A stretch of 64,000 nt of DNA, from the IMG/VR virus record IMGVR_UViG_3300030202_003282, positions 1 through 64,000 of that record. One strand, given 5' to 3'. A program made the translations under genes and the position numbers. Of the stretch, positions 1 through 64,000 are shown piece by piece. The notes below the pieces were generated by a model that ran no database searches, had not been told where the DNA came from, and saw only the letters and a list, made by a program, of their open reading frames with translations. Positions within the stretch are counted from its first letter, which is position 1, and each line of letters begins with the position of its first letter. Origin of the DNA: a virus.

Positions 1-2
1 AC

Positions 3-320
3 TTACACACTAATGATATTGAGAATCCATTAATTGATGGAAGACCATTAAGCTCATTTAGCTTTATCATTTTTGATGTTACAGATGAAGGAAATGACAA
101 CATTTTCTTATTAAAACTTAACTGGGATAATCAACTTAAATGGTTCTACCAAAATGGTACTATGGACTATATGGGAAGAACGCAAGGTTTTGCATCAACT
201 GGACAGTTTAATGGATATAGAGTTTATATGACTCAAACCATGCCAGCTGTATGGGTGAAGGATCCAACTAAAGTGTTAAAAATTGTAATGAGAAATCCAG
301 TTACTGGAGGATCATTCTAA
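3..320 (+). CDS. Probable major capsid protein, C-terminal part (5' end outside window)
   Basis: The open frame enters from the left edge and runs 105 codons to a TAA at 318-320. The visible part is beta-rich and aromatic, with the segment GYRVYMTQTMPAVWVKDPTK near the end and the C-terminus MRNPVTGGSF. I do not recognise a diagnostic motif. The call rests on position: in crAss-like phages the capsid gene precedes the auxiliary capsid, neck and tail genes, and this gene is followed at once by a strong intrinsic terminator, as expected for a highly expressed capsid gene. It could instead be another abundant head or tail protein. Confidence 0.4.
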   Translation, partial: LHTNDIENPLIDGRPLSSFSFIIFDVTDEGNDNIFLLKLNWDNQLKWFYQNGTMDYMGRTQGFASTGQFNGYRVYMTQTMPAVWVKDPTKVLKIVMRNPVTGGSF

Positions 321-329
321 ATAATTAAC

Positions 330-358
330 GGGAGGGGATTATTCTCCTCCCATTTTTT
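330..358 (+). terminator. Intrinsic terminator after the probable capsid gene
   Basis: A nine-pair GC-rich stem (330-338 with 343-351, one G-T wobble) with a four-base TTAT loop is followed by a run of six T (353-358). It lies ten bases after the stop codon of the upstream gene and about 20 bases before the next start. It could end or attenuate capsid transcription. Confidence 0.85.
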
Positions 359-378
359 AACCCTTTAAATAAAATAAA

Positions 379-1164
379 ATGGCAGAATCATGTAAAAAAA
401 GTCCAAGTAACTCAATTAAGGGTGGTGGACGTGGAAGAATAAAAAGAGGTGCTGGTGCAGCATTATCCAGAATACAGTTTACCAATGAAACAAGATTGGG
501 TGTTTGGGATTTAATTGTAGCATCAAGTTCTCAAGACGCATATAATAAAGGTGTTAGACCAGGTCAAGCTTGGCAGCTAGGAGTTGATATAGCATCAATT
601 TGTGAAGATCAATCAGGAGTATATTGCGATTTACAACCAATACCAGGAAATGTTAGTGTAATGGCTGATATTGAAGGTGATATTTATGCAGGAATGGCTT
701 TATCTCAAATTCTTGATGCTGAAGTAAAAGCATTAGGTGAAAAAATAAAAGCAATTATGGCACAAATAGAGGCTTGTGAAAAAGCAGAATGTTCTAAAGA
801 AGAAGTTGATGCTTTGAATAAAGAAAAAACAGAACTAGAAGAAGAACTGGATGTAGTTAAAGACAGAGCCGGTAATGTAAGTGATGTAGTTACACAAAAG
901 CAAAATTGTTGGGATGGAGTTTTATCCTTATACACGGCAGAAGCTCCTGGATTTCCAGGAGAACCTAAACGTGCTGGAACAATAAAACTTTTTCAACCAG
1001 CAGAAGAGGTGGAAAGTAAAGCTGCAGAGTCAGCAAAAGCTGCTCAAAGAATTGCAAAGAAAAAAGCAATGGGTGAAGATAAAGGTGAATTACCAATTTT
1101 TGGTGAACCAAGTGGACCAGGAGAAGCATTTGCAGAAGAAGAGGTGGTTAAAAAACCGTCTTAA
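379..1164 (+). CDS. Uncharacterised virion-type protein with basic N-terminus and coiled coil (261 aa)
   Basis: Not recognised by name. The first 25 residues are basic and Gly/Arg-rich (GGGRGRIKRGAG). Residues about 30-110 look globular. Residues about 112-165 form a charged heptad-like coiled coil (LGEKIKAIMAQIEACEKAE and following). A Lys/Ala-rich helix (about 215-230) and a Pro/Glu-rich disordered end follow. The position directly after the probable capsid gene suggests an auxiliary capsid or head protein, and the basic N-terminus could contact packaged DNA. The start ATG follows an A-rich leader (AAATAAAATAAA) with no Shine-Dalgarno sequence. Confidence 0.55.
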   Translation: MAESCKKSPSNSIKGGGRGRIKRGAGAALSRIQFTNETRLGVWDLIVASSSQDAYNKGVRPGQAWQLGVDIASICEDQSGVYCDLQPIPGNVSVMADIEGDIYAGMALSQILDAEVKALGEKIKAIMAQIEACEKAECSKEEVDALNKEKTELEEELDVVKDRAGNVSDVVTQKQNCWDGVLSLYTAEAPGFPGEPKRAGTIKLFQPAEEVESKAAESAKAAQRIAKKKAMGEDKGELPIFGEPSGPGEAFAEEEVVKKPS

Positions 1165-1185
1165 TTTTTGAATCTTAAACACTTT

Positions 1186-1205
1186 AGCTGGGGTAAAACC
1201 CAGCT
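1186..1205 (+). terminator. Possible weak terminator hairpin
   Basis: A perfect seven-base inverted repeat, AGCTGGG (1186-1192) and CCCAGCT (1199-1205), encloses a six-base loop 21 bases after the preceding stop codon. Only a broken T-rich stretch follows (TTTAGAAATATTTT), so termination may be partial. Confidence 0.5.
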
Positions 1206-1232
1206 TTAGAAATATTTTACAAATAAATTGCA

Positions 1233-1240
1233 TAAATTTG
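1233..1240 (+). promoter_or_regulatory. Possible Bacteroidota-type -7 promoter box
   Basis: TAAATTTG matches the Bacteroidota -7 consensus TAnnTTTG exactly and lies 36 bases before the ATG at 1277, after the hairpin at 1186-1205. I do not see a clear -33 partner, so this is a candidate only. Confidence 0.4.
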
Positions 1241-1276
1241 CAAGTATTAAGTTTCACTAATAAAAACCAATAAATT

Positions 1277-2290
1277 ATGAGTTATACAATTGTAGAAAAA
1301 TATAATAGCAGTAAAAAGAAAACCGTTGCTATTAGACCCTATTTTAATAAAAATAGAAATAATATGGGATTAGAAAATTATGGTATGTCTTTACATGAAG
1401 GTGTATACCATGAAGAATCTCTAGCATGTCTGGAAATAAATGGAATAAAAAGATATGTAACAGGATTAAATGAATTTGCTCCTGATGTTAAATTGTTACC
1501 TCCTGGTGAACAAGAAATAAAAGTAAAAGAAATTAGAAAAGCTGTTTGTCAACTTGAAAAAGAATTAGCAGCTAACGTTATTGATCCAGAAGATAAAGAT
1601 TTTTGGAATAAAGTAGAATTACTTAAACCAAATAATGATAAATTTTGGAGTAAAATTAGTTTAAGATGTGGAAATGATCCAGTTTATTTAGATCCAAGTA
1701 CAGATCCTTATGATCTTGTAAAATTATATGCAATTCATGCAGGAGGATTTTCAATGGTTGCTAAATCATTACAAGCAGCAAAAGATAAAAGTGTTCCTCC
1801 TAAATTTTATTTAGATCAATTAGAAGAAACTATTTCAACAAGAACTGAATATAGTAAATTAAGAAACAAAGCCCTTGTAGAATTACAAAATCTATATGAT
1901 ACAAATACAACAAAATTATTATATGTTGCTAAAATTGTAGATACAGACAGCACACAATATATTAAGTCTACACCAAATGACATTCTATATGAGAATATGG
2001 ATCTTTTTATTAATGGAGATGGATCTGAGGGAAATAAAAAAAGAGCAGCTAAATCTTTCTTAGAAGTTTCTAAAGATACTATGGAAAATATTAAAATAAG
2101 AGCTTTAGTAAAAGATGCTTTATTTTATAGATATATTACTACTAAATCAAATGGTTGGATTGAAACAACTGATGGTAGTATAAAATTAGGAAAAAAGCCA
2201 ACAGAAGTTTTAGAATTTTTAAAAAATCCTGAAAATGAAGAAACCTTAATGACTTTAATGTCAAAAGTAGAACAATACTGGAAAGCTTAA
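1277..2290 (+). CDS. Uncharacterised structural-block protein (337 aa)
   Basis: Not recognised. It is a soluble, largely alpha-helical protein without membrane segments or obvious catalytic motifs. The N-terminal 70 residues are basic then mixed (NKNRNNMGLENYGMSL). The middle and C-terminal parts are rich in charged helices, and Trp recurs in the phrases DFWNKV, DKFWSK and the terminal EQYWKA. It sits three bases upstream of a putative neck ring gene, so the two are probably co-translated. By position it may be a head-completion, scaffold-like or neck-associated protein. The segment HEGVYHEES resembles a metalloprotease motif but has the wrong spacing. Confidence 0.5.
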   Translation: MSYTIVEKYNSSKKKTVAIRPYFNKNRNNMGLENYGMSLHEGVYHEESLACLEINGIKRYVTGLNEFAPDVKLLPPGEQEIKVKEIRKAVCQLEKELAANVIDPEDKDFWNKVELLKPNNDKFWSKISLRCGNDPVYLDPSTDPYDLVKLYAIHAGGFSMVAKSLQAAKDKSVPPKFYLDQLEETISTRTEYSKLRNKALVELQNLYDTNTTKLLYVAKIVDTDSTQYIKSTPNDILYENMDLFINGDGSEGNKKRAAKSFLEVSKDTMENIKIRALVKDALFYRYITTKSNGWIETTDGSIKLGKKPTEVLEFLKNPENEETLMTLMSKVEQYWKA

Positions 2291-2293
2291 GAT

Positions 2294-2995
2294 ATGACTA
2301 ATGATGCACTACAAATAAAATTAAAGCAACGTCTAAATAAATTAGATAGTCAAGATTATGATAATATTGAATGTTGGCAAATAGTTGAAGCATTTAATAA
2401 AACTCAGCTTGAGTGGTGCAGAAGACAACTTCATGGTGGAAATCCATATAAAGAAGGAGATGAAATGTCAAAAAGAAGAATTGATGATTTACAAATTCTT
2501 CTTAATGAATTATCATTAACTGGAGTTGTTGAAGATAAATATTTTGAAGCAACAAATTTTCCTGCTAATTATTTAGAATATAAAAGAATAAGTACAGGAG
2601 CTGTTACAGATTGTTGTACTGATCCAAGATCAATGACTGTTTATTTAGCTGAAGAAGCAAATGTTAATTTGATTTTAAGAGATCCTTTAAAAAACCCAAG
2701 TTTTGATTGGGGAGAAACCTTTTGTACTCTTATAGATAATAATATAAGAATATATAAAACAGATTTTGATATAGCTAATCCTATTTTAACATATTATAGA
2801 AAACCTGTTTATATACAAATTTTAGGATGTGTAGATCCTTATACCGGACAACAAAGTCTCTTTGATATTGAATGTGAATTTAAAGATGACATTGTTGAAT
2901 TAATGTTAGATGAATGTGCTTCACTTATTGCTGGTGATATTAATGAAGTTAATCAATATTACCGTGGTACACAAAGTGCAGATAGATCTAACTAA
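2294..2995 (+). CDS. Putative neck ring/adaptor protein (233 aa)
   Basis: The protein starts with an amphipathic helix (DALQIKLKQRLNKLDSQDYD), has a beta-rich middle with a CVDPYTG turn, and ends in a helix of the type FKDDIVELMLDECASLIAGD followed by YYRGTQSADRSN. This architecture (helix, beta insert, long C-terminal helix with a flexible tail) fits head-tail adaptor and tail-tubular A-type proteins of podophages. The C-terminal phrasing resembles ring proteins of crAss-like phages as I remember them. Two further candidates lie at 12686-13357 and 13934-14830, matching the several stacked neck rings of such virions. Assignment is by overall pattern, not by a catalytic motif. Confidence 0.6.
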   Translation: MTNDALQIKLKQRLNKLDSQDYDNIECWQIVEAFNKTQLEWCRRQLHGGNPYKEGDEMSKRRIDDLQILLNELSLTGVVEDKYFEATNFPANYLEYKRISTGAVTDCCTDPRSMTVYLAEEANVNLILRDPLKNPSFDWGETFCTLIDNNIRIYKTDFDIANPILTYYRKPVYIQILGCVDPYTGQQSLFDIECEFKDDIVELMLDECASLIAGDINEVNQYYRGTQSADRSN

Positions 2996-3016
2996 TATTA
3001 ATTTAAAATAACAAAA

Positions 3017-3181
3017 ATGGAAAAAGAACAATTAAATGGTTTAATTAGACATGCCTTAACTGTTGTTGGTGGTGCACTAGTAGCAAAAGGTATTTTAGAA
3101 GAAGAAATTATGTTAGATTGCATAGGCGCAGCAATGTCAGTTATTGGTATTGTTTGGTCTTTTGTAGCAAAGAAAAAATAA
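3017..3181 (+). CDS. Small membrane protein, Pam3-gp28-type holin candidate (54 aa)
   Basis: A 54-codon gene with an A-rich leader. The protein has a short polar N-terminus, a first hydrophobic helix (LTVVGGALVAKGIL), a charged turn (EEEIMLD) and a second hydrophobic helix (CIGAAMSVIGIVWSFV), ending in KKK. The pattern LIRHALTxxGG...LVAKGxL...GxxWS with a lysine tail resembles the Pam3-gp28 family of putative phage holins. Holins of this type make inner-membrane lesions that release an endolysin. No endolysin is adjacent, and the only muralytic domain seen is in the giant protein at 21773-28129. Another small membrane role is possible. Confidence 0.65.
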   Translation: MEKEQLNGLIRHALTVVGGALVAKGILEEEIMLDCIGAAMSVIGIVWSFVAKKK

Positions 3182-3209
3182 TATAATATTATTCTTTTAT
3201 TTACAAAAA

Positions 3210-3231
3210 TTTTTGTATATTATTACTGTAA
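3210..3231 (+). promoter_or_regulatory. Recurrent late-promoter-like box TTTTTGTATATTA
   Basis: TTTTTGTATATTATTACTG lies about 55 bases before the ATG at 3283. The same TTTG-TATATT core occurs upstream of the genes at 4667, 6679, 10875 and 28175 and is therefore a candidate phage promoter element. The TTTG part resembles the Bacteroidota -7 box. The transcription start is not known. Confidence 0.55.
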
Positions 3232-3282
3232 CAATATGTTACACAAACTTTTATTTATTTATAACAATTAAAAACAAAAAAA

Positions 3283-4536
3283 ATGGCTTATTTTAATCAT
3301 GCTTTTAAAAAAGCATTTCTAGCAAAAAAAGTGGCTTCAGATGGTTTGCTTAGTGCAGACGTACCTGCAGGTCAAATTGCTTTTGCTAAGCAATTACCGG
3401 CTGGTTTAACTACCTCCGGAATTAGTAGTTCAATGATGACTATAGTACAAGGATCTTATGCTCCTGCTGACAAGATTGGAAACAATCCTGGTCACGGTGG
3501 ATATAAAGAATCTGTAAAATCTAAAGGTATTAATCCAAAATATATCAGCAGATTGTGGAAATCAGAATGTTGTGATGCAGCTCCTTCTACAATTGTAGTT
3601 GATGCATGCGGTGCATGCTTTAAATGTGACGAAACATATTTTGGAAGAATGGATGTTAAAGGTTCACCTGCATTAAGATTTTTAAATCACAATGCTTATG
3701 GAGATACTGACAGTGGAGGAGTTTGCTGTGATGCTTCTAATTCAACAACAGTAGCTCTAGTTGATTACGTTGATCCTAGTTTAGTATTAGCTAAATTAGC
3801 TTTAGGATTAGTAGAAAATCCAGTTTTAGCTCCATTTATTTCTGTAGTAGTTGAATACTCTATTGATGGTGGTACTACTTATGTAGCAATTCCAAATGAA
3901 GATTTAGCTACATATGCTGGTCAAACTTTTGGATCAAATGTAGATGATAACTGTGGTAGAATTACTATTACCGGTGCATATGTAGATACTAAATTTGGTA
4001 ACTGTTCATTTGATACTAGAGATCATTACAATGTTGAACCAGTTCAATTATACTTTGATCTTAAAGATGAAAGTGGAAATCCTTGTGATGTTAAATGTGC
4101 AAGTATTACAAGAACAAACGGAACAACTCAACAAACTCATGGTGATACTGTATTAAGAGATATCTTAATGACAGAATCTTACAGACAATCTCCTTACAAC
4201 CAAGGAAATAAAGACTCTGCAAGAATCCGTGAAATTGAAGGGTCTTCTGCAATAGTAGATGCAGTTCCTAGGTTTGATGCTAATGGAGATGCAATTCTTT
4301 ATACATCATATAATATCTTACATTCTATTCCAAGGTTAAACAACCCTACTGGAGTATTTGATAATGATCAATATCACTTAGTAATTTACGTTGCATGTGA
4401 TGATACTGCACTTCAAACACAATTAGATGAAATGTTTGATGAGTTATCAAATACTATTACACTAGGAGAATTTCCAGTAAAGTTTGAAAAAGGAATTGAT
4501 GCTTGTGCAACCTCTTACACACCAGGTCCAGCATAA
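3283..4536 (+). CDS. Cysteine-rich major structural protein, unknown class (417 aa)
   Basis: The gene has its own promoter-like box and its own strong terminator, so it is an isolated transcription unit and probably abundantly expressed. The N-terminus (MAYFNHAFKKAFLAKK) is a short amphipathic helix. Cysteine clusters occur at about residues 88-115 (CCDAAPSTIVVDACGACFKC) and 145-150 (GVCCD), suggesting a metal site or disulfides. The remainder is beta-rich and ends with a helix around LQTQLDEMFDELSN. The layout suggests a tail tube, sheath-like or abundant decoration protein, but I cannot name the family. I see no membrane segment or enzyme motif. Confidence 0.55.
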   Translation: MAYFNHAFKKAFLAKKVASDGLLSADVPAGQIAFAKQLPAGLTTSGISSSMMTIVQGSYAPADKIGNNPGHGGYKESVKSKGINPKYISRLWKSECCDAAPSTIVVDACGACFKCDETYFGRMDVKGSPALRFLNHNAYGDTDSGGVCCDASNSTTVALVDYVDPSLVLAKLALGLVENPVLAPFISVVVEYSIDGGTTYVAIPNEDLATYAGQTFGSNVDDNCGRITITGAYVDTKFGNCSFDTRDHYNVEPVQLYFDLKDESGNPCDVKCASITRTNGTTQQTHGDTVLRDILMTESYRQSPYNQGNKDSARIREIEGSSAIVDAVPRFDANGDAILYTSYNILHSIPRLNNPTGVFDNDQYHLVIYVACDDTALQTQLDEMFDELSNTITLGEFPVKFEKGIDACATSYTPGPA

Positions 4537-4565
4537 GTAATTGAATACAATTAACTTTAAATAAT

Positions 4566-4601
4566 AAAGGGTGGGATTTTTTTCCTGCCCTTTTTATTTT
4601 C
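4566..4601 (+). terminator. Intrinsic terminator after the 417-aa structural gene
   Basis: An 11-pair stem (4566-4576 with 4583-4593; two adjacent G-T wobbles) with a T6 loop runs into TTTTTATTTT. It lies 30 bases after the stop codon and is directly followed by a promoter-like box, marking a transcription-unit boundary. Confidence 0.88.
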
Positions 4602-4613
4602 TATTCTTCAGTA

Positions 4614-4633
4614 TTTTTTGTATATTATTTATG
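4614..4633 (+). promoter_or_regulatory. Recurrent late-promoter-like box
   Basis: TTTTTTGTATATTATTTATG lies just after the terminator and about 35 bases before the ATG at 4667. It shares the TTTG-TATATTA core with the other boxes. Confidence 0.55.
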
Positions 4634-4666
4634 TAATATATTATTACCTACAAAAAATTTTATAAA

Positions 4667-5221
4667 ATGGCAAATAAACATATTTTAAGCTTGGAGGTTC
4701 AACCAGTTGCCAATTGTGAAATATTAAGTATAAAAGATACTTCACAATATACAGATGATTTGGCCATTGATTGTCCTGAATTATTAATTACTACTCCCGG
4801 TTTTAATTCTCCAACATTAATAAAAGTTCAACCATATTTTGATTTAAATTTAAGTTCTTGTGCATTAGCATTACAAACAGAACAATGTGGAACAACAAGA
4901 ACACATATCCCTGATGGTGTATATATAATTAGATATAGTGTTTCACCAAATGATAAAGCATATGTAGAATACAATCATTTAAGAGTAACAACTCTTTTAT
5001 CTTCTTATTATTCAAAATTATGTGAAATAGATGCATTACAATGTGAACCAGACAGAAGCAAAAGAGAAATTGTTTTAGAAATGAACTACATAAAAACTCT
5101 TATTGATGCTGCAGTAGCAAAAGTTGAATATTGTCAAAGCCCAGATGCTGGAATGGATATTTATAATTTTGCAAAAAAGAAATTAGAAAAAATAACATGT
5201 TCTACAGCATCATGTTGTTAA
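4667..5221 (+). CDS. Cysteine-rich tail/fibre-cassette protein (184 aa)
   Basis: Beta-rich N-terminal half with the phrases HILSLEVQP, SIKDTSQY and IPDGVYIIRYSVSPND. The C-terminal half is helical, from LRVTTLLSSYYSKLCEIDAL to NFAKKKLEKITC, ending CSTASCC. Nine or more cysteines are spread through the chain. It resembles a small protein I associate with tail-fibre cassettes of large aquatic Bacteroidota phages; this is from memory, not from a search. It begins a unit with the zinc-ribbon and coiled-coil proteins downstream and so probably belongs to the tail tip or fibre assembly. Confidence 0.5.
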   Translation: MANKHILSLEVQPVANCEILSIKDTSQYTDDLAIDCPELLITTPGFNSPTLIKVQPYFDLNLSSCALALQTEQCGTTRTHIPDGVYIIRYSVSPNDKAYVEYNHLRVTTLLSSYYSKLCEIDALQCEPDRSKREIVLEMNYIKTLIDAAVAKVEYCQSPDAGMDIYNFAKKKLEKITCSTASCC

Positions 5222-5239
5222 ATTTTTAAAACCAATAAA

Positions 5240-5455
5240 ATGAAAAGCGGTACTAGTTGTGCAAGTTGTGGAAAAAAGTTTACATGCAATTGTCAAAAAG
5301 CAGTAGCTACAAATGGAAAAACAGTATGTAAAAGTTGCAAAAATAAGTATAACAGTAAAAAAATTATGGTGCAAAAAGGTAGTAATGGAAGAAACAGAAC
5401 ACGTAATTTACAAAACACTATTAATAAAGCACAAAGAAATCTAAACAGATCTTAG
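5240..5455 (+). CDS. Small zinc-ribbon-like basic protein (71 aa)
   Basis: The N-terminal 40 residues hold CxxC...CxC...CxxC: CASC, CNC and CKSC, with spacing typical of a structural zinc site. The C-terminal part is strongly basic (Lys, Arg, Asn-rich), ending QRNLNRS. It could bind nucleic acid or act as a small assembly or chaperone factor for the neighbouring fibre proteins. It lies 18 bases after the preceding stop and ends with TAG, 10 bases before the next start. Confidence 0.6.
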   Translation: MKSGTSCASCGKKFTCNCQKAVATNGKTVCKSCKNKYNSKKIMVQKGSNGRNRTRNLQNTINKAQRNLNRS

Positions 5456-5465
5456 ATAAAAAGTA

Positions 5466-6572
5466 ATGGAAGAAGAAAAATTAATTAAGCAAATTAAAAC
5501 TGAACAAAAGTTTGCAGATGTTGCTCATAAAAGCTTTAGAGAAAGTAAATATGGAATAACATCTTGTTGCCCATTTGATTTAGATAACATTGCAATTAAA
5601 AAATATTTATGCAATTGGCAACTATTAAAAAATAATGTACCAGCTGCAATTATTTCTTTATCCAGTGAGATTTTTGAACCGTCTGGACCCATTGATCCAT
5701 GTACAGATACTAACGCCCCATATTGGTGTGTAGAATGTGGATATGTTGAACCACCAAATGCTGAAAAATTATTAAATGAACTTAAAGAATTACAAAATAA
5801 ACTTATTGATCTTGAATCAGAAATCTCTGTTTTAACTTTAAATTTAGAAGAAAAAAATAAAGAATTAGAAGTATTTATTCAATTACAAAATGAATTGCAA
5901 GCTCAACAAGATGCTTTGCAAACTGAATTAAATGTTTTACAACAATCTCAAGCTATATTAGTTGAACAATATAATAATTTAAATTGTGAAGAGGATCCTA
6001 AAAACCCAGCATGTCAAGCATTAATGGTACAAATAAAAGATTTAGATGCACAAATACAAGCTTTAACTGATCAATTAAAAGATATACAGTCAGAAATTAA
6101 AAAGATAAATGAATCTATTAACAATCTTCAATTAGATATTCAAGAAATAATAAATAATTTAGCAGAATTAAATGCAACACTAAGTACTGTACTATTACAA
6201 ATTCAACTTATAGAGGAACAATTTTGTGATGATTCAGAATGCATTATAATAGAAGTTTTAGATACTAATGGAAATCCTGTAAGTAATTATCCTTTAGTAA
6301 TTAATGGGGGAAATGTAGGTGTAACAGATATTGATGGAATGTTGGTTTATTCAATACCTAATGCATCAATAGAAACTAATCATACATTACAAATATGTTA
6401 TTGTTTTACAACTGAAGGAAATTGTAGACAACAACATATAACAATAACAGTTCAAGCAGATGACTGTGCTCCAACATGCACTAAACCAACACCTGTATGT
6501 ACAGATGTAATAATATCTGAAACAATTATAGGAATAATGAAAGCTCCAACAGGTAAACCTCCAAGAGCATAA
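5466..6572 (+). CDS. Coiled-coil fibre/adaptor protein with Ig-like C-terminal domain (368 aa)
   Basis: Residues 1-70 form a compact N-terminal domain with a double cysteine (SCCPFDLDN) and CNWQ. Cysteines at 79-95 (PYWCVECGY) lead into a long uninterrupted coiled coil, about residues 100-255, rich in Leu, Gln, Glu and Ile heptads and broken once by a small cysteine loop (NCEEDPKNPAC). Residues about 258-335 form a beta-sandwich of the Big_1/carboxypeptidase-regulatory type (VLDTNGNPVSNYPLVINGG, then VTDIDGML). The end is Pro/Cys-rich. The order of anchor, shaft and beta domain is typical of a trimeric fibre or connector. The receptor is unknown. Confidence 0.6.
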   Translation: MEEEKLIKQIKTEQKFADVAHKSFRESKYGITSCCPFDLDNIAIKKYLCNWQLLKNNVPAAIISLSSEIFEPSGPIDPCTDTNAPYWCVECGYVEPPNAEKLLNELKELQNKLIDLESEISVLTLNLEEKNKELEVFIQLQNELQAQQDALQTELNVLQQSQAILVEQYNNLNCEEDPKNPACQALMVQIKDLDAQIQALTDQLKDIQSEIKKINESINNLQLDIQEIINNLAELNATLSTVLLQIQLIEEQFCDDSECIIIEVLDTNGNPVSNYPLVINGGNVGVTDIDGMLVYSIPNASIETNHTLQICYCFTTEGNCRQQHITITVQADDCAPTCTKPTPVCTDVIISETIIGIMKAPTGKPPRA

Positions 6573-6621
6573 AAAATGAAAAGATTAATACTACATATAG
6601 TAACTTGCTTGTTTGATAAAA

Positions 6622-6640
6622 CTTTTGTATATTATAATAG
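6622..6640 (+). promoter_or_regulatory. Recurrent late-promoter-like box
   Basis: CTTTTGTATATTATAATAG lies 39 bases before the ATG at 6679 and contains the TTTG-TATATTA core shared with four other genes. No terminator separates it from the upstream gene, so it is probably an internal promoter. Confidence 0.5.
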
Positions 6641-6678
6641 TGGTATGATAGAAAAAATAACTACAAAAAATTAAATAT

Positions 6679-9600
6679 ATGTTACCAGTTTCCGGAAATA
6701 ATAAACCTTGTTCACCAATTTCATCAAATTGTGTGGTTTGGCAAGGACCAGATTTACCTTGTATAGATTTATGTAATGGAGATACCATCAGTGATGTAAT
6801 AGCTAAATTAGCTGAAAAATTATGTGACCTTATTGATAGTAGTTGTTTATGTGAACCAGACATGTCCGATATTAAACTGGAATGTTTAGTAAATGTAAAT
6901 CCAAATGCAGAAACTGTACAAGAGATTATACAAGCTATTATAGATTATTTATGTACGTTAGGGCCCGGAGATGATAGCAAAATAACAGTACAATTACCCG
7001 CATGTTTACAATATACTGATGAAGCTGGAAATCCAGTAACTGTTCTTCCAATAGACCAATATGCTTTTTTACTTGCAAATAGAATATGTGATATCTTAAC
7101 TTCTATTGCAATTATTAATGAGCAACTTGCTGATCATGAAAATAGAATTGTTATACTAGAAAATTGTGTTTTGCCATGTGATGGTAGTGGTGGATCATCT
7201 TCTCAAATAATGTCTGTATGTATTAATGCTGGTAACTTAATTGATGCAGATGTTTTATTAGCAGGATTAGAGTCAGCATTTTGTTCTATAGTTGCTGCAC
7301 TAGGTGATGTTAATTTAATAGAAAATGCATATAATGCTCAATGTATATTTGCTAATACAGATCTTTTATCTGGTCAAGGTACATATGGTGGATTAACAGG
7401 ATGGCAAGCAAATAGTACATTAGCACAAACTACTCAAAACCAATGGTTAGTAATTTGTGATCTTTATAATGCAATAGAAAATATTCAAAATAATTGTTGT
7501 GATTCAAATTGTGATAGTATAATTTATGGATTTGTACCAAGTTCTACTGGTGGTGGCGGTGGAGCAAATTCAATACTTGTTAATTTTACTAGTACAACAA
7601 TTCCAGCAGGATGGACAGATTGTGGATCAACTGTAACAATTACAGATTCTAATGGTCAAAGCATTAGTCAAGGATTTAATGCATTAGTAGAACAAAATAA
7701 TAATGCTGGTTTATCAATTACTATATCATCATTAAATGTTGCAACAGCAGTGCAAGTAACTGTTGATTTTTGCTTAACAGATGGAACAGATACATGTCAA
7801 AATAGTTCTTCACAAACTGTAGCATTAGGATATGCTTGTCCACCTGTAACAATAGTTCCAGCCGGTGCAGGAACTAGTGCAGTTGCTACATGGAATAATC
7901 AAATAGGTGCAACAGCAAGTTATAATTTAACGGTAGAAACAACTACGGGAACACAAATTTGGACTTCAGGTCAACTAACCAGTCAACCACCAAATGTTTC
8001 AATTACAATTCCAAATTTAACACCCGCAACAAATTATGTAGCTGTATTAACATTAACAGTTAATGGTGTTGGTCAAACATGCCCTGGAGTAACATTTACA
8101 ACTGCAGGAAATGCTTGTACAGTTGTTCAAACAGATACTGTAGCAACAGGAGCATTTGGAGTAGGATATGTATATTTAGGAAGAGTATGTTTTGGAGATG
8201 CTTTTGATACTTATTATTATGATTCAGGATCAAATCAAATTATTAAAGAAAGTATTGCAGGACCATGTCCAGGAGGCTTTCCAAATGATATACAATTACC
8301 AATTAATGGTGCATCTGCTGCAGTTATTTATTCACCAGGTACATTAATGGCTGGAGCTCAGGATAAATTTATATATCCTGATCTAGATTGTGAAGGTACA
8401 ATATATACTTTTCCTGCAGTTGGAGTTCAAGGCTGTTGGATATATATAGGACAACAAGTTATAGGAACCACTACATATTATGCGTATACATATTGGGATA
8501 TTGCTGGTGGTAATGCACATAACGGCCCAGGAGCTATAGTATATTGTTGTGAATGTCCATTATCATTATTAGGTCCACAAACTTTAAGATCAGTAAACGG
8601 AGCAGCAACTAATTTTACATTACCATTTATTTCAGGAGCTGTTAATCCTACATTTACAATCACTGTACCACCTACGCATGGAACATTAACACAACCAAAT
8701 GGCGTTAATGTACCAGATTTTATATATACACCAAATACTCCAAACTATAATGGTGTAGATACATTTACAATTGAATTAACAGATAGCTCTGGATTCTGTG
8801 TAGGAAATGATATATTACAATATGGTATTTATTTATTGGGTGGAACATCTGCAGGTAATAAAAGATTAGATACAAGTGTATATTCATTTATTGATACAAA
8901 CACAAAATCTCTAGCAGAAGCAACAAGTATTAAAGCAGGTTTAGAAACATGGTATGCAGAATATCAAGCATCATGTCCAAATAATACAGGTAATTTATAT
9001 ATTATTCCTGTAACTGATTCAAATTGGGTAAGTGCATATACAAAAGCTGTATGGGATGTTAATGCATCAGGAATTTTAGCAGCAGGTCCAGAATGGAATG
9101 AAATAAAAGTTTTACCTGATTCATGGACAGGTGCAGGTCCTGCAACCCCTCCAGATTCAGCATGGATTATAGCATTTTCAGATACACAGGCTGCAATACC
9201 ATTTCATCCAAATACATTAATAGAAGGATGGGGCTTTTTAAATACACTGCAACCTACACCTGAATATAAGACAGCATATGTAGAAGCATATGATCTTAAA
9301 AATAATACAGAAAATTCTGCTTGGGCAACAGCTCAAAATTTATCTGGAACACCAGCGTTTCCTGATGGTTATAATCTTACTTATTATCCAACAACTGTAG
9401 GAACAACAGGAAGTGATGCAGCTGCTTTATTAATGGCATTAGGTGCTTTAGAAGCAAGAATGATACCTCCAACTCAATGGGGATGGAATACAGCTGTTGA
9501 TTTAACTCCTTGGTTAATGCAAGGTATAGGAATATTAAACCCATATGAAGGTGCTGAAACAGGTGTGGTAGGTTTACAAATTGACCGTTTATTAGATTTA

Positions 9601-10131
9601 AATGTATGGGCTTATTTAGATCAAACCTCATTTAATGTAACTCAATTAAAAGATGATTTAAATAGTCAAATTATACCGCTAGAAGGATGTGGAGATCCTG
9701 TAGGACCAAGTTATTATACTGCAACTCCTTGTGGTGAACCAGCTCCAGTTCAAAATATTCAAACTGCTGGAGAACATGCCGTAGGAGAAGCGTTAAAAAT
9801 AGATGGTGTATGTCATTCAATAACTGGTCCAGCTGAAGAAAATGAAAATATTCAAGAAGTACCATATGAAAATTGTGATACGTGTTTAGCTGATGAAACT
9901 TATTATTATGAAATAGAACAATGTGAAGGTGATCTTACTACTTCTATTCAATCAGCAACTGCATTAGTTGTAGGAGAAGCTGTTGAATTTGAAGATTCTT
10001 GTTGGGAAGTAATAGGTGGTGCAGAAGAAAATGAAAATGTAGCAGTTAATACTTTTGAAAATTGTGACTTATGTATAAAAGCTCTTGAAGAAGCTGCTGA
10101 AGAAGAAGATGAAGCAGAAGATGAAAGTTAA
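6679..10131 (+). CDS. Large modular tail fibre/adhesin (1150 aa)
   Basis: The N-terminal region (about 1-180) contains CVVWQGPDLPCIDLC and repeated cysteine-bounded helical units (KLCDLIDSSC, DYLCTLG, NRICDILTSIAI). It resembles an anchoring domain seen in fibre proteins of Bacteroidota phages. A Gly-rich hinge (GGGGG, about residue 294) leads to beta domains: an FN3-like domain at about 388-484 and a cadherin/Ig-like domain at about 628-724 (YTPNTPNYNGVDTFTIELTD). Residues about 735-1010 may have a vWA-like fold (VYSFIDTNTKSLAEATS), a tentative call. Two tandem copies of a roughly 62-residue cysteine-containing unit and an acidic tail (AEEEDEAEDES) close the protein. The role is probably host recognition; the ligand cannot be read from sequence. 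Confidence 0.65.
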   Translation: MLPVSGNNKPCSPISSNCVVWQGPDLPCIDLCNGDTISDVIAKLAEKLCDLIDSSCLCEPDMSDIKLECLVNVNPNAETVQEIIQAIIDYLCTLGPGDDSKITVQLPACLQYTDEAGNPVTVLPIDQYAFLLANRICDILTSIAIINEQLADHENRIVILENCVLPCDGSGGSSSQIMSVCINAGNLIDADVLLAGLESAFCSIVAALGDVNLIENAYNAQCIFANTDLLSGQGTYGGLTGWQANSTLAQTTQNQWLVICDLYNAIENIQNNCCDSNCDSIIYGFVPSSTGGGGGANSILVNFTSTTIPAGWTDCGSTVTITDSNGQSISQGFNALVEQNNNAGLSITISSLNVATAVQVTVDFCLTDGTDTCQNSSSQTVALGYACPPVTIVPAGAGTSAVATWNNQIGATASYNLTVETTTGTQIWTSGQLTSQPPNVSITIPNLTPATNYVAVLTLTVNGVGQTCPGVTFTTAGNACTVVQTDTVATGAFGVGYVYLGRVCFGDAFDTYYYDSGSNQIIKESIAGPCPGGFPNDIQLPINGASAAVIYSPGTLMAGAQDKFIYPDLDCEGTIYTFPAVGVQGCWIYIGQQVIGTTTYYAYTYWDIAGGNAHNGPGAIVYCCECPLSLLGPQTLRSVNGAATNFTLPFISGAVNPTFTITVPPTHGTLTQPNGVNVPDFIYTPNTPNYNGVDTFTIELTDSSGFCVGNDILQYGIYLLGGTSAGNKRLDTSVYSFIDTNTKSLAEATSIKAGLETWYAEYQASCPNNTGNLYIIPVTDSNWVSAYTKAVWDVNASGILAAGPEWNEIKVLPDSWTGAGPATPPDSAWIIAFSDTQAAIPFHPNTLIEGWGFLNTLQPTPEYKTAYVEAYDLKNNTENSAWATAQNLSGTPAFPDGYNLTYYPTTVGTTGSDAAALLMALGALEARMIPPTQWGWNTAVDLTPWLMQGIGILNPYEGAETGVVGLQIDRLLDLNVWAYLDQTSFNVTQLKDDLNSQIIPLEGCGDPVGPSYYTATPCGEPAPVQNIQTAGEHAVGEALKIDGVCHSITGPAEENENIQEVPYENCDTCLADETYYYEIEQCEGDLTTSIQSATALVVGEAVEFEDSCWEVIGGAEENENVAVNTFENCDLCIKALEEAAEEEDEAEDES
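9712..10083 (+). repeat. Tandem duplicated protein module at the adhesin C-terminus
   Basis: Two adjacent units of about 62 codons (9712-9900 and 9904-10083) align in order: YYTATPC with YYEIEQC, AVGEALKIDGVC with VVGEAVEFEDSC, GPAEENENI with GGAEENENV, and YENCDTC with FENCDLC. The cysteine positions are conserved while the DNA has diverged, so the duplication is old and maintained. Confidence 0.8.
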
Positions 10132-10157
10132 ACATGAATAAATTAAAAAAATAAATT

Positions 10158-10727
10158 ATGGCTTGTGGAAATTGTAATACATGTAATAGTTCTGATCCTT
10201 GCGGATGTCAAGATCATGGCTTAACAACACCTTGTTCATATACTGATTGCATTGATCCTACTACAGAAAGATGTGATGAAGTAACATGTGCAGAATGTGT
10301 ATCATGGTGTGGTCCAACAACTGAAGTAATAAATTCAGAGGGAGAAAATTTTGTAATACAATCAGGTGAAAGACTTGATTCAATATTACAAAGAATGATT
10401 CATGTATTAGCTCAAGGTTTAAATCCATGTACATCAAGTAATTCTTCTTTACATGCAGTTCAAAATGTTTATGTTGGTGCAATTACTACTAACTCTATAA
10501 CTATTGTATGGGGTGGAGAATCAAGTGGTACAACAGGACTTGAAATATTACATGATACAGCAATAACACCTACGGGTTGGATAACTAGTTCTACACCAAC
10601 TGCTCCAGGAGTATTTAATTATACAGTAACAGGATTAGTTCCTGCTACTGAATATAAATTTAGAGTAGATGCTCTAGATGGTGTAGGAAGTTGTGAAAGC
10701 GTTATAGTTTATGCAAAAACATTATAA
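10158..10727 (+). CDS. Small adhesin: cysteine-rich anchor plus FN3 domain (189 aa)
   Basis: The first 52 residues hold 11 cysteines (positions 3, 6, 9, 15, 17, 26, 31, 39, 44, 47, 51), enough for several metal sites or disulfides. Residues about 55-85 look like a short oligomerising helix (GERLDSILQRMIHVLAQGL). Residues about 95-189 are a fibronectin type III domain, with the characteristic YTVTGLVPATEYKFRVDALD near the end. The gene follows the large adhesin and is closed by a strong terminator. FN3 domains on phage virions are commonly displayed and may bind surface glycans, so an accessory fibre or decoration role is likely. Confidence 0.65.
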   Translation: MACGNCNTCNSSDPCGCQDHGLTTPCSYTDCIDPTTERCDEVTCAECVSWCGPTTEVINSEGENFVIQSGERLDSILQRMIHVLAQGLNPCTSSNSSLHAVQNVYVGAITTNSITIVWGGESSGTTGLEILHDTAITPTGWITSSTPTAPGVFNYTVTGLVPATEYKFRVDALDGVGSCESVIVYAKTL

Positions 10728-10770
10728 AAACAACAAGTGATGGTTTGTTGGTTTTCTATCACAAACGTTG

Positions 10771-10805
10771 GGGGAGCTTTAATTATTTAGAGCTCCCTTT
10801 TTTTT
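10771..10805 (+). terminator. Intrinsic terminator after the fibre/adhesin cassette
   Basis: A perfect seven-base repeat, GGGAGCT (10772-10778) with AGCTCCC (10791-10797), plus a G-T pair at the base, is followed by eight T. It lies about 45 bases after the stop codon and just before the next promoter-like box. Confidence 0.88.
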
Positions 10806-10820
10806 GAAAAGATATTAACA

Positions 10821-10847
10821 GGCAATCAACATCTTTTTTGTATATTG
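10821..10847 (+). promoter_or_regulatory. Extended promoter-like element (GGCAATC plus TTTG-TATATT)
   Basis: GGCAATC (10821-10827) is followed nine bases later by TTTGTATATTG. The element at 28137-28164 has the same GGCAATC ten bases before TTTGTATATTA. The ATG follows at 10875. The pairing suggests a two-part promoter or activator site. Confidence 0.55.
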
Positions 10848-10874
10848 CCATACTTTAAATAATACTTAAACCCA

Positions 10875-12080
10875 ATGGATGGATTAAAAAAATTAGTTTT
10901 AGATTCACTAAAACAAAAAAAATCTCCTGAAATTTCTGCTAAAAGATGTGGCATTAGTGTTGAAGAATGGTTGGAAGTTAGAAGGCAAATACGTGAAGAA
11001 GATTCTAGAAAAAGAGAAATAGAAAAATTTGAAGATGATGGAAATTACAGTCAAGCAATAAATCTTGAATCTGGTGAAGCCAGGTTTAATGCTAAAACAG
11101 ATATAGAACCTAAAAGTGCAAATGAAATAATAAAACTTTTAAAAATTGATACTAATGTTTGGAAACTTTCCAGTTATTGGAATAAACAAATGGGGGATCA
11201 TTGGAGAGTTTCTGCATTAGTTTCAAGAAAAAAATTTGATACAGAAACTGTTTTAGAAGATTTATTAAAAACTTGGAAGCCTGAAACTTATAGAATTCCT
11301 AAAGTCAAAATTAATCAAGGTAAAAGACAAAAAGTTTGTGGTGTATTATCTTTACAAGATATACATTTTGGAAAAGAAGGTAATTATACTATAGATAAAG
11401 ATTTTGAAGATACCATAATTAATCTTATTACAAGAGCATCTGCTTCTCATTATATAGAGAATTTATTTTATGTAGTAGGGGGAGATCTTATTAATATGGA
11501 TACATGGAATGGTACAACAACAAGTGGCACTTTTGTGGATAATAGTTGTACCGCCACTCAAGCCTATGTAACAGCATTTAATGCAATTCATTGGTCTATA
11601 AATTATTTAGCTCAGTATTGTGAAAAATTAACAATTGTATATATACCTGGTAATCATGATAGATTATCATCATTTCATCTTGCCCATGCATTATCTAAAA
11701 CTATAAAGAGTAAAAAGATAATATGGGATGTAGAATATGAAGAAAGAAAGGTTCATATGTATGGAGTTAACTTTAATGCATTTGAACATGGAGATGTTAA
11801 TAAAAAAAATACTCCATTAGTTTATGCAACTGAATTTTCAATAGAGTGGGGGAAATGTAAAAATAGAACATTATTTACAGGACATTTTCACAGCAATAAA
11901 AGAGTTGAATATATTACAGCAAATGAAGATACTGGATTTATTCACAAAACATTACCAAGCCTTTCAAGATCAGATTACTGGCATAAACATAATAAATTTG
12001 TTGGCAATAAAAGATCTGGAAAATTAGAACTGCAGGATCCAATAAAAGGAAATATATGTGAATTAACATTTTCACCATGA
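10875..12080 (+). CDS. Calcineurin-like metallophosphoesterase (401 aa)
   Basis: All canonical metal-binding blocks are visible: D162-x-H164 (LQDIHFG), GGD at 202-204, GNHD at 259-262, H305 in FEHGD, and GHFH at 336-339. The core (about 154-401) would bind two divalent metals and hydrolyse phosphodiesters or phosphomonoesters. The first 60 residues look like a small helix-turn-helix-type domain (EISAKRCGISVEEWLEVRRQ). The gene forms its own unit between a terminator/promoter pair and a second terminator. The substrate is unknown: processing of DNA, RNA or a nucleotide, or counter-defence, are all possible. The family call is firm and the role is not. Confidence 0.85.
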   Translation: MDGLKKLVLDSLKQKKSPEISAKRCGISVEEWLEVRRQIREEDSRKREIEKFEDDGNYSQAINLESGEARFNAKTDIEPKSANEIIKLLKIDTNVWKLSSYWNKQMGDHWRVSALVSRKKFDTETVLEDLLKTWKPETYRIPKVKINQGKRQKVCGVLSLQDIHFGKEGNYTIDKDFEDTIINLITRASASHYIENLFYVVGGDLINMDTWNGTTTSGTFVDNSCTATQAYVTAFNAIHWSINYLAQYCEKLTIVYIPGNHDRLSSFHLAHALSKTIKSKKIIWDVEYEERKVHMYGVNFNAFEHGDVNKKNTPLVYATEFSIEWGKCKNRTLFTGHFHSNKRVEYITANEDTGFIHKTLPSLSRSDYWHKHNKFVGNKRSGKLELQDPIKGNICELTFSP

Positions 12081-12089
12081 TAAAACAGT

Positions 12090-12122
12090 AGCACTTTAAC
12101 TTTTATAAGTGCTCTTTTTTTT
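12090..12122 (+). terminator. Intrinsic terminator after the phosphoesterase gene
   Basis: A perfect seven-base stem, AGCACTT (12090-12096) with AAGTGCT (12107-12113), is followed by C and a run of eight T. The T-run merges into a TTTGTAAATTA promoter-like box, so stop and restart signals overlap. Confidence 0.88.
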
Positions 12123-12130
12123 GTAAATTA
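12120..12130 (+). promoter_or_regulatory. Promoter-like box overlapping a terminator T-run
   Basis: TTTGTAAATTA differs from the recurrent TTTGTATATTA by one base and lies 11 bases before the ATG at 12142, implying a very short leader if it is used. Confidence 0.4.
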
Positions 12131-12141
12131 TAAATGTAGCT

Positions 12142-12702
12142 ATGATAAATAATTTTAAAAAACCTAATTTAAATGCCCCTAGATACAGAGAAAAAAGAAA
12201 CGGGCTCTTAAATAAAGAAATAATTGAAGAATTTAAAAGCAAAAAACCAGCTTATGCTAATATAGATAATGAAAAATTAAAAAAAATAATTGTCATGTAT
12301 AATAAAAATCTTTGGAATGGTGTAATAGAACACAGAGACGGTGTGGAATTACCTGATTTTTTAGGTTATTTATTTATTGGTACATGCCCTCCTGCTAAAA
12401 GCATTAATACAAATTATTCATTGTCAAAACAATATGGTAAAGTTTTACAAAATAAAAATTGGGAAACAGACGGCAATATAGGTAAAATATTTTATACTAA
12501 TTATAGCACAAGATATAGATTTAAAAATAGAGAGTTATGGAAGTTTACAGCAGTTAGAGATTTTAAAAGAGCCGTAGCTTCTAAATATCCAAAGAGTTGG
12601 ACAAAGTATATTGTGATGAAGAATAAATATAGAATAGCCGATCTATATAAAAATAATAAATCCAATAAGGATAAAGTAATTGATTATGACAACAATAAGT
12701 GA
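12142..12702 (+). CDS. Uncharacterised basic protein (186 aa)
   Basis: Lys/Asn-rich and basic, without membrane segments. The centre has a conserved-looking stretch (WNGVIEHRDGVELPDFLGYL, then FIGTCPP), followed by aromatic-rich phrases (KIFYTNYSTRYRFKNRELW). This reads like a compact single-domain protein found beside neck genes, but I cannot assign a family or function. It opens a cluster with two putative ring proteins and three very small basic proteins. The last 17 bases overlap the following gene. Confidence 0.5.
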   Translation: MINNFKKPNLNAPRYREKRNGLLNKEIIEEFKSKKPAYANIDNEKLKKIIVMYNKNLWNGVIEHRDGVELPDFLGYLFIGTCPPAKSINTNYSLSKQYGKVLQNKNWETDGNIGKIFYTNYSTRYRFKNRELWKFTAVRDFKRAVASKYPKSWTKYIVMKNKYRIADLYKNNKSNKDKVIDYDNNK

Positions 12703-13357
12703 AGTAATATCAAGAATTAGAGGTCAGTTAAAAGCTGAGTACCAGGATTCTTTTGTAACAGATAGGTATATATACAGTCTGATAACTAAGTATGCCCAAT
12801 TCTTAATGAGAAGACAAGACAGCACTAATAAACTAATGAAGTTTAATTCAGTTTGGAAAACACTACCTTTTGTTGAATTAATAGAAGTAGATAAAATTGA
12901 AGCTGAATGTACAGGAATACAATCTGGATGTACTATAAAACGCACTAAAGATAAATTACCTGACATGATAGAAGGTTATTGGGGCCCATTAATTAGAACA
13001 GTAAGTTCTATTGATGGTTCTATTGAATTACAACCAACGCAACCAGGAACGTACACCTCTATGACTAAAACCACATCTTTTAAATATAACACTAAACAAT
13101 ATTTTTGGTTTTTAAACAACTACCTGTATTTTCCAGATTTACTTTGGGACGCTGTTAAATTAGAAGGAATTTTTGATGATGATATATCAGGATGGTTATG
13201 TGGAGAAAAAGAAAAGTGTGTTCCTAGATATGAACAAGCAATTAATATACCTGAAGCTTTATTTGCTGAAATTGAACAACAAGTATTACAAGTAATGATG
13301 AACACTCTTCAAATACCTGCTGAAGATTCAGATAACAAACAAAATGTTAATAGATAA
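12686..13357 (+). CDS. Putative neck ring/adaptor protein (223 aa)
   Basis: I chose the ATG at 12686; a TTG two codons upstream is possible but less likely. The N-terminus (TTISEVISRIRGQLKAEYQD) is followed by FVTDRYIYSLITKYAQFLMR, two helices typical of phage head-tail ring proteins. A beta-rich middle and a long C-terminal helix (LFAEIEQQVLQVMMNTLQIP) end in a polar tail. It overlaps the preceding gene by 17 bases, suggesting translational coupling. It is a candidate for one of the stacked neck rings together with 2294-2995 and 13934-14830. Confidence 0.6.
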   Translation: MTTISEVISRIRGQLKAEYQDSFVTDRYIYSLITKYAQFLMRRQDSTNKLMKFNSVWKTLPFVELIEVDKIEAECTGIQSGCTIKRTKDKLPDMIEGYWGPLIRTVSSIDGSIELQPTQPGTYTSMTKTTSFKYNTKQYFWFLNNYLYFPDLLWDAVKLEGIFDDDISGWLCGEKEKCVPRYEQAINIPEALFAEIEQQVLQVMMNTLQIPAEDSDNKQNVNR

Positions 13358-13360
13358 ATT

Positions 13361-13498
13361 ATGGCGGGTAAAAAAAATACATGTTGGAAAGGCTATGTAG
13401 CTAAAGGCAAAAAAAAATCACCTAGTGGTAAAAAAACTAAAAGTGGTAAAATAAAAATGGTTAATAATTGTGTACCTAAAAGAAAAAAGAAAAAATAA
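13361..13498 (+). CDS. Very small lysine-rich protein (45 aa)
   Basis: Forty-five codons starting three bases after the preceding stop. About 19 residues are lysine, with one Arg, and two cysteines (C8, C37) flank the chain: NTCWKGYVAKGKKKSPSGKK and VNNCVPKRKKKK. The charge suggests nucleic-acid binding or DNA condensation in the head. The close spacing to its neighbours and a similar composition in the next two genes support it being real. Confidence 0.6.
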   Translation: MAGKKNTCWKGYVAKGKKKSPSGKKTKSGKIKMVNNCVPKRKKKK

Positions 13499-13500
13499 TT

Positions 13501-13656
13501 ATGGCAACTAAAAAAGTAAAAGCTCCTGCAGGTTTTCATTGGATGAAAAAAGGAACGGGTTCTCCTAAATTAATGAAACATACAGGTAAATTTGTACCAC
13601 ATAAAGGTGCAAGTTTATATGCAAATTTTAATGTTCAAAAAGTTCATAAGAAATAA
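13501..13656 (+). CDS. Very small basic protein (51 aa)
   Basis: Fifty-one codons, two bases after the previous stop, ending in TAATG that overlaps the next start. The sequence is Lys/His-rich with aromatic residues (APAGFHWMKKGTGSPKLMKH, then KFVPHKGASLYANF). It may be a single folded unit; the pattern 'PxGxHWMxxGxxxxLM' looks like a motif shared with small phage proteins, but no family is assigned. It is probably a nucleic-acid-associated or minor virion component. Confidence 0.6.
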   Translation: MATKKVKAPAGFHWMKKGTGSPKLMKHTGKFVPHKGASLYANFNVQKVHKK

Positions 13657-13922
13657 TGGCTAAAAAGAAAGATAGTAGATTAACTAAAGCAGGAGTATCA
13701 GGTTATAATAAACCTAAGCGTACTCCTAGTCATAAAACTAAATCACATGTTGTTGTGGCTAAAGTTGGTGATAAAGTTAAAACTATACGTTTTGGTCAAC
13801 AAGGTGTAACTGGTGATAGAAAGAAAACAAAGAGGTCAGATGCATTTAAAGCTAGACATGGTAAAAACATAGCTAAAGGAAAAATGTCAGCTGCATATTG
13901 GGCTAATAAAGTTAAATGGTAA
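13656..13922 (+). CDS. Small basic phage protein, DUF6321-like (88 aa)
   Basis: It shares one base with the preceding stop (TAATG), implying translational coupling. It is strongly basic, with ordered phrases GVSGYNKPKRTPSHKTKSHV, VKTIRFGQQGVTGD, FKARHGKNIAKGKMSAAYWA and a terminal NKVKW. This pattern is common in small proteins of aquatic phages, which I believe are grouped as DUF6321; the name is from memory. The function is unknown. Its charge and its place in the virion block suggest DNA or RNA contact, for example a head cargo or connector protein. Confidence 0.65.
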   Translation: MAKKKDSRLTKAGVSGYNKPKRTPSHKTKSHVVVAKVGDKVKTIRFGQQGVTGDRKKTKRSDAFKARHGKNIAKGKMSAAYWANKVKW

Positions 13923-13933
13923 ATTAAAATAAA

Positions 13934-14830
13934 ATGAGTGTATCACATAAATATAGAACTTTTGATCAATTACTAGAAGACGTATCTATTGATTTTAATA
14001 CATATGCTTTAGAAGGAATGATTGATCCGCAACAATTAATTAAAGTTGCTACCAGAATAAATTATGATTTAGGATTAAAAATTCATAGAACTAAACAAAC
14101 TGTTTTAAATGTTGAACATAATAAAGTTAAATTACCTGCAGATTTTGCATATATGAATTATGCATTTATTTGTGGTGATTATACTATTTCACAAAAAATG
14201 CCATCTGGCACACATGTAGATACAACTAATCCTGTACCTTATGTTCCAGATCCAGGTTATACTGGACCATGTGAAGATCCAACATGCAATGATGTATGTG
14301 TTGTTCAACCTTGTGATGATCCAAATACAGCTTATCAAGTAATTCATAAAATAGGTTCATCTGAATATAGAACTTATACTATGTTTAGAAAATTAAGAAT
14401 TCAAGATGTTAATTCTGTTCAATGTGAATGTCCTAATATTACAGAACAAGCTGCAGATATTGCTGAAATAAGAGATGGTTGGTTAATAACTAATTTTAAA
14501 TCAGGTAAAATATACATTAGCTATCAAGGAGCAATGGAAGATGCAAATGGTAATTTACTTGTATTAGATCATCCATATTGTAATGAGTATTATGAATATG
14601 GATTAAAGCAAAGAATTTTAGAAAATATGATTTTTGCAGGAGAGCCTGTACAAAATCAATTAGCAATGATAGAAAATAGATATAGAGCATCAAGAAATAA
14701 TGCTTTAAGTTTTGTTAATACTCCAGATTTTAAAGAATTACAACGTGTATGGTGGATGAATAGAAATGCAATGTATCATAAATATTATGACATGTTTTCT
14801 AGCTCTCCTGTTTTAAGACCAACAAGATAA
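13934..14830 (+). CDS. Putative neck ring/adaptor protein (298 aa)
   Basis: N-terminal helices (YRTFDQLLEDVSIDFNTYAL, then DPQQLIKVATRINYDLGL) lead to LPADFAYMNYAFICGDYT, a phrase typical of phage adaptor proteins. A cysteine-containing beta insert follows (CEDPTCNDVCVVQPC). The C-terminal part is helical, with YYEYGLKQRILENMIF and a basic tail ending near SSSPVLRPTR. It lies directly before the 2310-aa tail gene. In podophage-like particles the last ring contacts the tail hub, which fits this order. Confidence 0.6.
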   Translation: MSVSHKYRTFDQLLEDVSIDFNTYALEGMIDPQQLIKVATRINYDLGLKIHRTKQTVLNVEHNKVKLPADFAYMNYAFICGDYTISQKMPSGTHVDTTNPVPYVPDPGYTGPCEDPTCNDVCVVQPCDDPNTAYQVIHKIGSSEYRTYTMFRKLRIQDVNSVQCECPNITEQAADIAEIRDGWLITNFKSGKIYISYQGAMEDANGNLLVLDHPYCNEYYEYGLKQRILENMIFAGEPVQNQLAMIENRYRASRNNALSFVNTPDFKELQRVWWMNRNAMYHKYYDMFSSSPVLRPTR

Positions 14831-14840
14831 TATATTACTT

Positions 14841-17800
14841 ATGGCAAAGCGTAGGAAACAAAAAGAACAGCCACCGTTTGAATCTAATAAACCCAAACTT
14901 GGAAATACATCCTCAATAGAAAGCAATAGCTTTGTAAAAGGGATGGTAAAAGATCCTTTTCCTAGTTTTGAAGATAAACAAAATTGGACTCATGCAAGAA
15001 ATGCTGCAAATAACTCTATTGATGGTGACTTAGGTGTAATAGGAAATGAACCCTCTAACTTGCATTGTGTAAATGTTACTTATACAGTAATAGGAGCTAT
15101 ACATTTATATCAAGATAAATGGGCAATATTTTCTACAGATGATGATAATTCTGAAATAGGTTTATTTGATGATAGTGAATGTACATATGAAGTTCTTGTT
15201 AATGATGAATGTTTAAATTTTAATAGACTGCATTTAATTAAAGGAGCAGCCAAAGAAAATTATGATTGCACATGGCAATTATATTGGGATGATGGAAACA
15301 ATCCATCACGTTCTATGAATATTAATGATATTCCTTGGAAGCAAATTGTAACTTCACCTATTGGTGCTGATTGTGTTATATATGAAGATACAACAGATTT
15401 AAATTGTGAAAAAATTAGATTAGCTCCATTGGTAGATACACCTTGTATAAAAATATCAAAAGGAGAAGATGGAGGTCAATTAAGAAACGGTTCATATCAA
15501 GTCTTTATTGCATATACAGAAAATGAACAAAAAACAACCGATTATATAGGTGTATCTAATATTCAAAGTTTATGGGATCATATGGATACTGCTTGTTCAT
15601 TAAATATTGAAATAAGCAACTTAGATAAAGATTTTGAATATTATGAAGTAGTTTTATTATCTATATATGCTCAGCAAACTCAAGCTAAGAAAATTGGTTT
15701 ATATAGTACTGAAACAACTAAAATAAATATTGATTATGTTGATCAAGCATTAGCTAATGTTTCATTAAAATTATTACCATTACAAAACCCAGCATATGAA
15801 AGATCAGATGATATGTTTGTGGTTAATGATTATTTAATAAGAAAAGGTCCTAGAGAACAGTTTGATTTTAACTACCAACCTTTAGCAAATCAAATTACTG
15901 CACATTGGGTATCTGCTGCATATGACGCAGATTATTATTATAAAGGTGGTAGCAAACCTACTTTTTTAAGAGATGAACAATATGCATTTTTTATTAGATT
16001 TATTTATAATACTGGAGAAAGATCAGCATCATACCATATACCAGGAAGACCTCCTAGAAATGCAACTACTTTTCCGCAAGGTGTAGATCAATATAATAAT
16101 GTAATAGATGAAATTGGAATAGGCACAGGTCCAAATCAATTATCATCTACAGAAAGAAATTTTGAAATATTTAATACAGCAGTAGAAACATCAAGTGGTT
16201 TATTAGGTCCAACAGATGATGGTGGTATGATAATTGCCAAAGGAGATATGGCATATTGGGAATCTACTGAAAAATATCCTTCAACAAGACCTGATATATG
16301 GGATGATTTATGTGGAAAGCACATTAGACATCATAAATTTCCTACTGAAGAAACAAGTAACCTTGTACATTTATCTAGTCCTGGTAATACAAAAATAAGA
16401 TTATTAGGTGTAGAATTTAAAAATGTAGCAAGACCTTTATTTAATGATGGTACAGTTATACCAAACATTGTTGGTTTTGAATTTTTAAGAGGCACAAGAG
16501 AAGGAAATAAATCTATATTAGGAAAAGGTATTTTCAGAAATATGAGAAAATATGTAATTCCTGAAGGAGCTAACAATGCTAATACAGGAATGGAAGGATT
16601 ATATCCTAATTATCCATATAATGATTTAAGATCTGATCCATACTTTATACAACCAAACGCTAACTTTGATAATCAATCTAAAGGTAAAGATCATTATGGT
16701 AATACATTCAGTTCATTTCCTGCATTAGATGGATATAAACAAAATGTATTTACTTTTCATTCACCTGAATTAAGTTTTAGAAATCCTTTTTTAAATGCTT
16801 ATGAAACAAGAATGTATGGTTCAGTGGGTGGTAAATCTACAGGTCATTGGGTAAAATCTGAGAAACATCCACAACATAAGCTATTAAGGAATTCAGGTAT
16901 TCTTGTTTCAGCTATATTTGGTATAGGTTATGGTCTTGAAAAAATGAGAGGCCGTAAGAAAAAAGTTTATGATCCAGTAAAAGCTCTTGATATAGGTTTG
17001 AATGGAACTTTTGCTGCTGGTACTGGATATGTTATTGCCCCTCTTACGCCAGGTGGTAGTCAGGTAGCTTCAGGTCTAACAGGAATAGCACAATCAGCAG
17101 CAGATATAGCATTAAGCGCATTTGTAGATGGTCTTATAGATACAATAGCATTTCCATTAGATATAGTTAGTGGTGGTGCTGCTACTTATTTTACAATGGA
17201 AGCTGCGCAAGGAGCATCTGATGTAATTTTAGGTGCTATGCCAGGAACAACGGGAGGTGGTAGTCATTTTGAAATAGGAGGTTCTGAATTAAAAGAAGTG
17301 CCGCCATTGTTTTATGCTATAAGTTCAGTAATGCAATTTTTGCAACAATCATCTATTGGAGCACAAAAAATAATTGATTTTATATATGAATTAATTAGTG
17401 TACAAGATTATGCTTTAAAATATAATTCACATGGATTTTATAGACAGTATTTTGAAGGACAATCAGGAAGTTTGTTTAGAACAAAAAATACTGCCTCTAA
17501 TTATATAAATAACACATTTACATCATTTGCAGAAGGAAAATATAAAATTAATAATTTACAAAGACCTAAAACTGTAGCAATTGAAACATTAAAAAATATT
17601 CCAGATCCAATTCAAAATGATTATTCAAGAATTGTATTGGGTCAATATGGTTGGGATAATGGATTATTAAAACCCGGTAAAGATAGACTAACTAATATAT
17701 CTGCACACTATGGAGCAATAAAATTTAATCAAGATAATCAATATGGTCAATTAGAAGGTGTTAGGCAAATTCAAATGAGAGGATGTGTTGAATTATTTCC

Positions 17801-20800
17801 TGAGAAAAATACACCTGATCCACAAGAAAGATATGACGCAACACCAATTTTTGGTGGAGACAATTATGTAAATAGATTTACAGAAAAAGTCATTATGCCA
17901 ATATTTTCAAACTTTCAATATGATCAACCGGATGAAACACCATTTGATTACTTAAGATATCAAAATATTCCATTGCCAAGATATTGGATGGATACTCAAA
18001 AATATAATGTTAGTAAAGTATTAGAAACATTTACTCAATTTACAGCTACATTAACACCTGGATCTGTAACTAATGCTGGTTCTGATGCATTACCTGGCGG
18101 AATGTTTTATTTAGATAGACCAAGCAATAGTGATTATAATGCATGGGATGCTGTATTTGGTAATTTTGATGCTGATAGAATGCCAATATTTAACATGAAA
18201 AATACATATATGTATACTCATATTAATGGTATTTTAGATTTTTATGTTGAATCTGAAATTAATTTGGCACAAAGAGATTGGGAAGATAATAAATTTAAAA
18301 CTTATCATTATGATAAGGCACTTACTACAGACGTAGATAGTCTGTTTGATGCAGAATTTATTAGAGAAAGTAATTATTATAAATATGATTACTCATTAAG
18401 TGCTGCTAAATTTATAACTAATCTTAGTAGTTTTGGGACAGTACAACCAAGAGATTATGATCCATTAGTAGCAGAAAAATGTTTTCAATATTATCCTAAA
18501 AGATTAATATATTCATTACGAGCTCAACAAGAATCTAAAAAAGATTTTTGGAGAGTTTTTTTACCAGCTAATTATAAAGATTTTAAATCTATAGTTAATA
18601 CTATAAAACCTATAAATCAAACAGGAGCTATTATGTTATTTCCATATGAATCTCCTAAATTATTTAAAGGTGTAGATACTTTACAAACAAGTTTAGATAC
18701 TAAAATTATTATAGGTGATGGTGGATTATTTAATCAAGACCCACAAAACATAGTTAATTCAGATTTATCAAATGAATATGGTTCTTGTGAAAGTGCAAGA
18801 AGTGTTATAAATACACCATTGGGTGTTTTCTTTATATCTCAAGAACAAGGCAAAATATTTCAAACATCAGGTCAAGGTTTAGCACCTATTTCTGATGCAG
18901 GTATGAAATGGTGGTTTAATAAATATTTACCATGTCAATTATTAAAAGAAGTTCCAGAAATAGAAGGTAAACCTATTGTTGATAATCCAGTAATTGGTGT
19001 AGGTTGTCAAACAATTTTTGATCCAACAGATGGAATTGTATATTTCTGTAAAAGAGATTATGCTGTTGTAGAGGAATTTAGTGGTCATATACTATATGAT
19101 GAAGAAGATGGATTTCAATTAAATCTTACCACATATAGTGGTCAATCAGGAGTTCAAAGTTGTCCAGATGGTTATTCATTTAATAGTCAAACAGGAAAAT
19201 GTGAAAAAGCAACATACTCTATGCCAACATTAATAGGAGATAATCAATATGAATGTAATGAGGGAGAAACATTAATTCAAAATTCAGCAGGTCAATGGCT
19301 ATGTGAATTTTTAGATATAATAGATCCAATTATTGATCCCCGTACAATAAGCATTTCATTAGGTGATTCTACTTATTTTACAGATAGTTCATGGACAGTT
19401 AGTTATGATCCTAAAGTTAAAGCTTGGATTTCTTTTCATGATTGGCATCCTGAGTTATGCTTACCAAGCATTAATCATTTTTTAACAACAAAATCAGAAG
19501 ATTTAGAAATTAAATGTGATGAAGGATATACATATAATCCTGCAACAGGAGCATGCGAAAAAGGCACAACATTAGAAGAAGATAAAGATGCAGAAATAAT
19601 AATAGATGAAGTACCTACTGAAGGTGCAACAATAATAGGTTGTCCTGCAGGAGATTTAATATTTACTAAAGATGATGATATAGAAGCTTTAGTAGCAAAT
19701 TGGGATAGATGGTGTCAAACCGCATTTGCAGGAAGAAGAGTACCTGCAGGAGGTGGAACTGTTACATATAGTGATGTAGATCAAACCACTGGTATACCGT
19801 CCGGTGCACCAGGAACATATTTTGATCCTACAAGTTTCTATAATTTAGGAACTTTTAATGTTCCTATGCAAGAAGGTGATAACGTTACTGTAGCTGATGG
19901 TGCCCCTCAAGATGCAGCTAATGCAAATCAAGATTATTGGTGGTATAATTCAGCAATAAATAAATATCTTATTTCTATAAATGTTAGAGGTTTTTCTGCT
20001 ATTGACGCATGGCAATGGGTTACTTTTGATCCAACAGAAAATTCTGGAACTGAAGGAAATCCAACATCTGCAGAATATTTAAGTACAAATCAAACATGGA
20101 ATACAGAACCATTAGGTGGCACTGATTATACTATTGATTCACAAGGAAATGTGATATTAGCAAATATTAAAAATGCAGCATTTCCTAGAAAAGTTAGAAT
20201 GCTAACTAATAGTGGTCTTGTAAATGGATATTGGAGTAAATGTGAATTTGGTAATTATACACATGAAGTAACAGTTAGAAGTAGTAATAGTGATAATGAC
20301 TTTTTAGGTGTAGTGTTAGGAGCTGTTAAAGATATAGATAGTTTATATGGCCCAGAAAATGAAACACATAATTTAATTCTATTGTTTTCAAATGCTTCTG
20401 CAGGTCCTACAGGTAAAGGAACATTAAGTATATATTATAATTATCCAAATAGTGCTTACGGATTTTTAGATCCTGCAGATCCATCAGGAGCCAGAGGTTC
20501 ATTAGTTCATAGAGTAGATTCTCCATTTGATGGTGGTCCTCAAACAGGTCCTGGACAATATCAGACTCAAGGTTCTGTAAGAGTAAAAATAGTAAAAACA
20601 GGAAATGTTTTGGATATTTATCATACAGAGACAATGGGGTCACAATCAAATGCAGCAGTAGCTCCGGGAGGAGTTAATCAATATCCTACAACTCCACAAA
20701 TATCAATTGATTTAACTAATTCTTCAACATGGAATCAAGCTCCTGCATATGCTACAGGAAATGAATTATTAAAATTTCAAAATAATTGTAAAATAGGTTT

Positions 20801-21773
20801 CTTTTCTTTTTCACAGCCATCTTCATTCTTTTATGATATAGCTTTTGAAGGAGAAGTGCAAGGTAGACCTGGATGTGATTGTCCACAAGGATATACTAAA
20901 GTTTGGGAAAATCCTGCAACAGGTTATTATACTGAATCAACAGGATCTTGTCCGGGAGAAATTCCATTAATTTGCAGAAAAGTAGATTGTGATTGTCCTC
21001 CAGATCCATTTGCAAGTGGTGATCCAGGTACTCCTTCAGGATCTTGTGATGATTTATTTCAAGTTGGAGATCCTTCATATGTAAATCCATCACCAAGAAT
21101 TTGTACATATACAAAGGATGATTATGAAAGTTATTTTCCACCTAAATCTGCAGGAAGTATTTGGAGGCATAATGATAGATGTGATGATTTTGCAGGTTAC
21201 TATGGAGTAAGTTATCCTTGGGAAATAGAGTTTGTAGAAAATACTGGTCAAATGGTTAATACATTAAGAAGTATTGAATACCAATTAGAAAGCTTTGTTT
21301 ATAAAGGAGATTTAAGAAATGGTTGTGGAGATGATAGATACCATGATTTATTTTGGAATTTTGATGAAGCTGTAATATATAACACTGAGCAAGTATCTGG
21401 ATTATTAAAATTAAATCTTCAGCCGCAATTAGATCCAATTGGAGCATTAGATTATCCAATATTTAATGCAGCCGATATAGATATTATTTTTAATAAAGTG
21501 GAACAAAAATATAGATTTAATATGTTCTGGGATATTACTAATGATAGAGGTGAATTTTCTAATGCAGAACAGCAAATATGGAATACTCAATTAAACGGGT
21601 ATATAAAAGATTTAAATTTCTTAAATTTAGATTATAATAAACCTGCAGCACAACGTAAAAAGTTTAGACACTATTATAATAAACTTATTTTAAGACGTAG
21701 TACAGAAGGTGAAAGAAACAGAAAAATGCTATTGAAAGTAGCTAATACTAAACTTAATCAATCTTTTAGATAA
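14841..21773 (+). CDS. Giant tail hub/stabilisation (muzzle-type) protein with inserted adhesive modules (2310 aa)
   Basis: After a basic start, SFVKGMVKDPFPSFEDKQNW and IDGDLGVIGNEPSN match the start of the gp10-like tail stabilisation proteins of crAss-like and related phages, where KGM-x-KD and LGxxxNxxGN-like phrases recur. The core is beta-rich. Residues about 685-815 are a Gly/Ala-rich hydrophobic insert. ISFHDWHPEL near 1530 and the C-terminal block (WRHNDRCDDFAGYYG, NFDEAVIYNTEQVSGLL) look like conserved core. Between them lie cysteine-bounded units (CPDGYSFNSQTGKCEK, CDEGYTYNPATGACEK) and a LamG/ConA-like beta-sandwich at about 1793-2007. It is probably the tail barrel that closes the channel and touches the host surface. 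The stop overlaps the next ATG by one base. Confidence 0.7.
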   Translation: MAKRRKQKEQPPFESNKPKLGNTSSIESNSFVKGMVKDPFPSFEDKQNWTHARNAANNSIDGDLGVIGNEPSNLHCVNVTYTVIGAIHLYQDKWAIFSTDDDNSEIGLFDDSECTYEVLVNDECLNFNRLHLIKGAAKENYDCTWQLYWDDGNNPSRSMNINDIPWKQIVTSPIGADCVIYEDTTDLNCEKIRLAPLVDTPCIKISKGEDGGQLRNGSYQVFIAYTENEQKTTDYIGVSNIQSLWDHMDTACSLNIEISNLDKDFEYYEVVLLSIYAQQTQAKKIGLYSTETTKINIDYVDQALANVSLKLLPLQNPAYERSDDMFVVNDYLIRKGPREQFDFNYQPLANQITAHWVSAAYDADYYYKGGSKPTFLRDEQYAFFIRFIYNTGERSASYHIPGRPPRNATTFPQGVDQYNNVIDEIGIGTGPNQLSSTERNFEIFNTAVETSSGLLGPTDDGGMIIAKGDMAYWESTEKYPSTRPDIWDDLCGKHIRHHKFPTEETSNLVHLSSPGNTKIRLLGVEFKNVARPLFNDGTVIPNIVGFEFLRGTREGNKSILGKGIFRNMRKYVIPEGANNANTGMEGLYPNYPYNDLRSDPYFIQPNANFDNQSKGKDHYGNTFSSFPALDGYKQNVFTFHSPELSFRNPFLNAYETRMYGSVGGKSTGHWVKSEKHPQHKLLRNSGILVSAIFGIGYGLEKMRGRKKKVYDPVKALDIGLNGTFAAGTGYVIAPLTPGGSQVASGLTGIAQSAADIALSAFVDGLIDTIAFPLDIVSGGAATYFTMEAAQGASDVILGAMPGTTGGGSHFEIGGSELKEVPPLFYAISSVMQFLQQSSIGAQKIIDFIYELISVQDYALKYNSHGFYRQYFEGQSGSLFRTKNTASNYINNTFTSFAEGKYKINNLQRPKTVAIETLKNIPDPIQNDYSRIVLGQYGWDNGLLKPGKDRLTNISAHYGAIKFNQDNQYGQLEGVRQIQMRGCVELFPEKNTPDPQERYDATPIFGGDNYVNRFTEKVIMPIFSNFQYDQPDETPFDYLRYQNIPLPRYWMDTQKYNVSKVLETFTQFTATLTPGSVTNAGSDALPGGMFYLDRPSNSDYNAWDAVFGNFDADRMPIFNMKNTYMYTHINGILDFYVESEINLAQRDWEDNKFKTYHYDKALTTDVDSLFDAEFIRESNYYKYDYSLSAAKFITNLSSFGTVQPRDYDPLVAEKCFQYYPKRLIYSLRAQQESKKDFWRVFLPANYKDFKSIVNTIKPINQTGAIMLFPYESPKLFKGVDTLQTSLDTKIIIGDGGLFNQDPQNIVNSDLSNEYGSCESARSVINTPLGVFFISQEQGKIFQTSGQGLAPISDAGMKWWFNKYLPCQLLKEVPEIEGKPIVDNPVIGVGCQTIFDPTDGIVYFCKRDYAVVEEFSGHILYDEEDGFQLNLTTYSGQSGVQSCPDGYSFNSQTGKCEKATYSMPTLIGDNQYECNEGETLIQNSAGQWLCEFLDIIDPIIDPRTISISLGDSTYFTDSSWTVSYDPKVKAWISFHDWHPELCLPSINHFLTTKSEDLEIKCDEGYTYNPATGACEKGTTLEEDKDAEIIIDEVPTEGATIIGCPAGDLIFTKDDDIEALVANWDRWCQTAFAGRRVPAGGGTVTYSDVDQTTGIPSGAPGTYFDPTSFYNLGTFNVPMQEGDNVTVADGAPQDAANANQDYWWYNSAINKYLISINVRGFSAIDAWQWVTFDPTENSGTEGNPTSAEYLSTNQTWNTEPLGGTDYTIDSQGNVILANIKNAAFPRKVRMLTNSGLVNGYWSKCEFGNYTHEVTVRSSNSDNDFLGVVLGAVKDIDSLYGPENETHNLILLFSNASAGPTGKGTLSIYYNYPNSAYGFLDPADPSGARGSLVHRVDSPFDGGPQTGPGQYQTQGSVRVKIVKTGNVLDIYHTETMGSQSNAAVAPGGVNQYPTTPQISIDLTNSSTWNQAPAYATGNELLKFQNNCKIGFFSFSQPSSFFYDIAFEGEVQGRPGCDCPQGYTKVWENPATGYYTESTGSCPGEIPLICRKVDCDCPPDPFASGDPGTPSGSCDDLFQVGDPSYVNPSPRICTYTKDDYESYFPPKSAGSIWRHNDRCDDFAGYYGVSYPWEIEFVENTGQMVNTLRSIEYQLESFVYKGDLRNGCGDDRYHDLFWNFDEAVIYNTEQVSGLLKLNLQPQLDPIGALDYPIFNAADIDIIFNKVEQKYRFNMFWDITNDRGEFSNAEQQIWNTQLNGYIKDLNFLNLDYNKPAAQRKKFRHYYNKLILRRSTEGERNRKMLLKVANTKLNQSFR

Positions 21774-24700
21774 TGGGAAAAAGAATAGGATTAAAAGGAG
21801 GACCAAATTACATGGTCAAAGATCAACAAGGTCAATGGAAATACCCTGGTCAAAATACACGTATAGAAGGTAATGATGTTACAATGAAAGGTGTGCCATA
21901 TCCTGTATGGGCTCAACCAAATGTAGGACCACCAACATTAATGAATCCCGGTAAAGATTATTATTTTCCTAATGCAGACTATGTAGATGAATTTCCAATA
22001 CCCTCATATCAAACTAAAGGAGAAGTAAACAATGAACCTACTAGGGTAGAAACAGGTACGTACAATTATAACTTTGATAAGTCTCCTGCAGAAATGGAAG
22101 CAGAATTTTTTGCTAATGTTAATAGTTATGATGATCAAGGTAATCCTTTAGACAAAAGTGGAAATCCTATAACACATAGTAATTCTCAATACTTGCGTTA
22201 TATTGCTGCTCAAAATTTAAAAGATAAAAATACACAAGCAACTCAAGATAAAGAAAGTTATGTTCAAGAAAAAAGATTCCAAGAAGCTGCACCTAATTGG
22301 ATGGCAGATAAAGGTATAAATCCTAACACTGGCAAACCTTATACAGTAGAAGAATTTAGAGCATTAAATGAATCAGGGCAATTAAGAAATTATATTATAG
22401 GTGATAATGGAGAACGTATATTTGTAGGAAATAATCTTGATGAAGTTGAAATAGAACACGTTACTAAAGAAACACAGAAAGAAAGAGACAGAAAACAAAA
22501 TTCTTTTAATTGGCTAGAAAGAAAAGAAAAAGACGGATTCTTTGAAGATAAATATAAAGCATGGAATACTTTAAGTAACAGTACAAAAGAAACTTTAATA
22601 GAATTTCATAACCCATATAGTGGTTTTTATGGTAATTCTGCAAGACATAACCAAAACCCTATTTATAAGCAAGCTATATTAAAAGGTGTTAATGGAGAAG
22701 ATTATATGGATAATTATGGACAACAAATAACTGATGCCATAGTTAAACCAGGCATGGCTGTTGCAGCTCTTCCATTAATTGCATCTACATTACCTTATGT
22801 GGGAGCTGTAGGTAGTGAACTATATGGTGGTGTAGTAAGTCCACTTTTAAATACTAAAATAGCAGGAGATATAACTGTAGGAGGTGCAATGGATGCTTAT
22901 GGTTTATATCACGGAGCTACACATTTACCGGGGGATGTTCAAAAGATGTATAATGATCCAAGTTGGGGTAATGCATTAGATATAGGAATAGATGCATTAG
23001 GTATAGGTGCTGGTGCATATACAACAGGTAAACAAATTATACCAAGTATTAAAAAAGGATATAATACAGTTGCTACTGGAAACTCTCCGTTACCTATTGC
23101 ATGGAAATCTGGATTAAATGAAGGAAATATTAATGCAGCTTATCAAGGTTCTAAAAACTTTGATGCTTTAAAAGGTGCTAATTTAACTGATGATGAAGCA
23201 GCAATTGTCCGTCAATATTTACATAGTCCACAGAAAATGTCTGAAATAGATAGAGCTGCGTTTAATAAAATAGTTCAAGATAATAAGTTAACAGATCAAA
23301 TGATAAACAGTCCTGTATCTAGAATACAAAATTATCATATACCAGGGGATGATGTTCCAACTTCATGGGGAAGTAAATTTAATTTTGATAGACCTGTATC
23401 ATGGAGTGTTGGATCTAAATGGGATGGAGCAGGGTATAATGGTGTTGGCAATCAAAGAATAGTTATACCTGAAAAATATGCTAATCAACTAGGATCAGAG
23501 TTTTTTAAAGTACCTATTTCTGAAAATAAAAATTTACAACATTTAATAGAAAATACTAATGTTGGAAGTTTTAAAGATCCACGTTTTCAAAAAGTAAACC
23601 GTCTTTTAGATGAAAAAGAATTAATTGGAAATCCAAATTTTAAAGTTATTGGTACAGATAATACAGGACACTTTAATGATATTATTGTAAAACCAATTAA
23701 AACAAATAAAACTAAAACTAATTGGACAAAACCTACTAAAGATTATTTAAAAAAGGAGTATGATATAGAAATACGCAAAAAAGGATTAACTGATTTAATC
23801 AGTGAAGAAGAATTTATTACACAAGGTTTAAATGCTCCTGTACAAAGTATTAATAATACATCATCTATACGTAACCGTACTTTTAATAAAACTAGAGAAG
23901 AAATTATTAATCAATCACAAAATTATAAATCATGGCCAGAATTTAGAAATGAAGGAACAATAGATGATATTTATACAGGTTTTAAAAAAGGCAATCCAAT
24001 GAAACCTATAATATTAATGGATCAAGGTACAGACGGTACTAGAATAATTTCTGGAAATACTAGATTAAATGTTGCTGAACAATTAAATAAATCTCCTTTT
24101 GCTATAACTCTTAAAGGCAATAAGCCTAAAGGTGTAAGTGATCTTATTACAGACAAATCAGATGAATTTGGAGATATTGTTGAAGTTCTTACAGCAGATG
24201 GTAGTAAAAAATTAATGAGTAAAAAAGATGCATTAAAATTTTCAAGAATAGAAGATGCTAATTTAAATCAAAATCTTATAAATAAATCAAATGAATATGA
24301 AATGGGTAACTGGTTTAATATAGGTTTAGATGATGCTAGCAGTCAAATGTATTATTTAAGAAATACTAAAGATGCTTTAAAAGGTCCCGGTAATTCATTA
24401 ACCCCAGAAGCTAATAGAAGACTTATAAGTGGTTTTATAGATCCTGCAGATGCAGAAATGCTTAATGTTGCAAATAGTACTGAAAGAGCTAAAACTCTTA
24501 GTGGGGGTATTGATAATACACCATTATCAAATGAATATATTTTTCCACCTACTTTAGTAGAAAAAATGAGAAAAGGTGTAGGTTCTGGATATACAACAAC
24601 AACTGGTGATTTTAAGACAATATTAAAAAATTTATCTGATTTTGAAAATCTTAAAAATGGTGGACAATTACCAAAAGCACAAAACGGTAAAGAGCCTATT

Positions 24701-27700
24701 AGAGTAAAAGATGCATTAGATCCAAGATATATAGAATATATGGATAGGCTAGCTCTATCTAAAAAATTTACAGGAGATGAAGGTTTTGTAAAAGATCCTA
24801 ATTCTAATTTTTTTATAAAAAATGATATTAAATATGAAATAACGGATCAAGCAGGTATTGATGAAGCTATAGAATATTCAAAAAATCAACCTCAATGGTG
24901 GTTTGATGAAGCAGCTCATAAAAAAGATAAAGCTGCTGGAAATGCAAAGTCTTTAAATGATTATGTACAGGATAAAGGTTCTCAATATGCACATTTTGGA
25001 AGAAATAGATATGGCTATTCAGATAAGATACATCCTTCTATAAAACCTACGGATACAACACTCTATAGAGCTGTAGAACCAAACGAAATGTATGTATACA
25101 AAACAACTAAGGGAAAAAATAAAAAAGATTTTACCACAATGCAATGGCCTAATCATCATGTTTATAAATATGCAGCTCCTGAAAGAGAAGTGATAATTGA
25201 TCCAGAATATATACCTGAAGGATATTCATATAAAGTAGATAATAGTAGAGATGGGGATGTAAATGATTACTTCAAAGAAAATAAAAGAATTACTAGAGAA
25301 GACTGGATAAAAGCTACTGAATATAATCCTGCAAAACATAAACAAATACAAAGAGAAGAAGAAAGACGTGTAGAGATTCCTGAGTTTGTATACGGAGGAC
25401 AATTACCAAAAGCTCAAGATGGAAAGTTTATAAAAAACGCATCTGAAATATTATCTAAAGCAGTTCCACCTGCACCAGCAACAACAAAAGCAATGGAGGA
25501 AATGAAACTCATTCAAAGAATGATAGAACAAAGAGATAATACTATACCTCAAGAAATGCTGGTAAGACAAGCTTTTAAAGAATCTACATTTAATCCAGAT
25601 GCAGTTTCTTCAGCAGGTTATAAAGGAATGAGTCAATTAGGAGATGCTGTTATTAGTGATTATAAAAATGCTACAGGGGCAACAGAAATTGATCCTTTTG
25701 ATCCTGAAGATGCCGCTAAAGTACAAAAGTGGTATATGGATAATTTATATAATTCTAGTTTTGTAAATAAACCCAATCAATCTGCTGTAGTAAGAAAGGC
25801 AAAAGCATTTGGTGCTTATAATTGGGGAAGGGGTAATATGGCTGACTTTTTAAATGAGCAAAAGGAAAAAGGTGTAGATATATATAGTGATGATATGAAA
25901 TGGTTAGAATCATTACCAACAGAAACTAAAGATTACATTAACAAGATAGTTTTAGAAAATAATGAAAAGTTTGAAAAAGAATATTTAGATTCTAAACATG
26001 ATAGTATTAACAAAACATATTATAATTCATTATTTGAATTTCCAAAAAGACAATTTGGAGGAGAAGAAAAATCAGATAGTGTATATGTTTCACAAGGTGA
26101 AATAGGACCTAGAATAGCTTCTAAATTTGGAATTACAATACAAGAATTATTAGATGCTAATCCTGGAATTAATCCAATGATGATTGCTAAAGGTACTTCA
26201 ATAAATATTCCTGGAATGGGATCATCAATTCAACAACCAATTGTTGAAGAGGTAGTAACACCAGTTGCACAACCTGTTGTAACACCATCTGTTCAGCCTG
26301 CAGCACCTGTTGTAACACCTGTTGTAACACCGCCTGTACAACAAACTGTACAAAAACCTATTGTAAAAAGTAAACCACAACCTGTTGTAAATACCCAAAA
26401 TAAAATCACTTCAGTAAATACACCAATAGAACCTGTAATTACTCAACAACAAAATAAACCTGTAAATCCAAAAGCAATAATAAAAGCAGGAACAATAGGA
26501 CCAGTAGAAACAAATGAAATAGAAACAAATGAAGCAACATCAGTAATAAAAGGTGGGCTAACGGCAGGTTCAGGAAAACTTTTACCTGAAATAGATTTTA
26601 CACAATATGAATATAAAGCATTTCCATCAAGTACTGGTGTAGTTGCAGCATCTGCACCCACAGAACTATATAATCCATTTGCATCTGTTTATGATTCAAA
26701 TCCAGTAACAGGAGATAATACAACAGTTTTTATAAATGACAGTTTAACTTTAGGAGAGCAACATAATGCATATAATCCTAATAAATTGGAATCTGATCAT
26801 AAAAAAGAACAAGGCTGGTTTGAAAAGATGGGACATTGGTATGATGATAAGATGGATAATTTACATAGAGGTTGGGTACAACATATGGATGGTGATGTTT
26901 ATAATACAGAAGAAGTTAATGTTAACATTGATCTTGAAGAAGAACCAGAAGGATTTGGAGTACTTAAATCTAGTACAAACAAAGGAGGTGTTGATGGAAT
27001 ATCAGGAGCAGCAGCTTCAACAGTATCAGCAGCAATTGAAGAAACTAAACCGACTACTACAGTAGATAATATAAAACCTGTATTTAAAAATTTAGGAACT
27101 GTTAATGATAGTAAAGGAAAATTAATGATGTTTCAAAATTCATTTAATGCAAAAAAAGGTTTTAATTATGTTCCTATAATGAATTATGGTAAATCAACAA
27201 ATAGTACTCAATATGATAATGTTAAAGGAATTGCACATTTTTTATTAGATTCTGATTTAACAGATGGATATAAACATGAGTATGCTTCAAATATGATTAA
27301 AAATCAATTAGATGGAATTTCTGTAGCACCAGGATCAACCGTAAAAGATGGTTATTATCCTATATATGAAAAGTTAGATAATGGTCAAGTTAATATAAAA
27401 TATTTAAAAAAAGATGAAATAAAAGATTATACTTCTATTGCTTCACCATTACGTCAATATAGATGGTCTGATTTAGATTGGGAAGGTAAAACAACAGCTC
27501 AAGGATTTAAAACAACAGTATCATCAATACCTACTGTTAAAAGTTATACTGCAAATGGAAAAAAATCTAATTCAACTCACTTAATATTTCCTACAAGTAA
27601 AGATAGAGGGGGTAAAGGAGCATACGGTAGATTTGGTGGAACAGGTGTTATTTTCTTTATAGAAAAACCCAATGGTCAAAGAGAAGCTATAGAAATGGCT

Positions 27701-28129
27701 GGTTCAATTAATATGATAAAAGAAACAGCTAATGAAATAATGAAAAAATATAAATTAAAACCTGAACAACTTATATTTGGATATCATGATGTAGGAAGTT
27801 TTAGTGCAAGACCTCAAGCTAAAAATGGTAAATTAAACTTTAATCAATGGAGTGGATTTAATCAAGCTAGCAATCCACACGTTGGTGGTGCATTAGCATT
27901 TCCTCTTGTTAGTGGAAATAATGTAGAGTTAAAATTTGGAGGTCAAATAAACAAAAATGAAGTTTATAAGAACTACATTAAAGGTAAATATGATAATACT
28001 GATAAGTTAGCTTTTGGTAAAGAGGTTTATGATAAACTTAATAGACTGCATTATAAAGATGCTAAAAAATTAGGAATGCATATTCCTAATTATGTAATGA
28101 CGCACGTTGTTGGAAAAGGTAATAAGTAA
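21773..28129 (+). CDS. Giant virion protein with lytic transglycosylase, LysM and ParB-like domains (2118 aa)
   Basis: Order of parts: a disordered N-terminus; a hydrophobic Gly/Ala-rich region at about 320-435; a ParB/sulfiredoxin-like segment at about 720-800 (KPIILMDQG, SGNTRLNVAEQL); a soluble lytic transglycosylase (SLT) domain at about 1250-1370 with probable catalytic E1270 in FKESTFNPDAVSSAGYKGMS; a LysM domain at about 1436-1482 (IASKFGITIQELLDANPGIN); a Pro/Val/Thr linker; and an unrecognised C-terminal domain. SLT cleaves peptidoglycan glycan strands, so the protein probably opens the cell wall during DNA entry. Short sites (PSYQTKGEV, GGQLPKAQNGK, GGQLPKAQDGK, RQFGGEE, KFGGQ) separate the domains and may be processing sites. 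The gene is coupled to the upstream one through TAATG. Confidence 0.8.
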   Translation: MGKRIGLKGGPNYMVKDQQGQWKYPGQNTRIEGNDVTMKGVPYPVWAQPNVGPPTLMNPGKDYYFPNADYVDEFPIPSYQTKGEVNNEPTRVETGTYNYNFDKSPAEMEAEFFANVNSYDDQGNPLDKSGNPITHSNSQYLRYIAAQNLKDKNTQATQDKESYVQEKRFQEAAPNWMADKGINPNTGKPYTVEEFRALNESGQLRNYIIGDNGERIFVGNNLDEVEIEHVTKETQKERDRKQNSFNWLERKEKDGFFEDKYKAWNTLSNSTKETLIEFHNPYSGFYGNSARHNQNPIYKQAILKGVNGEDYMDNYGQQITDAIVKPGMAVAALPLIASTLPYVGAVGSELYGGVVSPLLNTKIAGDITVGGAMDAYGLYHGATHLPGDVQKMYNDPSWGNALDIGIDALGIGAGAYTTGKQIIPSIKKGYNTVATGNSPLPIAWKSGLNEGNINAAYQGSKNFDALKGANLTDDEAAIVRQYLHSPQKMSEIDRAAFNKIVQDNKLTDQMINSPVSRIQNYHIPGDDVPTSWGSKFNFDRPVSWSVGSKWDGAGYNGVGNQRIVIPEKYANQLGSEFFKVPISENKNLQHLIENTNVGSFKDPRFQKVNRLLDEKELIGNPNFKVIGTDNTGHFNDIIVKPIKTNKTKTNWTKPTKDYLKKEYDIEIRKKGLTDLISEEEFITQGLNAPVQSINNTSSIRNRTFNKTREEIINQSQNYKSWPEFRNEGTIDDIYTGFKKGNPMKPIILMDQGTDGTRIISGNTRLNVAEQLNKSPFAITLKGNKPKGVSDLITDKSDEFGDIVEVLTADGSKKLMSKKDALKFSRIEDANLNQNLINKSNEYEMGNWFNIGLDDASSQMYYLRNTKDALKGPGNSLTPEANRRLISGFIDPADAEMLNVANSTERAKTLSGGIDNTPLSNEYIFPPTLVEKMRKGVGSGYTTTTGDFKTILKNLSDFENLKNGGQLPKAQNGKEPIRVKDALDPRYIEYMDRLALSKKFTGDEGFVKDPNSNFFIKNDIKYEITDQAGIDEAIEYSKNQPQWWFDEAAHKKDKAAGNAKSLNDYVQDKGSQYAHFGRNRYGYSDKIHPSIKPTDTTLYRAVEPNEMYVYKTTKGKNKKDFTTMQWPNHHVYKYAAPEREVIIDPEYIPEGYSYKVDNSRDGDVNDYFKENKRITREDWIKATEYNPAKHKQIQREEERRVEIPEFVYGGQLPKAQDGKFIKNASEILSKAVPPAPATTKAMEEMKLIQRMIEQRDNTIPQEMLVRQAFKESTFNPDAVSSAGYKGMSQLGDAVISDYKNATGATEIDPFDPEDAAKVQKWYMDNLYNSSFVNKPNQSAVVRKAKAFGAYNWGRGNMADFLNEQKEKGVDIYSDDMKWLESLPTETKDYINKIVLENNEKFEKEYLDSKHDSINKTYYNSLFEFPKRQFGGEEKSDSVYVSQGEIGPRIASKFGITIQELLDANPGINPMMIAKGTSINIPGMGSSIQQPIVEEVVTPVAQPVVTPSVQPAAPVVTPVVTPPVQQTVQKPIVKSKPQPVVNTQNKITSVNTPIEPVITQQQNKPVNPKAIIKAGTIGPVETNEIETNEATSVIKGGLTAGSGKLLPEIDFTQYEYKAFPSSTGVVAASAPTELYNPFASVYDSNPVTGDNTTVFINDSLTLGEQHNAYNPNKLESDHKKEQGWFEKMGHWYDDKMDNLHRGWVQHMDGDVYNTEEVNVNIDLEEEPEGFGVLKSSTNKGGVDGISGAAASTVSAAIEETKPTTTVDNIKPVFKNLGTVNDSKGKLMMFQNSFNAKKGFNYVPIMNYGKSTNSTQYDNVKGIAHFLLDSDLTDGYKHEYASNMIKNQLDGISVAPGSTVKDGYYPIYEKLDNGQVNIKYLKKDEIKDYTSIASPLRQYRWSDLDWEGKTTAQGFKTTVSSIPTVKSYTANGKKSNSTHLIFPTSKDRGGKGAYGRFGGTGVIFFIEKPNGQREAIEMAGSINMIKETANEIMKKYKLKPEQLIFGYHDVGSFSARPQAKNGKLNFNQWSGFNQASNPHVGGALAFPLVSGNNVELKFGGQINKNEVYKNYIKGKYDNTDKLAFGKEVYDKLNRLHYKDAKKLGMHIPNYVMTHVVGKGNK

Positions 28130-28136
28130 TAATTTA

Positions 28137-28164
28137 GGCAATCTGCATAAATATTTGTATATTA
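28137..28164 (+). promoter_or_regulatory. Extended promoter-like element before the giant cargo genes
   Basis: GGCAATC (28137-28143) and TTTGTATATTA (28154-28164) repeat the arrangement at 10821-10847. The ATG follows 10 bases later, so a transcript from here would have a very short leader. Confidence 0.5.
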
Positions 28165-28174
28165 ATATAGTATA

Positions 28175-31100
28175 ATGGATACAATGGAAACTAAAAAATA
28201 TCAACAGGGAGGAGAAGCAAATATGCCTTCTTCAACAGAATTGCAACAAGAAATTTCAAAGCAATTAAAAGAAGGTGTTAAACCTATTGAAATAATTGCT
28301 GCATTATTACAAGCTCAAATTCCAGAACAAGAAATAGTAATTGCTTTTGAACGTTTAGGAATACCTGAAAATCAGACAGTTAATATGATTGGTGAAGTTT
28401 CTGCTCAATCAGAAAGCCAACCATCTCCAGAAGAAATGTCTATGATGGAGCAACAACAAATGCCCATTGATCCAAATAGCATGCCTGAAGGAATGATGCC
28501 TCCACAAGCACCAATGGCAGAACAAGAAGCACCAGCAACTCCAGAACAAATAGCTCAATTAGAACAACAATTACCTCAAGCACAATTTGGTGTTGAAAAT
28601 TTTAACATCCCTGGAGTAAATACAACTGGCAATGAATGGATGGGTCAAGGTCATCATTTTAGTAGACCAAAAAATCAATCTAATAATTTTGGTTATGCAG
28701 GGCGTGTAGATTCAGAAGGAAATCCAAGAGAACTTTTAAGTCAAGATATTATTGATAGATTTCAATCTAATAGACAAGAAACTGATCCATATGTAGTTCC
28801 TGAATATGAAACAATTAGAGAACTTCCAGAATTTGGCATAAAAGATAAACTTAAAAATTTTATAGGTAATTTATCTAATAAAAGATCTAATAAAAAAAAT
28901 AAAAATTATGCTCCTCCTATGTTTAGAAGCTATGCTGCTTATGGTGGAGATACTGAATTTATACCTAAAGCACAAAACGGAAATTTTATTCCTCCGCATC
29001 AAAGAGGTATTGGACAAGGTGGTGGTTCATTGTATTTACCAGATTATGGTACAGATCAACAAACTGAAAGTGACATTTTAAATTTACCTAAAATGCCAAG
29101 ACCATTGTATAATAATGTAATGATGCATCAAAATCCATTGGCTAATCTTGTTACATCTATAGCTGATTTTGGACAAACCATGTTTAGCAAAGAAGATAAT
29201 GACGGTGATGGTCATTCTGACGGCATTTTTAGAAGAGATACAAAAGAACAAAAAAGTGCTCCAGGTTATAGAACACGAAAACAAGAATGGAGAGATAATA
29301 AAGGAGCTTACCAAAAACATAGAATAAATGCAGGATTAAATGCAGATGGAACTCCAAGAAGTGAAGCTGACTTTAAAGAGAATTATGTATTTGATCAAAC
29401 AAATAGAGAGGTTCTTAGTAAAGACCAAATGAAACAAAGATTTATTGATAATTCAAGTGTATCTTTTGATGAGAAAAAAGGTAGATATAAGCTATATGCT
29501 GCTGACAACAAAAAAGATCATAGAAGAAATATTAGAAAGCAAGATGCAACAGATTTTCAAGAGTTTAGTCAAAGAATAAAAGATAATCCTGATCAAGCAA
29601 ATATGCTTTATGATTATTATGGTCAAACAGAAAAACAAACTGGAATACCAAAAGGAACAACATTTGGTGTAGATGAAGATGGATATGGTACATCTTATGC
29701 ACCAAATACAGTTAATCCAGATTTTTATGAAACAGCAATGTATGAAAATCTCCTTAAAAAATCACATGGAGGTGAAAATCTTATGGATCATGATTCTATG
29801 CAAAAAGATTTACAAAAAGCAGGTCCTGAATTTTTACAAGCGTTTATGCAAGTTGTTGATCAAGGTATGCCTATGCAACCACAAGTAATGTCTGAGAATC
29901 AAGGTATGCCATCATACCAATACAGAGGTGAAATAAATCTTAATTTACCAAAACTTACTAATGCAGAAAAAATAGGATTGGGAACAGGAGCATTATTAGG
30001 ATTTGGTTCAAGCTTTATAAATCCTAAGTCTAGTATAAGCAAAAATGCTAATGTTAAAAATACTGCACAACAAATGTGTACAGATAATACATGTCCTGCT
30101 GGTTCAAATGATTGGAAAGATTATACTAACCGTGCAAATATGCAATTAGGATATGGAGAAGATCCAAATAGACCTGGTTATTTTAGCACAGATGAATATG
30201 CTACAGGAAATGTAGGAAAGGCTGCTTTAAACACCTTTGGTAGAACTGCATTAGGTGCAGGAACGGGATGGTTAGCAGGATATGGTAGTCAATGGTTAGG
30301 AAATAAAATAGCTCCAAGAGTATTTGGAAAACCGGGACCACTTTTTAGACAAGATGGTGGAGGATTACCTTCATTTCAATCTCAGGGTGAAGTTTTAGAT
30401 GAGTTGGAAATAGTAGCAGAAGGAGAACCTAGAATACAACCAAGACCGCAAAAACTAGTTGAAATTAACTCACCATTTCCCGAACTTAGATTGCCTGACT
30501 CAGATCAATCTATATTTAACCCAAATAACCCTAGTAGTATTTTTTATAATCCTGCAAGTGAAGAAGAAATAGAAGAAACAGCAACTGAAAATTCAATGAT
30601 TGGACCAACAAATAATAATGTTGGACCTATTAATAATAGCAATTTAACAAATGATTCAACTCAACTTACTGCTAATATTTTAGATAATCAATCTAATCCA
30701 AACACTAATTTTAATCAAGTTGCTAATATGGGCAATAAACAAAATAGTAGAAATAATGTATTGAGTATGCCTCCACTTGAAGATGATGATTTACCTATAA
30801 GCACAATTGATTATGATGGAGATGGCGTAAATGATTTATACCCAAAAGCTCCAATAGCAAATGACCCTCCTGGAGATGATCCAGAAGAAGATTTATCTGT
30901 AGATCCATTTGTAGAAAAATCAACTTATGGTGATAGTCCTGGACAAAAAGTAAGAAATTGGACAAACCGTCAACTTGATAGACCCGGTGTACAAAAGTTT
31001 GGTAAATTTTCTGAAGGTGTTGTTAATGTTGCAGATGCAGGTACAGATTTTATAAGATATGGTAAATTTCTTAATGAAAAGAATGATAAAATGCGTACAC

Positions 31101-31321
31101 AAGCTGATAAAACATATGGAATGGTTGCAGCTTCAGATAGAGGAGATCAAGATGAAAACACTGGATATTTTATTGATAATAAAGTAGTTCAAATGGGTGG
31201 AGATCCATTTAATAATTTACAACAAATGCTACCCCCTACCCCAACCACAGGAGAAGCAGATGTAAATTATAATACATTATTAAAACTAATAGCAGCAGGT
31301 GCTGACATTGAAATTTTATAG
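28175..31321 (+). CDS. Large virion/cargo protein with recurrent PxxQxxG sites (1048 aa)
   Basis: Not recognised as a named family. It starts with KKYQQGGEAN, then a helical segment and an M/P/Q-rich low-complexity stretch (about 85-130) ending at LPQAQFGVEN. Further sites are YGGDTEFIPKAQNGN (near 256-269), MPSYQYRGEI (near 577) and LPSFQSQGEV (near 730). Two acidic loops resemble thrombospondin-type-3 calcium loops: DNDGDGHSD (29195-29221) and DYDGDGVND (30809-30835). A Gly/Ala-rich hydrophobic segment (GLGTGALLGFGSSF) and GRTALGAGTGWLAGYGSQWL suggest membrane contact. By position and composition it is an internal virion protein ejected with the genome. The gene ends with TAG, two bases before the next ATG. 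Confidence 0.55.
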   Translation: MDTMETKKYQQGGEANMPSSTELQQEISKQLKEGVKPIEIIAALLQAQIPEQEIVIAFERLGIPENQTVNMIGEVSAQSESQPSPEEMSMMEQQQMPIDPNSMPEGMMPPQAPMAEQEAPATPEQIAQLEQQLPQAQFGVENFNIPGVNTTGNEWMGQGHHFSRPKNQSNNFGYAGRVDSEGNPRELLSQDIIDRFQSNRQETDPYVVPEYETIRELPEFGIKDKLKNFIGNLSNKRSNKKNKNYAPPMFRSYAAYGGDTEFIPKAQNGNFIPPHQRGIGQGGGSLYLPDYGTDQQTESDILNLPKMPRPLYNNVMMHQNPLANLVTSIADFGQTMFSKEDNDGDGHSDGIFRRDTKEQKSAPGYRTRKQEWRDNKGAYQKHRINAGLNADGTPRSEADFKENYVFDQTNREVLSKDQMKQRFIDNSSVSFDEKKGRYKLYAADNKKDHRRNIRKQDATDFQEFSQRIKDNPDQANMLYDYYGQTEKQTGIPKGTTFGVDEDGYGTSYAPNTVNPDFYETAMYENLLKKSHGGENLMDHDSMQKDLQKAGPEFLQAFMQVVDQGMPMQPQVMSENQGMPSYQYRGEINLNLPKLTNAEKIGLGTGALLGFGSSFINPKSSISKNANVKNTAQQMCTDNTCPAGSNDWKDYTNRANMQLGYGEDPNRPGYFSTDEYATGNVGKAALNTFGRTALGAGTGWLAGYGSQWLGNKIAPRVFGKPGPLFRQDGGGLPSFQSQGEVLDELEIVAEGEPRIQPRPQKLVEINSPFPELRLPDSDQSIFNPNNPSSIFYNPASEEEIEETATENSMIGPTNNNVGPINNSNLTNDSTQLTANILDNQSNPNTNFNQVANMGNKQNSRNNVLSMPPLEDDDLPISTIDYDGDGVNDLYPKAPIANDPPGDDPEEDLSVDPFVEKSTYGDSPGQKVRNWTNRQLDRPGVQKFGKFSEGVVNVADAGTDFIRYGKFLNEKNDKMRTQADKTYGMVAASDRGDQDENTGYFIDNKVVQMGGDPFNNLQQMLPPTPTTGEADVNYNTLLKLIAAGADIEIL

Positions 31322-31323
31322 AT

Positions 31324-34300
31324 ATGGCAAAAATTAAAATAAATAACTTACCTGAAGGTTTTATATTAGAAAACGGTAAAGTAGTAGAACAAAAAAAAGA
31401 CGGTGGAAGTTTAACTACTGGAGATCAATTTGATTGGGGTCTTGTTACAGTTCCTACTAATGCTGCGTATGGTGTAGAAATGAATGATTCTGATTCAACT
31501 GATGTAAGATATAGTTTATCATCTGTTCCTAAAGATGAAGCTAATATAGAAGCTGAAGGTGGTGAAACTGTTTTAACTGATTTGAATAATGATGGTATGT
31601 TTGGTCTATATGATATTGTAGGACCTAGACATGGTAGTGGTGGAGTACCAATGTTTTTACCAGAACAATCTTTTGTATTTTCAGATACAAGTAAGATGAA
31701 ATTTAATAAATCAGAAATGTCTGAGTTTGGTATTGACTCTAAAAAGAAACAAACGCCTGCAAAAATATCTAAGAAATTTGAATTAAATAAATATTATAAA
31801 GATGTTGTAGATCCTTATACAGATAGTATTGGCTTACGTAGTGCAGAATTAATGTTAGATAAAAATAAAAGAAGCTTATCTAAACTTGCATTTGGACAAG
31901 AAGCTAAAAAAGATTGGGAAGATGGAGTTCCTTTAGCTGCTCATCCTTATATAGTAGAGCAGGGAATGGATCCTATAGAATTTACTGCTAAAGTAGAAGA
32001 GTTGAGTATGCAACAAGCTCAAAATAGAGTATTACAACAATTACCTCCAGAACAAAGAGAACAAGTTGCAATGATTGAACAAATGTTGCAACAACAAGCA
32101 ATGCAACAACAAGCTGCAACTAATCAAGATCCTTCACAACAACCTGAACAAATGGGAATGCCACCTATGGAAGGAATGCAGGAAATGGCTCCTATGCCAC
32201 AAGAAGAAATGCCTCCGCAGCAAATGATGCCACCTATGGATCAAGGAGCTATGCCTCCTCCAATGCCAATGGCTCAATATGGATATGAACTACCTGAATT
32301 TCAACTTAGGGGGGAAATGGCTGGTCCTTTAGCTACTGAACAACCTATACCTTCAGCAGAAGGAATTGATTTAATAGATAATATACAACCATATATTGAT
32401 GGGGCAGCATCAATGGGATTAACTGCAATAGTAGTAGATGCAAGAGGTCAACAAATAGATCCAAACAATGCAGGAGATGGAATGTATGAAATTAAATTTG
32501 TAGATCAATATGGAAATGCTCAACAGTTTGGAAATCAACCGCCTATGTTATTTGGAATCCAACAAGGACAAATGATGATGAGTGATCCTTCTTTAAGACA
32601 AGCTACTTCTAATGATATAGCTGGTATGATACAAAGTAATGTATTTAGTCAAGAAGATTTAGCGGATATACAAAATACAATGGAAATTCAAGATAGCGTA
32701 GATCCAATGGAACAACCTATTATTGAAAATTTAGATCCAGTTGCTCAAACTGAAGGTGCTCCATTAATGTCAGCAATTAATCCAGTTTCAGGTGAAGAAA
32801 TGCAATTATCACAAAATTTAATGAATCTTGCAGATACGGATGTAAATGTAGATCCATTAACTGCTCAAATTTTAGATCAAACTGATATTACTACTGAAGA
32901 AACAATAGAGACAGTTGAAGAACCAGAATCAGATGCATATTCTAATTCTGCAGTATCAGATGTACAAAGAACAAATCTTAATAATGCTGTTAAGTTGGAT
33001 AACTTTGCAGAGGTACAAAAAGTATTAGAAGCAAATATAGGAAAAGTAGGAGATGATGGTAAAGCTGCAGGAACACCACAAGCTGCAGGAACATTTGCAT
33101 TATTTGATGGAGAAGGTGAGTTAGAAGGTCAAGAACCTATGAGAAGTGGTTATCCAAAAGTGGGAGTACAATCTTTATTTCCTGAATTAAAAACCAATCC
33201 AAATTTAATGGGTACTGCTAATGGGGAATTAATGAGAATGTTTAATGTAAACAGTCGTTTTGATCCTAGAGTAGCTGCTGGTATTGCACAAGGTTTAATA
33301 CCTTCTGAAGATAGAAAAAAATATTGGTTAGATAAAACTGATCCAGATTATTTAGATATTAATGATGTAAAAGGAATTAATCTAGCTGAAATTGATCCAG
33401 GTAGATTATTAGAAGAAGTTACTGATATTTATAAAGGTACGTACAGTGATGCATATCCAATTGATTCAGCTACTGGTATGTCAACAAACTATCCTGTATG
33501 GCAAGAAAGAATTAAATTTTTATCAGAAAGACATGGGTTAGATTATCCTGAAGGATTTACAGAAAAAGGGGATTTTAGAACGCAAACTATAAGAGAAGTA
33601 GATGATCAAGGAAATGTTACATTTAGTTCAACTAAACCAAAAAATACATCAGATAAAGTCTTTACATATGATAAAGGATCTGTTAGTAAATATGACGCAT
33701 ATGATCCTGATGAATATAATGGTGCACAAATTATTACTAATTTAGATAATCAAGAATTAATTGAAGAAGAAAACATTGAAAGTGCAGATGATGTTATTTC
33801 TAAAATAGAAGAGACAACTGAAGAGCTTAAAGAAGAAACAGATCCTGAAGTTAAACAAAAATTATGGGAAGAGCTTAATAATTATAAAAAGCTTGAAAAA
33901 GTATTTGCTAGTGAAAATAAACAATGGACTAACTATTTAGATAAAGCATATGCCGGATATAAATATATAATAGGTAGTGAAGACTTAAATCCAAAAAGTG
34001 CTGAACTAACAAATCCTGAAGATTTTCAAAAAAATGTATTGATGGGTAATGCCATTAATTTATCATTAAAAGATTTAAAAAATCAAGATAGTGATTTAGG
34101 AAGAAAAGTTAAAGCTGCTTTAGAAAATCCATCTGATGCTAAGTATTGGCAAAATCTTCTTGAAGATCCTGATATTCAAAAATATTTAGAAGAAGAAACC
34201 GGTGTAAATGGAGCAGAAGCACTAGCTTGGGCAAGCAATAAAGACAATGTAATGCAATTCCAAGCAGGAATGCAGGGATTCAGAAAAGCTGATGCTGAAG

Positions 34301-35604
34301 ATGAAACTGGAATGGAATTTTTAGGCAGTGAGTTTGCTGGTACCCAAGGAGGCAATGAAAAAGTTTATGATTCAGATTCATATCATCCATCTAAAATAGA
34401 TGGTATTGTAGGAGATCATACAGCAACTAGCGTATTGTTGGCTAATCAATTACCTGAAGAACCAGAACCAGAAATAGAAATAGAGCCGTGTGGAGCATGT
34501 CCTGATGGAACTGTTCCTGAAAGATTGGATGATGGTACTTGCCCTTGTGAAGAACCAACACCAGAAAAGAAAAAGAAAAAAGGATGTCCATGTAGTGATG
34601 GATCAGTATCTTATTTATGTTGTGCAAAAGCACCGGAAGCAAGATGGGAACCTTGGTTACAAGATGAAATACTTCTCAATACAAATCCTAGAAGGGATAT
34701 GTTTATGCCTTGGCAACCTGATCCTGAAAGAATAGATTTAGATTATGTTTTAGATGATCCAACAACACAAATTGCAGCAAACAATGCAGCAAAAGCTATA
34801 AGTGATCAAGCAGCAGGAGCATTTGGTGGCCGTCAAGGATTGGCAGCATTTACTGGTAAATCAGCTGGAGAAGCAATGGATGGTAATGCTAAAGCTTTAC
34901 AAAGGGTACAAACAAATAATGTAAATATTAAAAATAAATATTTTAGAGATCAAGCTCAATTAGATGCAGGTATTAATTTAGAGAGAAGAAACAGAAATGT
35001 AAAATATGTTGATGATGTTAACAGAACTCTTCAAAATTATCAGAATGAAAGAAATGCAGATGATTGGAACTATGCTCAAAAATTAGCTAACTATTACACA
35101 AATGCTGGTAAAACACAAGCAAGAAATAGTCAAGAACCTTATTTTCACATGATGCCTGGAGAAGGTGGTACAGTTAGGCAAGTAGGATACCGTAGTATGA
35201 CTGGAGATAAACCTACATCTGATAAAGGTGCATGGCAAGAAAATTATAAAACTGCTTATGCAGATTTACAACAAATAGCTGGACCTGATGGTAAAGTAAC
35301 TAATAAAATGATTACTGATTACATGAGAGGAGCACCTGCACCAACTAAAGCAAATACAAATAATCAAGGTTATCCAGGTAATAATAATTATTATAATTAT
35401 AATACTCATCCTAATATGATGTATAGTGGATATGGACCTACAGGATTTAATCAAGGATATCCAGGAGGGATGCCTGGTGGAAATATTAGAGGGCAAAGAC
35501 AACCAATATATAATAATGCAGGTCAAATAGTTGGTTATGCAAAAAAAGGAAAAGAGTTAAAAAAGTGGGCTAGACCTTTTTATACAGGAAAAATGGGAGT
35601 ATAA
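31324..35604 (+). CDS. Giant virion/cargo protein (1426 aa)
   Basis: The N-terminal domain (about 1-200) contains KKDGGSLTTGDQFDWG and an EF-hand-like loop, DLNNDGMFGLYD (31579-31614), followed by GPRHGSGGVPMFLPEQSFVF, which looks like a conserved fold of this protein class. Residues about 220-320 are Gln/Met/Pro-rich and end at LPEFQLRGEM. A cysteine cluster follows at about 1055-1105 (CGACPDG, CPCEEP, GCPCSDG, LCC). The C-terminal third is a long polar helix (INLERRNRNVKYVDDVNRTL) like internal virion proteins of crAss-like phages. The Asn/Tyr/Gly-rich end is probably disordered. The function is inferred from neighbours only. Confidence 0.55.
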   Translation: MAKIKINNLPEGFILENGKVVEQKKDGGSLTTGDQFDWGLVTVPTNAAYGVEMNDSDSTDVRYSLSSVPKDEANIEAEGGETVLTDLNNDGMFGLYDIVGPRHGSGGVPMFLPEQSFVFSDTSKMKFNKSEMSEFGIDSKKKQTPAKISKKFELNKYYKDVVDPYTDSIGLRSAELMLDKNKRSLSKLAFGQEAKKDWEDGVPLAAHPYIVEQGMDPIEFTAKVEELSMQQAQNRVLQQLPPEQREQVAMIEQMLQQQAMQQQAATNQDPSQQPEQMGMPPMEGMQEMAPMPQEEMPPQQMMPPMDQGAMPPPMPMAQYGYELPEFQLRGEMAGPLATEQPIPSAEGIDLIDNIQPYIDGAASMGLTAIVVDARGQQIDPNNAGDGMYEIKFVDQYGNAQQFGNQPPMLFGIQQGQMMMSDPSLRQATSNDIAGMIQSNVFSQEDLADIQNTMEIQDSVDPMEQPIIENLDPVAQTEGAPLMSAINPVSGEEMQLSQNLMNLADTDVNVDPLTAQILDQTDITTEETIETVEEPESDAYSNSAVSDVQRTNLNNAVKLDNFAEVQKVLEANIGKVGDDGKAAGTPQAAGTFALFDGEGELEGQEPMRSGYPKVGVQSLFPELKTNPNLMGTANGELMRMFNVNSRFDPRVAAGIAQGLIPSEDRKKYWLDKTDPDYLDINDVKGINLAEIDPGRLLEEVTDIYKGTYSDAYPIDSATGMSTNYPVWQERIKFLSERHGLDYPEGFTEKGDFRTQTIREVDDQGNVTFSSTKPKNTSDKVFTYDKGSVSKYDAYDPDEYNGAQIITNLDNQELIEEENIESADDVISKIEETTEELKEETDPEVKQKLWEELNNYKKLEKVFASENKQWTNYLDKAYAGYKYIIGSEDLNPKSAELTNPEDFQKNVLMGNAINLSLKDLKNQDSDLGRKVKAALENPSDAKYWQNLLEDPDIQKYLEEETGVNGAEALAWASNKDNVMQFQAGMQGFRKADAEDETGMEFLGSEFAGTQGGNEKVYDSDSYHPSKIDGIVGDHTATSVLLANQLPEEPEPEIEIEPCGACPDGTVPERLDDGTCPCEEPTPEKKKKKGCPCSDGSVSYLCCAKAPEARWEPWLQDEILLNTNPRRDMFMPWQPDPERIDLDYVLDDPTTQIAANNAAKAISDQAAGAFGGRQGLAAFTGKSAGEAMDGNAKALQRVQTNNVNIKNKYFRDQAQLDAGINLERRNRNVKYVDDVNRTLQNYQNERNADDWNYAQKLANYYTNAGKTQARNSQEPYFHMMPGEGGTVRQVGYRSMTGDKPTSDKGAWQENYKTAYADLQQIAGPDGKVTNKMITDYMRGAPAPTKANTNNQGYPGNNNYYNYNTHPNMMYSGYGPTGFNQGYPGGMPGGNIRGQRQPIYNNAGQIVGYAKKGKELKKWARPFYTGKMGV

Positions 35605-35666
35605 TAAACTTTAAAAGTGTGAAAAGAAAAGCAAGCAAACTTAAAAAATTTTAGTAATTTAGTATT

Positions 35667-38600
35667 ATGGCAACTTATATACCAGGAACGCAAACATTTA
35701 TGCCTACGTTTCAACCGTTTACACCAGATTATAAATTTTTATCTGATGTAATCAATACGAAAACAAATAGGTATGAAACTAATTATAAAGCAATTAATGA
35801 TACCTATGGTAGATTAATTCATTCTGATTTATCTAGATTAGATACTCAAGAACAAAGAGATCAGTATGTTAATGAATTAGCACCTAGATTAGAACAAATT
35901 GCAAGTACAGATTTATCATTAGTTCAAAATGCAGATCAAGCTAATGCATTATTTAAACCTTTTTATGAAGATAAATTAATTGTTGGAGATTTAGTTAGAA
36001 CTGCAGCTCTTAGAAGAGAAACTGCAAAAGCTGAAAGATATCATTATTCTGATAATCCAGAAGAAAGAGATTTATATGGTAATGGACAAGGTGTTAAAAG
36101 AATGAATTATGAAATGCAAGATTTTATAAATGCATCTCCTGAAGAAGCATTAAATATGCCTATTCCTAAATTTGTTCCTAATGCAGATGTTCATACAATG
36201 TCTATGGATTTATTAAAAAATGCTTGGGGTGAAGGAAAAGGAATGACATTAACACAAGATTTTTTACAAAACGGTTGGAAAATTAAAAAAACAAATGGTG
36301 ATTTATTAACTAATAGAGTAGTAGGGTATGCACCTACTGGACAAAAAGATAAAAATGGCCAAGAAATATTACAACCTATTACAGAGAATATAGCCGCTGC
36401 ATTTGTTCAAAAAGAATTATTAAATGATCCAAGGGTATTGGATTCTGAATGGACTAAAGCTTATGTAAGTTCAAGAGAAGCAGCTGATAGAGGAGTTATA
36501 ATTAATGGACAAACTGTATATGGGGATGAAGCCAAAAGAGCATGGGCACTTGAAAGAATTAATTTTGCAAAAGCAGCAAATAGTAAAAGAGTTGCTATGG
36601 CAAAAAATCATCAACAAAAAACTGTTCAAAGTGGAAAAGATTGGCAAAGCTATAAAGATGAGTATGGTATAGTTAAAGAATCACCGGCAGAAGTAGAATT
36701 TTTGAAAACAATTATGGCACTAGAAGCTTCTAATCAAGAAGTAGAAGTAGCTGAAGAAGTGGCCAATGTATCAGAAAATGTAAATACTGAAAATGCAGAT
36801 TTGAAAGGTTTATTAAATGAAGCATATGGAATAGTAATTTCAAGCAATTTAATGGGAGAAATCAGTGATGCTTCAATATTATATGCTGCTTCCACATCTC
36901 AAATGGAAATGGAAATAGATCAAAAATGGAAAATGTATAAGGAACAAGAATTTGATCTTCAAAAAATAAGCATAAACTATCAAAATGATATAAGAAAAAT
37001 TAGAGAAAAAGGTATAGTTGATGATGCTGTAAATAAAGCAAAATTTGAAAGAGAGCAAAATGTAAAACTAGAAGAAAATGCTAAGTTAGATGCTCTTGAA
37101 GCACTGATAAATGGAACAAGTTATGACGGTGACAACAACTATAGATATGAAAGAAATGAAGATGGTGAACCTGATCCAAATACAAATATAGTAACGGATG
37201 ATGAAAGATCTACATGGAATACATATTTTGGTTCTAATGGTGTTATACCTACAGAAAAATTTAACGCTATTAAAGCATTTATGCAAGAAAAAGCGGTAAT
37301 ATCTGGTGGTGATCAAGCAACATTTGCATGGTCAAATAAAAAAATGTCATGGGATGATGCACAAAAATATTTACTGAATACTGAAAAGGGCCGTGCTGAA
37401 TTAAACCAATTATTTAATTGGACAAATAAAGAACAAAGCCTTGTTGGTAAAAAAGAAGGTGTAATGATTAATCTAAATGATAAAGATCAAGTAGCATATG
37501 GTTATTCACCTAAAATGGCACAAAATCAAAATTTTCCTGCTATAAGAAATATGTTTAAAAAAGCAGAAGGACATGAACAGATGTTTGCTGATGGTAGTTG
37601 GAAAAAAATGAAGAATGATTATGGTAATCTAGTAGCAAATGCTGGTGTTGAAATAAATGGTAAACCAAGTTTAATTACAACTTATGATAAGTCTGGATTA
37701 CCATCTCCTTATATAAGTCCATTTGAACAAGTTTTACTTAATGCGGTTTACGCACAAAAATCATCAGGATTAAAATATATAGATAAAGCTGGTGGTGAAC
37801 ATATATTAAATCAAAATTCAGCAAATTTAGCAAGTGATATTGCTAGAATTTATGGAATAAATGTTGGTCAATTAAAAAAAGATGATCAAGATGTGCCTTT
37901 AAATACTTGGGAGGCTATAGAATATAGTAAAAATTTAATCTCTGAAGATAGCTGGAATACATTAGTATCTCGCAGCCCTCTTACAAAAAGGTATGGATAT
38001 GCCACTACTAGTAAGGATACCCGTGAAGGAGAATATAGATGGCCTACAGATAGAGCAGGGGGAGAACCAGAAGATGTTTATGCTTCTTATAGAGCAGCTA
38101 TTAATAAGCCTTATATTTCAGCATTTGCTGGAGCAAAAAGTAAAGAAGGTACAGCATTAGAACAACCTATTTTTGATTTAGGACAATATATGCAAGGTAA
38201 TAGTGCAGATGATATGACAGCAGTAGGTGGAGCTAAATATCCAATACACACAGAGTATATTGATCCATTAAATTTAGGAGAGAGAGATATAACAATGATG
38301 AGTGAAATAATAAAAATATTAAATGGTCCTCAATCAACTTACGCTGTTGGTTTTGGCACACCTCAAACATTTGAATTTATTAAAACAGATGGTTCTGAAG
38401 AAGCTAAAAATACTGTAATAACTACAATAAACAATGTTATAAAAGATGCAAAAACTGGAACAAAAGCACAATCAAGAAACGCTTTTCAAATCAAATATTA
38501 TACTGGTTATGGGCAAGGTGATGCAGATGAATATGCAGCATATCAAGTTCAAGTAAGTAAAAAAGAAGCTTTAGCTTTACAAAAATATTTAACCGGTGAA

Positions 38601-39263
38601 ACATCAGGTTTAATAACTGATTCAGAAAAACAACTAGTAACAATAAGGTTTAAAAAATCTATGGACAATAATCCTTTGGGAATGTCTGATACAAGATTTT
38701 CTCAAGTTGATTATGACATTCAAAGAAATGATGGTGTATATAATTGGAATGTACCTAATGGATTAGGTTTAAAAATTTGGAAAGAAGATGGTGCATATAT
38801 GAGATCATATACTCCAGTAATGTTTAATGATAAATCTGGAACAATACAAGTAAATCCAAATACTGGTCCAGGTAGAGCAGCTCCTATTACATATCTAAAC
38901 GGAAACCCTATTAGAAAAAAAGATTTAGATGTTTGGTTAAATAATTTTCAATCTACTGCATTACAAATGCATCAAGAACGTATTTTAATTCCAGAACAAA
39001 CATGGAAAAAAAATAATCCTGGAAAAATGGTTACATACGATATCCCTAAAAATTTATTACTTTCAAATTCTAATCCTGTTTTTCAACGTAATGTTTTGGA
39101 TTATGATCTTACAACAGATGTTGTTAAAGGTTTAACAGCAGGAGAAATTATGACGGATAATATTCTTAATCCACAAAATAGAAGGCCTAAAAATGCACCA
39201 AAAATGAATTCATCTGAAGATTTTTGGGAACAAGCATCAGATGCTTTTTCTTTTGATTGGTAA
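35667..39263 (+). CDS. Large internal virion (cargo) protein (1198 aa)
   Basis: The N-terminus (YIPGTQTFMPTFQPFTPDYK) followed by a helical domain with FLSDVINTKTNRYETNYKAI and a later FKPFYEDKLI is, as I remember, a pattern shared by cargo proteins encoded just before the virion RNA polymerase of crAss-like phages. The middle (about 330-480) is highly charged helix. The C-terminal half is mixed alpha/beta. No enzyme motif or membrane helix is seen. It is probably packaged with the polymerase and ejected. No gene separates it from the polymerase gene (23-base gap). Confidence 0.6.
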   Translation: MATYIPGTQTFMPTFQPFTPDYKFLSDVINTKTNRYETNYKAINDTYGRLIHSDLSRLDTQEQRDQYVNELAPRLEQIASTDLSLVQNADQANALFKPFYEDKLIVGDLVRTAALRRETAKAERYHYSDNPEERDLYGNGQGVKRMNYEMQDFINASPEEALNMPIPKFVPNADVHTMSMDLLKNAWGEGKGMTLTQDFLQNGWKIKKTNGDLLTNRVVGYAPTGQKDKNGQEILQPITENIAAAFVQKELLNDPRVLDSEWTKAYVSSREAADRGVIINGQTVYGDEAKRAWALERINFAKAANSKRVAMAKNHQQKTVQSGKDWQSYKDEYGIVKESPAEVEFLKTIMALEASNQEVEVAEEVANVSENVNTENADLKGLLNEAYGIVISSNLMGEISDASILYAASTSQMEMEIDQKWKMYKEQEFDLQKISINYQNDIRKIREKGIVDDAVNKAKFEREQNVKLEENAKLDALEALINGTSYDGDNNYRYERNEDGEPDPNTNIVTDDERSTWNTYFGSNGVIPTEKFNAIKAFMQEKAVISGGDQATFAWSNKKMSWDDAQKYLLNTEKGRAELNQLFNWTNKEQSLVGKKEGVMINLNDKDQVAYGYSPKMAQNQNFPAIRNMFKKAEGHEQMFADGSWKKMKNDYGNLVANAGVEINGKPSLITTYDKSGLPSPYISPFEQVLLNAVYAQKSSGLKYIDKAGGEHILNQNSANLASDIARIYGINVGQLKKDDQDVPLNTWEAIEYSKNLISEDSWNTLVSRSPLTKRYGYATTSKDTREGEYRWPTDRAGGEPEDVYASYRAAINKPYISAFAGAKSKEGTALEQPIFDLGQYMQGNSADDMTAVGGAKYPIHTEYIDPLNLGERDITMMSEIIKILNGPQSTYAVGFGTPQTFEFIKTDGSEEAKNTVITTINNVIKDAKTGTKAQSRNAFQIKYYTGYGQGDADEYAAYQVQVSKKEALALQKYLTGETSGLITDSEKQLVTIRFKKSMDNNPLGMSDTRFSQVDYDIQRNDGVYNWNVPNGLGLKIWKEDGAYMRSYTPVMFNDKSGTIQVNPNTGPGRAAPITYLNGNPIRKKDLDVWLNNFQSTALQMHQERILIPEQTWKKNNPGKMVTYDIPKNLLLSNSNPVFQRNVLDYDLTTDVVKGLTAGEIMTDNILNPQNRRPKNAPKMNSSEDFWEQASDAFSFDW

Positions 39264-39286
39264 ATAAAAATAATTAAAGTAAAAAA

Positions 39287-42200
39287 ATGGAAGATTTTAA
39301 TCAACTAGATCCTCAATTACCTGATCCAACTGATCCAAATGGAGAATTTAATAATTTATTAGATCCTAATTTAAATTATGGAAAACCAGGTGCTCCTGAC
39401 ATGCCTGTAATAGATCCCAATTTTGCTGATGAAGTTGCAAATAGAGGTCTTCATACTGATTTAGGTTATCAAATGAGACAAGAATTTGATTATAAACCAA
39501 TTCAAGAATATTTAGCACCTGATATTCATGAAGGCTGGACAAATGCTGTAAATATGGAAACAGCTAATATGATTCAAGCAAATGCTCCAATGATTAACGC
39601 ATCATCTATAGGTGGTGTAAGTAATACTTTAGGAAGTAAGCCTGGACCTGCAGGCCTTGATTGGAATCCTTCTGGACCAACAGAAGATGATAGATGGCTT
39701 AATCAATTAAGTAATACTACAATTTCTGAAGATCAAACACAACCTGAAATGTTAGGGGATCCTATGGAGTTTGGTATAAGATCTAGCAATTTTGAAAGAT
39801 ATTATAATCATCCTAATTTTCAAAAGTTAGGATTTAACCCTTATGTAGATAATGAATCTTATTATAATGCTAACTCTAGTGCGTGGGATGATTCATTAAG
39901 AATGTGGCCACAATTTGGAGGACAATATGCAACAGGATTTAGTTCTATATTTAGATCAATAGGAGATTTATTTGATGATGATCCATATTTTACAGCTGCA
40001 GATATAGAAAGTGCACAAGAAATGCAAGATCAGATGAGAATTGGAATGAGTTCAAGAGGTGGTGCATCTGGATTCATGAATAACCTTACATTAAATTTGG
40101 GTTATACTGCAGGTATAGTTTCAGAAATGGCATTAGAAGAACTTGTATTATGGGGTGCTGCTGCTTTACAAGGTGGTATGAATCCAGCATCAGATGCAAT
40201 GGCTGTAGCATCAGGAGCAAATGTTATTAGAAGATTTGGAAACTTAGTAAAAGGTGGATTTGGATTTGTTAAAATGGCAGAAACAGCTAAACTTTTAAAA
40301 GCAATGACTGCTTCACAAACGGCTAAAGCTGTGTGGAATACTACTAAAGGTATTGGCAAAGGAGCTGGAAAATTCTTTACTCCTAATACTTTATATGCAA
40401 TGAAGTATTGGAGAACAACTGGAAAAGCAGCTGAAGGTTTAACTAATATGGCAAAAGTTTCAAGAACTGCCGGAGCATTTTATAGGGATGTTAGAGCAGT
40501 TAATCTTGCAGTTTCAGAATCTAAATTAGAAGGTGGATTAGTTTATAATGAAAGAATGAGTGCTGGTTTAGCACAATGGTATGCAAAACCTGAAAATAAA
40601 GGAAAACAACCTACAGCTCAAGATTTACAAGAAATACAAGTAAATGCTGCAAATGCTGCAAGTAGCACTGCTTTATGGAACATACCTTTTATATATGCTA
40701 CAAATAAACTTGTTTTAGATGGTGCATTAACAGGGTTTAAACCTATTAGTAGATTAATGGATGAAAGTTTAAGTGGTTGGCAAAGAAGAGTGATGCGTCA
40801 AGCAGCTACTAAAGGAGGTATGCCTCAAAAAAATATTTGGAAAAAAATATCAAAAGGAAAATTAGGAGGATGGTTGCCTAGCACACAAATGATGAAACAG
40901 TGGACTATAAAAGGTTCAATGAAAAGAGGAGCTGCAGGATCTTTAAGATATTTTTCTGGAAATTTAGGAGAAGGTGTTCAAGAGCTTTATCAAGAAGCTG
41001 TATCACATGGAATAAAAGATTATTACTCAGCTATATTTGATGATCCTGCAATGGCAGGTAGTGACGCTATGTTGGCATCAGCAGGTGAAGGCATTAAAAG
41101 TCAATGGGGTGCTCAAGGTGGTGAAGTGTTTTTATCAGGATTTTTAATGGGAGGACTGATACAAGGTCCTCAAAAATTATTTTTTGAAGGTGTTCCAGCA
41201 TTATATCAGTCTAAATTTCAAAAAGAAAAATGGAATGAATATCAAAAAAATAAAGAAGATTATATTGATTTAGCTGTTGAAAATCTTAACAATGTTCATA
41301 ATAGTCAAGTAGATAATCCAGATAAATTTATGGATTTTGATAAAATGAATTTTGTAGCTCAAAAACAAGCAGCAGAAGAAATGATGAAATCTGCTTATGA
41401 AAATGATGTTTATGGTTTTTATAATCATAAAGATGATTTAAAATATAGAGCTTTATATTCTGTACTTGGAGAATATAAAATGAAGGGTTATCTTAAAGAT
41501 CAATTAAAAGATTATTTAAAATTAGATGATAAAATGTTAGCTGAAGCTTTTCCAGGAAATCAAGCTGATATTAAAAACGGAAAATTTAGAGAAAGAATTC
41601 AAGATATGATTGGTCAAATTGATCAACATGATAAAATTGTAAGAAAAGACATGAGGCAAAATAAAAATCCTTATGACAGAACGCAATTTGAAGACGGAAG
41701 TACAGAATGGAAAAGAGAACTTTTAAGAGAAAGAGCTTGGGAACACGCACGTTTTTTAAAATTATTTACTAGAAATAAATGGAAAAGAGCAGGGGAAAGA
41801 ATACAAGAAATTGATAAAGAATTAGAATCACATCCAGTTCTTAGTAAGTTAGCAGCTAATGACTTAATTGCATTATCTGACGTAGAAACTTTAGATAGAG
41901 AAATAACTTTACTTAGAGAGGATTTAAAACTGACTAAAGGGGAAACTAAAAAAGAAAAAGAATTACTTAAATCTAAAACTGATAGATTACGTTTATTAGA
42001 AAATGTAAATAAAGTTTTAAATGATGAAACTAATTATAATAAAACTGGTCAAAGAAGAGGTCATTTTAACAAAAAGAAATTAAACAGTTTAGAAAAACCA
42101 GTTGTTAAATATTTGGAATATTTAGCAAAAGAAAGAAATCAGAATATAGAATGGGGTGAAGTTAAAGGTCTTATTGGCTTATTAGTAGACCGCACAAACT

Positions 42201-45200
42201 TAAAAGATGATTCTTTAAAATATGGCAGATCTGTAAGATTTATGGAAAACCCAAAAGAATTTGAAAAAATAGTTGATAAAACATTTGAGTATTTAGAAAA
42301 AAGATTTAAAAATGCTAAGTCTGAGTTGAGAAAAAGAATGAAAAAATATGCAGCTCAACAAGAAGGTATTGGTTTAGTAAAAGCATTTGAAAACTTAAAT
42401 GAAGGTAGTGGTGTAATTCCTACTCCAGAAGCTTTAGACTATTTCTTTAAAAGTGAAGATGCTACTGTATTTTTACAACAAACTGAAGATGGAACTTTAG
42501 TAAACTTAGTTACTGAATCTGGTGGTATTAATAAAGAATCAAGCCCATTAGTTTATAATGAAATTGTAAGACTTGTAGGTCAGTATAATAGAGCTCAAGG
42601 TCAAACAGAATCAGAGTCTGCTGAAGATATGTCAATGGGTGATGAATTTGATGTAGAATATGAAACAGATGAAACTAGTGAAAAAGCAACTGATGATCAA
42701 GTAAAAAAACCAAAAAGAAAAGTTGAAATATTAAAACCACAGGCTGAAGAAGTACTTAATAAAAAACATAAAAGTCATGTTAGTAAAACAATAACTGAAG
42801 GTGGTAAAAAACCTTTATCACCAGAAGGTTTTAGAAAAAGTAAAGAAGGTCAAAATATTATTAAAACTTTTATAAGGTTAGAAGAAAAATATCAAAACTA
42901 TTTAAACAGTGTACCTGAAGGACAAAACCAATTGCAATTTGAACAATGGCTAGCTTCTAATGAAACAAATCCAGAAATTGCTGACATTGTAAATAATGCA
43001 GGTTTAGCATTTTCAGATTTATCTGGAAAAGAAAATCCTCAAAATTTACCTGCTGATAAACTACAACCTTCTGATAAAGAAGTAAAAGATTATCAAATTC
43101 CTGGGTTACATCTTATAGAAAGAACTGGAGAAAGTGGAGACACAACAATAACTTATTATGTTATTCTTGATGAAAATGGTAATAATACATATAACACATA
43201 TAAAGGATTATCCACAGCTAAAACAAAAATTAATGACACATATACCACATTAGATGATGCCAAAAAAGCTTGGAGAAAAATTGAAGAAAATATGCCTGAT
43301 GATACTCCATTTGAATTTGATGGAGAACAACTATTTCATGGAGCTATAGTAAACAATAAAAAAACTAAAGATAAATATGTTGTTATATCTACACCAAAAG
43401 GATTAGCAAAAGGAAAACAAATGGGTAAAAGAAAATTATTTCTATTACCTCTTAATCTTGTTGATGCTCCAAAAGCACAAAAAAATAAAGGAACATTAAA
43501 GTTAAATGCAGGAGAATTTAAAAATAAATATGAATTAATTGATGAAACGTTTGAACCAGCACTTACAAATACAAGTAAGTTAAATCCAAATGAGTTTACT
43601 ACATTCTATGCTTGGGAAAATAAAATAGCTGGTGAATCAAAAGCTGATGCTCAAATGAGAATGGATTATATTTTAAATAATTTAACTAATGAAGAGTTAA
43701 ATAATTTAGAATTTGAAATAATTAGAAATAAAGAAGTAACTGCACCAGAACCTTTTCAAATTAAACAATCTAAAGATGGTAAAACATATGAGCCAAATAA
43801 TCAAGTTTTAATTGGTAGTGAACGTTACGGTATTGCTTTAGTTATAAAAGATCCTGCAGTAAGAGTTAAAGTAGAAACTATATTAGCAGAATCTAAAGCT
43901 TTTGCTGAGTTATTAGATAGCACTGGAAATCCATCCGGTAAATATTTAAATGAAAATGGAACAGTAGCATTTTATGGTGCAGCTAAACAAAGAGTTTTTA
44001 AAGATTCTTCTGGAAATACTATAGAAGTTCCTAATATGACATCTGCTCAAATAAGACAAATATTTAGACCATCATATAGTGGAACAGCACTTTACTTAGA
44101 TAAATCTATTAAAGATGGTTATGCTAAACAGCAATATATTTTAGAGCAATTATTAAAAGCTAAAGAAGCTGGGGCAGTTAGTGTTCCTGTTTCAAATTTA
44201 GATGGAGGAATAATATTAAAATCAAGTCCTGGAAGATTAGCATATGTATCAAAAGGTTCTGCTTTAGTTCCATTATCAGAATTATCAAACTATAGTGCGG
44301 ATAATAATGGTAATGTATTAATTTTAGACAATCAACGTGTAGACACTGAGTACACTAAAAAGGATCTGGAACAGTTAGAAAAAGATAATCCAGATACTAT
44401 ATATAAAGTAGATAATCAAGGCAAGGTTTATAAAGTTGCAGGAAATCCAATAAGTAATTTAAAAGGAAAAGCTTTAACTAAACTTTATAATGAGGTTAAA
44501 GCAGGTATGGGTAATTATTTAAATTCTGCAATGGCTGCTGGTAGATATGTGGCTATAATTAAATTACCAAATGGTGTATATACTTATGCAGAGCTGCAAT
44601 CACAAAAACTTAATGAAGAAGAAATATCAGATGTATTAGTAGATATTAAAGAAAGAGCTACTAAAACTATAAAAGATAATGTAGTTAAAGAAGAAAATGA
44701 ACCATGGTCAGATGCTACTGTAAAGGATGAATTTTACAACACTAAAATAAGTAAAACATATCCTGAAGGTTATAACAATGAATTAAATAAGAAATTTTAC
44801 ATATACAGTTTACCTGGTTATACTGTTAGTATGAAAGTAAGTTCTTATGGTTATGTTCAGATTGAATTTTATAATCAAAAAAATTCTGATAAAACATTTA
44901 CAATTAAAATTAATCAGGATCAGATTAGTGAAATGAAACCTGATATTGCAAATTTTAATGCTCTTGTTGGTGAAATTGCTACAGATTTTATAACTGGAAA
45001 TGAAAATTTATCTAAGTCTCAGAAACAAGCTTTAGAAACATTAGTTGCTGGAGGTACCATTTTTTCAACAGATAATTTCCGTAAATCTATTGATAGAAAA
45101 ATAACAAATGTTGATGATATAATAAATAATGTTGATTCAAAAATTGATAGTAGAATTAGATATGATGTTGGTTTATTAATTGATGTTACAGATTCTTCAG

Positions 45201-48200
45201 TAATACAAGCTTTAAAAGTTAAAGAAAATATTACTGATACACCAGTAGAAGAAACAGAAGAACCAGGTGGTAGTATAGATCTAAAAGATTTACAAAATCA
45301 AGATCCAACTATAAAATTAATTGATGATTTAACTGATGAAGAATTTAATGAAAGTAGAGAATTAGGATTTGAAGATATTAGTAATGAACAATTACAAGCT
45401 ATTGCTGATAAAGATCAAAACAAACTTTCTTCAAAAGAATCATTAGTTATTAAAGTATTAGATAGTAGATATCAACCAATGATAGCTGCTAAAGCTGTGG
45501 AAATGAGTACAGCTGCAAATAAAAGAACTGAGCTTCAAAATAAAAGAAAGGAAGTTATTGATGAAATAAAGCTTATCAAAGCAGAAAATAGAACTGCTGC
45601 AGGAGAATTATATCCTGAAGATAATGTTAAGATGAATAAAGAAAGAATGGCTCTTAACGAAAAATCTAAAAGGCTTAAAGCTTTAGAAAAAGAACAAAAA
45701 TCTATAGAAAGTCAATTAGCTAAAGGAGCTCTTAAAGTTGTTAGTGAATCAGCAGAGGTAAATAATCCTGAAGATTTAGATGTATTTATTGAATGGGTTC
45801 AAACTGTATTGCCAGACTTTGTAACTATTGGGGATATTAATACATTAAGAGAGCGTATAATAACAAATGGTTATACTGTAGGTGCATTTGTAATGAATTT
45901 AAAACAAATGTCAGGAGGTATAGATATTAACGGTACAATATTTACTGGAGAAAATATGCCTTCTAGATATCATGAAGCATTTCATGCAGTATTTAGAATG
46001 TTGCTTACAGAAGAAGAACAAAAAGTTTATTATGATATAGCAGCAAAAGAGGTTAGAGAAAAACTTAGAAAAGAAGGTAAAGTATTTAATGAGGAGTTAC
46101 AAAAACTTAAAAACTCATCAGTTATATATTCTAACTTATCTACTGAACAATTAAAGAAAGAATACTATGAAGAGTATATGGCGGATGAATTTGAAAAATT
46201 TAAAAAAGATCCAAAAAGTACTAAGACTAATTCTTTAATTAAATCATTATTTAACAGATTTGTTGAATGGATTAAAAGCATACTTGGAAATAAAAACAGA
46301 ACTGAACTAACAAGTTTCTTTAAAGCTATTAATGAAGGAAAATATAAAAATGCAACTATTCAAAACAATGCATTTACAGACAAGCCGTCATTAATGAATG
46401 GAGCTAATATTGCATTAGCACAAATTCCAATTGATTTTGTTGAGTATGAAACTTATAATCCATTTACAAAACAAGATGAAACTCAGTTTCAAACTGTATA
46501 TATGCCATCAAGAGATGTAGATAAAATACTGCATAGTATGGCAGCAATATATCTCAATAGAAAGATGAATGCTACTGGGGTTTGGATAGGTGCTGATCAG
46601 TTAGAAGATGTAATGGATCAATTTGCACTTATGTTTAATCCAGAGTCAGAAACTAATTTAATGAAGCCTGATTTAGATCAAATGGAAGATCAATTAGCAT
46701 TGTATAATGAAGCATTTGAGAATTCAATTACTAGAATGGAAATAAGAAATGCTGTAGAAAAAGTATTAAGTTTAGCTGATATTCAAATATCAGAAGAGGA
46801 AGAAATTATTGATGCCCAAGAAGAAACAAACGGTTTAAGAGATACTTCTCAATGGGATCTAGATGCAAGTATGATAGGAGGTTATTCATCATTAGCTTCT
46901 AGTTTAAGACAGTTTATAATGACAACTGCTGTTGAGACTTCTGATTCTTTTGGAAACACTGAATTACCTTCTGGAGAAAAACTTATTGTGCCTGTAAATT
47001 TTGTTGAAGCATATAATTTATTATTAAAAGCATCTGCTAATAGAACTAGTTCACAAGATGTATTAAAAGCCATGAATGCATTTACATTAAATGGCAATCA
47101 TGAAGGTGCTGCAGTAGTTGATAGAATTTTTACAGAAATAGGAATATCTAGAGATGATGTTTTAGCAGGAGATTTTGATAATGTTAAAAATCCATATTTT
47201 TATACATCAGTAATAAAAGCGTTTGATCAAGTTAGATTAGATTATATTTTTGTACATAGAGATGAAGACGGGAATGTATTATTATATGATGCTGCTTCTA
47301 GAGATGATGCTAAATCTCAGTTTAATCATTGGAATGATGCATATGATATGCAATTTGATAAACTAAGATTTGATTCAAAATTAAGAGAAGAAATCATAGA
47401 AAAACTAAGAGAACTACAAACTGAATACTTTGGAGAAAGTATGGCATCTCTTGATGGAAAAGCGGCTGATACTTTAATACAAGATTCTGAAGAATATTCT
47501 AATTTTATTCAAGATAAGTTAGGTATTTCACTTAGTCCCACATATATACAATATAGTATTCTTGATAATGTAGTAACTAAAAATGAAAGTCAACAAGCAT
47601 TGATGGATGTTTATACTGCTGAAGTATTAGATTTTGAAGATCTAGAACAAATGATGCTTCATTTAAGCCTTAATCAAAATCTTTTTGTACAAGAAGAAGG
47701 TGAAGGTATAAGAGGACGTTTAGAAAAATTAGCAAGAGGTAATGCAGCATTTGATGAAAGAATTGGTGCATCTGTTTTTAGAAATCCAAATGGAGATTTA
47801 GTTTATGCACATCAGTTACCTACAATGCATACGGTTAAAATTAATGAGTTAAATGATATAAATAACTTAGAAGATTTAAAAGATGGTGCATATTTAGAAA
47901 GAAATGCTTTATTAAATGATCCATATTTTTATCAATTAGCTACTGAAAAAAGAATAAAAGTTTTAAGAATAGCAGGTAGTAAAGAAGGAGGAACAATAGA
48001 TGAAGATACTTTAGTTGAAACAAGTGGTATGTCAAATGATGTTTCTGGTGTTACATATGGTGATTCAACTCCACAAGAATTTATAGTTGATTTAATAAAT
48101 GTGTATACTTATTTTTATAACACTAATAAAAAAGAAGTTGAAGGTGTTTCAATAGGTGATGATATTCCTAGAGCATTAGCTCCATCTTTAATAAGAGTTA

Positions 48201-51200
48201 TTGAAGCAAGTAATCAAGGTGATTTTATTGGACTACCTGTAATTAAATCTGTAGTTAAAAATGAAGATGGTGAAACAGCTATTAGTGAAGAAGCATTAAA
48301 TAAATTTGTAAATGAATTAGAAAACGAATATAATAGAATTAAACGTGAGTCAAATACAGATACAGCAACTGAGGATCTTATAGTAGGATATAATGCCCGT
48401 GAAGCAAATGGTACAATTATACCGGATGAATCAGGTAGAGCATTTAAATTATCTAATACCGGAAATTTAGTTTCACCTAAAAAAGCTAGAAGTATAGATA
48501 GAAGTAGATCTGTAGATGAAATATATGTAGCTCCAGAACAAGCAGAGTTATTATATGATGAAAAAAATCCAACCAATTTAATAATTAGAACACCAGCTAC
48601 TGCAATTAAATTAGGAATACGTAATGGAGAAACTGCTACAGTTGACATAACTAAAAAAGGTAATAAAAAAACACAAGATGAAATAGAAAAATTTACATTA
48701 AGAAGTAGAGGTAAAATAACAGTTGATGAAACTAATATTGATTCTATTATTAAAGCATTTGGAAGTTCTGTAAGTACTACAGAAGTAAAAGATTGGTTTG
48801 ATTTAAAAATAGGTGATAAAAAATGGTGGGTTCAAAACTATAAAATTTTACAATTTTTACAAGGTAAGAAAGCAATGGTTGCTTATGATATTACTAAGGG
48901 AGAAACAGCACCGGTTGATACTCAATCAACACAACCAACTAGTGATGTTGAAACTTATAAAGGTCTTGTTGATATCAAAAACTTAAAAGATAATGAAGAT
49001 ACTGCATTTGGATCTAATCAATTTGGATTTCATGGTGGTGGTACGGCAGGAATACTTTATGCAAATGATCCAAGAGCTTACAAAAAACAAGAGATTGAAG
49101 GCAAAGGTCTTAGAGTAGAAGTAGGTAAAGCTAGAGGATTTCAAACGGGTATAGAAGGTTCATCTTATGCATTACAAACTGTAACTGATTGGAAACTTAA
49201 AATGAATGATCCTAAAAGACAAGTTTCTAAATCTGAAATTACAAGTCAGATAAAAGACATGTATGATTACTATAGAAAAAACTCTGATAGAAAAGTATAT
49301 GTACTTTATACAACAGGTGGTAAAAACTTAAACGGGTATAGTTCTTTAGAGATGGCAAAAATGTTTGCATCTGCAGGTCCAATACCGTCTAATGTTGTTT
49401 TCAATGAAGACTTAATAGCTTTAGTAGACACCGCTTCTCAACCAATAGAACAAACTAGTGAGGTTGAAGCAGAAGAAGGTAGTGAAGCAATTCAACAAAC
49501 TAAATTATCAGAATCTCAGATTTTTGAAGATTTAAAAACTAAATTAGAAGAAAAAGCTAAAGCAGGAAGATCATTTAAACAAGCTCTTAATGAAATACCA
49601 GGTATTGATCAAAATATACTTAAGAGTTTAATGGAAGAAAGATTGATGGAGGAGTTTCAAGATTTTAGAATTACACTAGATGAAATTAATGCAACTAATT
49701 CTATATCCTCTAAGATTTTAGATGGCTTCTTTAATGAGAATAATAAAGTTGGACCTCTTGAAAATGATGCAATGAATGCATTAAATTTAAGAACAGAAGA
49801 CCCTGATTTTAACTTAATGCAAATTTATTTTAATGATTGGCTTAATTCAAAATCCTTTAATGATGTTATATTAGGAGATCAAGCAATGTCATTAAAAGAT
49901 GCTGTAGAAAAAATTAAAAGAGCTAAAGCTAATAATGCAGCTGGATATAGTGCACAAACAGATATATATAATGAAGATATAGATATACTACATCCTGTTG
50001 AAAATATTTCTTTGTTTACTATAACAGATCCTAAATACAAACAATTGTTTGATTTTGGAAAAGAAGGAGAAGGAGATAAAGCTGATGCTCAGATGTGGAT
50101 GACAATTAAAGCATTTCAATATATGTGGTTTGGTTTTGGTAAATTAAATGCAAAACAAAATGCCATTATACAAAAATTAAAGAAAGGTGAAAAATTAACT
50201 TCTGAAGATATATTTGGTAATCCAGAAACAGGAGCTGAAGGTTTAAAATCATTTAATGCATTTATAAATTCTAAAAAACTAGTATATGCAGATGGAAATA
50301 CTTTCTTAAAAATGTCAGCATTTGTTCTTACTAAACAATTAACATCTAGAAAAAATTCACAAGGACAGTGGGTTGCTAAAGAAAATAGAAAAGAGCTGCA
50401 TAGTCTTAGAGAAAACTTAGAATCTTTTGAAGAAAGAGAATGGAATGAAAATGGTAATGGAACATTAGCAATTGCTACACCAATGTCAGCTAGCAAAATG
50501 TTTAAGTCAAGTGTACTTAATGAAGAAAAGTTATTTTCAAGTTCAGAAAATTTAGCTGTAGATCAATCTACAACACTTAGTGCAAAATGGATGAGACTTC
50601 AAATGATAAATCCATCTGGTAAAGTAACTATTACTGATCCTACACAAATGAAAAGTTTAGTTACTAGTGAACAAAATGATGCAACAGAAGTTTGGATTAA
50701 TGGTGAAAAAACTGATTTAGGAACTATAAGAAAAGCTTATCAAAAATCTACTTCAAATAGAGCTCAGTTAAAATTTATTAATCAAAGAAATTTATTACTT
50801 GATTTTAATGTAGAAACTGCAATGCGGGAATTAGAAACAAGTAAAATAGAAGGAGATTTTACAGTAGATTTACATTCATTTTTAGAATATGCAATAGAAG
50901 GATTAGAATCTTCTCAATCATCTGCAAGTATAATAGAGTATTTTAGACAAGATGCGGATGGACAATCAAGAAATTTAAATAACCCTATTACAATAAATAA
51001 ATTTGAACAATTATTTTTATCATATTTTAGTAAGCAAGTATTTAGAGAAAAAATTCCAGGACATAAAGTTTCTTTACTTTCTGGAAAGGGATTTAAAGTA
51101 TATAGAAAAGTATTAAGTGTTGATGAAAATGGTCAACCAGAAAGATCTGAAATAATAAGAGATGATCAATGGGAAGCAATGTCTGAAAATGAAAGACCAG

Positions 51201-54200
51201 CTCTTTTTAAAACAGAATATGATGATGTAAAAAATAAAACTTTTGTAGGATTAGAGCAAGCATTAAAAAGTAATATAAAAGGTGGAGTTGTTGTTTTAGA
51301 TGAACTTAAATTTAATGTAAAAGAGTTTGATGAAAATGGTAATGAAACTGGACAAAGATATGCTGAATATATAATGCCTCCTCATTTTAAATCAATAATG
51401 GATAAAATTATTGCAACAGGTGGAGAAACAATTACAGCTTCTGAAATTCAAAAGAAATGGAAAACTTGGGCTAATACAAAATCTTATTCTCCTAAAGCTG
51501 ATGATTATATAGTAAGATCAAAAATAGAAGGATTTGATGCAAATAGATCTAAAAAAGAATATGCTGTTGCATTTGGTTATGCAACAACAACAAACAAAAA
51601 AGGAGACATTGTATTTTTATCAAAAAATGGTAAAGGTCTTGCTAATATTCCAGAAACTGTTGCTAAAGCATTTGGTGTACGTATTCCATCACAAGATATG
51701 CATTCATCTATTAATTTAAAATTAGTTGATTTTATGCCTGCATATTATGGTTCAACTGCTGTATTTCCGGATTCATTAATTGAAGTATCTGGTGCGGATT
51801 TTGATATTGATGCTCTATACATGCAGATAAAAGACTTTTATGAAGATGGGAATTCTTTTAAATCTTACGGTAGTGCAACTACTAAAATAGGAAAGTATAG
51901 AGAATATATTGACTATCAAATGAAAGATGCTTATAAAGGAGGATCTTCATTAGATGCAGCAAGAAAAAAATATTTAGCAAAAGGAGTTAACCGTAATACT
52001 TCATTAACGGATAAACAAAAAGCTAAAGCTAAAGAAGAAGGTTTGAGTGATGATGTTATAGGAGCATTAATGGTGTTAGGATTACCTATAACTCAAAAAC
52101 AATATGAAACTTATAAAGCAGAGCGTTCTTATACAGTTGGAAAAGGAGAAAATAAAATAGAGTTTGAACAAGAACCATATGCAGCTCCTATAAATAATGA
52201 TGTGTTAGATCAAAAATTTGCATTGTTAGGAAATGAAGCAATGACACTTACAAAAGATGGAAGACAAGTTCCTATTGCATATGAATCAGCTGTATTAGAT
52301 CCATTACTAGAAGAATGGGATTGGATTCAAGAAAACTTACCAGAATTAGCAGAATTAACACAAGAAGATGATGTAGATGTAGATAATTTAAGCGGTAAAT
52401 TAAAAGCATGGACAAACAATAAAGAAGGTGCAAGAGGAATTGGTGCTGCAGTATTACCAAATGTTATTCTTAATTTACTTAAAGAAGCCCGTGTAAAATA
52501 TAGAAGTATTAAAGTTGATGGTAGAGAAACATATCCTCAAATAAGATATAATGGAGTAACCTTTAATGAATTTGGTACAGAAATAGAAATTGATCCAATA
52601 ACTAAAAAAGAAAAGGTTGGTGGAGAAAGAACTCAATTTGTTATATCTGCACTTATTACAGCAATGACTGATAATGCTAAAGAAAGATTAGCTGCAAAAT
52701 TAGGATTAAACAAAGATGCATTAGCAACTGTTGTTAATCTTACTGCATTAGGTGTTCCAATAAGAACATCAATTTTATTAATTAATAACCCAATGATAAA
52801 AAGATTTTATTGGGAAAATTCAAATAAAGAAAATCCAGAAGATGCTGGAATTTTTAAAAGAGTTAAAGATATGTTAACTGGACCTGGCGGATTAGAAGAC
52901 GTGTATTTAAGTTTATATGGAAAAGATCTTGCTACTGATGCTAAACTAGAAGTAACTGATGCAAAGTTATCAGAAGCAATTAAAGAAATGAATGACTTTA
53001 ATTCAGATGAAAGAAAGTCAGGTACTATGTTTAGTTCAAAAAACGCTGAATCAAGAAGGTATAGTAAATCAATGTTTCAAAGAGATTATAAAATTTTAAA
53101 ACAATGGCAAAGTGCTCATAGACTTAAAAAGTTTACAGGTGAGCTTCAAAGTGTAGTTAATCTTGCAAAAACATTAGGTCAAAACTTTCAAAATGTTCAA
53201 GATAGAAATAATGCTGTTGAAAATTTAGGATTGTTTTATGAAGGACCGTATTCTTCTTTAACAATGTCAAATATAACTAATGAACCAATTGGTTTACCAT
53301 TAGAAAATGGATGGCAAAAAATATTTAAAGGTGATGATCAAACATTCCATGGAAACAATCTTAATATGGATAGACAATTGCAAGATCTTTTACCTAAAAT
53401 CTTTTTATCTAAAACTGAAAAATTCCAAGATATATTAAATGTTACACTTAGTAATATGAATCAAAGAGTTTTACAAGATAGATATAAGGGTTCAAAATTA
53501 TATGATAAAATAAGTACAGATCTTATTTCATATGTAACAATTAAAGCTTATATCCAAGGACTAAGAAAAGCGGGTAAACCTGTAAGTTTATCATCATTGA
53601 ATAATGGGCTTATCTATAAAGAGAATGGAAGCCCGGTTCAAATAGATGATGTAATAAATAGACTTAGAAAGGTATATGAAGGTAAAGAAAATTATTTTTT
53701 AAATAGATTTATTTTTAATGATTCACAATATAAACCTACAAATACTACTGGTATTAATCAGTTAAAATCTACTACCTGGACAAAAGTATCACCAGCACAA
53801 GTAGAAAAAATTCAAAATGGATTTGCAGATATATTTAGTAATATAGATACTAGATCAGATGCAATACATATAGCTCATTATTTAATGGTTAAAGATGGAT
53901 TGCAGTTTAAAAGCGGAAGTATTTTATCAGCAATGGCTCCTTTTATTTATGATCTTTATTTAGATTATGTTGATATAGCACATGAAGCATTTCAAACAGA
54001 AGAAGATAATAAAGCATTTGCAGATATATTTGGTATGAGCCATAAAGAAATGATAGGAGACTTTACATTAGGTTATCTTAAAGCTAACCCAATAAACTGG
54101 ATGTTAAATACTGTTGGTAATAGTGGAAGAAAAAATGGAAGAAATATAGGTGTATATGCACCAGGTGAAAACAAATATCAAATTGGATCATTTAAAATTG

Positions 54201-55621
54201 AAAATGTTGAAGCAGATCAAGATAATGCATATGTATTTTCAGAATCTCAAGGTTATAAAGGGAATGCAAAAATTAAAGATCTTGATAATGCATTTGGTAT
54301 TCAGTTTAAAAAAGATGCTGGAATAACTGAAGAAAGTTATTTTACTAATGATGATTTAGCAGATTTTCAAGAATTGATTGATGCTCAAATTGATGCTATA
54401 TTAGATGACGGAAGAAATGTTATTTTTCCTAGAACATTTTTAAGCAAAACTGAAAAAACAAATATTGCTAAATATGGTCCTGAAATTTTTAATTACATGC
54501 AACAAAGAATGCAAGATGTATTTAATTATAATATAAAAACTAATGATATAACAGCTGAAGGAAAAATAAGTGAAAAAGCTGCTGCTAATAGACCTGCATT
54601 AATATTAGAAACTGAAGAAGGAAATGGATTAATAGTAGATGTATATAATGGTGTAATAGCAAGACCTTCTGAAACAACATCAAAAAATGAAATTAATGAA
54701 AGATTTTATAGTAATGTAAGTAAAAAAGCTAATAAACAAGTAAGTATTAATCTATCAACTTTAGAAAGAACTCATGGTTTTAAAACAGTTAGAGTAGACA
54801 CTAAAGATGGATTAAGAACAGAAATAATTTTTCCTGCAGAGCTTAGAGTAAAAGAAATGATTGCAGAAAAAAATGAAAATGGAAGATTAATTAAAACACC
54901 TTTTATTAGAACGTTTGAATTAAAAAAGATTTGGAGTGGGACTAAAACAGGATCAACAGAATTATTGACTACAAATCAACCAGTAGCTATTGGCAATAGA
55001 GCTGAATATATAGAAACTACTCCGGTTGGTTCAAATCAAGCAACTCCAATTGCATTTTCATTTGATGGTGAAGTTCCAACATATGAAAACATTAGAAGAG
55101 GAGTGCTTGAAAGAGAAGAAGGAGATAATGATAATGAAGACAGCAATCCATTTAGTGCTGGTGTTATAGGCAATAAAAAATTTATAACTAAAGAAGATTT
55201 AGCTAAAGAACAAGCAGTACAAAATGGAAATATTAAAGCAGATGAAAATGAAATACTTGTAAATGGTGAAAATATTGCAGGTATTAATAAACAAGAAGAA
55301 ATTGAACCTACTATAGAAGATAATGGGTTAAATGAAACTACAGTTGTAGATCCTACAGATAGTGGACCTAGTATTGATATAGAAGCTTTAGGTTATACAT
55401 TTCCTGGTTCTGTTGATGAATCTTTTGTATTAATAGATAACTTTATTGAAACTGAAATAAAATCTAAATCTAAAGCTGAACAAACAGAACTTTGGAAAAA
55501 GATGAAAGAAAATAGTGAAGGTATAATTAAAGATGAAGAATCAACTATAGAGGCATATCAAGACAGTGTGTTTGAAACTGAAGAAGAATTCATTGATTAT
55601 CTAAAAAAATGTATAATTTAG
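39287..55621 (+). CDS. Giant fused virion RNA polymerase with zincin protease and macro-like domains (5444 aa)
   Basis: A single 16.3-kb frame. Residues 1-800 include Gly/Ala-rich hydrophobic parts (about 270-310) and long charged helices. A zincin motif, HEAFH (H2229-E2230...H2233), with a downstream EEYMADEF near 2293 supplies a probable third ligand. Residues about 3222-3385 resemble macro-like A1S_2505 proteins (GSNQFGFHGGG from 3242, later SSYALQT). The RNA polymerase core holds R4132-I-P-S-Q and D4171-F-D-I-D4175; cellular beta-prime has R-A-P-T about 40 residues before DFDGD, and crAss-like phi14:2 polymerase uses DFDID. The three aspartates would bind catalytic magnesium. The enzyme is probably packaged and transcribes early genes after ejection. 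Far longer than the roughly 2200-residue phi14:2 enzyme, so it is a fusion that may be cleaved. Ends with TAG. Confidence 0.85.
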   Translation: MEDFNQLDPQLPDPTDPNGEFNNLLDPNLNYGKPGAPDMPVIDPNFADEVANRGLHTDLGYQMRQEFDYKPIQEYLAPDIHEGWTNAVNMETANMIQANAPMINASSIGGVSNTLGSKPGPAGLDWNPSGPTEDDRWLNQLSNTTISEDQTQPEMLGDPMEFGIRSSNFERYYNHPNFQKLGFNPYVDNESYYNANSSAWDDSLRMWPQFGGQYATGFSSIFRSIGDLFDDDPYFTAADIESAQEMQDQMRIGMSSRGGASGFMNNLTLNLGYTAGIVSEMALEELVLWGAAALQGGMNPASDAMAVASGANVIRRFGNLVKGGFGFVKMAETAKLLKAMTASQTAKAVWNTTKGIGKGAGKFFTPNTLYAMKYWRTTGKAAEGLTNMAKVSRTAGAFYRDVRAVNLAVSESKLEGGLVYNERMSAGLAQWYAKPENKGKQPTAQDLQEIQVNAANAASSTALWNIPFIYATNKLVLDGALTGFKPISRLMDESLSGWQRRVMRQAATKGGMPQKNIWKKISKGKLGGWLPSTQMMKQWTIKGSMKRGAAGSLRYFSGNLGEGVQELYQEAVSHGIKDYYSAIFDDPAMAGSDAMLASAGEGIKSQWGAQGGEVFLSGFLMGGLIQGPQKLFFEGVPALYQSKFQKEKWNEYQKNKEDYIDLAVENLNNVHNSQVDNPDKFMDFDKMNFVAQKQAAEEMMKSAYENDVYGFYNHKDDLKYRALYSVLGEYKMKGYLKDQLKDYLKLDDKMLAEAFPGNQADIKNGKFRERIQDMIGQIDQHDKIVRKDMRQNKNPYDRTQFEDGSTEWKRELLRERAWEHARFLKLFTRNKWKRAGERIQEIDKELESHPVLSKLAANDLIALSDVETLDREITLLREDLKLTKGETKKEKELLKSKTDRLRLLENVNKVLNDETNYNKTGQRRGHFNKKKLNSLEKPVVKYLEYLAKERNQNIEWGEVKGLIGLLVDRTNLKDDSLKYGRSVRFMENPKEFEKIVDKTFEYLEKRFKNAKSELRKRMKKYAAQQEGIGLVKAFENLNEGSGVIPTPEALDYFFKSEDATVFLQQTEDGTLVNLVTESGGINKESSPLVYNEIVRLVGQYNRAQGQTESESAEDMSMGDEFDVEYETDETSEKATDDQVKKPKRKVEILKPQAEEVLNKKHKSHVSKTITEGGKKPLSPEGFRKSKEGQNIIKTFIRLEEKYQNYLNSVPEGQNQLQFEQWLASNETNPEIADIVNNAGLAFSDLSGKENPQNLPADKLQPSDKEVKDYQIPGLHLIERTGESGDTTITYYVILDENGNNTYNTYKGLSTAKTKINDTYTTLDDAKKAWRKIEENMPDDTPFEFDGEQLFHGAIVNNKKTKDKYVVISTPKGLAKGKQMGKRKLFLLPLNLVDAPKAQKNKGTLKLNAGEFKNKYELIDETFEPALTNTSKLNPNEFTTFYAWENKIAGESKADAQMRMDYILNNLTNEELNNLEFEIIRNKEVTAPEPFQIKQSKDGKTYEPNNQVLIGSERYGIALVIKDPAVRVKVETILAESKAFAELLDSTGNPSGKYLNENGTVAFYGAAKQRVFKDSSGNTIEVPNMTSAQIRQIFRPSYSGTALYLDKSIKDGYAKQQYILEQLLKAKEAGAVSVPVSNLDGGIILKSSPGRLAYVSKGSALVPLSELSNYSADNNGNVLILDNQRVDTEYTKKDLEQLEKDNPDTIYKVDNQGKVYKVAGNPISNLKGKALTKLYNEVKAGMGNYLNSAMAAGRYVAIIKLPNGVYTYAELQSQKLNEEEISDVLVDIKERATKTIKDNVVKEENEPWSDATVKDEFYNTKISKTYPEGYNNELNKKFYIYSLPGYTVSMKVSSYGYVQIEFYNQKNSDKTFTIKINQDQISEMKPDIANFNALVGEIATDFITGNENLSKSQKQALETLVAGGTIFSTDNFRKSIDRKITNVDDIINNVDSKIDSRIRYDVGLLIDVTDSSVIQALKVKENITDTPVEETEEPGGSIDLKDLQNQDPTIKLIDDLTDEEFNESRELGFEDISNEQLQAIADKDQNKLSSKESLVIKVLDSRYQPMIAAKAVEMSTAANKRTELQNKRKEVIDEIKLIKAENRTAAGELYPEDNVKMNKERMALNEKSKRLKALEKEQKSIESQLAKGALKVVSESAEVNNPEDLDVFIEWVQTVLPDFVTIGDINTLRERIITNGYTVGAFVMNLKQMSGGIDINGTIFTGENMPSRYHEAFHAVFRMLLTEEEQKVYYDIAAKEVREKLRKEGKVFNEELQKLKNSSVIYSNLSTEQLKKEYYEEYMADEFEKFKKDPKSTKTNSLIKSLFNRFVEWIKSILGNKNRTELTSFFKAINEGKYKNATIQNNAFTDKPSLMNGANIALAQIPIDFVEYETYNPFTKQDETQFQTVYMPSRDVDKILHSMAAIYLNRKMNATGVWIGADQLEDVMDQFALMFNPESETNLMKPDLDQMEDQLALYNEAFENSITRMEIRNAVEKVLSLADIQISEEEEIIDAQEETNGLRDTSQWDLDASMIGGYSSLASSLRQFIMTTAVETSDSFGNTELPSGEKLIVPVNFVEAYNLLLKASANRTSSQDVLKAMNAFTLNGNHEGAAVVDRIFTEIGISRDDVLAGDFDNVKNPYFYTSVIKAFDQVRLDYIFVHRDEDGNVLLYDAASRDDAKSQFNHWNDAYDMQFDKLRFDSKLREEIIEKLRELQTEYFGESMASLDGKAADTLIQDSEEYSNFIQDKLGISLSPTYIQYSILDNVVTKNESQQALMDVYTAEVLDFEDLEQMMLHLSLNQNLFVQEEGEGIRGRLEKLARGNAAFDERIGASVFRNPNGDLVYAHQLPTMHTVKINELNDINNLEDLKDGAYLERNALLNDPYFYQLATEKRIKVLRIAGSKEGGTIDEDTLVETSGMSNDVSGVTYGDSTPQEFIVDLINVYTYFYNTNKKEVEGVSIGDDIPRALAPSLIRVIEASNQGDFIGLPVIKSVVKNEDGETAISEEALNKFVNELENEYNRIKRESNTDTATEDLIVGYNAREANGTIIPDESGRAFKLSNTGNLVSPKKARSIDRSRSVDEIYVAPEQAELLYDEKNPTNLIIRTPATAIKLGIRNGETATVDITKKGNKKTQDEIEKFTLRSRGKITVDETNIDSIIKAFGSSVSTTEVKDWFDLKIGDKKWWVQNYKILQFLQGKKAMVAYDITKGETAPVDTQSTQPTSDVETYKGLVDIKNLKDNEDTAFGSNQFGFHGGGTAGILYANDPRAYKKQEIEGKGLRVEVGKARGFQTGIEGSSYALQTVTDWKLKMNDPKRQVSKSEITSQIKDMYDYYRKNSDRKVYVLYTTGGKNLNGYSSLEMAKMFASAGPIPSNVVFNEDLIALVDTASQPIEQTSEVEAEEGSEAIQQTKLSESQIFEDLKTKLEEKAKAGRSFKQALNEIPGIDQNILKSLMEERLMEEFQDFRITLDEINATNSISSKILDGFFNENNKVGPLENDAMNALNLRTEDPDFNLMQIYFNDWLNSKSFNDVILGDQAMSLKDAVEKIKRAKANNAAGYSAQTDIYNEDIDILHPVENISLFTITDPKYKQLFDFGKEGEGDKADAQMWMTIKAFQYMWFGFGKLNAKQNAIIQKLKKGEKLTSEDIFGNPETGAEGLKSFNAFINSKKLVYADGNTFLKMSAFVLTKQLTSRKNSQGQWVAKENRKELHSLRENLESFEEREWNENGNGTLAIATPMSASKMFKSSVLNEEKLFSSSENLAVDQSTTLSAKWMRLQMINPSGKVTITDPTQMKSLVTSEQNDATEVWINGEKTDLGTIRKAYQKSTSNRAQLKFINQRNLLLDFNVETAMRELETSKIEGDFTVDLHSFLEYAIEGLESSQSSASIIEYFRQDADGQSRNLNNPITINKFEQLFLSYFSKQVFREKIPGHKVSLLSGKGFKVYRKVLSVDENGQPERSEIIRDDQWEAMSENERPALFKTEYDDVKNKTFVGLEQALKSNIKGGVVVLDELKFNVKEFDENGNETGQRYAEYIMPPHFKSIMDKIIATGGETITASEIQKKWKTWANTKSYSPKADDYIVRSKIEGFDANRSKKEYAVAFGYATTTNKKGDIVFLSKNGKGLANIPETVAKAFGVRIPSQDMHSSINLKLVDFMPAYYGSTAVFPDSLIEVSGADFDIDALYMQIKDFYEDGNSFKSYGSATTKIGKYREYIDYQMKDAYKGGSSLDAARKKYLAKGVNRNTSLTDKQKAKAKEEGLSDDVIGALMVLGLPITQKQYETYKAERSYTVGKGENKIEFEQEPYAAPINNDVLDQKFALLGNEAMTLTKDGRQVPIAYESAVLDPLLEEWDWIQENLPELAELTQEDDVDVDNLSGKLKAWTNNKEGARGIGAAVLPNVILNLLKEARVKYRSIKVDGRETYPQIRYNGVTFNEFGTEIEIDPITKKEKVGGERTQFVISALITAMTDNAKERLAAKLGLNKDALATVVNLTALGVPIRTSILLINNPMIKRFYWENSNKENPEDAGIFKRVKDMLTGPGGLEDVYLSLYGKDLATDAKLEVTDAKLSEAIKEMNDFNSDERKSGTMFSSKNAESRRYSKSMFQRDYKILKQWQSAHRLKKFTGELQSVVNLAKTLGQNFQNVQDRNNAVENLGLFYEGPYSSLTMSNITNEPIGLPLENGWQKIFKGDDQTFHGNNLNMDRQLQDLLPKIFLSKTEKFQDILNVTLSNMNQRVLQDRYKGSKLYDKISTDLISYVTIKAYIQGLRKAGKPVSLSSLNNGLIYKENGSPVQIDDVINRLRKVYEGKENYFLNRFIFNDSQYKPTNTTGINQLKSTTWTKVSPAQVEKIQNGFADIFSNIDTRSDAIHIAHYLMVKDGLQFKSGSILSAMAPFIYDLYLDYVDIAHEAFQTEEDNKAFADIFGMSHKEMIGDFTLGYLKANPINWMLNTVGNSGRKNGRNIGVYAPGENKYQIGSFKIENVEADQDNAYVFSESQGYKGNAKIKDLDNAFGIQFKKDAGITEESYFTNDDLADFQELIDAQIDAILDDGRNVIFPRTFLSKTEKTNIAKYGPEIFNYMQQRMQDVFNYNIKTNDITAEGKISEKAAANRPALILETEEGNGLIVDVYNGVIARPSETTSKNEINERFYSNVSKKANKQVSINLSTLERTHGFKTVRVDTKDGLRTEIIFPAELRVKEMIAEKNENGRLIKTPFIRTFELKKIWSGTKTGSTELLTTNQPVAIGNRAEYIETTPVGSNQATPIAFSFDGEVPTYENIRRGVLEREEGDNDNEDSNPFSAGVIGNKKFITKEDLAKEQAVQNGNIKADENEILVNGENIAGINKQEEIEPTIEDNGLNETTVVDPTDSGPSIDIEALGYTFPGSVDESFVLIDNFIETEIKSKSKAEQTELWKKMKENSEGIIKDEESTIEAYQDSVFETEEEFIDYLKKCII

Positions 55622-55635
55622 AATAAAAAAAAAAG

Positions 55636-58600
55636 ATGGCTAAATGTATAAATAGAAGTGCTCCAGAATATGCTCCTTTATTAAAGAAGTATAAGTCTGT
55701 AATTACAGTAGATAGTATTATAAATAAATGGCAAGATTTTAATTTTGGTACAGATTTATTTCCTACAGTAGCACAAGCGGAAGAATATCTTAATAATAAA
55801 AAAGCAGTATATTCATTAAAACAAAGAGAATTTGATGAAGCGTTAGTTGCTAATTTAAGAAAATTAGGTTTAGTGCAAAGAAGAAATGTAAATGGTCAAT
55901 TAACTATTTATGTGCAGAATACGCCTAAAGAAGGAGCCCCTTATATATTTAGAGCAGAAAAAGATCAGCTGTTAAATAATGAGCAATCTAAAAAAGTTGC
56001 AGATGAAAATTTTAATAAAGTTTTAAAATATCTGCAAGTTCACGGAATGCCTTTAGATTATTTTATTCCTACGTATACAAAAAGAACTATAAGATTAGAT
56101 GTTAATCCTTCTGCAGTTAAACCAAAAGATATAATAGAAATAGCTAAAAAAGCTACTAGAAAAATTTCTCCTAATACTACTGCAATATTAGAGCATTTAG
56201 GACAAATGTTTCCTCAATTAAATATTAATGTAGTTAATAAAGAACAAGCACGTAGATATTGGGAATCATTACCACAAGCAATAAGAGGGTTAAATAAAAA
56301 TAAATTTGACCAGGTAAACTCATTTTACTATAGAGGAAATGTAATATTAATTGAAGGAAGAATTAATAGTGAAACAGCAATAGAAGAAGTATTACACCCA
56401 TTTATGGATGCAGTATATGCACAAAATAAAAGTTTATTTGAAGGTTTATTGTCAGAAGCTAAAGAAAACTTTCCTGAATTAGTTGTTAAAATTGAAAATG
56501 CATATAAAACTAGTGATGATGTATTTTTTGATCAAACTCAAATAGATAAAGAAATAGTAACACAAGCTTTATCTAGACATTTTAATAGAGAATATGAAAA
56601 TAATCCAACAGAAAGTTGGACAACAATGATAAAAGATTTGTTTGATTTTTTTATGACAATTTTAAAAGATCTACATAAATATATAAGTGGTAAAAATTTA
56701 AAAGGAGTTAGAGTTGAATCTATAGTTGGCTTTGCAAAATTATCTGATATTGCTAAACTTTTAAATACTTCAAATATTTCATTTGATTTATCATTAGCAA
56801 ATAAAGATAAAATAAATAAAGTTCAGTATTCTTTATCTCCAGGTAAAATGGCTATTATAAATGCTGCAATAGCACAAGGAAATCCGCTTCAACAAAAAAT
56901 TGTAGCACAATTATTTCATACACCTGGAAATGTACCTATGGATAAAGATAGTGCTTTTACAGATGAAGATGGTAATTATGATTTTTTAACTGCTACAGGA
57001 GTACAGGATGGTGAAACTATAATAGTATTAAATGCAAAAGATCATGTATACTATAATGTAAAGACGGGAGAAGCATATACATCAGCTACTACTGTTATAA
57101 AAGGTACAATGCCTGAATCAGTGAGAAAAGATAAAAGAATAGCTCTTGAATTAGGAAATGATTTTGATGCAATTACAGACGGTATAGCTGCAGGATTAAC
57201 TTTAGATCAAATTAAAGATAATATGACAATATTAGATCCTGAAGTAATTAGAGATGCATATAATCAAATATTTGCAACAGTTAATAATATTGAAATGGAA
57301 CCTACAATGGTGGGTAAACCAGAAAGAAATATTGTTTTACCACAAGTAATTTTATATGATGAAAAGACAAAAACTGCTGGTACAGTAGATTTAATGGTTA
57401 TTACACCAACAGGACAAATAAGAATTATAGATTTAAAAACTAGTAAAAATTCAATTAACAAAATTGATAGATTTTCTAAAAGTCCTGCATATAGTACAAA
57501 TAGTTTTCCTTTAGGAGAAGATTCTAAATTATTATATGAAACTGAAGATGGTCAATATTTATTAGATTCAAAAGGTAATAAAATTAGAAAAACAGAATTA
57601 TCTGGAAAAAGAAAAGGTTTGCCTTTACGTATAGAAATGACTACAAAGCAACAACATGATATGCAAGTTAATCTTTATAGAAGAATGGCTGAAAACATGG
57701 GGTTAGAAATTGAGCATGGTAGGTTAGGTACAATGACTTATCATATTCATGTTCCTTGGACTACAAAAGATTTTAATAAAGATGGTAAATATACAGGAAC
57801 ATTTAGATTAGAAGGTTTCCAAGTTCAACAAGATCAACAAAATGAACTTTATATTGATCAATTAGTACCTGAAGATAGAAATAGTTGGAGTGCTGAAAAA
57901 ATGCAAAGAACGGTTGAGCAAGATGAAAATTCTCCTTTAAAGGATAATTATTTAAATGATAACGAAGCATTGCCAGAAGATATTACTGATGCAAATGGGC
58001 TTACAGAATACAATACTATTTTTACTGCATTGCAAGATTTTAAACAAGGATTGTTAGATAGAAAAACTGCATTATTACAATTAAGATCAGCAATTACATT
58101 AGACAAAACAAGAGCTGAAGCTGTTGAAATGATTGATGATAAAATAGCTGCTATTGAAGTTGCAACTTTAATAGGTGATGGTAAAAAAATGGCAGCTGAA
58201 TATACTAGACTTATGACATCTTCTATTAAAGAAATGGATAAGTTTATAGAATACATGAATAATCCTAAAAATTATAATTCTCAAAAGTATATTAATTATG
58301 CTTTAAATTTTGACAAGTTTATTGCAACATATTCTGGATTAAGAAATATAAAAAAATCTGGAGATTTGAATAATACTCAGATGAAATTATTATTGACTTT
58401 AGAAGATAAACTTAAAGAAATTGGTGGTTATCAAAAATCAGGTGGAGAAGTAGTAGAAGGACTTGTAGATAAAGCTATTTCAAATTATGTTAGAACATAT
58501 GTTAAAGAAAATAGTAACAGAGAAGATTTAGATGATGCTACATTAGATAGTATAATGAAGTTAGGTGAAGACATAGGCATGTTTGAATTTGGAACTTATG

Positions 58601-61521
58601 ATATATCTACATCAAGAGATACCCTTCTTGCATTGATGGATAAGGTTTTTAAAGCTAAACAACAAGAAGTATTAGATAAAATTTCTAATAGAGAATATAG
58701 AATAAGACAATCTGCTTCAACTTTAGCTAAATTATCTTCAGGAAATGATCAAAATGAATTCTATAATTATATGTTAGAATTTGATGAAGAAGGTGTTCCA
58801 ACAGGAATGGTTGTTCAGAAAATTGGAAAGCAATATTGGAATAAAAAGAAAACTTTTTATGATAAACTATCTGATGCTAGTGGTGTGCCATTACAATACA
58901 GACATATTGATAGTATAGAAGAAGCTAAAAAAACAAAACAAGGAAGAGAAGATATTGCATATAACATAGCATTACATAAAAGAAAAATGGAGTTTGCTGT
59001 TTTTATGAGAGCTGAATATACGCAAGATGGTACTTTAAGAGATGGTAGATATCACAGGTATAATGATGAATTTATTAAAGCACGTTTAATACATGAAACT
59101 TATGTACAAGTAGGAGATAATCATGGTCATTGGGAACAAAAGAAAGGTATGACTGATGCTGCATATCAAAAATATTTAGTTAAGTATTATGATCAAAAAG
59201 ATAATGTAACTAAATCTGAATACATTGGTGGTGAATTTACCGGTAAAGTATATGAAGTACCAACTAGATTTTATGTTAAAAAAGATTATGTAATTATAAA
59301 TGAAACTGCAAAAAATGATAAGGGTGGATTAGAGTCTATGGTTAGTGAAAAATGGGATAAAATAATGAATCCTACTGATGCACTAGGAGAAGCTCAAAAA
59401 GATTTTTATAACACTTACATGGAGATTTACAATGACATGTTGGAAAAATTACCTATGACAACTAGAGATAAGATGTTAGGTAAAATGCCTTTAATTAAAA
59501 ATACATTTTTTGAAAGCTTAAAAGATAAACCAAATGCAGTGGCTAACTTATGGACTAAAATGACCAGAGGTACTAAAGATTTCTTTACAAGTACTGCTCA
59601 TAGTAAAAGAGTTGTTTTAGATGAACAAGGTAATCTTACAGATCAATTGCCAATATTTTATGTTGGTTCTCCAAGAACAGAAGAACAATTGAAAAAAATT
59701 CTTGATGATATAGAAGCTTTAGAAATAAGATATAAAGAAGGAGGACCTAATGCAATAAGTTTTGAAGAGTATAAAAAACAGTTACAAGTTCTTAAAGGAG
59801 AAGAAGCTAAAATAAGACAAGTTCCTACAAGATCAGAAATAAGTAAAGATATGGCTGATAGTTTATTAAGATTTACTGCAATGGCTGAAAATTATGAAGT
59901 CATGGGACAAGCAGAAGATACTATAAATGCCATGTTAAAAATAATAGAAAAAAGAACTTATACAACATCTGAGAATGTTGTTACAGCATATATAAAAGGT
60001 AAAAAAGAACAAGTAGGAGAAGTTAAAGGTTCAGATTCAAATGTTTATAAAAGAGCTAAAAAATGGATGAACATGGTTTATTATAACAATGATTCAATGA
60101 GCAAATCTGTGGCAGATAAAATGGTATCTAAAGTAATAAGATATTCTTCTTTATCTTATGTTGCTTGGAATCCATTTGGTAATATAAACAACTATGTAAT
60201 AGCAAGATTAAATAATGGTATAGAAGTAGCAGGACAAAGATTTTTTTCTGCTAAATCATATGCAAGAGCAACGGCAGAATTTAATAAAAGAGTTATGCCA
60301 GACTTAGTAAGAAAAACAGCTTTTGCTGGTGGACAATTTGCATCAGGTCAATATGATCAATATGAGGCACAATCAAAATATGAAGCTTTTGTTGAATTAT
60401 TTAGAATGATGGATAATACTGCTGATATCCGTGAATCTGGTTATAATGGAAAAAAAGGTTTGTTTTCTAAATTTATGGATTTAGGTTATTTACTACAAGA
60501 TGGTGCAGAATATAATGTTCAAACTAAAGTAGGAATGGCCATGATTATGGATGTTCAAGTTAGAAAAAGTAAAGAGGGCAATGGAGGAGAAACATTGAGT
60601 TTATGGGATGCTATGGAATTTAACTCAGTTACTCATAAATTAACTTTAAAAGAAGGTTTTGATGAAGTAGCAGAAAGAAATAGTGCTGATCCTAAAAGTG
60701 GAGAAAGAAATTGGACAAAATATGATGATCAGTGGAGATATCAATATAGAAATAAAATACGTGAAGTAAACAAACAAATACACGGTAACTATGCTCATGA
60801 AGATAGAATGGTAATTCAATCACATTGGGGTGGTGAATTAATAGCTCAATTTCACAAGTGGGTTGTCCCTGCTATTAAGGCAAGATATAGAAAAGAATAT
60901 TTTGATGAAAATGTAGGTTACTTAGAAGGTAGATATAGAAGTTTATTTCAATTAACAAAATGGGCTTGGAAAAATAAAGCCAATATAAAAAATCTTAAAG
61001 AACAATTTAAACAAGATTTTGGTGAAGGAAATAGAGCTAAAATGAAAGTTTTAAATCTTTATAGAGCAGCTGGTGAAACAGCTATAATGTTTACTACACT
61101 TGCAGTAGCAAGTTTATTAAAAGGTTTATTTGAAGATGATGATGATGACTCACCAGGAATGAGAAGGCTTAAAAATGCTATGGTGTATCAAGCAGATAGA
61201 GCATATAAAGAATTAATACAATTTGCTTGGTTTACACCAGATGGAGTAAAACAAATATGGCAGATGGTAGGATCTCCTATAGCTTCTACAAGAACATTAG
61301 GAGAATTAACAGAAGCTTTTGTTGCAACTGCAGATTATGCATATTATGGATTAACTCAACCACCAGAAGAATTTTATAAAAATTCAGATATTTATTATCA
61401 AAGAAGGCCACGTAAAGGTCAGCTTAAATTAGCAAAGGAATGGAAAGATGTAGTTCCAATAATATATGGTATTCAAAGATGGGCTGATTTTGAAAATCAA
61501 AAAGATTTTTATATTAAATAA
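55636..61521 (+). CDS. Giant virion protein with degenerate zincin and RecB-type PD-(D/E)XK nuclease (1961 aa)
   Basis: Residues about 230-380 match the zincin region of the upstream polymerase protein in layout, but the motif reads E250-E251-V-L-H254-P, so the first histidine is replaced by Glu; it is probably catalytically inactive. The nuclease domain (about 460-720) has GTVD585, IIDLK with D599 and K601, and Q677-x-x-x-Y681 (QVNLYRR), the order seen in RecB/Cas4-like nucleases. A long helical middle follows, and near residue 1820 a hydrophobic helix (AIMFTTLAVASLLKGLF) precedes an acidic run (EDDDDD). It follows the polymerase gene by 14 bases and is probably co-packaged. It might process phage DNA ends or attack host DNA after entry. 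Confidence 0.75.
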   Translation: MAKCINRSAPEYAPLLKKYKSVITVDSIINKWQDFNFGTDLFPTVAQAEEYLNNKKAVYSLKQREFDEALVANLRKLGLVQRRNVNGQLTIYVQNTPKEGAPYIFRAEKDQLLNNEQSKKVADENFNKVLKYLQVHGMPLDYFIPTYTKRTIRLDVNPSAVKPKDIIEIAKKATRKISPNTTAILEHLGQMFPQLNINVVNKEQARRYWESLPQAIRGLNKNKFDQVNSFYYRGNVILIEGRINSETAIEEVLHPFMDAVYAQNKSLFEGLLSEAKENFPELVVKIENAYKTSDDVFFDQTQIDKEIVTQALSRHFNREYENNPTESWTTMIKDLFDFFMTILKDLHKYISGKNLKGVRVESIVGFAKLSDIAKLLNTSNISFDLSLANKDKINKVQYSLSPGKMAIINAAIAQGNPLQQKIVAQLFHTPGNVPMDKDSAFTDEDGNYDFLTATGVQDGETIIVLNAKDHVYYNVKTGEAYTSATTVIKGTMPESVRKDKRIALELGNDFDAITDGIAAGLTLDQIKDNMTILDPEVIRDAYNQIFATVNNIEMEPTMVGKPERNIVLPQVILYDEKTKTAGTVDLMVITPTGQIRIIDLKTSKNSINKIDRFSKSPAYSTNSFPLGEDSKLLYETEDGQYLLDSKGNKIRKTELSGKRKGLPLRIEMTTKQQHDMQVNLYRRMAENMGLEIEHGRLGTMTYHIHVPWTTKDFNKDGKYTGTFRLEGFQVQQDQQNELYIDQLVPEDRNSWSAEKMQRTVEQDENSPLKDNYLNDNEALPEDITDANGLTEYNTIFTALQDFKQGLLDRKTALLQLRSAITLDKTRAEAVEMIDDKIAAIEVATLIGDGKKMAAEYTRLMTSSIKEMDKFIEYMNNPKNYNSQKYINYALNFDKFIATYSGLRNIKKSGDLNNTQMKLLLTLEDKLKEIGGYQKSGGEVVEGLVDKAISNYVRTYVKENSNREDLDDATLDSIMKLGEDIGMFEFGTYDISTSRDTLLALMDKVFKAKQQEVLDKISNREYRIRQSASTLAKLSSGNDQNEFYNYMLEFDEEGVPTGMVVQKIGKQYWNKKKTFYDKLSDASGVPLQYRHIDSIEEAKKTKQGREDIAYNIALHKRKMEFAVFMRAEYTQDGTLRDGRYHRYNDEFIKARLIHETYVQVGDNHGHWEQKKGMTDAAYQKYLVKYYDQKDNVTKSEYIGGEFTGKVYEVPTRFYVKKDYVIINETAKNDKGGLESMVSEKWDKIMNPTDALGEAQKDFYNTYMEIYNDMLEKLPMTTRDKMLGKMPLIKNTFFESLKDKPNAVANLWTKMTRGTKDFFTSTAHSKRVVLDEQGNLTDQLPIFYVGSPRTEEQLKKILDDIEALEIRYKEGGPNAISFEEYKKQLQVLKGEEAKIRQVPTRSEISKDMADSLLRFTAMAENYEVMGQAEDTINAMLKIIEKRTYTTSENVVTAYIKGKKEQVGEVKGSDSNVYKRAKKWMNMVYYNNDSMSKSVADKMVSKVIRYSSLSYVAWNPFGNINNYVIARLNNGIEVAGQRFFSAKSYARATAEFNKRVMPDLVRKTAFAGGQFASGQYDQYEAQSKYEAFVELFRMMDNTADIRESGYNGKKGLFSKFMDLGYLLQDGAEYNVQTKVGMAMIMDVQVRKSKEGNGGETLSLWDAMEFNSVTHKLTLKEGFDEVAERNSADPKSGERNWTKYDDQWRYQYRNKIREVNKQIHGNYAHEDRMVIQSHWGGELIAQFHKWVVPAIKARYRKEYFDENVGYLEGRYRSLFQLTKWAWKNKANIKNLKEQFKQDFGEGNRAKMKVLNLYRAAGETAIMFTTLAVASLLKGLFEDDDDDSPGMRRLKNAMVYQADRAYKELIQFAWFTPDGVKQIWQMVGSPIASTRTLGELTEAFVATADYAYYGLTQPPEEFYKNSDIYYQRRPRKGQLKLAKEWKDVVPIIYGIQRWADFENQKDFYIK

Positions 61522-61533
61522 TATTCTTATAAA

Positions 61534-61564
61534 TTTTTTGCTAGCAATAAGATTTTTGTTAGAT
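61534..61564 (+). promoter_or_regulatory. Possible promoter with a perfect 10-base palindrome
   Basis: TTTTTTG (61534-61540) is followed by ATAAGATTTTTG (TTTG at 61555-61558), 16 bases before the ATG at 61575. The palindrome TTGCTAGCAA (61538-61547) lies between them and could be an operator. The TTTG box resembles the other promoter candidates, without the TATATT part. Confidence 0.35.
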
Positions 61565-61574
61565 TATAAGAGTA

Positions 61575-61814
61575 ATGAATTGGACAAACATAATCAACAG
61601 AAAAAGAAAGCTAACTCCAACAGAAAGAATAGCTAGTAGAATAGGGTATTTAGGTGCTGGACTTTTAATAGCTGGACAATGGACGTTAGAACCAATTTTA
61701 TTTATAATTGGATTTATATTTGTTATTGTACAAGTTGTTGTACGTAAACAATGGAATTTGGTAGCACTAAATATAAATGGTTTATTAGCTTGGTTAAAGC
61801 ATTTGCTTTTATAA
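61575..61814 (+). CDS. Small membrane protein (79 aa)
   Basis: The N-terminus is basic (NRKRKLTPTERIASR). Two hydrophobic helices follow: IGYLGAGLLIAG and PILFIIGFIFVIVQVVV, separated by a short QWTLE turn. A basic loop (RKQWN) and a third semi-hydrophobic stretch (ALNINGLLAWLKHLLL) close it. By the positive-inside rule the N-terminus is cytoplasmic. It is the last gene of the plus-strand block; its stop codon lies inside the convergent terminator stem. A role in lysis, superinfection exclusion or membrane remodelling is possible; the family is not identified. Confidence 0.65.
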   Translation: MNWTNIINRKRKLTPTERIASRIGYLGAGLLIAGQWTLEPILFIIGFIFVIVQVVVRKQWNLVALNINGLLAWLKHLLL

Positions 61815-61847
61815 ATAAAGGGCAGTATCTCTACCACCCTCTATTTA
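61812..61847. terminator. Convergent terminator hairpin between opposing gene blocks
   Basis: TAAATAAAGGG (61812-61822) pairs with CCCTCTATTTA (61837-61847) over 11 bases. In the minus-strand transcript the one mismatch becomes a G-U pair, so the stem is stronger in that direction (for the reductase) than in the plus direction, where it is A-C. The left arm includes the stop codon of the small membrane protein. Confidence 0.65.
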
Positions 61848-61882
61848 ACCTTTATATAAATATGAACGAAACTTATAAAGGT
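61848..61882. terminator. Second hairpin in the convergent intergenic region
   Basis: A perfect nine-base inverted repeat, ACCTTTATA (61848-61856) and TATAAAGGT (61874-61882), with a 17-base loop lies next to the stronger hairpin. It may add to bidirectional termination or RNA 3'-end protection. The AT-rich stem alone is weak. Confidence 0.45.
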
Positions 61883-61916
61883 ATTCCATAATATAATTTT
61901 TCAATCCAACACATAA

Positions 61917-63776
61917 CTATTGAATTTCACAAGCTCCACCAGCACAAGCCAGTTCACCTGTTAGATTTGTTTCATCTTTTTCTTCAATTACTTTAGAAAG
62001 ATCTATTTCTTGTAAATGTATTAACATTTTTTCATATTCTTTTTTAGTAATATCTTGAAAAGGTGCTTGTTTGTATGTACCTCCATTATAAGGTAGTACA
62101 GATAATCCATTATAATATTTACGATTATCCCACATCCATTCACCTGCAGCTTCCCACTCATGTTCTTTTAAGCTAATTGTTGCAGAAACATTGTGTGTAT
62201 TAGATCCAGTTCTATGACCTGGTTTAATCCACTCTTGTGCTATACGCTTAACTCTATCTAACAATTGAAATGGAGATTCAGTTCTCATTATAGCTCCAGA
62301 AGGAGCTTTTTGAGGAATACTGATTACAGCTGTAGTATGAGGACTAAAATACTCATCTTCAACTAGTTCAGGGATATTCTTAGAGAGATACTCATAAATA
62401 GCTTCATTTTTACCTACACGTAAAGTACGTATATAATAATCATTATGCCAAGCATGAATACCAGAAGAAGTACCTAAAGTAAGAGATGTAGTTCCAGCAG
62501 GTTTTACAGTTGTTGTTCTAGCTGACTTGTTAATATCAATTAACTTTGCAATTCTAGAGTTTTCTCTCTTTACAAGATCTGCAGCTTTAGTCATGTCATA
62601 ACCTAATACAGCTCCGGATCCAATTCCTGTCATTGATACACCAATAAGTGCATCTTTTTCAGTTGTTTCTCTCCAGATATCTCTTAAATAATGAAAGTCA
62701 GTGTAACCAGCTTGCAATGTTCCAATAAAAGCTGCAGCTTTAACTCTTTCATTAAGATCTTCTTGAGATGTAATATTAGATACATTAACTTCACAAAGAT
62801 TACAGAATTGATATGGACGCAATGCAATTTCACAACAAGGATTAGTTCCCCAATCTTTATCATTATTAAAGTAAATACCAGGTTCACCAGCACCACTCTT
62901 TTCTACACGCTCCCAAAGTTTCATAAAAAATTCTTTAGTAATTTTATGTCTCATCAGGACAGCAGAATTATTAGCACGGCCACGTTGTGGATTTAATTCC
63001 CACCAATCACCAGATTTAGATGCAATCATATCATTATCATCAGCAGAAAATAAACTAATAAGTGCAGCTCTACGTATACCACCTGCTAATACAGCATCAG
63101 CAATATGACAAACAATATCATGAACTTCTAATGTTGTTAATTGATCACCATCCTCTTTACTTTCTAAAATACCTGTTAATTTAACAATGCATTCTTTAAG
63201 TGGTTGAGGTCCAGGTGCTTTACCACCAGATGTTACAAGTCTTGCACCTTTAGCACGAATATCTGAATAATCAAATTCAATACGAGATCCTTTACCATTA
63301 AGATAAGACTTCATAAGTACTTTAATAGAATCAGCCCAACCTTCAATTGAATCACCAATTAAAAATCTTCTGCTTCTTTTTACATAAGGTTTATTTATAG
63401 GAGGTAATTTAGCTACATGATGTTTTTGTACAGAATAACCTACACCAGTTCCTCCCAATAATAAGAACATAATCTCACTAAATGAGTCAATATGATCTAA
63501 TGGTAAATATGCACAGTTATAAATTCTATTAGGAGATATTTCAATTGGTTTACCACCAAATTGCATACTTCTCATAGAAGGAAGAACTTTTTTATCATAT
63601 ACCATTTTATAAACTTCTTTAATTTCAGAAGAAAGTTTAGGATACTTTTTAATATGCATGTTTTTATTTCTAGTAACTAATTCATGCCAGGTTTCCCTGC
63701 GGTTTAGTTCTGGAACAAATCTTGCATATTTCATATAGACAGTGATTTCACTTAGAATTTGATTGCTTAATTCCAT
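61917..63776 (-). CDS. nrdJ: Adenosylcobalamin-dependent (class II) ribonucleotide reductase (619 aa)
   Basis: It reduces ribonucleotides to deoxyribonucleotides with a B12-derived radical, without a separate small subunit. The catalytic set is visible: C88 (NCAYLPLD) and C325 (FCNLCE) as the redox pair, C314-C315-E316 in NPCCE giving the radical cysteine and the acid, GGTGVGYSVQ near 108-117, and C611/C616 in the C-terminal CAGGAC that re-reduces the site. At 619 residues it is shorter than the monomeric Lactobacillus enzyme (739), so it probably lacks that enzyme's inserted dimer-mimic segment; no N-terminal ATP cone is seen. The gene is on the opposite strand to the virion block and supplies dNTPs for phage replication. 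It ends with TAG. Confidence 0.9.
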   Translation of the reverse strand: MELSNQILSEITVYMKYARFVPELNRRETWHELVTRNKNMHIKKYPKLSSEIKEVYKMVYDKKVLPSMRSMQFGGKPIEISPNRIYNCAYLPLDHIDSFSEIMFLLLGGTGVGYSVQKHHVAKLPPINKPYVKRSRRFLIGDSIEGWADSIKVLMKSYLNGKGSRIEFDYSDIRAKGARLVTSGGKAPGPQPLKECIVKLTGILESKEDGDQLTTLEVHDIVCHIADAVLAGGIRRAALISLFSADDNDMIASKSGDWWELNPQRGRANNSAVLMRHKITKEFFMKLWERVEKSGAGEPGIYFNNDKDWGTNPCCEIALRPYQFCNLCEVNVSNITSQEDLNERVKAAAFIGTLQAGYTDFHYLRDIWRETTEKDALIGVSMTGIGSGAVLGYDMTKAADLVKRENSRIAKLIDINKSARTTTVKPAGTTSLTLGTSSGIHAWHNDYYIRTLRVGKNEAIYEYLSKNIPELVEDEYFSPHTTAVISIPQKAPSGAIMRTESPFQLLDRVKRIAQEWIKPGHRTGSNTHNVSATISLKEHEWEAAGEWMWDNRKYYNGLSVLPYNGGTYKQAPFQDITKKEYEKMLIHLQEIDLSKVIEEKDETNLTGELACAGGACEIQ

Positions 63777-63808
63777 ATTGATTGTTTTAAAATGTTAATA
63801 ATTAATAC

Positions 63809-63832
63809 ATAATTGATTACTTCATCAATTAT
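63809..63832. repeat. Inverted repeat in the leader of the reductase gene
   Basis: ATAATTGAT (63809-63817) and ATCAATTAT (63824-63832) are perfect arms around a six-base spacer, 33 bases upstream of the reductase ATG on the minus strand. There is no T-run after it in the minus-strand direction, which argues against a simple terminator for the gene beyond. An operator or leader hairpin is more likely. The remaining leader is AT-rich with no clear promoter. Confidence 0.5.
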
Positions 63833-63879
63833 TTGGTTTTTGTTGTGATGTGTATTATAAGATATAAAAATTTAATTTA

Positions 63880-63999
63880 TTAAACAACACGTTCATATCT
63901 AAAAGTAATAAAAAAAATACCTAAATGTATTCCAGTACAACTTTTAAAATTTTCTTTATCATTGCTTACTTCACAATTTTTGATTTTTATTCCTATCAA
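63880..63999 (-). CDS. C-terminal end of an unidentified minus-strand gene (partial)
   Basis: A minus-strand frame enters from the right edge and runs 39 codons to TAA at 63882-63880. The visible peptide includes SNDKENFKSCTGIHLG and ends FRYERVV. It lies 103 bases upstream of the reductase in the same direction, so it probably belongs to the same nucleotide-metabolism/replication arm. It is too short to identify, and chance openness cannot be excluded. Confidence 0.35.
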   Translation of the reverse strand: MIGIKIKNCEVSNDKENFKSCTGIHLGIFFITFRYERVV

Positions 64000-64000
64000 T

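What the first reader, a model, noticed from the sequence alone, without database searches (positions are those of the whole stretch)
21995..32319. Recurrent [LIM]-P-x-[AFY]-Q-x(1,2)-G motif at apparent domain borders in three consecutive giant proteins
Seen directly: IPSYQTKGE (21995), LPKAQNGK (within 24656-24691), LPKAQDGK (25388-25426), LPQAQFGVE (28571 on), IPKAQNGN (28961), MPSYQYRGE (29906), LPSFQSQGE (30365), LPEFQLRGE (32290). Eight copies lie in the genes at 21773, 28175 and 31324, and I found none in the next three giant genes. They sit between otherwise unrelated segments, for example right before the transglycosylase domain and right after M/P/Q-rich linkers. Such repetition across paralogous-looking linkers in non-homologous proteins suggests a functional short motif: a virion maturation cleavage site, a packaging signal or a docking site for a common partner.
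Basis: partly seen in the sequence, partly recalled or inferred. Interest (0 to 1): 0.85.

Follow-up and report, generated by a model that had tools for sequence, protein, structure and literature searches.

The report
Seam motif in ejected phage proteins
A short protein 'word' (LPKAQ-x-G) marks the joints between swappable domains in the proteins that a family of aquatic crAss-like viruses probably injects into bacteria, and it is probably read by one common partner, either a protease that cuts there or a surface that binds it.

Summary
The window belongs to a 116.8-kb crAss-like phage. Its three genes after the muzzle-like gene hold nine regex copies (dipeptide shuffles: 0.09); the other 15,160 aa tested in the window hold none. 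Window plus 78 related loci give 139 copies (shuffled 9, reversed 6); none lies in a protein assigned to another window gene family. The profile is [YK]GGxxLPKAQxGGE; a second spelling, LPx[YF]QxxGE, keeps E at the same distance from Q. Codon use is ordinary, so the constraint is on the protein. The 380 sites fall into at least 108 unrelated contexts. They sit at seams of a polymorphic, 'polyvalent' protein (SLT, LysM, YkuD, amidase, ART, SET, HExxH modules) and after the conserved N-terminal modules of the first and third genes; where modelled, they lie in predicted disordered linkers. Cultured Cellulophaga phages phi4:1 and phi17:2 carry a weaker version in homologous proteins annotated as found by MS/MS in phi4:1 virions. 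Sequence cannot separate cleavage from docking. I put processing slightly ahead (0.40 against 0.35): no prohead protease was recognised, but an HExxH region lies in the RNA-polymerase giant. Neither role has been tested experimentally.

The parts
14841..21773 (+). muzzle-like tail protein gene (2310 aa); anchor used to collect 78 related loci; contains no motif
   Evidence: (phrog_37948, phrog_15100)
21773..28129 (+). polymorphic multi-module cargo protein (2118 aa): conserved N-module, variable middle, conserved C-module
21773..21997 (+). conserved N-terminal module (aa 1-75), ends just before the first motif; aa 1-83 match 91 proteins in the fetched loci
21998..22024 (+). motif IPSYQTKGE (aromatic form)
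24668..24688 (+). motif LPKAQNG (preceded by NGGQ)
25403..25423 (+). motif LPKAQDG (preceded by YGGQ), in a low-confidence linker before SLT
25532..25873 (+). SLT transglycosylase domain
   Evidence: (PF01464, E 4e-12)
26039..26068 (+). variant motif FPKRQFGGEE in the low-confidence linker between SLT and a LysM-like domain
27950..28126 (+). conserved C-terminal module (YDKLNRLHYKDAKKLGM...)
28175..31321 (+). second motif-bearing protein (1048 aa)
28571..28591 (+). motif LPQAQFG after the Q/M/P-rich N-terminal region
28961..28981 (+). motif IPKAQNG
29906..29932 (+). motif MPSYQYRGE (aromatic form)
30365..30391 (+). motif LPSFQSQGE (aromatic form)
31324..35604 (+). third motif-bearing protein (1426 aa); third gene after the muzzle-like gene; only a short weak match to FpV20 gp31, none detected to crAss001 cargo protein C1
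31525..32121 (+). folded N-terminal domain (aa 68-266), no solved relative found
32263..32316 (+). tandem motifs MPMAQYGYE + LPEFQLRGE, positionally conserved after a Q/M-rich linker, predicted disordered
39287..55621 (+). 5444-aa giant: crAss001 gp47-like part with HEAFH (45971-45985) and gp50-like RNA polymerase part with DFDID (51797-51811); no regex copies of the motif; candidate source of a trans-acting protease

Best explanation
Shown: the motif is a fixed-length, protein-level signal, [LIM]-P-x-A-Q-x-G-x-E or [LIM]-P-x-[YF]-Q-x-x-G-E, often preceded by [YK]GG. It sits at the seams of swappable modules and directly after conserved N-terminal modules in the probable cargo (ejected) proteins of a crAss-like phage lineage. 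Inferred: one common factor reads it in trans. I commit, narrowly, to proteolytic processing. On this model the conserved N- and C-terminal modules address the chain to the particle; a protease that comes with the particle, or is met in the host, then cuts at the disordered seams and frees wall-degrading and effector domains so that each can refold and act alone. The best phage-coded candidate for the cutter is the HExxH (zincin-like) region of the 5444-aa RNA-polymerase giant encoded downstream. That assignment is a guess.
For: Enrichment confined to cargo genes: 679 profile hits in 197,846 aa against 33 in 419,518 aa of other proteins. Homologous segments end at the motif: 16-19% of breakpoints within 10 aa against 6% for random positions. 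At least 108 unrelated contexts; site pairs sharing only the upstream (1547) or only the downstream flank (232) outnumber pairs sharing both (207). Propeptide-like layout: the N-module is followed by the motif in 35 of 41 distinct proteins, with 0.06 expected per window, and the third-gene N-domain in 31 of 34. Both AF2-tested regions place the motif in linkers with pLDDT below 50 beside domains at about 90 or more. Middle modules are wall enzymes, ADP-ribosyltransferases, SET and HExxH domains, the make-up for which processing was proposed by Iyer et al. (PMC5512222). Codon use at the sites is ordinary. A homologous HExxH region occurs in crAss001 gp47, a protein found in virions by mass spectrometry (PMC10172136).
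Against: No protease is shown to recognise it. No prohead protease was found among the scanned virion proteins, although the genome-wide Pfam list was cut at 25 of 61 families. The motif is longer than the three-residue sites of T4 or SPN3US. A tandem pair 9 residues apart (32263/32290) is odd for cutting but natural for binding. crAss001 has the HExxH region without the motif. Of 51 motif-bearing proteins over 1000 aa, 33 have no HExxH themselves, including the window's. The residue after Q varies freely, unlike sites cut after Q by 3C-like enzymes. In crAss001, peptides and ordered segments suggest C1 spans tail and capsid as one chain.
Confidence: 0.4

Rival explanations
1. Docking or cargo-loading motif: each copy binds one common virion surface (portal, ring proteins, muzzle lumen or scaffold), so several copies along a long cargo chain hold it in place for packaging and ordered ejection.
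For: Fixed length with covariation between the residue before Q and the place of G suits a binding groove. Several copies per protein, rising with length (Spearman 0.45), and a tandem pair. The motif is also in small stand-alone proteins, some with it 7-26 residues from the N-terminus, in related phages. crAss001 C1 has a chain docked inside portal and tail barrel in 12 copies, and its barrel-bound segment (214-245) starts at a YGGPLEFG stretch at 208-215, a weak resemblance only.
Against: No partner identified. crAss001, phi14:2 and FpV20 are related phages with muzzle-type tails, yet the proteins scanned there have no full copy of the motif. Placement at seams of catalytic modules is not needed for docking.
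Confidence: 0.35
2. Passive seam: a flexible, easily unfolded linker kept because module swapping happens by recombination within it, with no reader protein.
For: Breakpoints cluster at the motif, and Gly and Pro suit a linker.
Against: Codon choice at the sites matches genome use, apart from Leu (TTA-rich, no CTT), so there is little sign of a DNA-level joint. A plain linker would not need L-P-K-A-Q, E at a fixed distance, or the two covarying spellings. The motif also occurs where there is no sign of swapping: the positionally conserved site of the third protein and small proteins.
Confidence: 0.15
3. Classical prohead-protease maturation site, as in T4 (LxE/IxE) or SPN3US (AxE), with cleavage after the motif's Glu.
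For: G-x-E and xGE endings look similar, and long N-terminal propeptides are normal in SPN3US (PMC10052503).
Against: Glu is present in only about half of the profile sites. No motif in the capsid, portal, terminase or candidate scaffold gene. No prohead protease recognised.
Confidence: 0.05

Closest known systems
Polyvalent proteins of phages and conjugative elements (Iyer et al. 2017, PMC5512222)
   Same: Large proteins combining wall enzymes, ADP-ribosyltransferases, HExxH peptidases and other unrelated domains, thought to be delivered with the DNA; processing proposed there
   Different: I found no inter-module motif described there (no 'LPKAQ' or 'linker' in the text); here one spelled motif marks the seams across hundreds of sites
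Prohead-protease cleavage sites of SPN3US and T4 (PMC10052503)
   Same: Short motif in internal head proteins that are ejected; N-terminal propeptides of similar length
   Different: The SPN3US motif is three residues with Glu at P1 and also acts on the portal and major capsid proteins; here neither holds, and no protease is identified
Capsid-targeting sequences of T4 IPIII and P1 DarB (PMC9024508)
   Same: N-terminal stretches that send internal or large antirestriction proteins into the head
   Different: Those are N-terminal; this motif recurs inside the chain
crAss001 cargo protein C1, gp45 (PMC10172136)
   Same: Gene directly after the muzzle, cargo to be ejected, segments held in portal and tail barrel
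   Different: No copy of the motif above threshold; sequence homology with the 31324 protein not detected

Membership tests
Crassvirales (crAss-like phage) | crAss-type capsid, portal, terminase and ring proteins | tested here: met
   PF23898 E 7e-25 and phrog_6681/phrog_6547; CrAss_Ring_1 and CrAss_Ring_2. No phylogeny was built
Polyvalent proteins | Several biochemically unrelated domains in one polypeptide | tested here: met
   Met for the gene family; the window protein itself gives only SLT by Pfam, plus a LysM-like segment
Polyvalent proteins | Carried in the virion and injected | tested here: inconclusive
   Homologous phi4:1 gp040/gp041 are annotated as found by MS/MS proteomics; injection not shown
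Polyvalent proteins | Embedded zincin-like peptidase (common, not universal) | tested here: inconclusive
   HExxH in 19 of 53 relatives but not in the window protein
Prohead-protease substrates | Same motif in capsid or portal proteins and a prohead protease in the genome | tested here: not met
Prohead-protease substrates | Cleavage seen in mature virions | not testable with these tools
   needs mass spectrometry
Capsid-targeting sequence | Sufficient to bring a foreign protein into the capsid | not testable with these tools
   needs a fusion experiment
DNA element (recombination or packaging site) | Nucleotide conservation beyond what the protein needs | tested here: not met
   codon choice at 31 distinct LPKAQxG sites follows genome use except for Leu

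The most novel reading that the evidence does not exclude
A transferable seam code: a 9-residue signal delimits the modules of a phage-delivered effector array and is cut by one dedicated protease, so that effector domains can be swapped freely by recombination and released one by one in the host.
Probability: 0.3. Interest if true: 0.9.

Novelty: new variant of a known kind. Interest (0 to 1): 0.66.

Why it matters
Processing of polyvalent proteins has been proposed but not located. This gives spelled candidate sites in many genomes, a shared grammar for module swapping, and cultured host-phage pairs (Cellulophaga baltica with phi4:1 or phi17:2) in which cutting and docking can be told apart by mass spectrometry. 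It would also give a simple way to find module borders in crAss-like cargo proteins, which resist annotation.

Tried and rejected
DNA-level element: codon test negative. Fold relatives of the third-gene N-domain: none in the PDB or viral structure libraries, no significant profile match to solved structures. Profile link of 31324 and 35667 to crAss001 gp45/gp46 and phi14:2 counterparts: not significant; only a short weak match to FpV20 gp31. Host from bacterial genome contigs: two contigs in metagenome bins of unrelated groups, uninformative. Embedded zincin as the obligate cutter in cis: most motif-bearing large proteins lack HExxH. A tblastn search of isolated phages with the whole 21773 protein found only domain-level hits; the conserved N-module, as a consensus, then found phi17:2 and phi4:1. 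The wide DNA-pattern scan returned some hits in apparently unrelated phages (L106, L156, L160, L165, L087), probably chance, not counted as independent support. Literature searches found no description of the motif, but that library is open-access only.

Full report
What it is part of. The window is part of a 116,753-nt virus record. Terminase, portal, capsid and ring proteins match crAss-like families. After the muzzle-like gene (14841-21773) come three genes that carry the motif (21773, 28175, 31324). Then follow a 1198-aa protein, a 5444-aa giant and a 1961-aa protein. The giant combines a crAss001 gp47-like part with an HEAFH sequence and a gp50-like RNA-polymerase part with DFDID.

Observation. 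All eight copies are real, with one coordinate off by a codon. A ninth copy (32263) and a variant (26039) were missed. Nine regex copies compare with 0.088 in dipeptide shuffles, and the other tested window proteins hold none. The rest of the genome holds none.

Family-wide test. Seventy-eight loci with a related muzzle-like gene give 139 copies, the window's included. Composition shuffles give 9.0 and reversed proteins give 6. No protein assigned to any other window gene family has one. An iterated profile finds 679 hits in 197,846 aa of the cargo block and 33 in 419,518 aa of other proteins; reversed cargo proteins give 33. The profile was trained on the cargo block, so the regex counts are the fairer statistic.

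Grammar. Around Q there are two spellings: A followed by Q-x-G (256 sites, 7 exceptions) and Y or F followed by Q-x-x-G (31 sites, 7 exceptions). In both, Glu tends to lie four residues after Q. Collapsing sites linked by flank homology leaves at least 108 contexts, and the association holds there (Fisher p = 5e-13). Codons at 31 distinct LPKAQxG sites follow genome use except that Leu is TTA-rich. The constraint is therefore on the protein.

Place in the proteins. The first gene is polymorphic, about 540 to 2629 aa among complete copies, with a conserved N-module and C-module. Between them lie LysM, SLT, YkuD, peptidoglycan-binding, amidase, lysozyme, SET and ADP-ribosyltransferase domains and HExxH sequences in 19 of 53 proteins. 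Ends of homologous segments cluster at the motif; this statistic is inflated somewhat because the motif itself aligns. The N-module is followed by the motif in 35 of 41 distinct proteins and the third-gene N-domain in 31 of 34. In the alignment of the third protein the motif is a conserved island in an otherwise unalignable stretch. AlphaFold2 puts the motif in low-confidence linkers beside confident domains; low confidence suggests disorder but does not prove exposure.

Reach. The crAss001, phi14:2 and FpV20 proteins that were scanned have no full copy of the motif (FpV20's 4419-aa giant has two low-scoring profile hits). The cultured Cellulophaga phages phi17:2 and phi4:1 have a homologous N-module joined to a third-gene-like domain, with VPNFQAGG at the module end. 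All five [AFY]Q.GG copies in 20,065 aa of phi17:2 structural proteins lie in this protein and its neighbour; shuffles give 0.08 for those two proteins. The neighbour has two HExxH sequences with AQAGGE between them. phi4:1 has the same sites, and its record annotates both proteins from MS/MS proteomics.

Mechanism. The strict spelling, the many unrelated contexts and the seam positions argue for a reader protein. Processing is favoured slightly by the module content, by the propeptide-like layout and by the proposal of Iyer et al. that polyvalent proteins are processed. Docking is favoured by the fixed-length covariation, the tandem copy and the presence of the motif in small proteins. A resemblance to the stretch before the barrel-bound part of crAss001 C1 is only a lead. 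T4-like maturation cleavage is disfavoured. My estimates are 0.40 processing, 0.35 docking, 0.15 passive seam, 0.05 classical maturation site, the rest unknown.

Limits. Loci from metagenomes are related and partly redundant. Gene calls are mechanical. The peptidase search was incomplete because the genome-wide family list was cut. That the three window proteins are in the virion and ejected is inferred from gene order, domains and homologues. No experiment bears directly on cutting or binding.

Noticed in passing
window 39287-55621: The 5444-aa giant appears to fuse relatives of crAss001 gp47 (HExxH region, E 2.6e-8) and gp50 (RNA polymerase, E 1.9e-10), which are separate genes in crAss001.
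   Followed up: partly
L158 and L181 (minus strand, about 5.5-7.1 kb and 8.9-10.5 kb): Several small adjacent proteins end in a shared C-terminal tag such as GGAVGPNGVL, GSGSNGVL or AVGPNKIL; possibly a packaging tag.
   Followed up: no
L003, L004, L013, L023, L036, L037, L050 and others, first gene after the muzzle: A cysteine-rich, zinc-finger-like module (CGWSWKAADGGxDVxTCHKCGG) lies directly before LPKAQ in many proteins.
   Followed up: no
L205:40150-42369 (phi17:2 gp042) and L210:6752-8971 (phi4:1 gp041): A structural protein annotated as a tail protein with two HExxH modules separated by YAQAGGE.
   Followed up: partly
window 31324-35604, aa 68-266: A highly conserved folded domain (EAEGGETVLTDL...GPRHxxGGVPMFLPEQSFxFSD) with no solved or viral structural relative found.
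   Followed up: partly
L080:16436-17599; DUF2201 gene elsewhere in the same genome: A non-virion protein with an HExxH sequence, and a putative metallopeptidase/VWA pair of families (DUF2201_N, DUF2201) somewhere in the genome.
   Followed up: no
L208, L209: Relatives of the third protein sit in contigs binned with Campylobacteraceae and Pseudomonadales metagenome genomes, most likely misbinned phage contigs.
   Followed up: no

What the first reader, a model, noticed from the sequence alone, without database searches (positions are those of the whole stretch)
39287..55621. A 5444-residue single protein fuses protease, macro-like domain and RNA polymerase
The known crAss-like polymerase (phi14:2) is about 2200 residues. 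Here one frame of 16.3 kb carries about 2000 residues before the zincin and a full polymerase after it. This is among the longest phage proteins and implies a polyprotein or an extreme packaged machine that must pass through a portal channel.
Basis: partly seen in the sequence, partly recalled or inferred. Interest (0 to 1): 0.75.

Follow-up and report, generated by a model that had tools for sequence, protein, structure and literature searches.

The report
Giant fused crAss-like virion RNA polymerase
This 5,444-residue phage protein is two standard crAss-like virus proteins (a protease-bearing cargo protein and the injected RNA polymerase) fused into one, and its almost cysteine-free sequence ends in a single cysteine facing a lone cysteine at the start of the next protein, which suggests these giant injected proteins are coupled end to end like train cars.

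Summary
The 16.3-kb frame is real, complete and selected: 5,444 aa, with homologues of 4.3-5.5k residues in dozens of other viral contigs. It is not an assembly joint or a new kind of polyprotein. Residues ~150-2320 match crAss001 gp47, whose C-terminal domain is the zincin; ~2310-4960 match the virion RNA polymerase (crAss001 gp50, phi14:2 gp66, PDB 6VR4). So it is a gp47+gp50 fusion, already present in named Crassvirales (cr1_1, cr50_1); giant RNAPs up to ~6,000 aa are published. Its macro-like domain is a lineage-specific insert; the closest relative has an ADP-ribosyltransferase there.

The new result is a cysteine rule. In 77/78 relatives the giant has a Cys in its last five residues and almost none elsewhere; in 75/75 testable cases the next gene product (gp49 type) has a Cys at residue 3-6, usually its only one. 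In 14 named genomes all 18 gene boundaries of the gp47-gp50-gp49 set have facing terminal cysteines; the environmental fused forms lack the pair at the joint. Best reading: one covalently coupled chain (disulfide where separate, peptide bond where fused) for ordered ejection. The disulfide is inferred, not shown.

The parts
39287..55621 (+). 5,444-aa fused gp47-gp50 type virion RNA polymerase ORF
39674..42586 (+). aa 130-1100: conserved, almost all-helical N-terminal region, homologous to crAss001 gp47
   Evidence: HMM E 9e-11 to gp47 aa 359-902; AlphaFold helical, mean pLDDT 65
45869..46246 (+). aa 2195-2320: zincin-type metalloprotease domain; HEAFH at aa 2229-2233, EExxAD at aa 2295-2300
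   Evidence: gp47 zincin E 8e-17
46490..48475 (+). aa 2402-3063: N-terminal domain of the virion RNAP
   Evidence: matches 6VR4 residues 95-759, VIA-align Z 11.0, 539 aligned, rmsd 6.8; Foldseek E 2.6e-12
48500..48901 (+). aa 3072-3205: inserted domain, possibly ASCH-like, in the variable slot
   Evidence: VIA-align Z 5.0 to 5y6b, 99 aligned, rmsd 3.8, weak; present in a minority of relatives
49007..49408 (+). aa 3241-3374: macro-like A1S_2505-family domain, inserted in the same slot
   Evidence: NCBIfam NF049995 E 7.8e-13; phrog_2072 E 9e-14; no macro-like domain found at this place in any other aligned relative
49574..54166 (+). aa 3430-4960: RNAP catalytic region
   Evidence: profile to 6VR4 E 1.1e-31; hhalign 99.5% to phi14:2 gp66, 99.8% to crAss001 gp50
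51797..51811 (+). DFDID catalytic Mg-binding motif, aa 4171-4175
54191..54505 (+). aa 4969-5073: DUF7831 domain, lineage-specific insert
   Evidence: Pfam PF25176 E 1.4e-11; region present in 12 of 35 other environmental relatives
55610..55612 (+). the only cysteine codon of the frame, Cys5442, third residue from the end (..KKCII)
55636..61521 (+). 1,961-aa RNAP-associated subunit (crAss001 gp49 / phi14:2 gp65 homologue)
55645..55647 (+). the only cysteine codon of the downstream protein, Cys4 (MAKC..)
57049..57717 (+). exonuclease-like (PHROG 298) domain within the gp49-type protein; the same module sits in crAss001 gp47
35667..39263 (+). 1,198-aa cysteine-free upstream protein, probable ejected cargo
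   Evidence: position and Cys depletion only

Best explanation
The protein is a gene fusion of two Crassvirales virion cargo proteins. The leading part is a helical, zincin-ended protein (gp47 type); behind it is the two-barrel virion RNA polymerase (gp50/gp66 type). It is most likely packaged and ejected as one intact chain, partly unfolded, and refolds in the host to transcribe early genes together with the next gene product (gp49 type). I propose that the three functional units travel as one covalently coupled chain, gp47 then gp50 then gp49. Where the genes are separate, a terminal cysteine on each facing end forms a disulfide in the virion. Where genes are fused, the peptide bond does that job and the cysteine pair is not needed. 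Internal cysteines are removed so the unfolded chain cannot mispair. The reducing host cytoplasm would then cut the links and free the subunits. Shown: fusion, homology, cysteine positions. Inferred: the disulfide, coupled ejection and release.
For: Homology: segment HMMs match crAss001 gp47 in the N-terminal part (E 9e-11) and zincin (E 8e-17), then gp50, gp66 and p-crAss gp44 (E 6e-22 to 3e-33 for the catalytic segment); 6VR4 E 1.1e-31; structure match of aa 2402-3063 to 6VR4 95-759, Z 11.0. Cysteine rule: 77/78 giants (50/51 clusters at 70% identity) have Cys in the last five residues; internal Cys 0.071 per 1000 against 7.55 in 39 other ORFs; 75/75 downstream products have Cys at residue 3-6, 71 with no other Cys, none near their C-terminus; 0/35 giants have Cys near the N-terminus; no Cys in the 300 residues after HEAFH, where the fusion joint lies. 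Named genomes: phi14:2 gp67 ..IC | gp66 Cys3 ..ECK | gp65 Cys3; crAss001 gp47 ..RCNS | gp50 Cys5..Cys2404 | gp49 Cys5; DAC15, cr128_1, p-crAss, crAss002, cr3_1, cr271_1, cr127_1, cr1_1, cr50_1, cr108_1, Fpv3 and Lbo-JY46 agree. Apparent splits elsewhere are overlapping frames, a 79-nt deletion or a probable intron, and carry no junction Cys. crAss001 virions contain gp47, gp49 and gp50 and have disulfides in the tail and portal vertex (PMC10172136).
Against: No disulfide between cargo proteins has been measured; the crAss001 atlas does not resolve these proteins. Hosts of gut phages are anaerobes and virions assemble in a reducing cytoplasm, so the bond would have to form late. In Intestiviridae/Crevaviridae the cargo proteins keep several internal cysteines, so the strict depletion is not universal and loss of the pair at the gp50-gp49 fusion joint cannot be judged there. 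Homodimer bonds or another partner would also need terminal cysteines. L073 has its Cys 14 residues from the end.
Confidence: 0.68

Rival explanations
1. Fusion gp47+gp50 as above, but the terminal cysteines serve something other than head-to-tail coupling: homodimer disulfides, attachment to portal or tail proteins, a shared metal site, or lipid attachment.
For: Terminal thiols are compatible with any of these; crAss001 virions have many other disulfides.
Against: Cysteines sit on both facing ends of each gene boundary and are absent from the outer ends of the set (N-terminus of the gp47 part, C-terminus of gp49). They are missing at the fused joint in environmental genomes.
Confidence: 0.25
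2. A polyprotein: the internal zincin cuts the 5,444-aa chain into a gp47-like part and an RNAP-like part, in the head or after injection.
For: A conserved active-site zincin lies exactly at the joint. Autoprocessing by such zincins has been proposed for polyvalent proteins and inferred for P1 DdrB (PMC5512222).
Against: N4 vRNAP, which also carries an HExxH domain, is packaged unprocessed (PMC5512222). The zincin is kept in phages whose genes are already separate. Cleavage would leave the parts unlinked, because the fused forms have no joint cysteines.
Confidence: 0.2
3. Assembly or frame error that merged separate genes.
For: None specific.
Against: Same single frame in many independent contigs and named genomes, with purifying selection across the joint.
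Confidence: 0.01

Closest known systems
crAss001 gp47 + gp50 + gp49 (virion cargo, PMC10172136)
   Same: Same three homologous parts; gp47 ends with the zincin; facing terminal cysteines
   Different: There gp47 and gp50 are separate genes on opposite strands; no macro-like insert detected
phi14:2 gp66 virion RNA polymerase (PDB 6VR4)
   Same: RNAP with DFDID; sequence E 1.1e-31, N-domain Z 11.0
   Different: 2,180 aa, not fused to the gp47 part; no macro-like or DUF7831 insert detected
cr1_1 gp_19430 and cr50_1 gp_05258 (Suoliviridae)
   Same: Deposited single CDS of 4,551 and 4,774 aa with zincin and DFDxD, terminal Cys, downstream gp49 with Cys5 or Cys3
   Different: Shorter; not annotated as RNAP ('hypothetical protein', 'DNA helicase')
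p-crAssphage gp44 (RNAP fused to another subunit) and gp45 (zincin)
   Same: Giant fused RNAP, 4,070 aa; gp45 C-terminal Cys faces gp44 Cys3
   Different: Fusion at the other boundary (gp50+gp49); zincin part stays separate
N4 vRNAP gp50 (3,500 aa) and P23-45 TMP-RNAP (5,002 aa)
   Same: Giant packaged RNAPs fused to other domains; N4 also has an HExxH domain
   Different: N4 polymerase is of the unrelated T7-like kind and has no cysteine at all; P23-45 is fused to a tape measure protein
Polyvalent proteins (PMC5512222)
   Same: Zincin plus exchangeable effector domains; ART-PolyVal at the same slot in the sister genome
   Different: Backbone is the crAss-like RNAP

Membership tests
Crassvirales-type virion RNA polymerase (gp66/gp50) | Sequence homology to phi14:2 gp66 / 6VR4 | tested here: met
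   Profile E 1.1e-31; hhalign 99.5%
Crassvirales-type virion RNA polymerase (gp66/gp50) | DxDxD catalytic motif in the aligned position | tested here: met
   DFDID aa 4171; D, F, D and last D invariant in 36 sequences; aligned in 6VR4
Crassvirales-type virion RNA polymerase (gp66/gp50) | Two double-psi beta-barrels in one chain | tested here: inconclusive
   Alignment covers gp66 805-1056 and 1318-1851; the catalytic part was not modelled
Crassvirales-type virion RNA polymerase (gp66/gp50) | Packaged in the virion and active early | not testable with these tools
   Shown for relatives only
Order Crassvirales (genome) | crAss-like TerL, portal, MCP | tested here: met
   TerL matches crAss-like terminases; portal and MCP match PHROG portal and major head protein families
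Order Crassvirales (genome) | Placement by a TerL tree within a named family | not tested
   No tree built
Zincin metalloprotease | HExxH plus downstream glutamate ligand | tested here: met
   HEAFH and EExxAD; H, E, H and E invariant in 36/36
Zincin metalloprotease | Zincin fold | tested here: inconclusive
   No zincin among the structure rows; weak sequence hit to Pro-Pro endopeptidase E 0.4
Zincin metalloprotease | Protease activity | not testable with these tools
   -
Macro domain (aa 3241-3374) | Match to the A1S_2505 phage family (read as macro-like) | tested here: met
   NF049995 48.6 bits, cut-off 45
Macro domain (aa 3241-3374) | Macro fold and ADP-ribose binding | tested here: inconclusive
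   pLDDT mostly under 50; no Pfam Macro hit; binding not testable
Processed polyprotein | Cleavage into separate mature products | not testable with these tools
   Needs proteomics

The most novel reading that the evidence does not exclude
Crassvirales inject their transcription machinery as a covalently coupled protein train: giant, otherwise almost cysteine-free subunits joined head to tail by single terminal disulfides, released by the reducing cytoplasm. Gene fusion and terminal disulfide are interchangeable solutions. The RNAP also carries an exchangeable effector slot (macro-like in one phage, ADP-ribosyltransferase in its sister).
Probability: 0.6. Interest if true: 0.9.

Novelty: new variant of a known kind. 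Interest (0 to 1): 0.78.

Why it matters
How several giant, folded polymerase subunits leave a narrow phage tail in the right order and number is an open question for crAss-like and N4-like phages. The terminal cysteine pairs give a concrete, cheap test in phages already in culture (phi14:2, crAss001, DAC15). If confirmed, coupling of cargo proteins would be a new principle of protein ejection. The rule also helps annotation: it pointed to a mis-set start codon (crAss002 gp33) and separated true gene boundaries from frame errors. The swap of a macro-like domain for an ADP-ribosyltransferase at one slot of a virion polymerase suggests the polymerase also delivers early anti-host functions.

Tried and rejected
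Assembly error: rejected. Intein inflating the frame: no intein-family hit, and one cysteine in the whole frame. Splits before the zincin in L037/L105 and L074/L124: the two open frames overlap by about 40-65 nt, so they look like frame errors rather than gene boundaries. Split in L041/L108: a 79-nt deletion relative to a ~95-97% identical contig. cr108_1 split at the DxDxD site: probably an intron, intron type not tested. Single-sequence PDB search of the C-terminal third: nothing useful; the profile was needed. Pfam and PHROG scans: few hits. Fold search of the N-terminal 971 residues: no PDB match below E 0.001. Scans for further copies of the macro or ADP-ribosyltransferase inserts in viral contigs found only the sister genome itself; the short peptide patterns limit that search. 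phi38:1 was fetched as another test, but no RNAP subunit was identified in the stretch read. Two searches for published terminal-cysteine notes and a look in two main structure papers found none; subscription papers were not searchable, so prior notice cannot be excluded.

Full report
Observation. The frame at 39287-55621 is a complete ATG-started ORF of 5,444 residues. It carries HEAFH at aa 2229 and DFDID at aa 4171. The window is part of a 116,753-base virus record whose TerL, portal and MCP are crAss-like. A search of viral contigs gave 80 relatives of the polymerase region, nearly all with the zincin and DFDxD in one frame where the contig reaches far enough. Fetching more upstream DNA showed complete homologous frames of up to 5,462 aa. 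Between the window and its closest relative L088, whole-frame dN/dS is 0.33 and is lowest across the zincin and polymerase blocks.

What it is. HMMs built from 36 environmental relatives were searched against named crAss-like proteins. The N-terminal part and the zincin match crAss001 gp47, and everything after the zincin matches crAss001 gp50, phi14:2 gp66 and the first half of p-crAss gp44. A profile of aa 3430-4960 finds 6VR4 at E 1.1e-31. An AlphaFold model of aa 2195-3390 aligns from aa 2402 to 3063 with 6VR4 residues 95-759, Z 11.0, 539 aligned. The polymerase therefore begins directly after the zincin, at the gp47/gp50 boundary. The next gene, 55636-61521, belongs to the gp49/gp65 family. 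The N-terminal 971 residues modelled are almost all helical with no clear PDB match, in line with the helical prediction reported for crAss001 cargo proteins (PMC10172136).

Is it new? The fused state is not. cr1_1 and cr50_1 (Suoliviridae) have deposited single CDSs of 4,551 and 4,774 aa with both motifs, and cr108_1 is fused too, interrupted inside the polymerase. Flavobacterium phage Fpv3 has a 4,287-aa homologue containing the polymerase. p-crAss fuses gp50 with gp49 instead, and by length, motif position and terminal cysteines so do cr3_1, cr271_1, crAss002 and cr127_1. A review states RNAP genes of up to ~6,000 aa (PMC10136315), and vRNAP fusions in crAss-like phages are noted in PMC10770324. 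True splits fall only at the gp47|gp50 and gp50|gp49 boundaries.

The cysteine rule. The 5,444-aa protein has one cysteine, third from the end. In 40 of 40 relatives fetched with long flanks a cysteine sits in the last five residues although the surrounding sequence varies freely. Over 78 giants (51 clusters at 70% identity) this holds in 77 (50), with 0.071 internal cysteines per 1000 residues against 7.55 in other ORFs of the same loci. The downstream protein has a cysteine at residue 3-6 in 75 of 75, and in 71 it is the only one. The start codon was chosen as the one nearest the giant's stop, not by the cysteine. The same facing pair is found at every boundary of the gp47-gp50-gp49 set in 14 named genomes, 18 of 18, counting the crAss001 and cr128_1 gp50 cysteines that lie 7-8 residues before the last one and the corrected start of crAss002 gp33. 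In phi14:2 the middle protein has both: Cys3 and Cys2179 of 2,180. Outer ends of the set lack cysteine, and in the environmental fused forms there is none near the joint. N4 ejection proteins gp50, gp51 and gp52 have no cysteine at all, so cysteine avoidance may be general for ejected proteins and the terminal ones in crAss-like phages stand out.

How it most likely works. Inference from the pattern: the three parts are coupled end to end, by disulfide between genes and by peptide bond within fused genes, so that they leave the capsid in order and in equal number. Cysteines elsewhere would mispair in the unfolded state. crAss001 virion proteins form disulfides in the tail and portal vertex, and the tail constrictions (under 50 A) require partial unfolding of cargo (PMC10172136). 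The host cytoplasm would reduce the links. The zincin is kept as an apparent active site whether or not the genes are fused, so it is not needed simply to separate gp47 from gp50; release or cutting of host proteins after injection remains open (PMC5512222).

The effector slot. Between the polymerase N-terminal domain and catalytic part lies a slot of 27-73 residues in most relatives and roughly 190-270 in a subset. The window carries there a possible ASCH-like domain plus an A1S_2505 macro-like domain. L088, about 80% identical in the polymerase, has in place of the macro-like domain an ART-PolyVal ADP-ribosyltransferase (Pfam PF18760, E 1.5e-7, above cut-off). Weaker ART matches, below cut-off, occur in the gp49-type proteins of L005 and L048, and a macro-like domain sits near the C-terminus of the giant in L113. 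This is module exchange of the polyvalent-protein kind on a virion polymerase.

Limits. No bond, cleavage or activity was measured. The sequences of one family are not independent; clustering at 70% identity only partly corrects for this. The macro-for-ART swap rests on single genomes. The library of papers is incomplete, so earlier notice of the cysteine pattern cannot be excluded.

Noticed in passing
window 48434-49636 and L088 (same slot): Swap of a macro-like domain for an ART-PolyVal ADP-ribosyltransferase at one insertion slot between sister genomes that are ~80% identical in the polymerase.
   Followed up: partly
window 57049-57717; L085 gp47 aa 1697-1853: An exonuclease-like (PHROG 298) module sits in the gp49-type protein here but in gp47 of crAss001.
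   Followed up: partly
L084 gp47 and gp48, L135 gp30, L087 gp30, L138 CDS at 29334-31358: Other probable cargo proteins have a cysteine close to one terminus (e.g. p-crAss gp47 ..QSCR, crAss002 gp30 ..RCGGKKKIA, Fpv3 gp30 Cys5), mostly their only one; the coupling may extend beyond the RNAP set.
   Followed up: no
L131 23300-23760 (cr108_1): RNAP frame interrupted exactly at AGSD / YDIDKMY of the catalytic motif by about 290 nt, probably an intron.
   Followed up: no
L135 11243 (crAss002 gp33): Start codon probably annotated 32 codons too early; the internal start gives MSC..
   Followed up: yes
L108 around 13927 (reverse strand): 79-nt deletion relative to the ~95-97% identical L118 splits the giant frame; real or assembly collapse unknown.
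   Followed up: partly
window 1-320 and end of L003: Both contig ends lie inside the MCP gene and share a near-identical but not exact overlap (28 exact bases), suggesting a circularly permuted, nearly complete genome.
   Followed up: partly
window 21773-28129: 2,118-aa protein with an SLT transglycosylase domain and no cysteine, probably another ejected protein.
   Followed up: no
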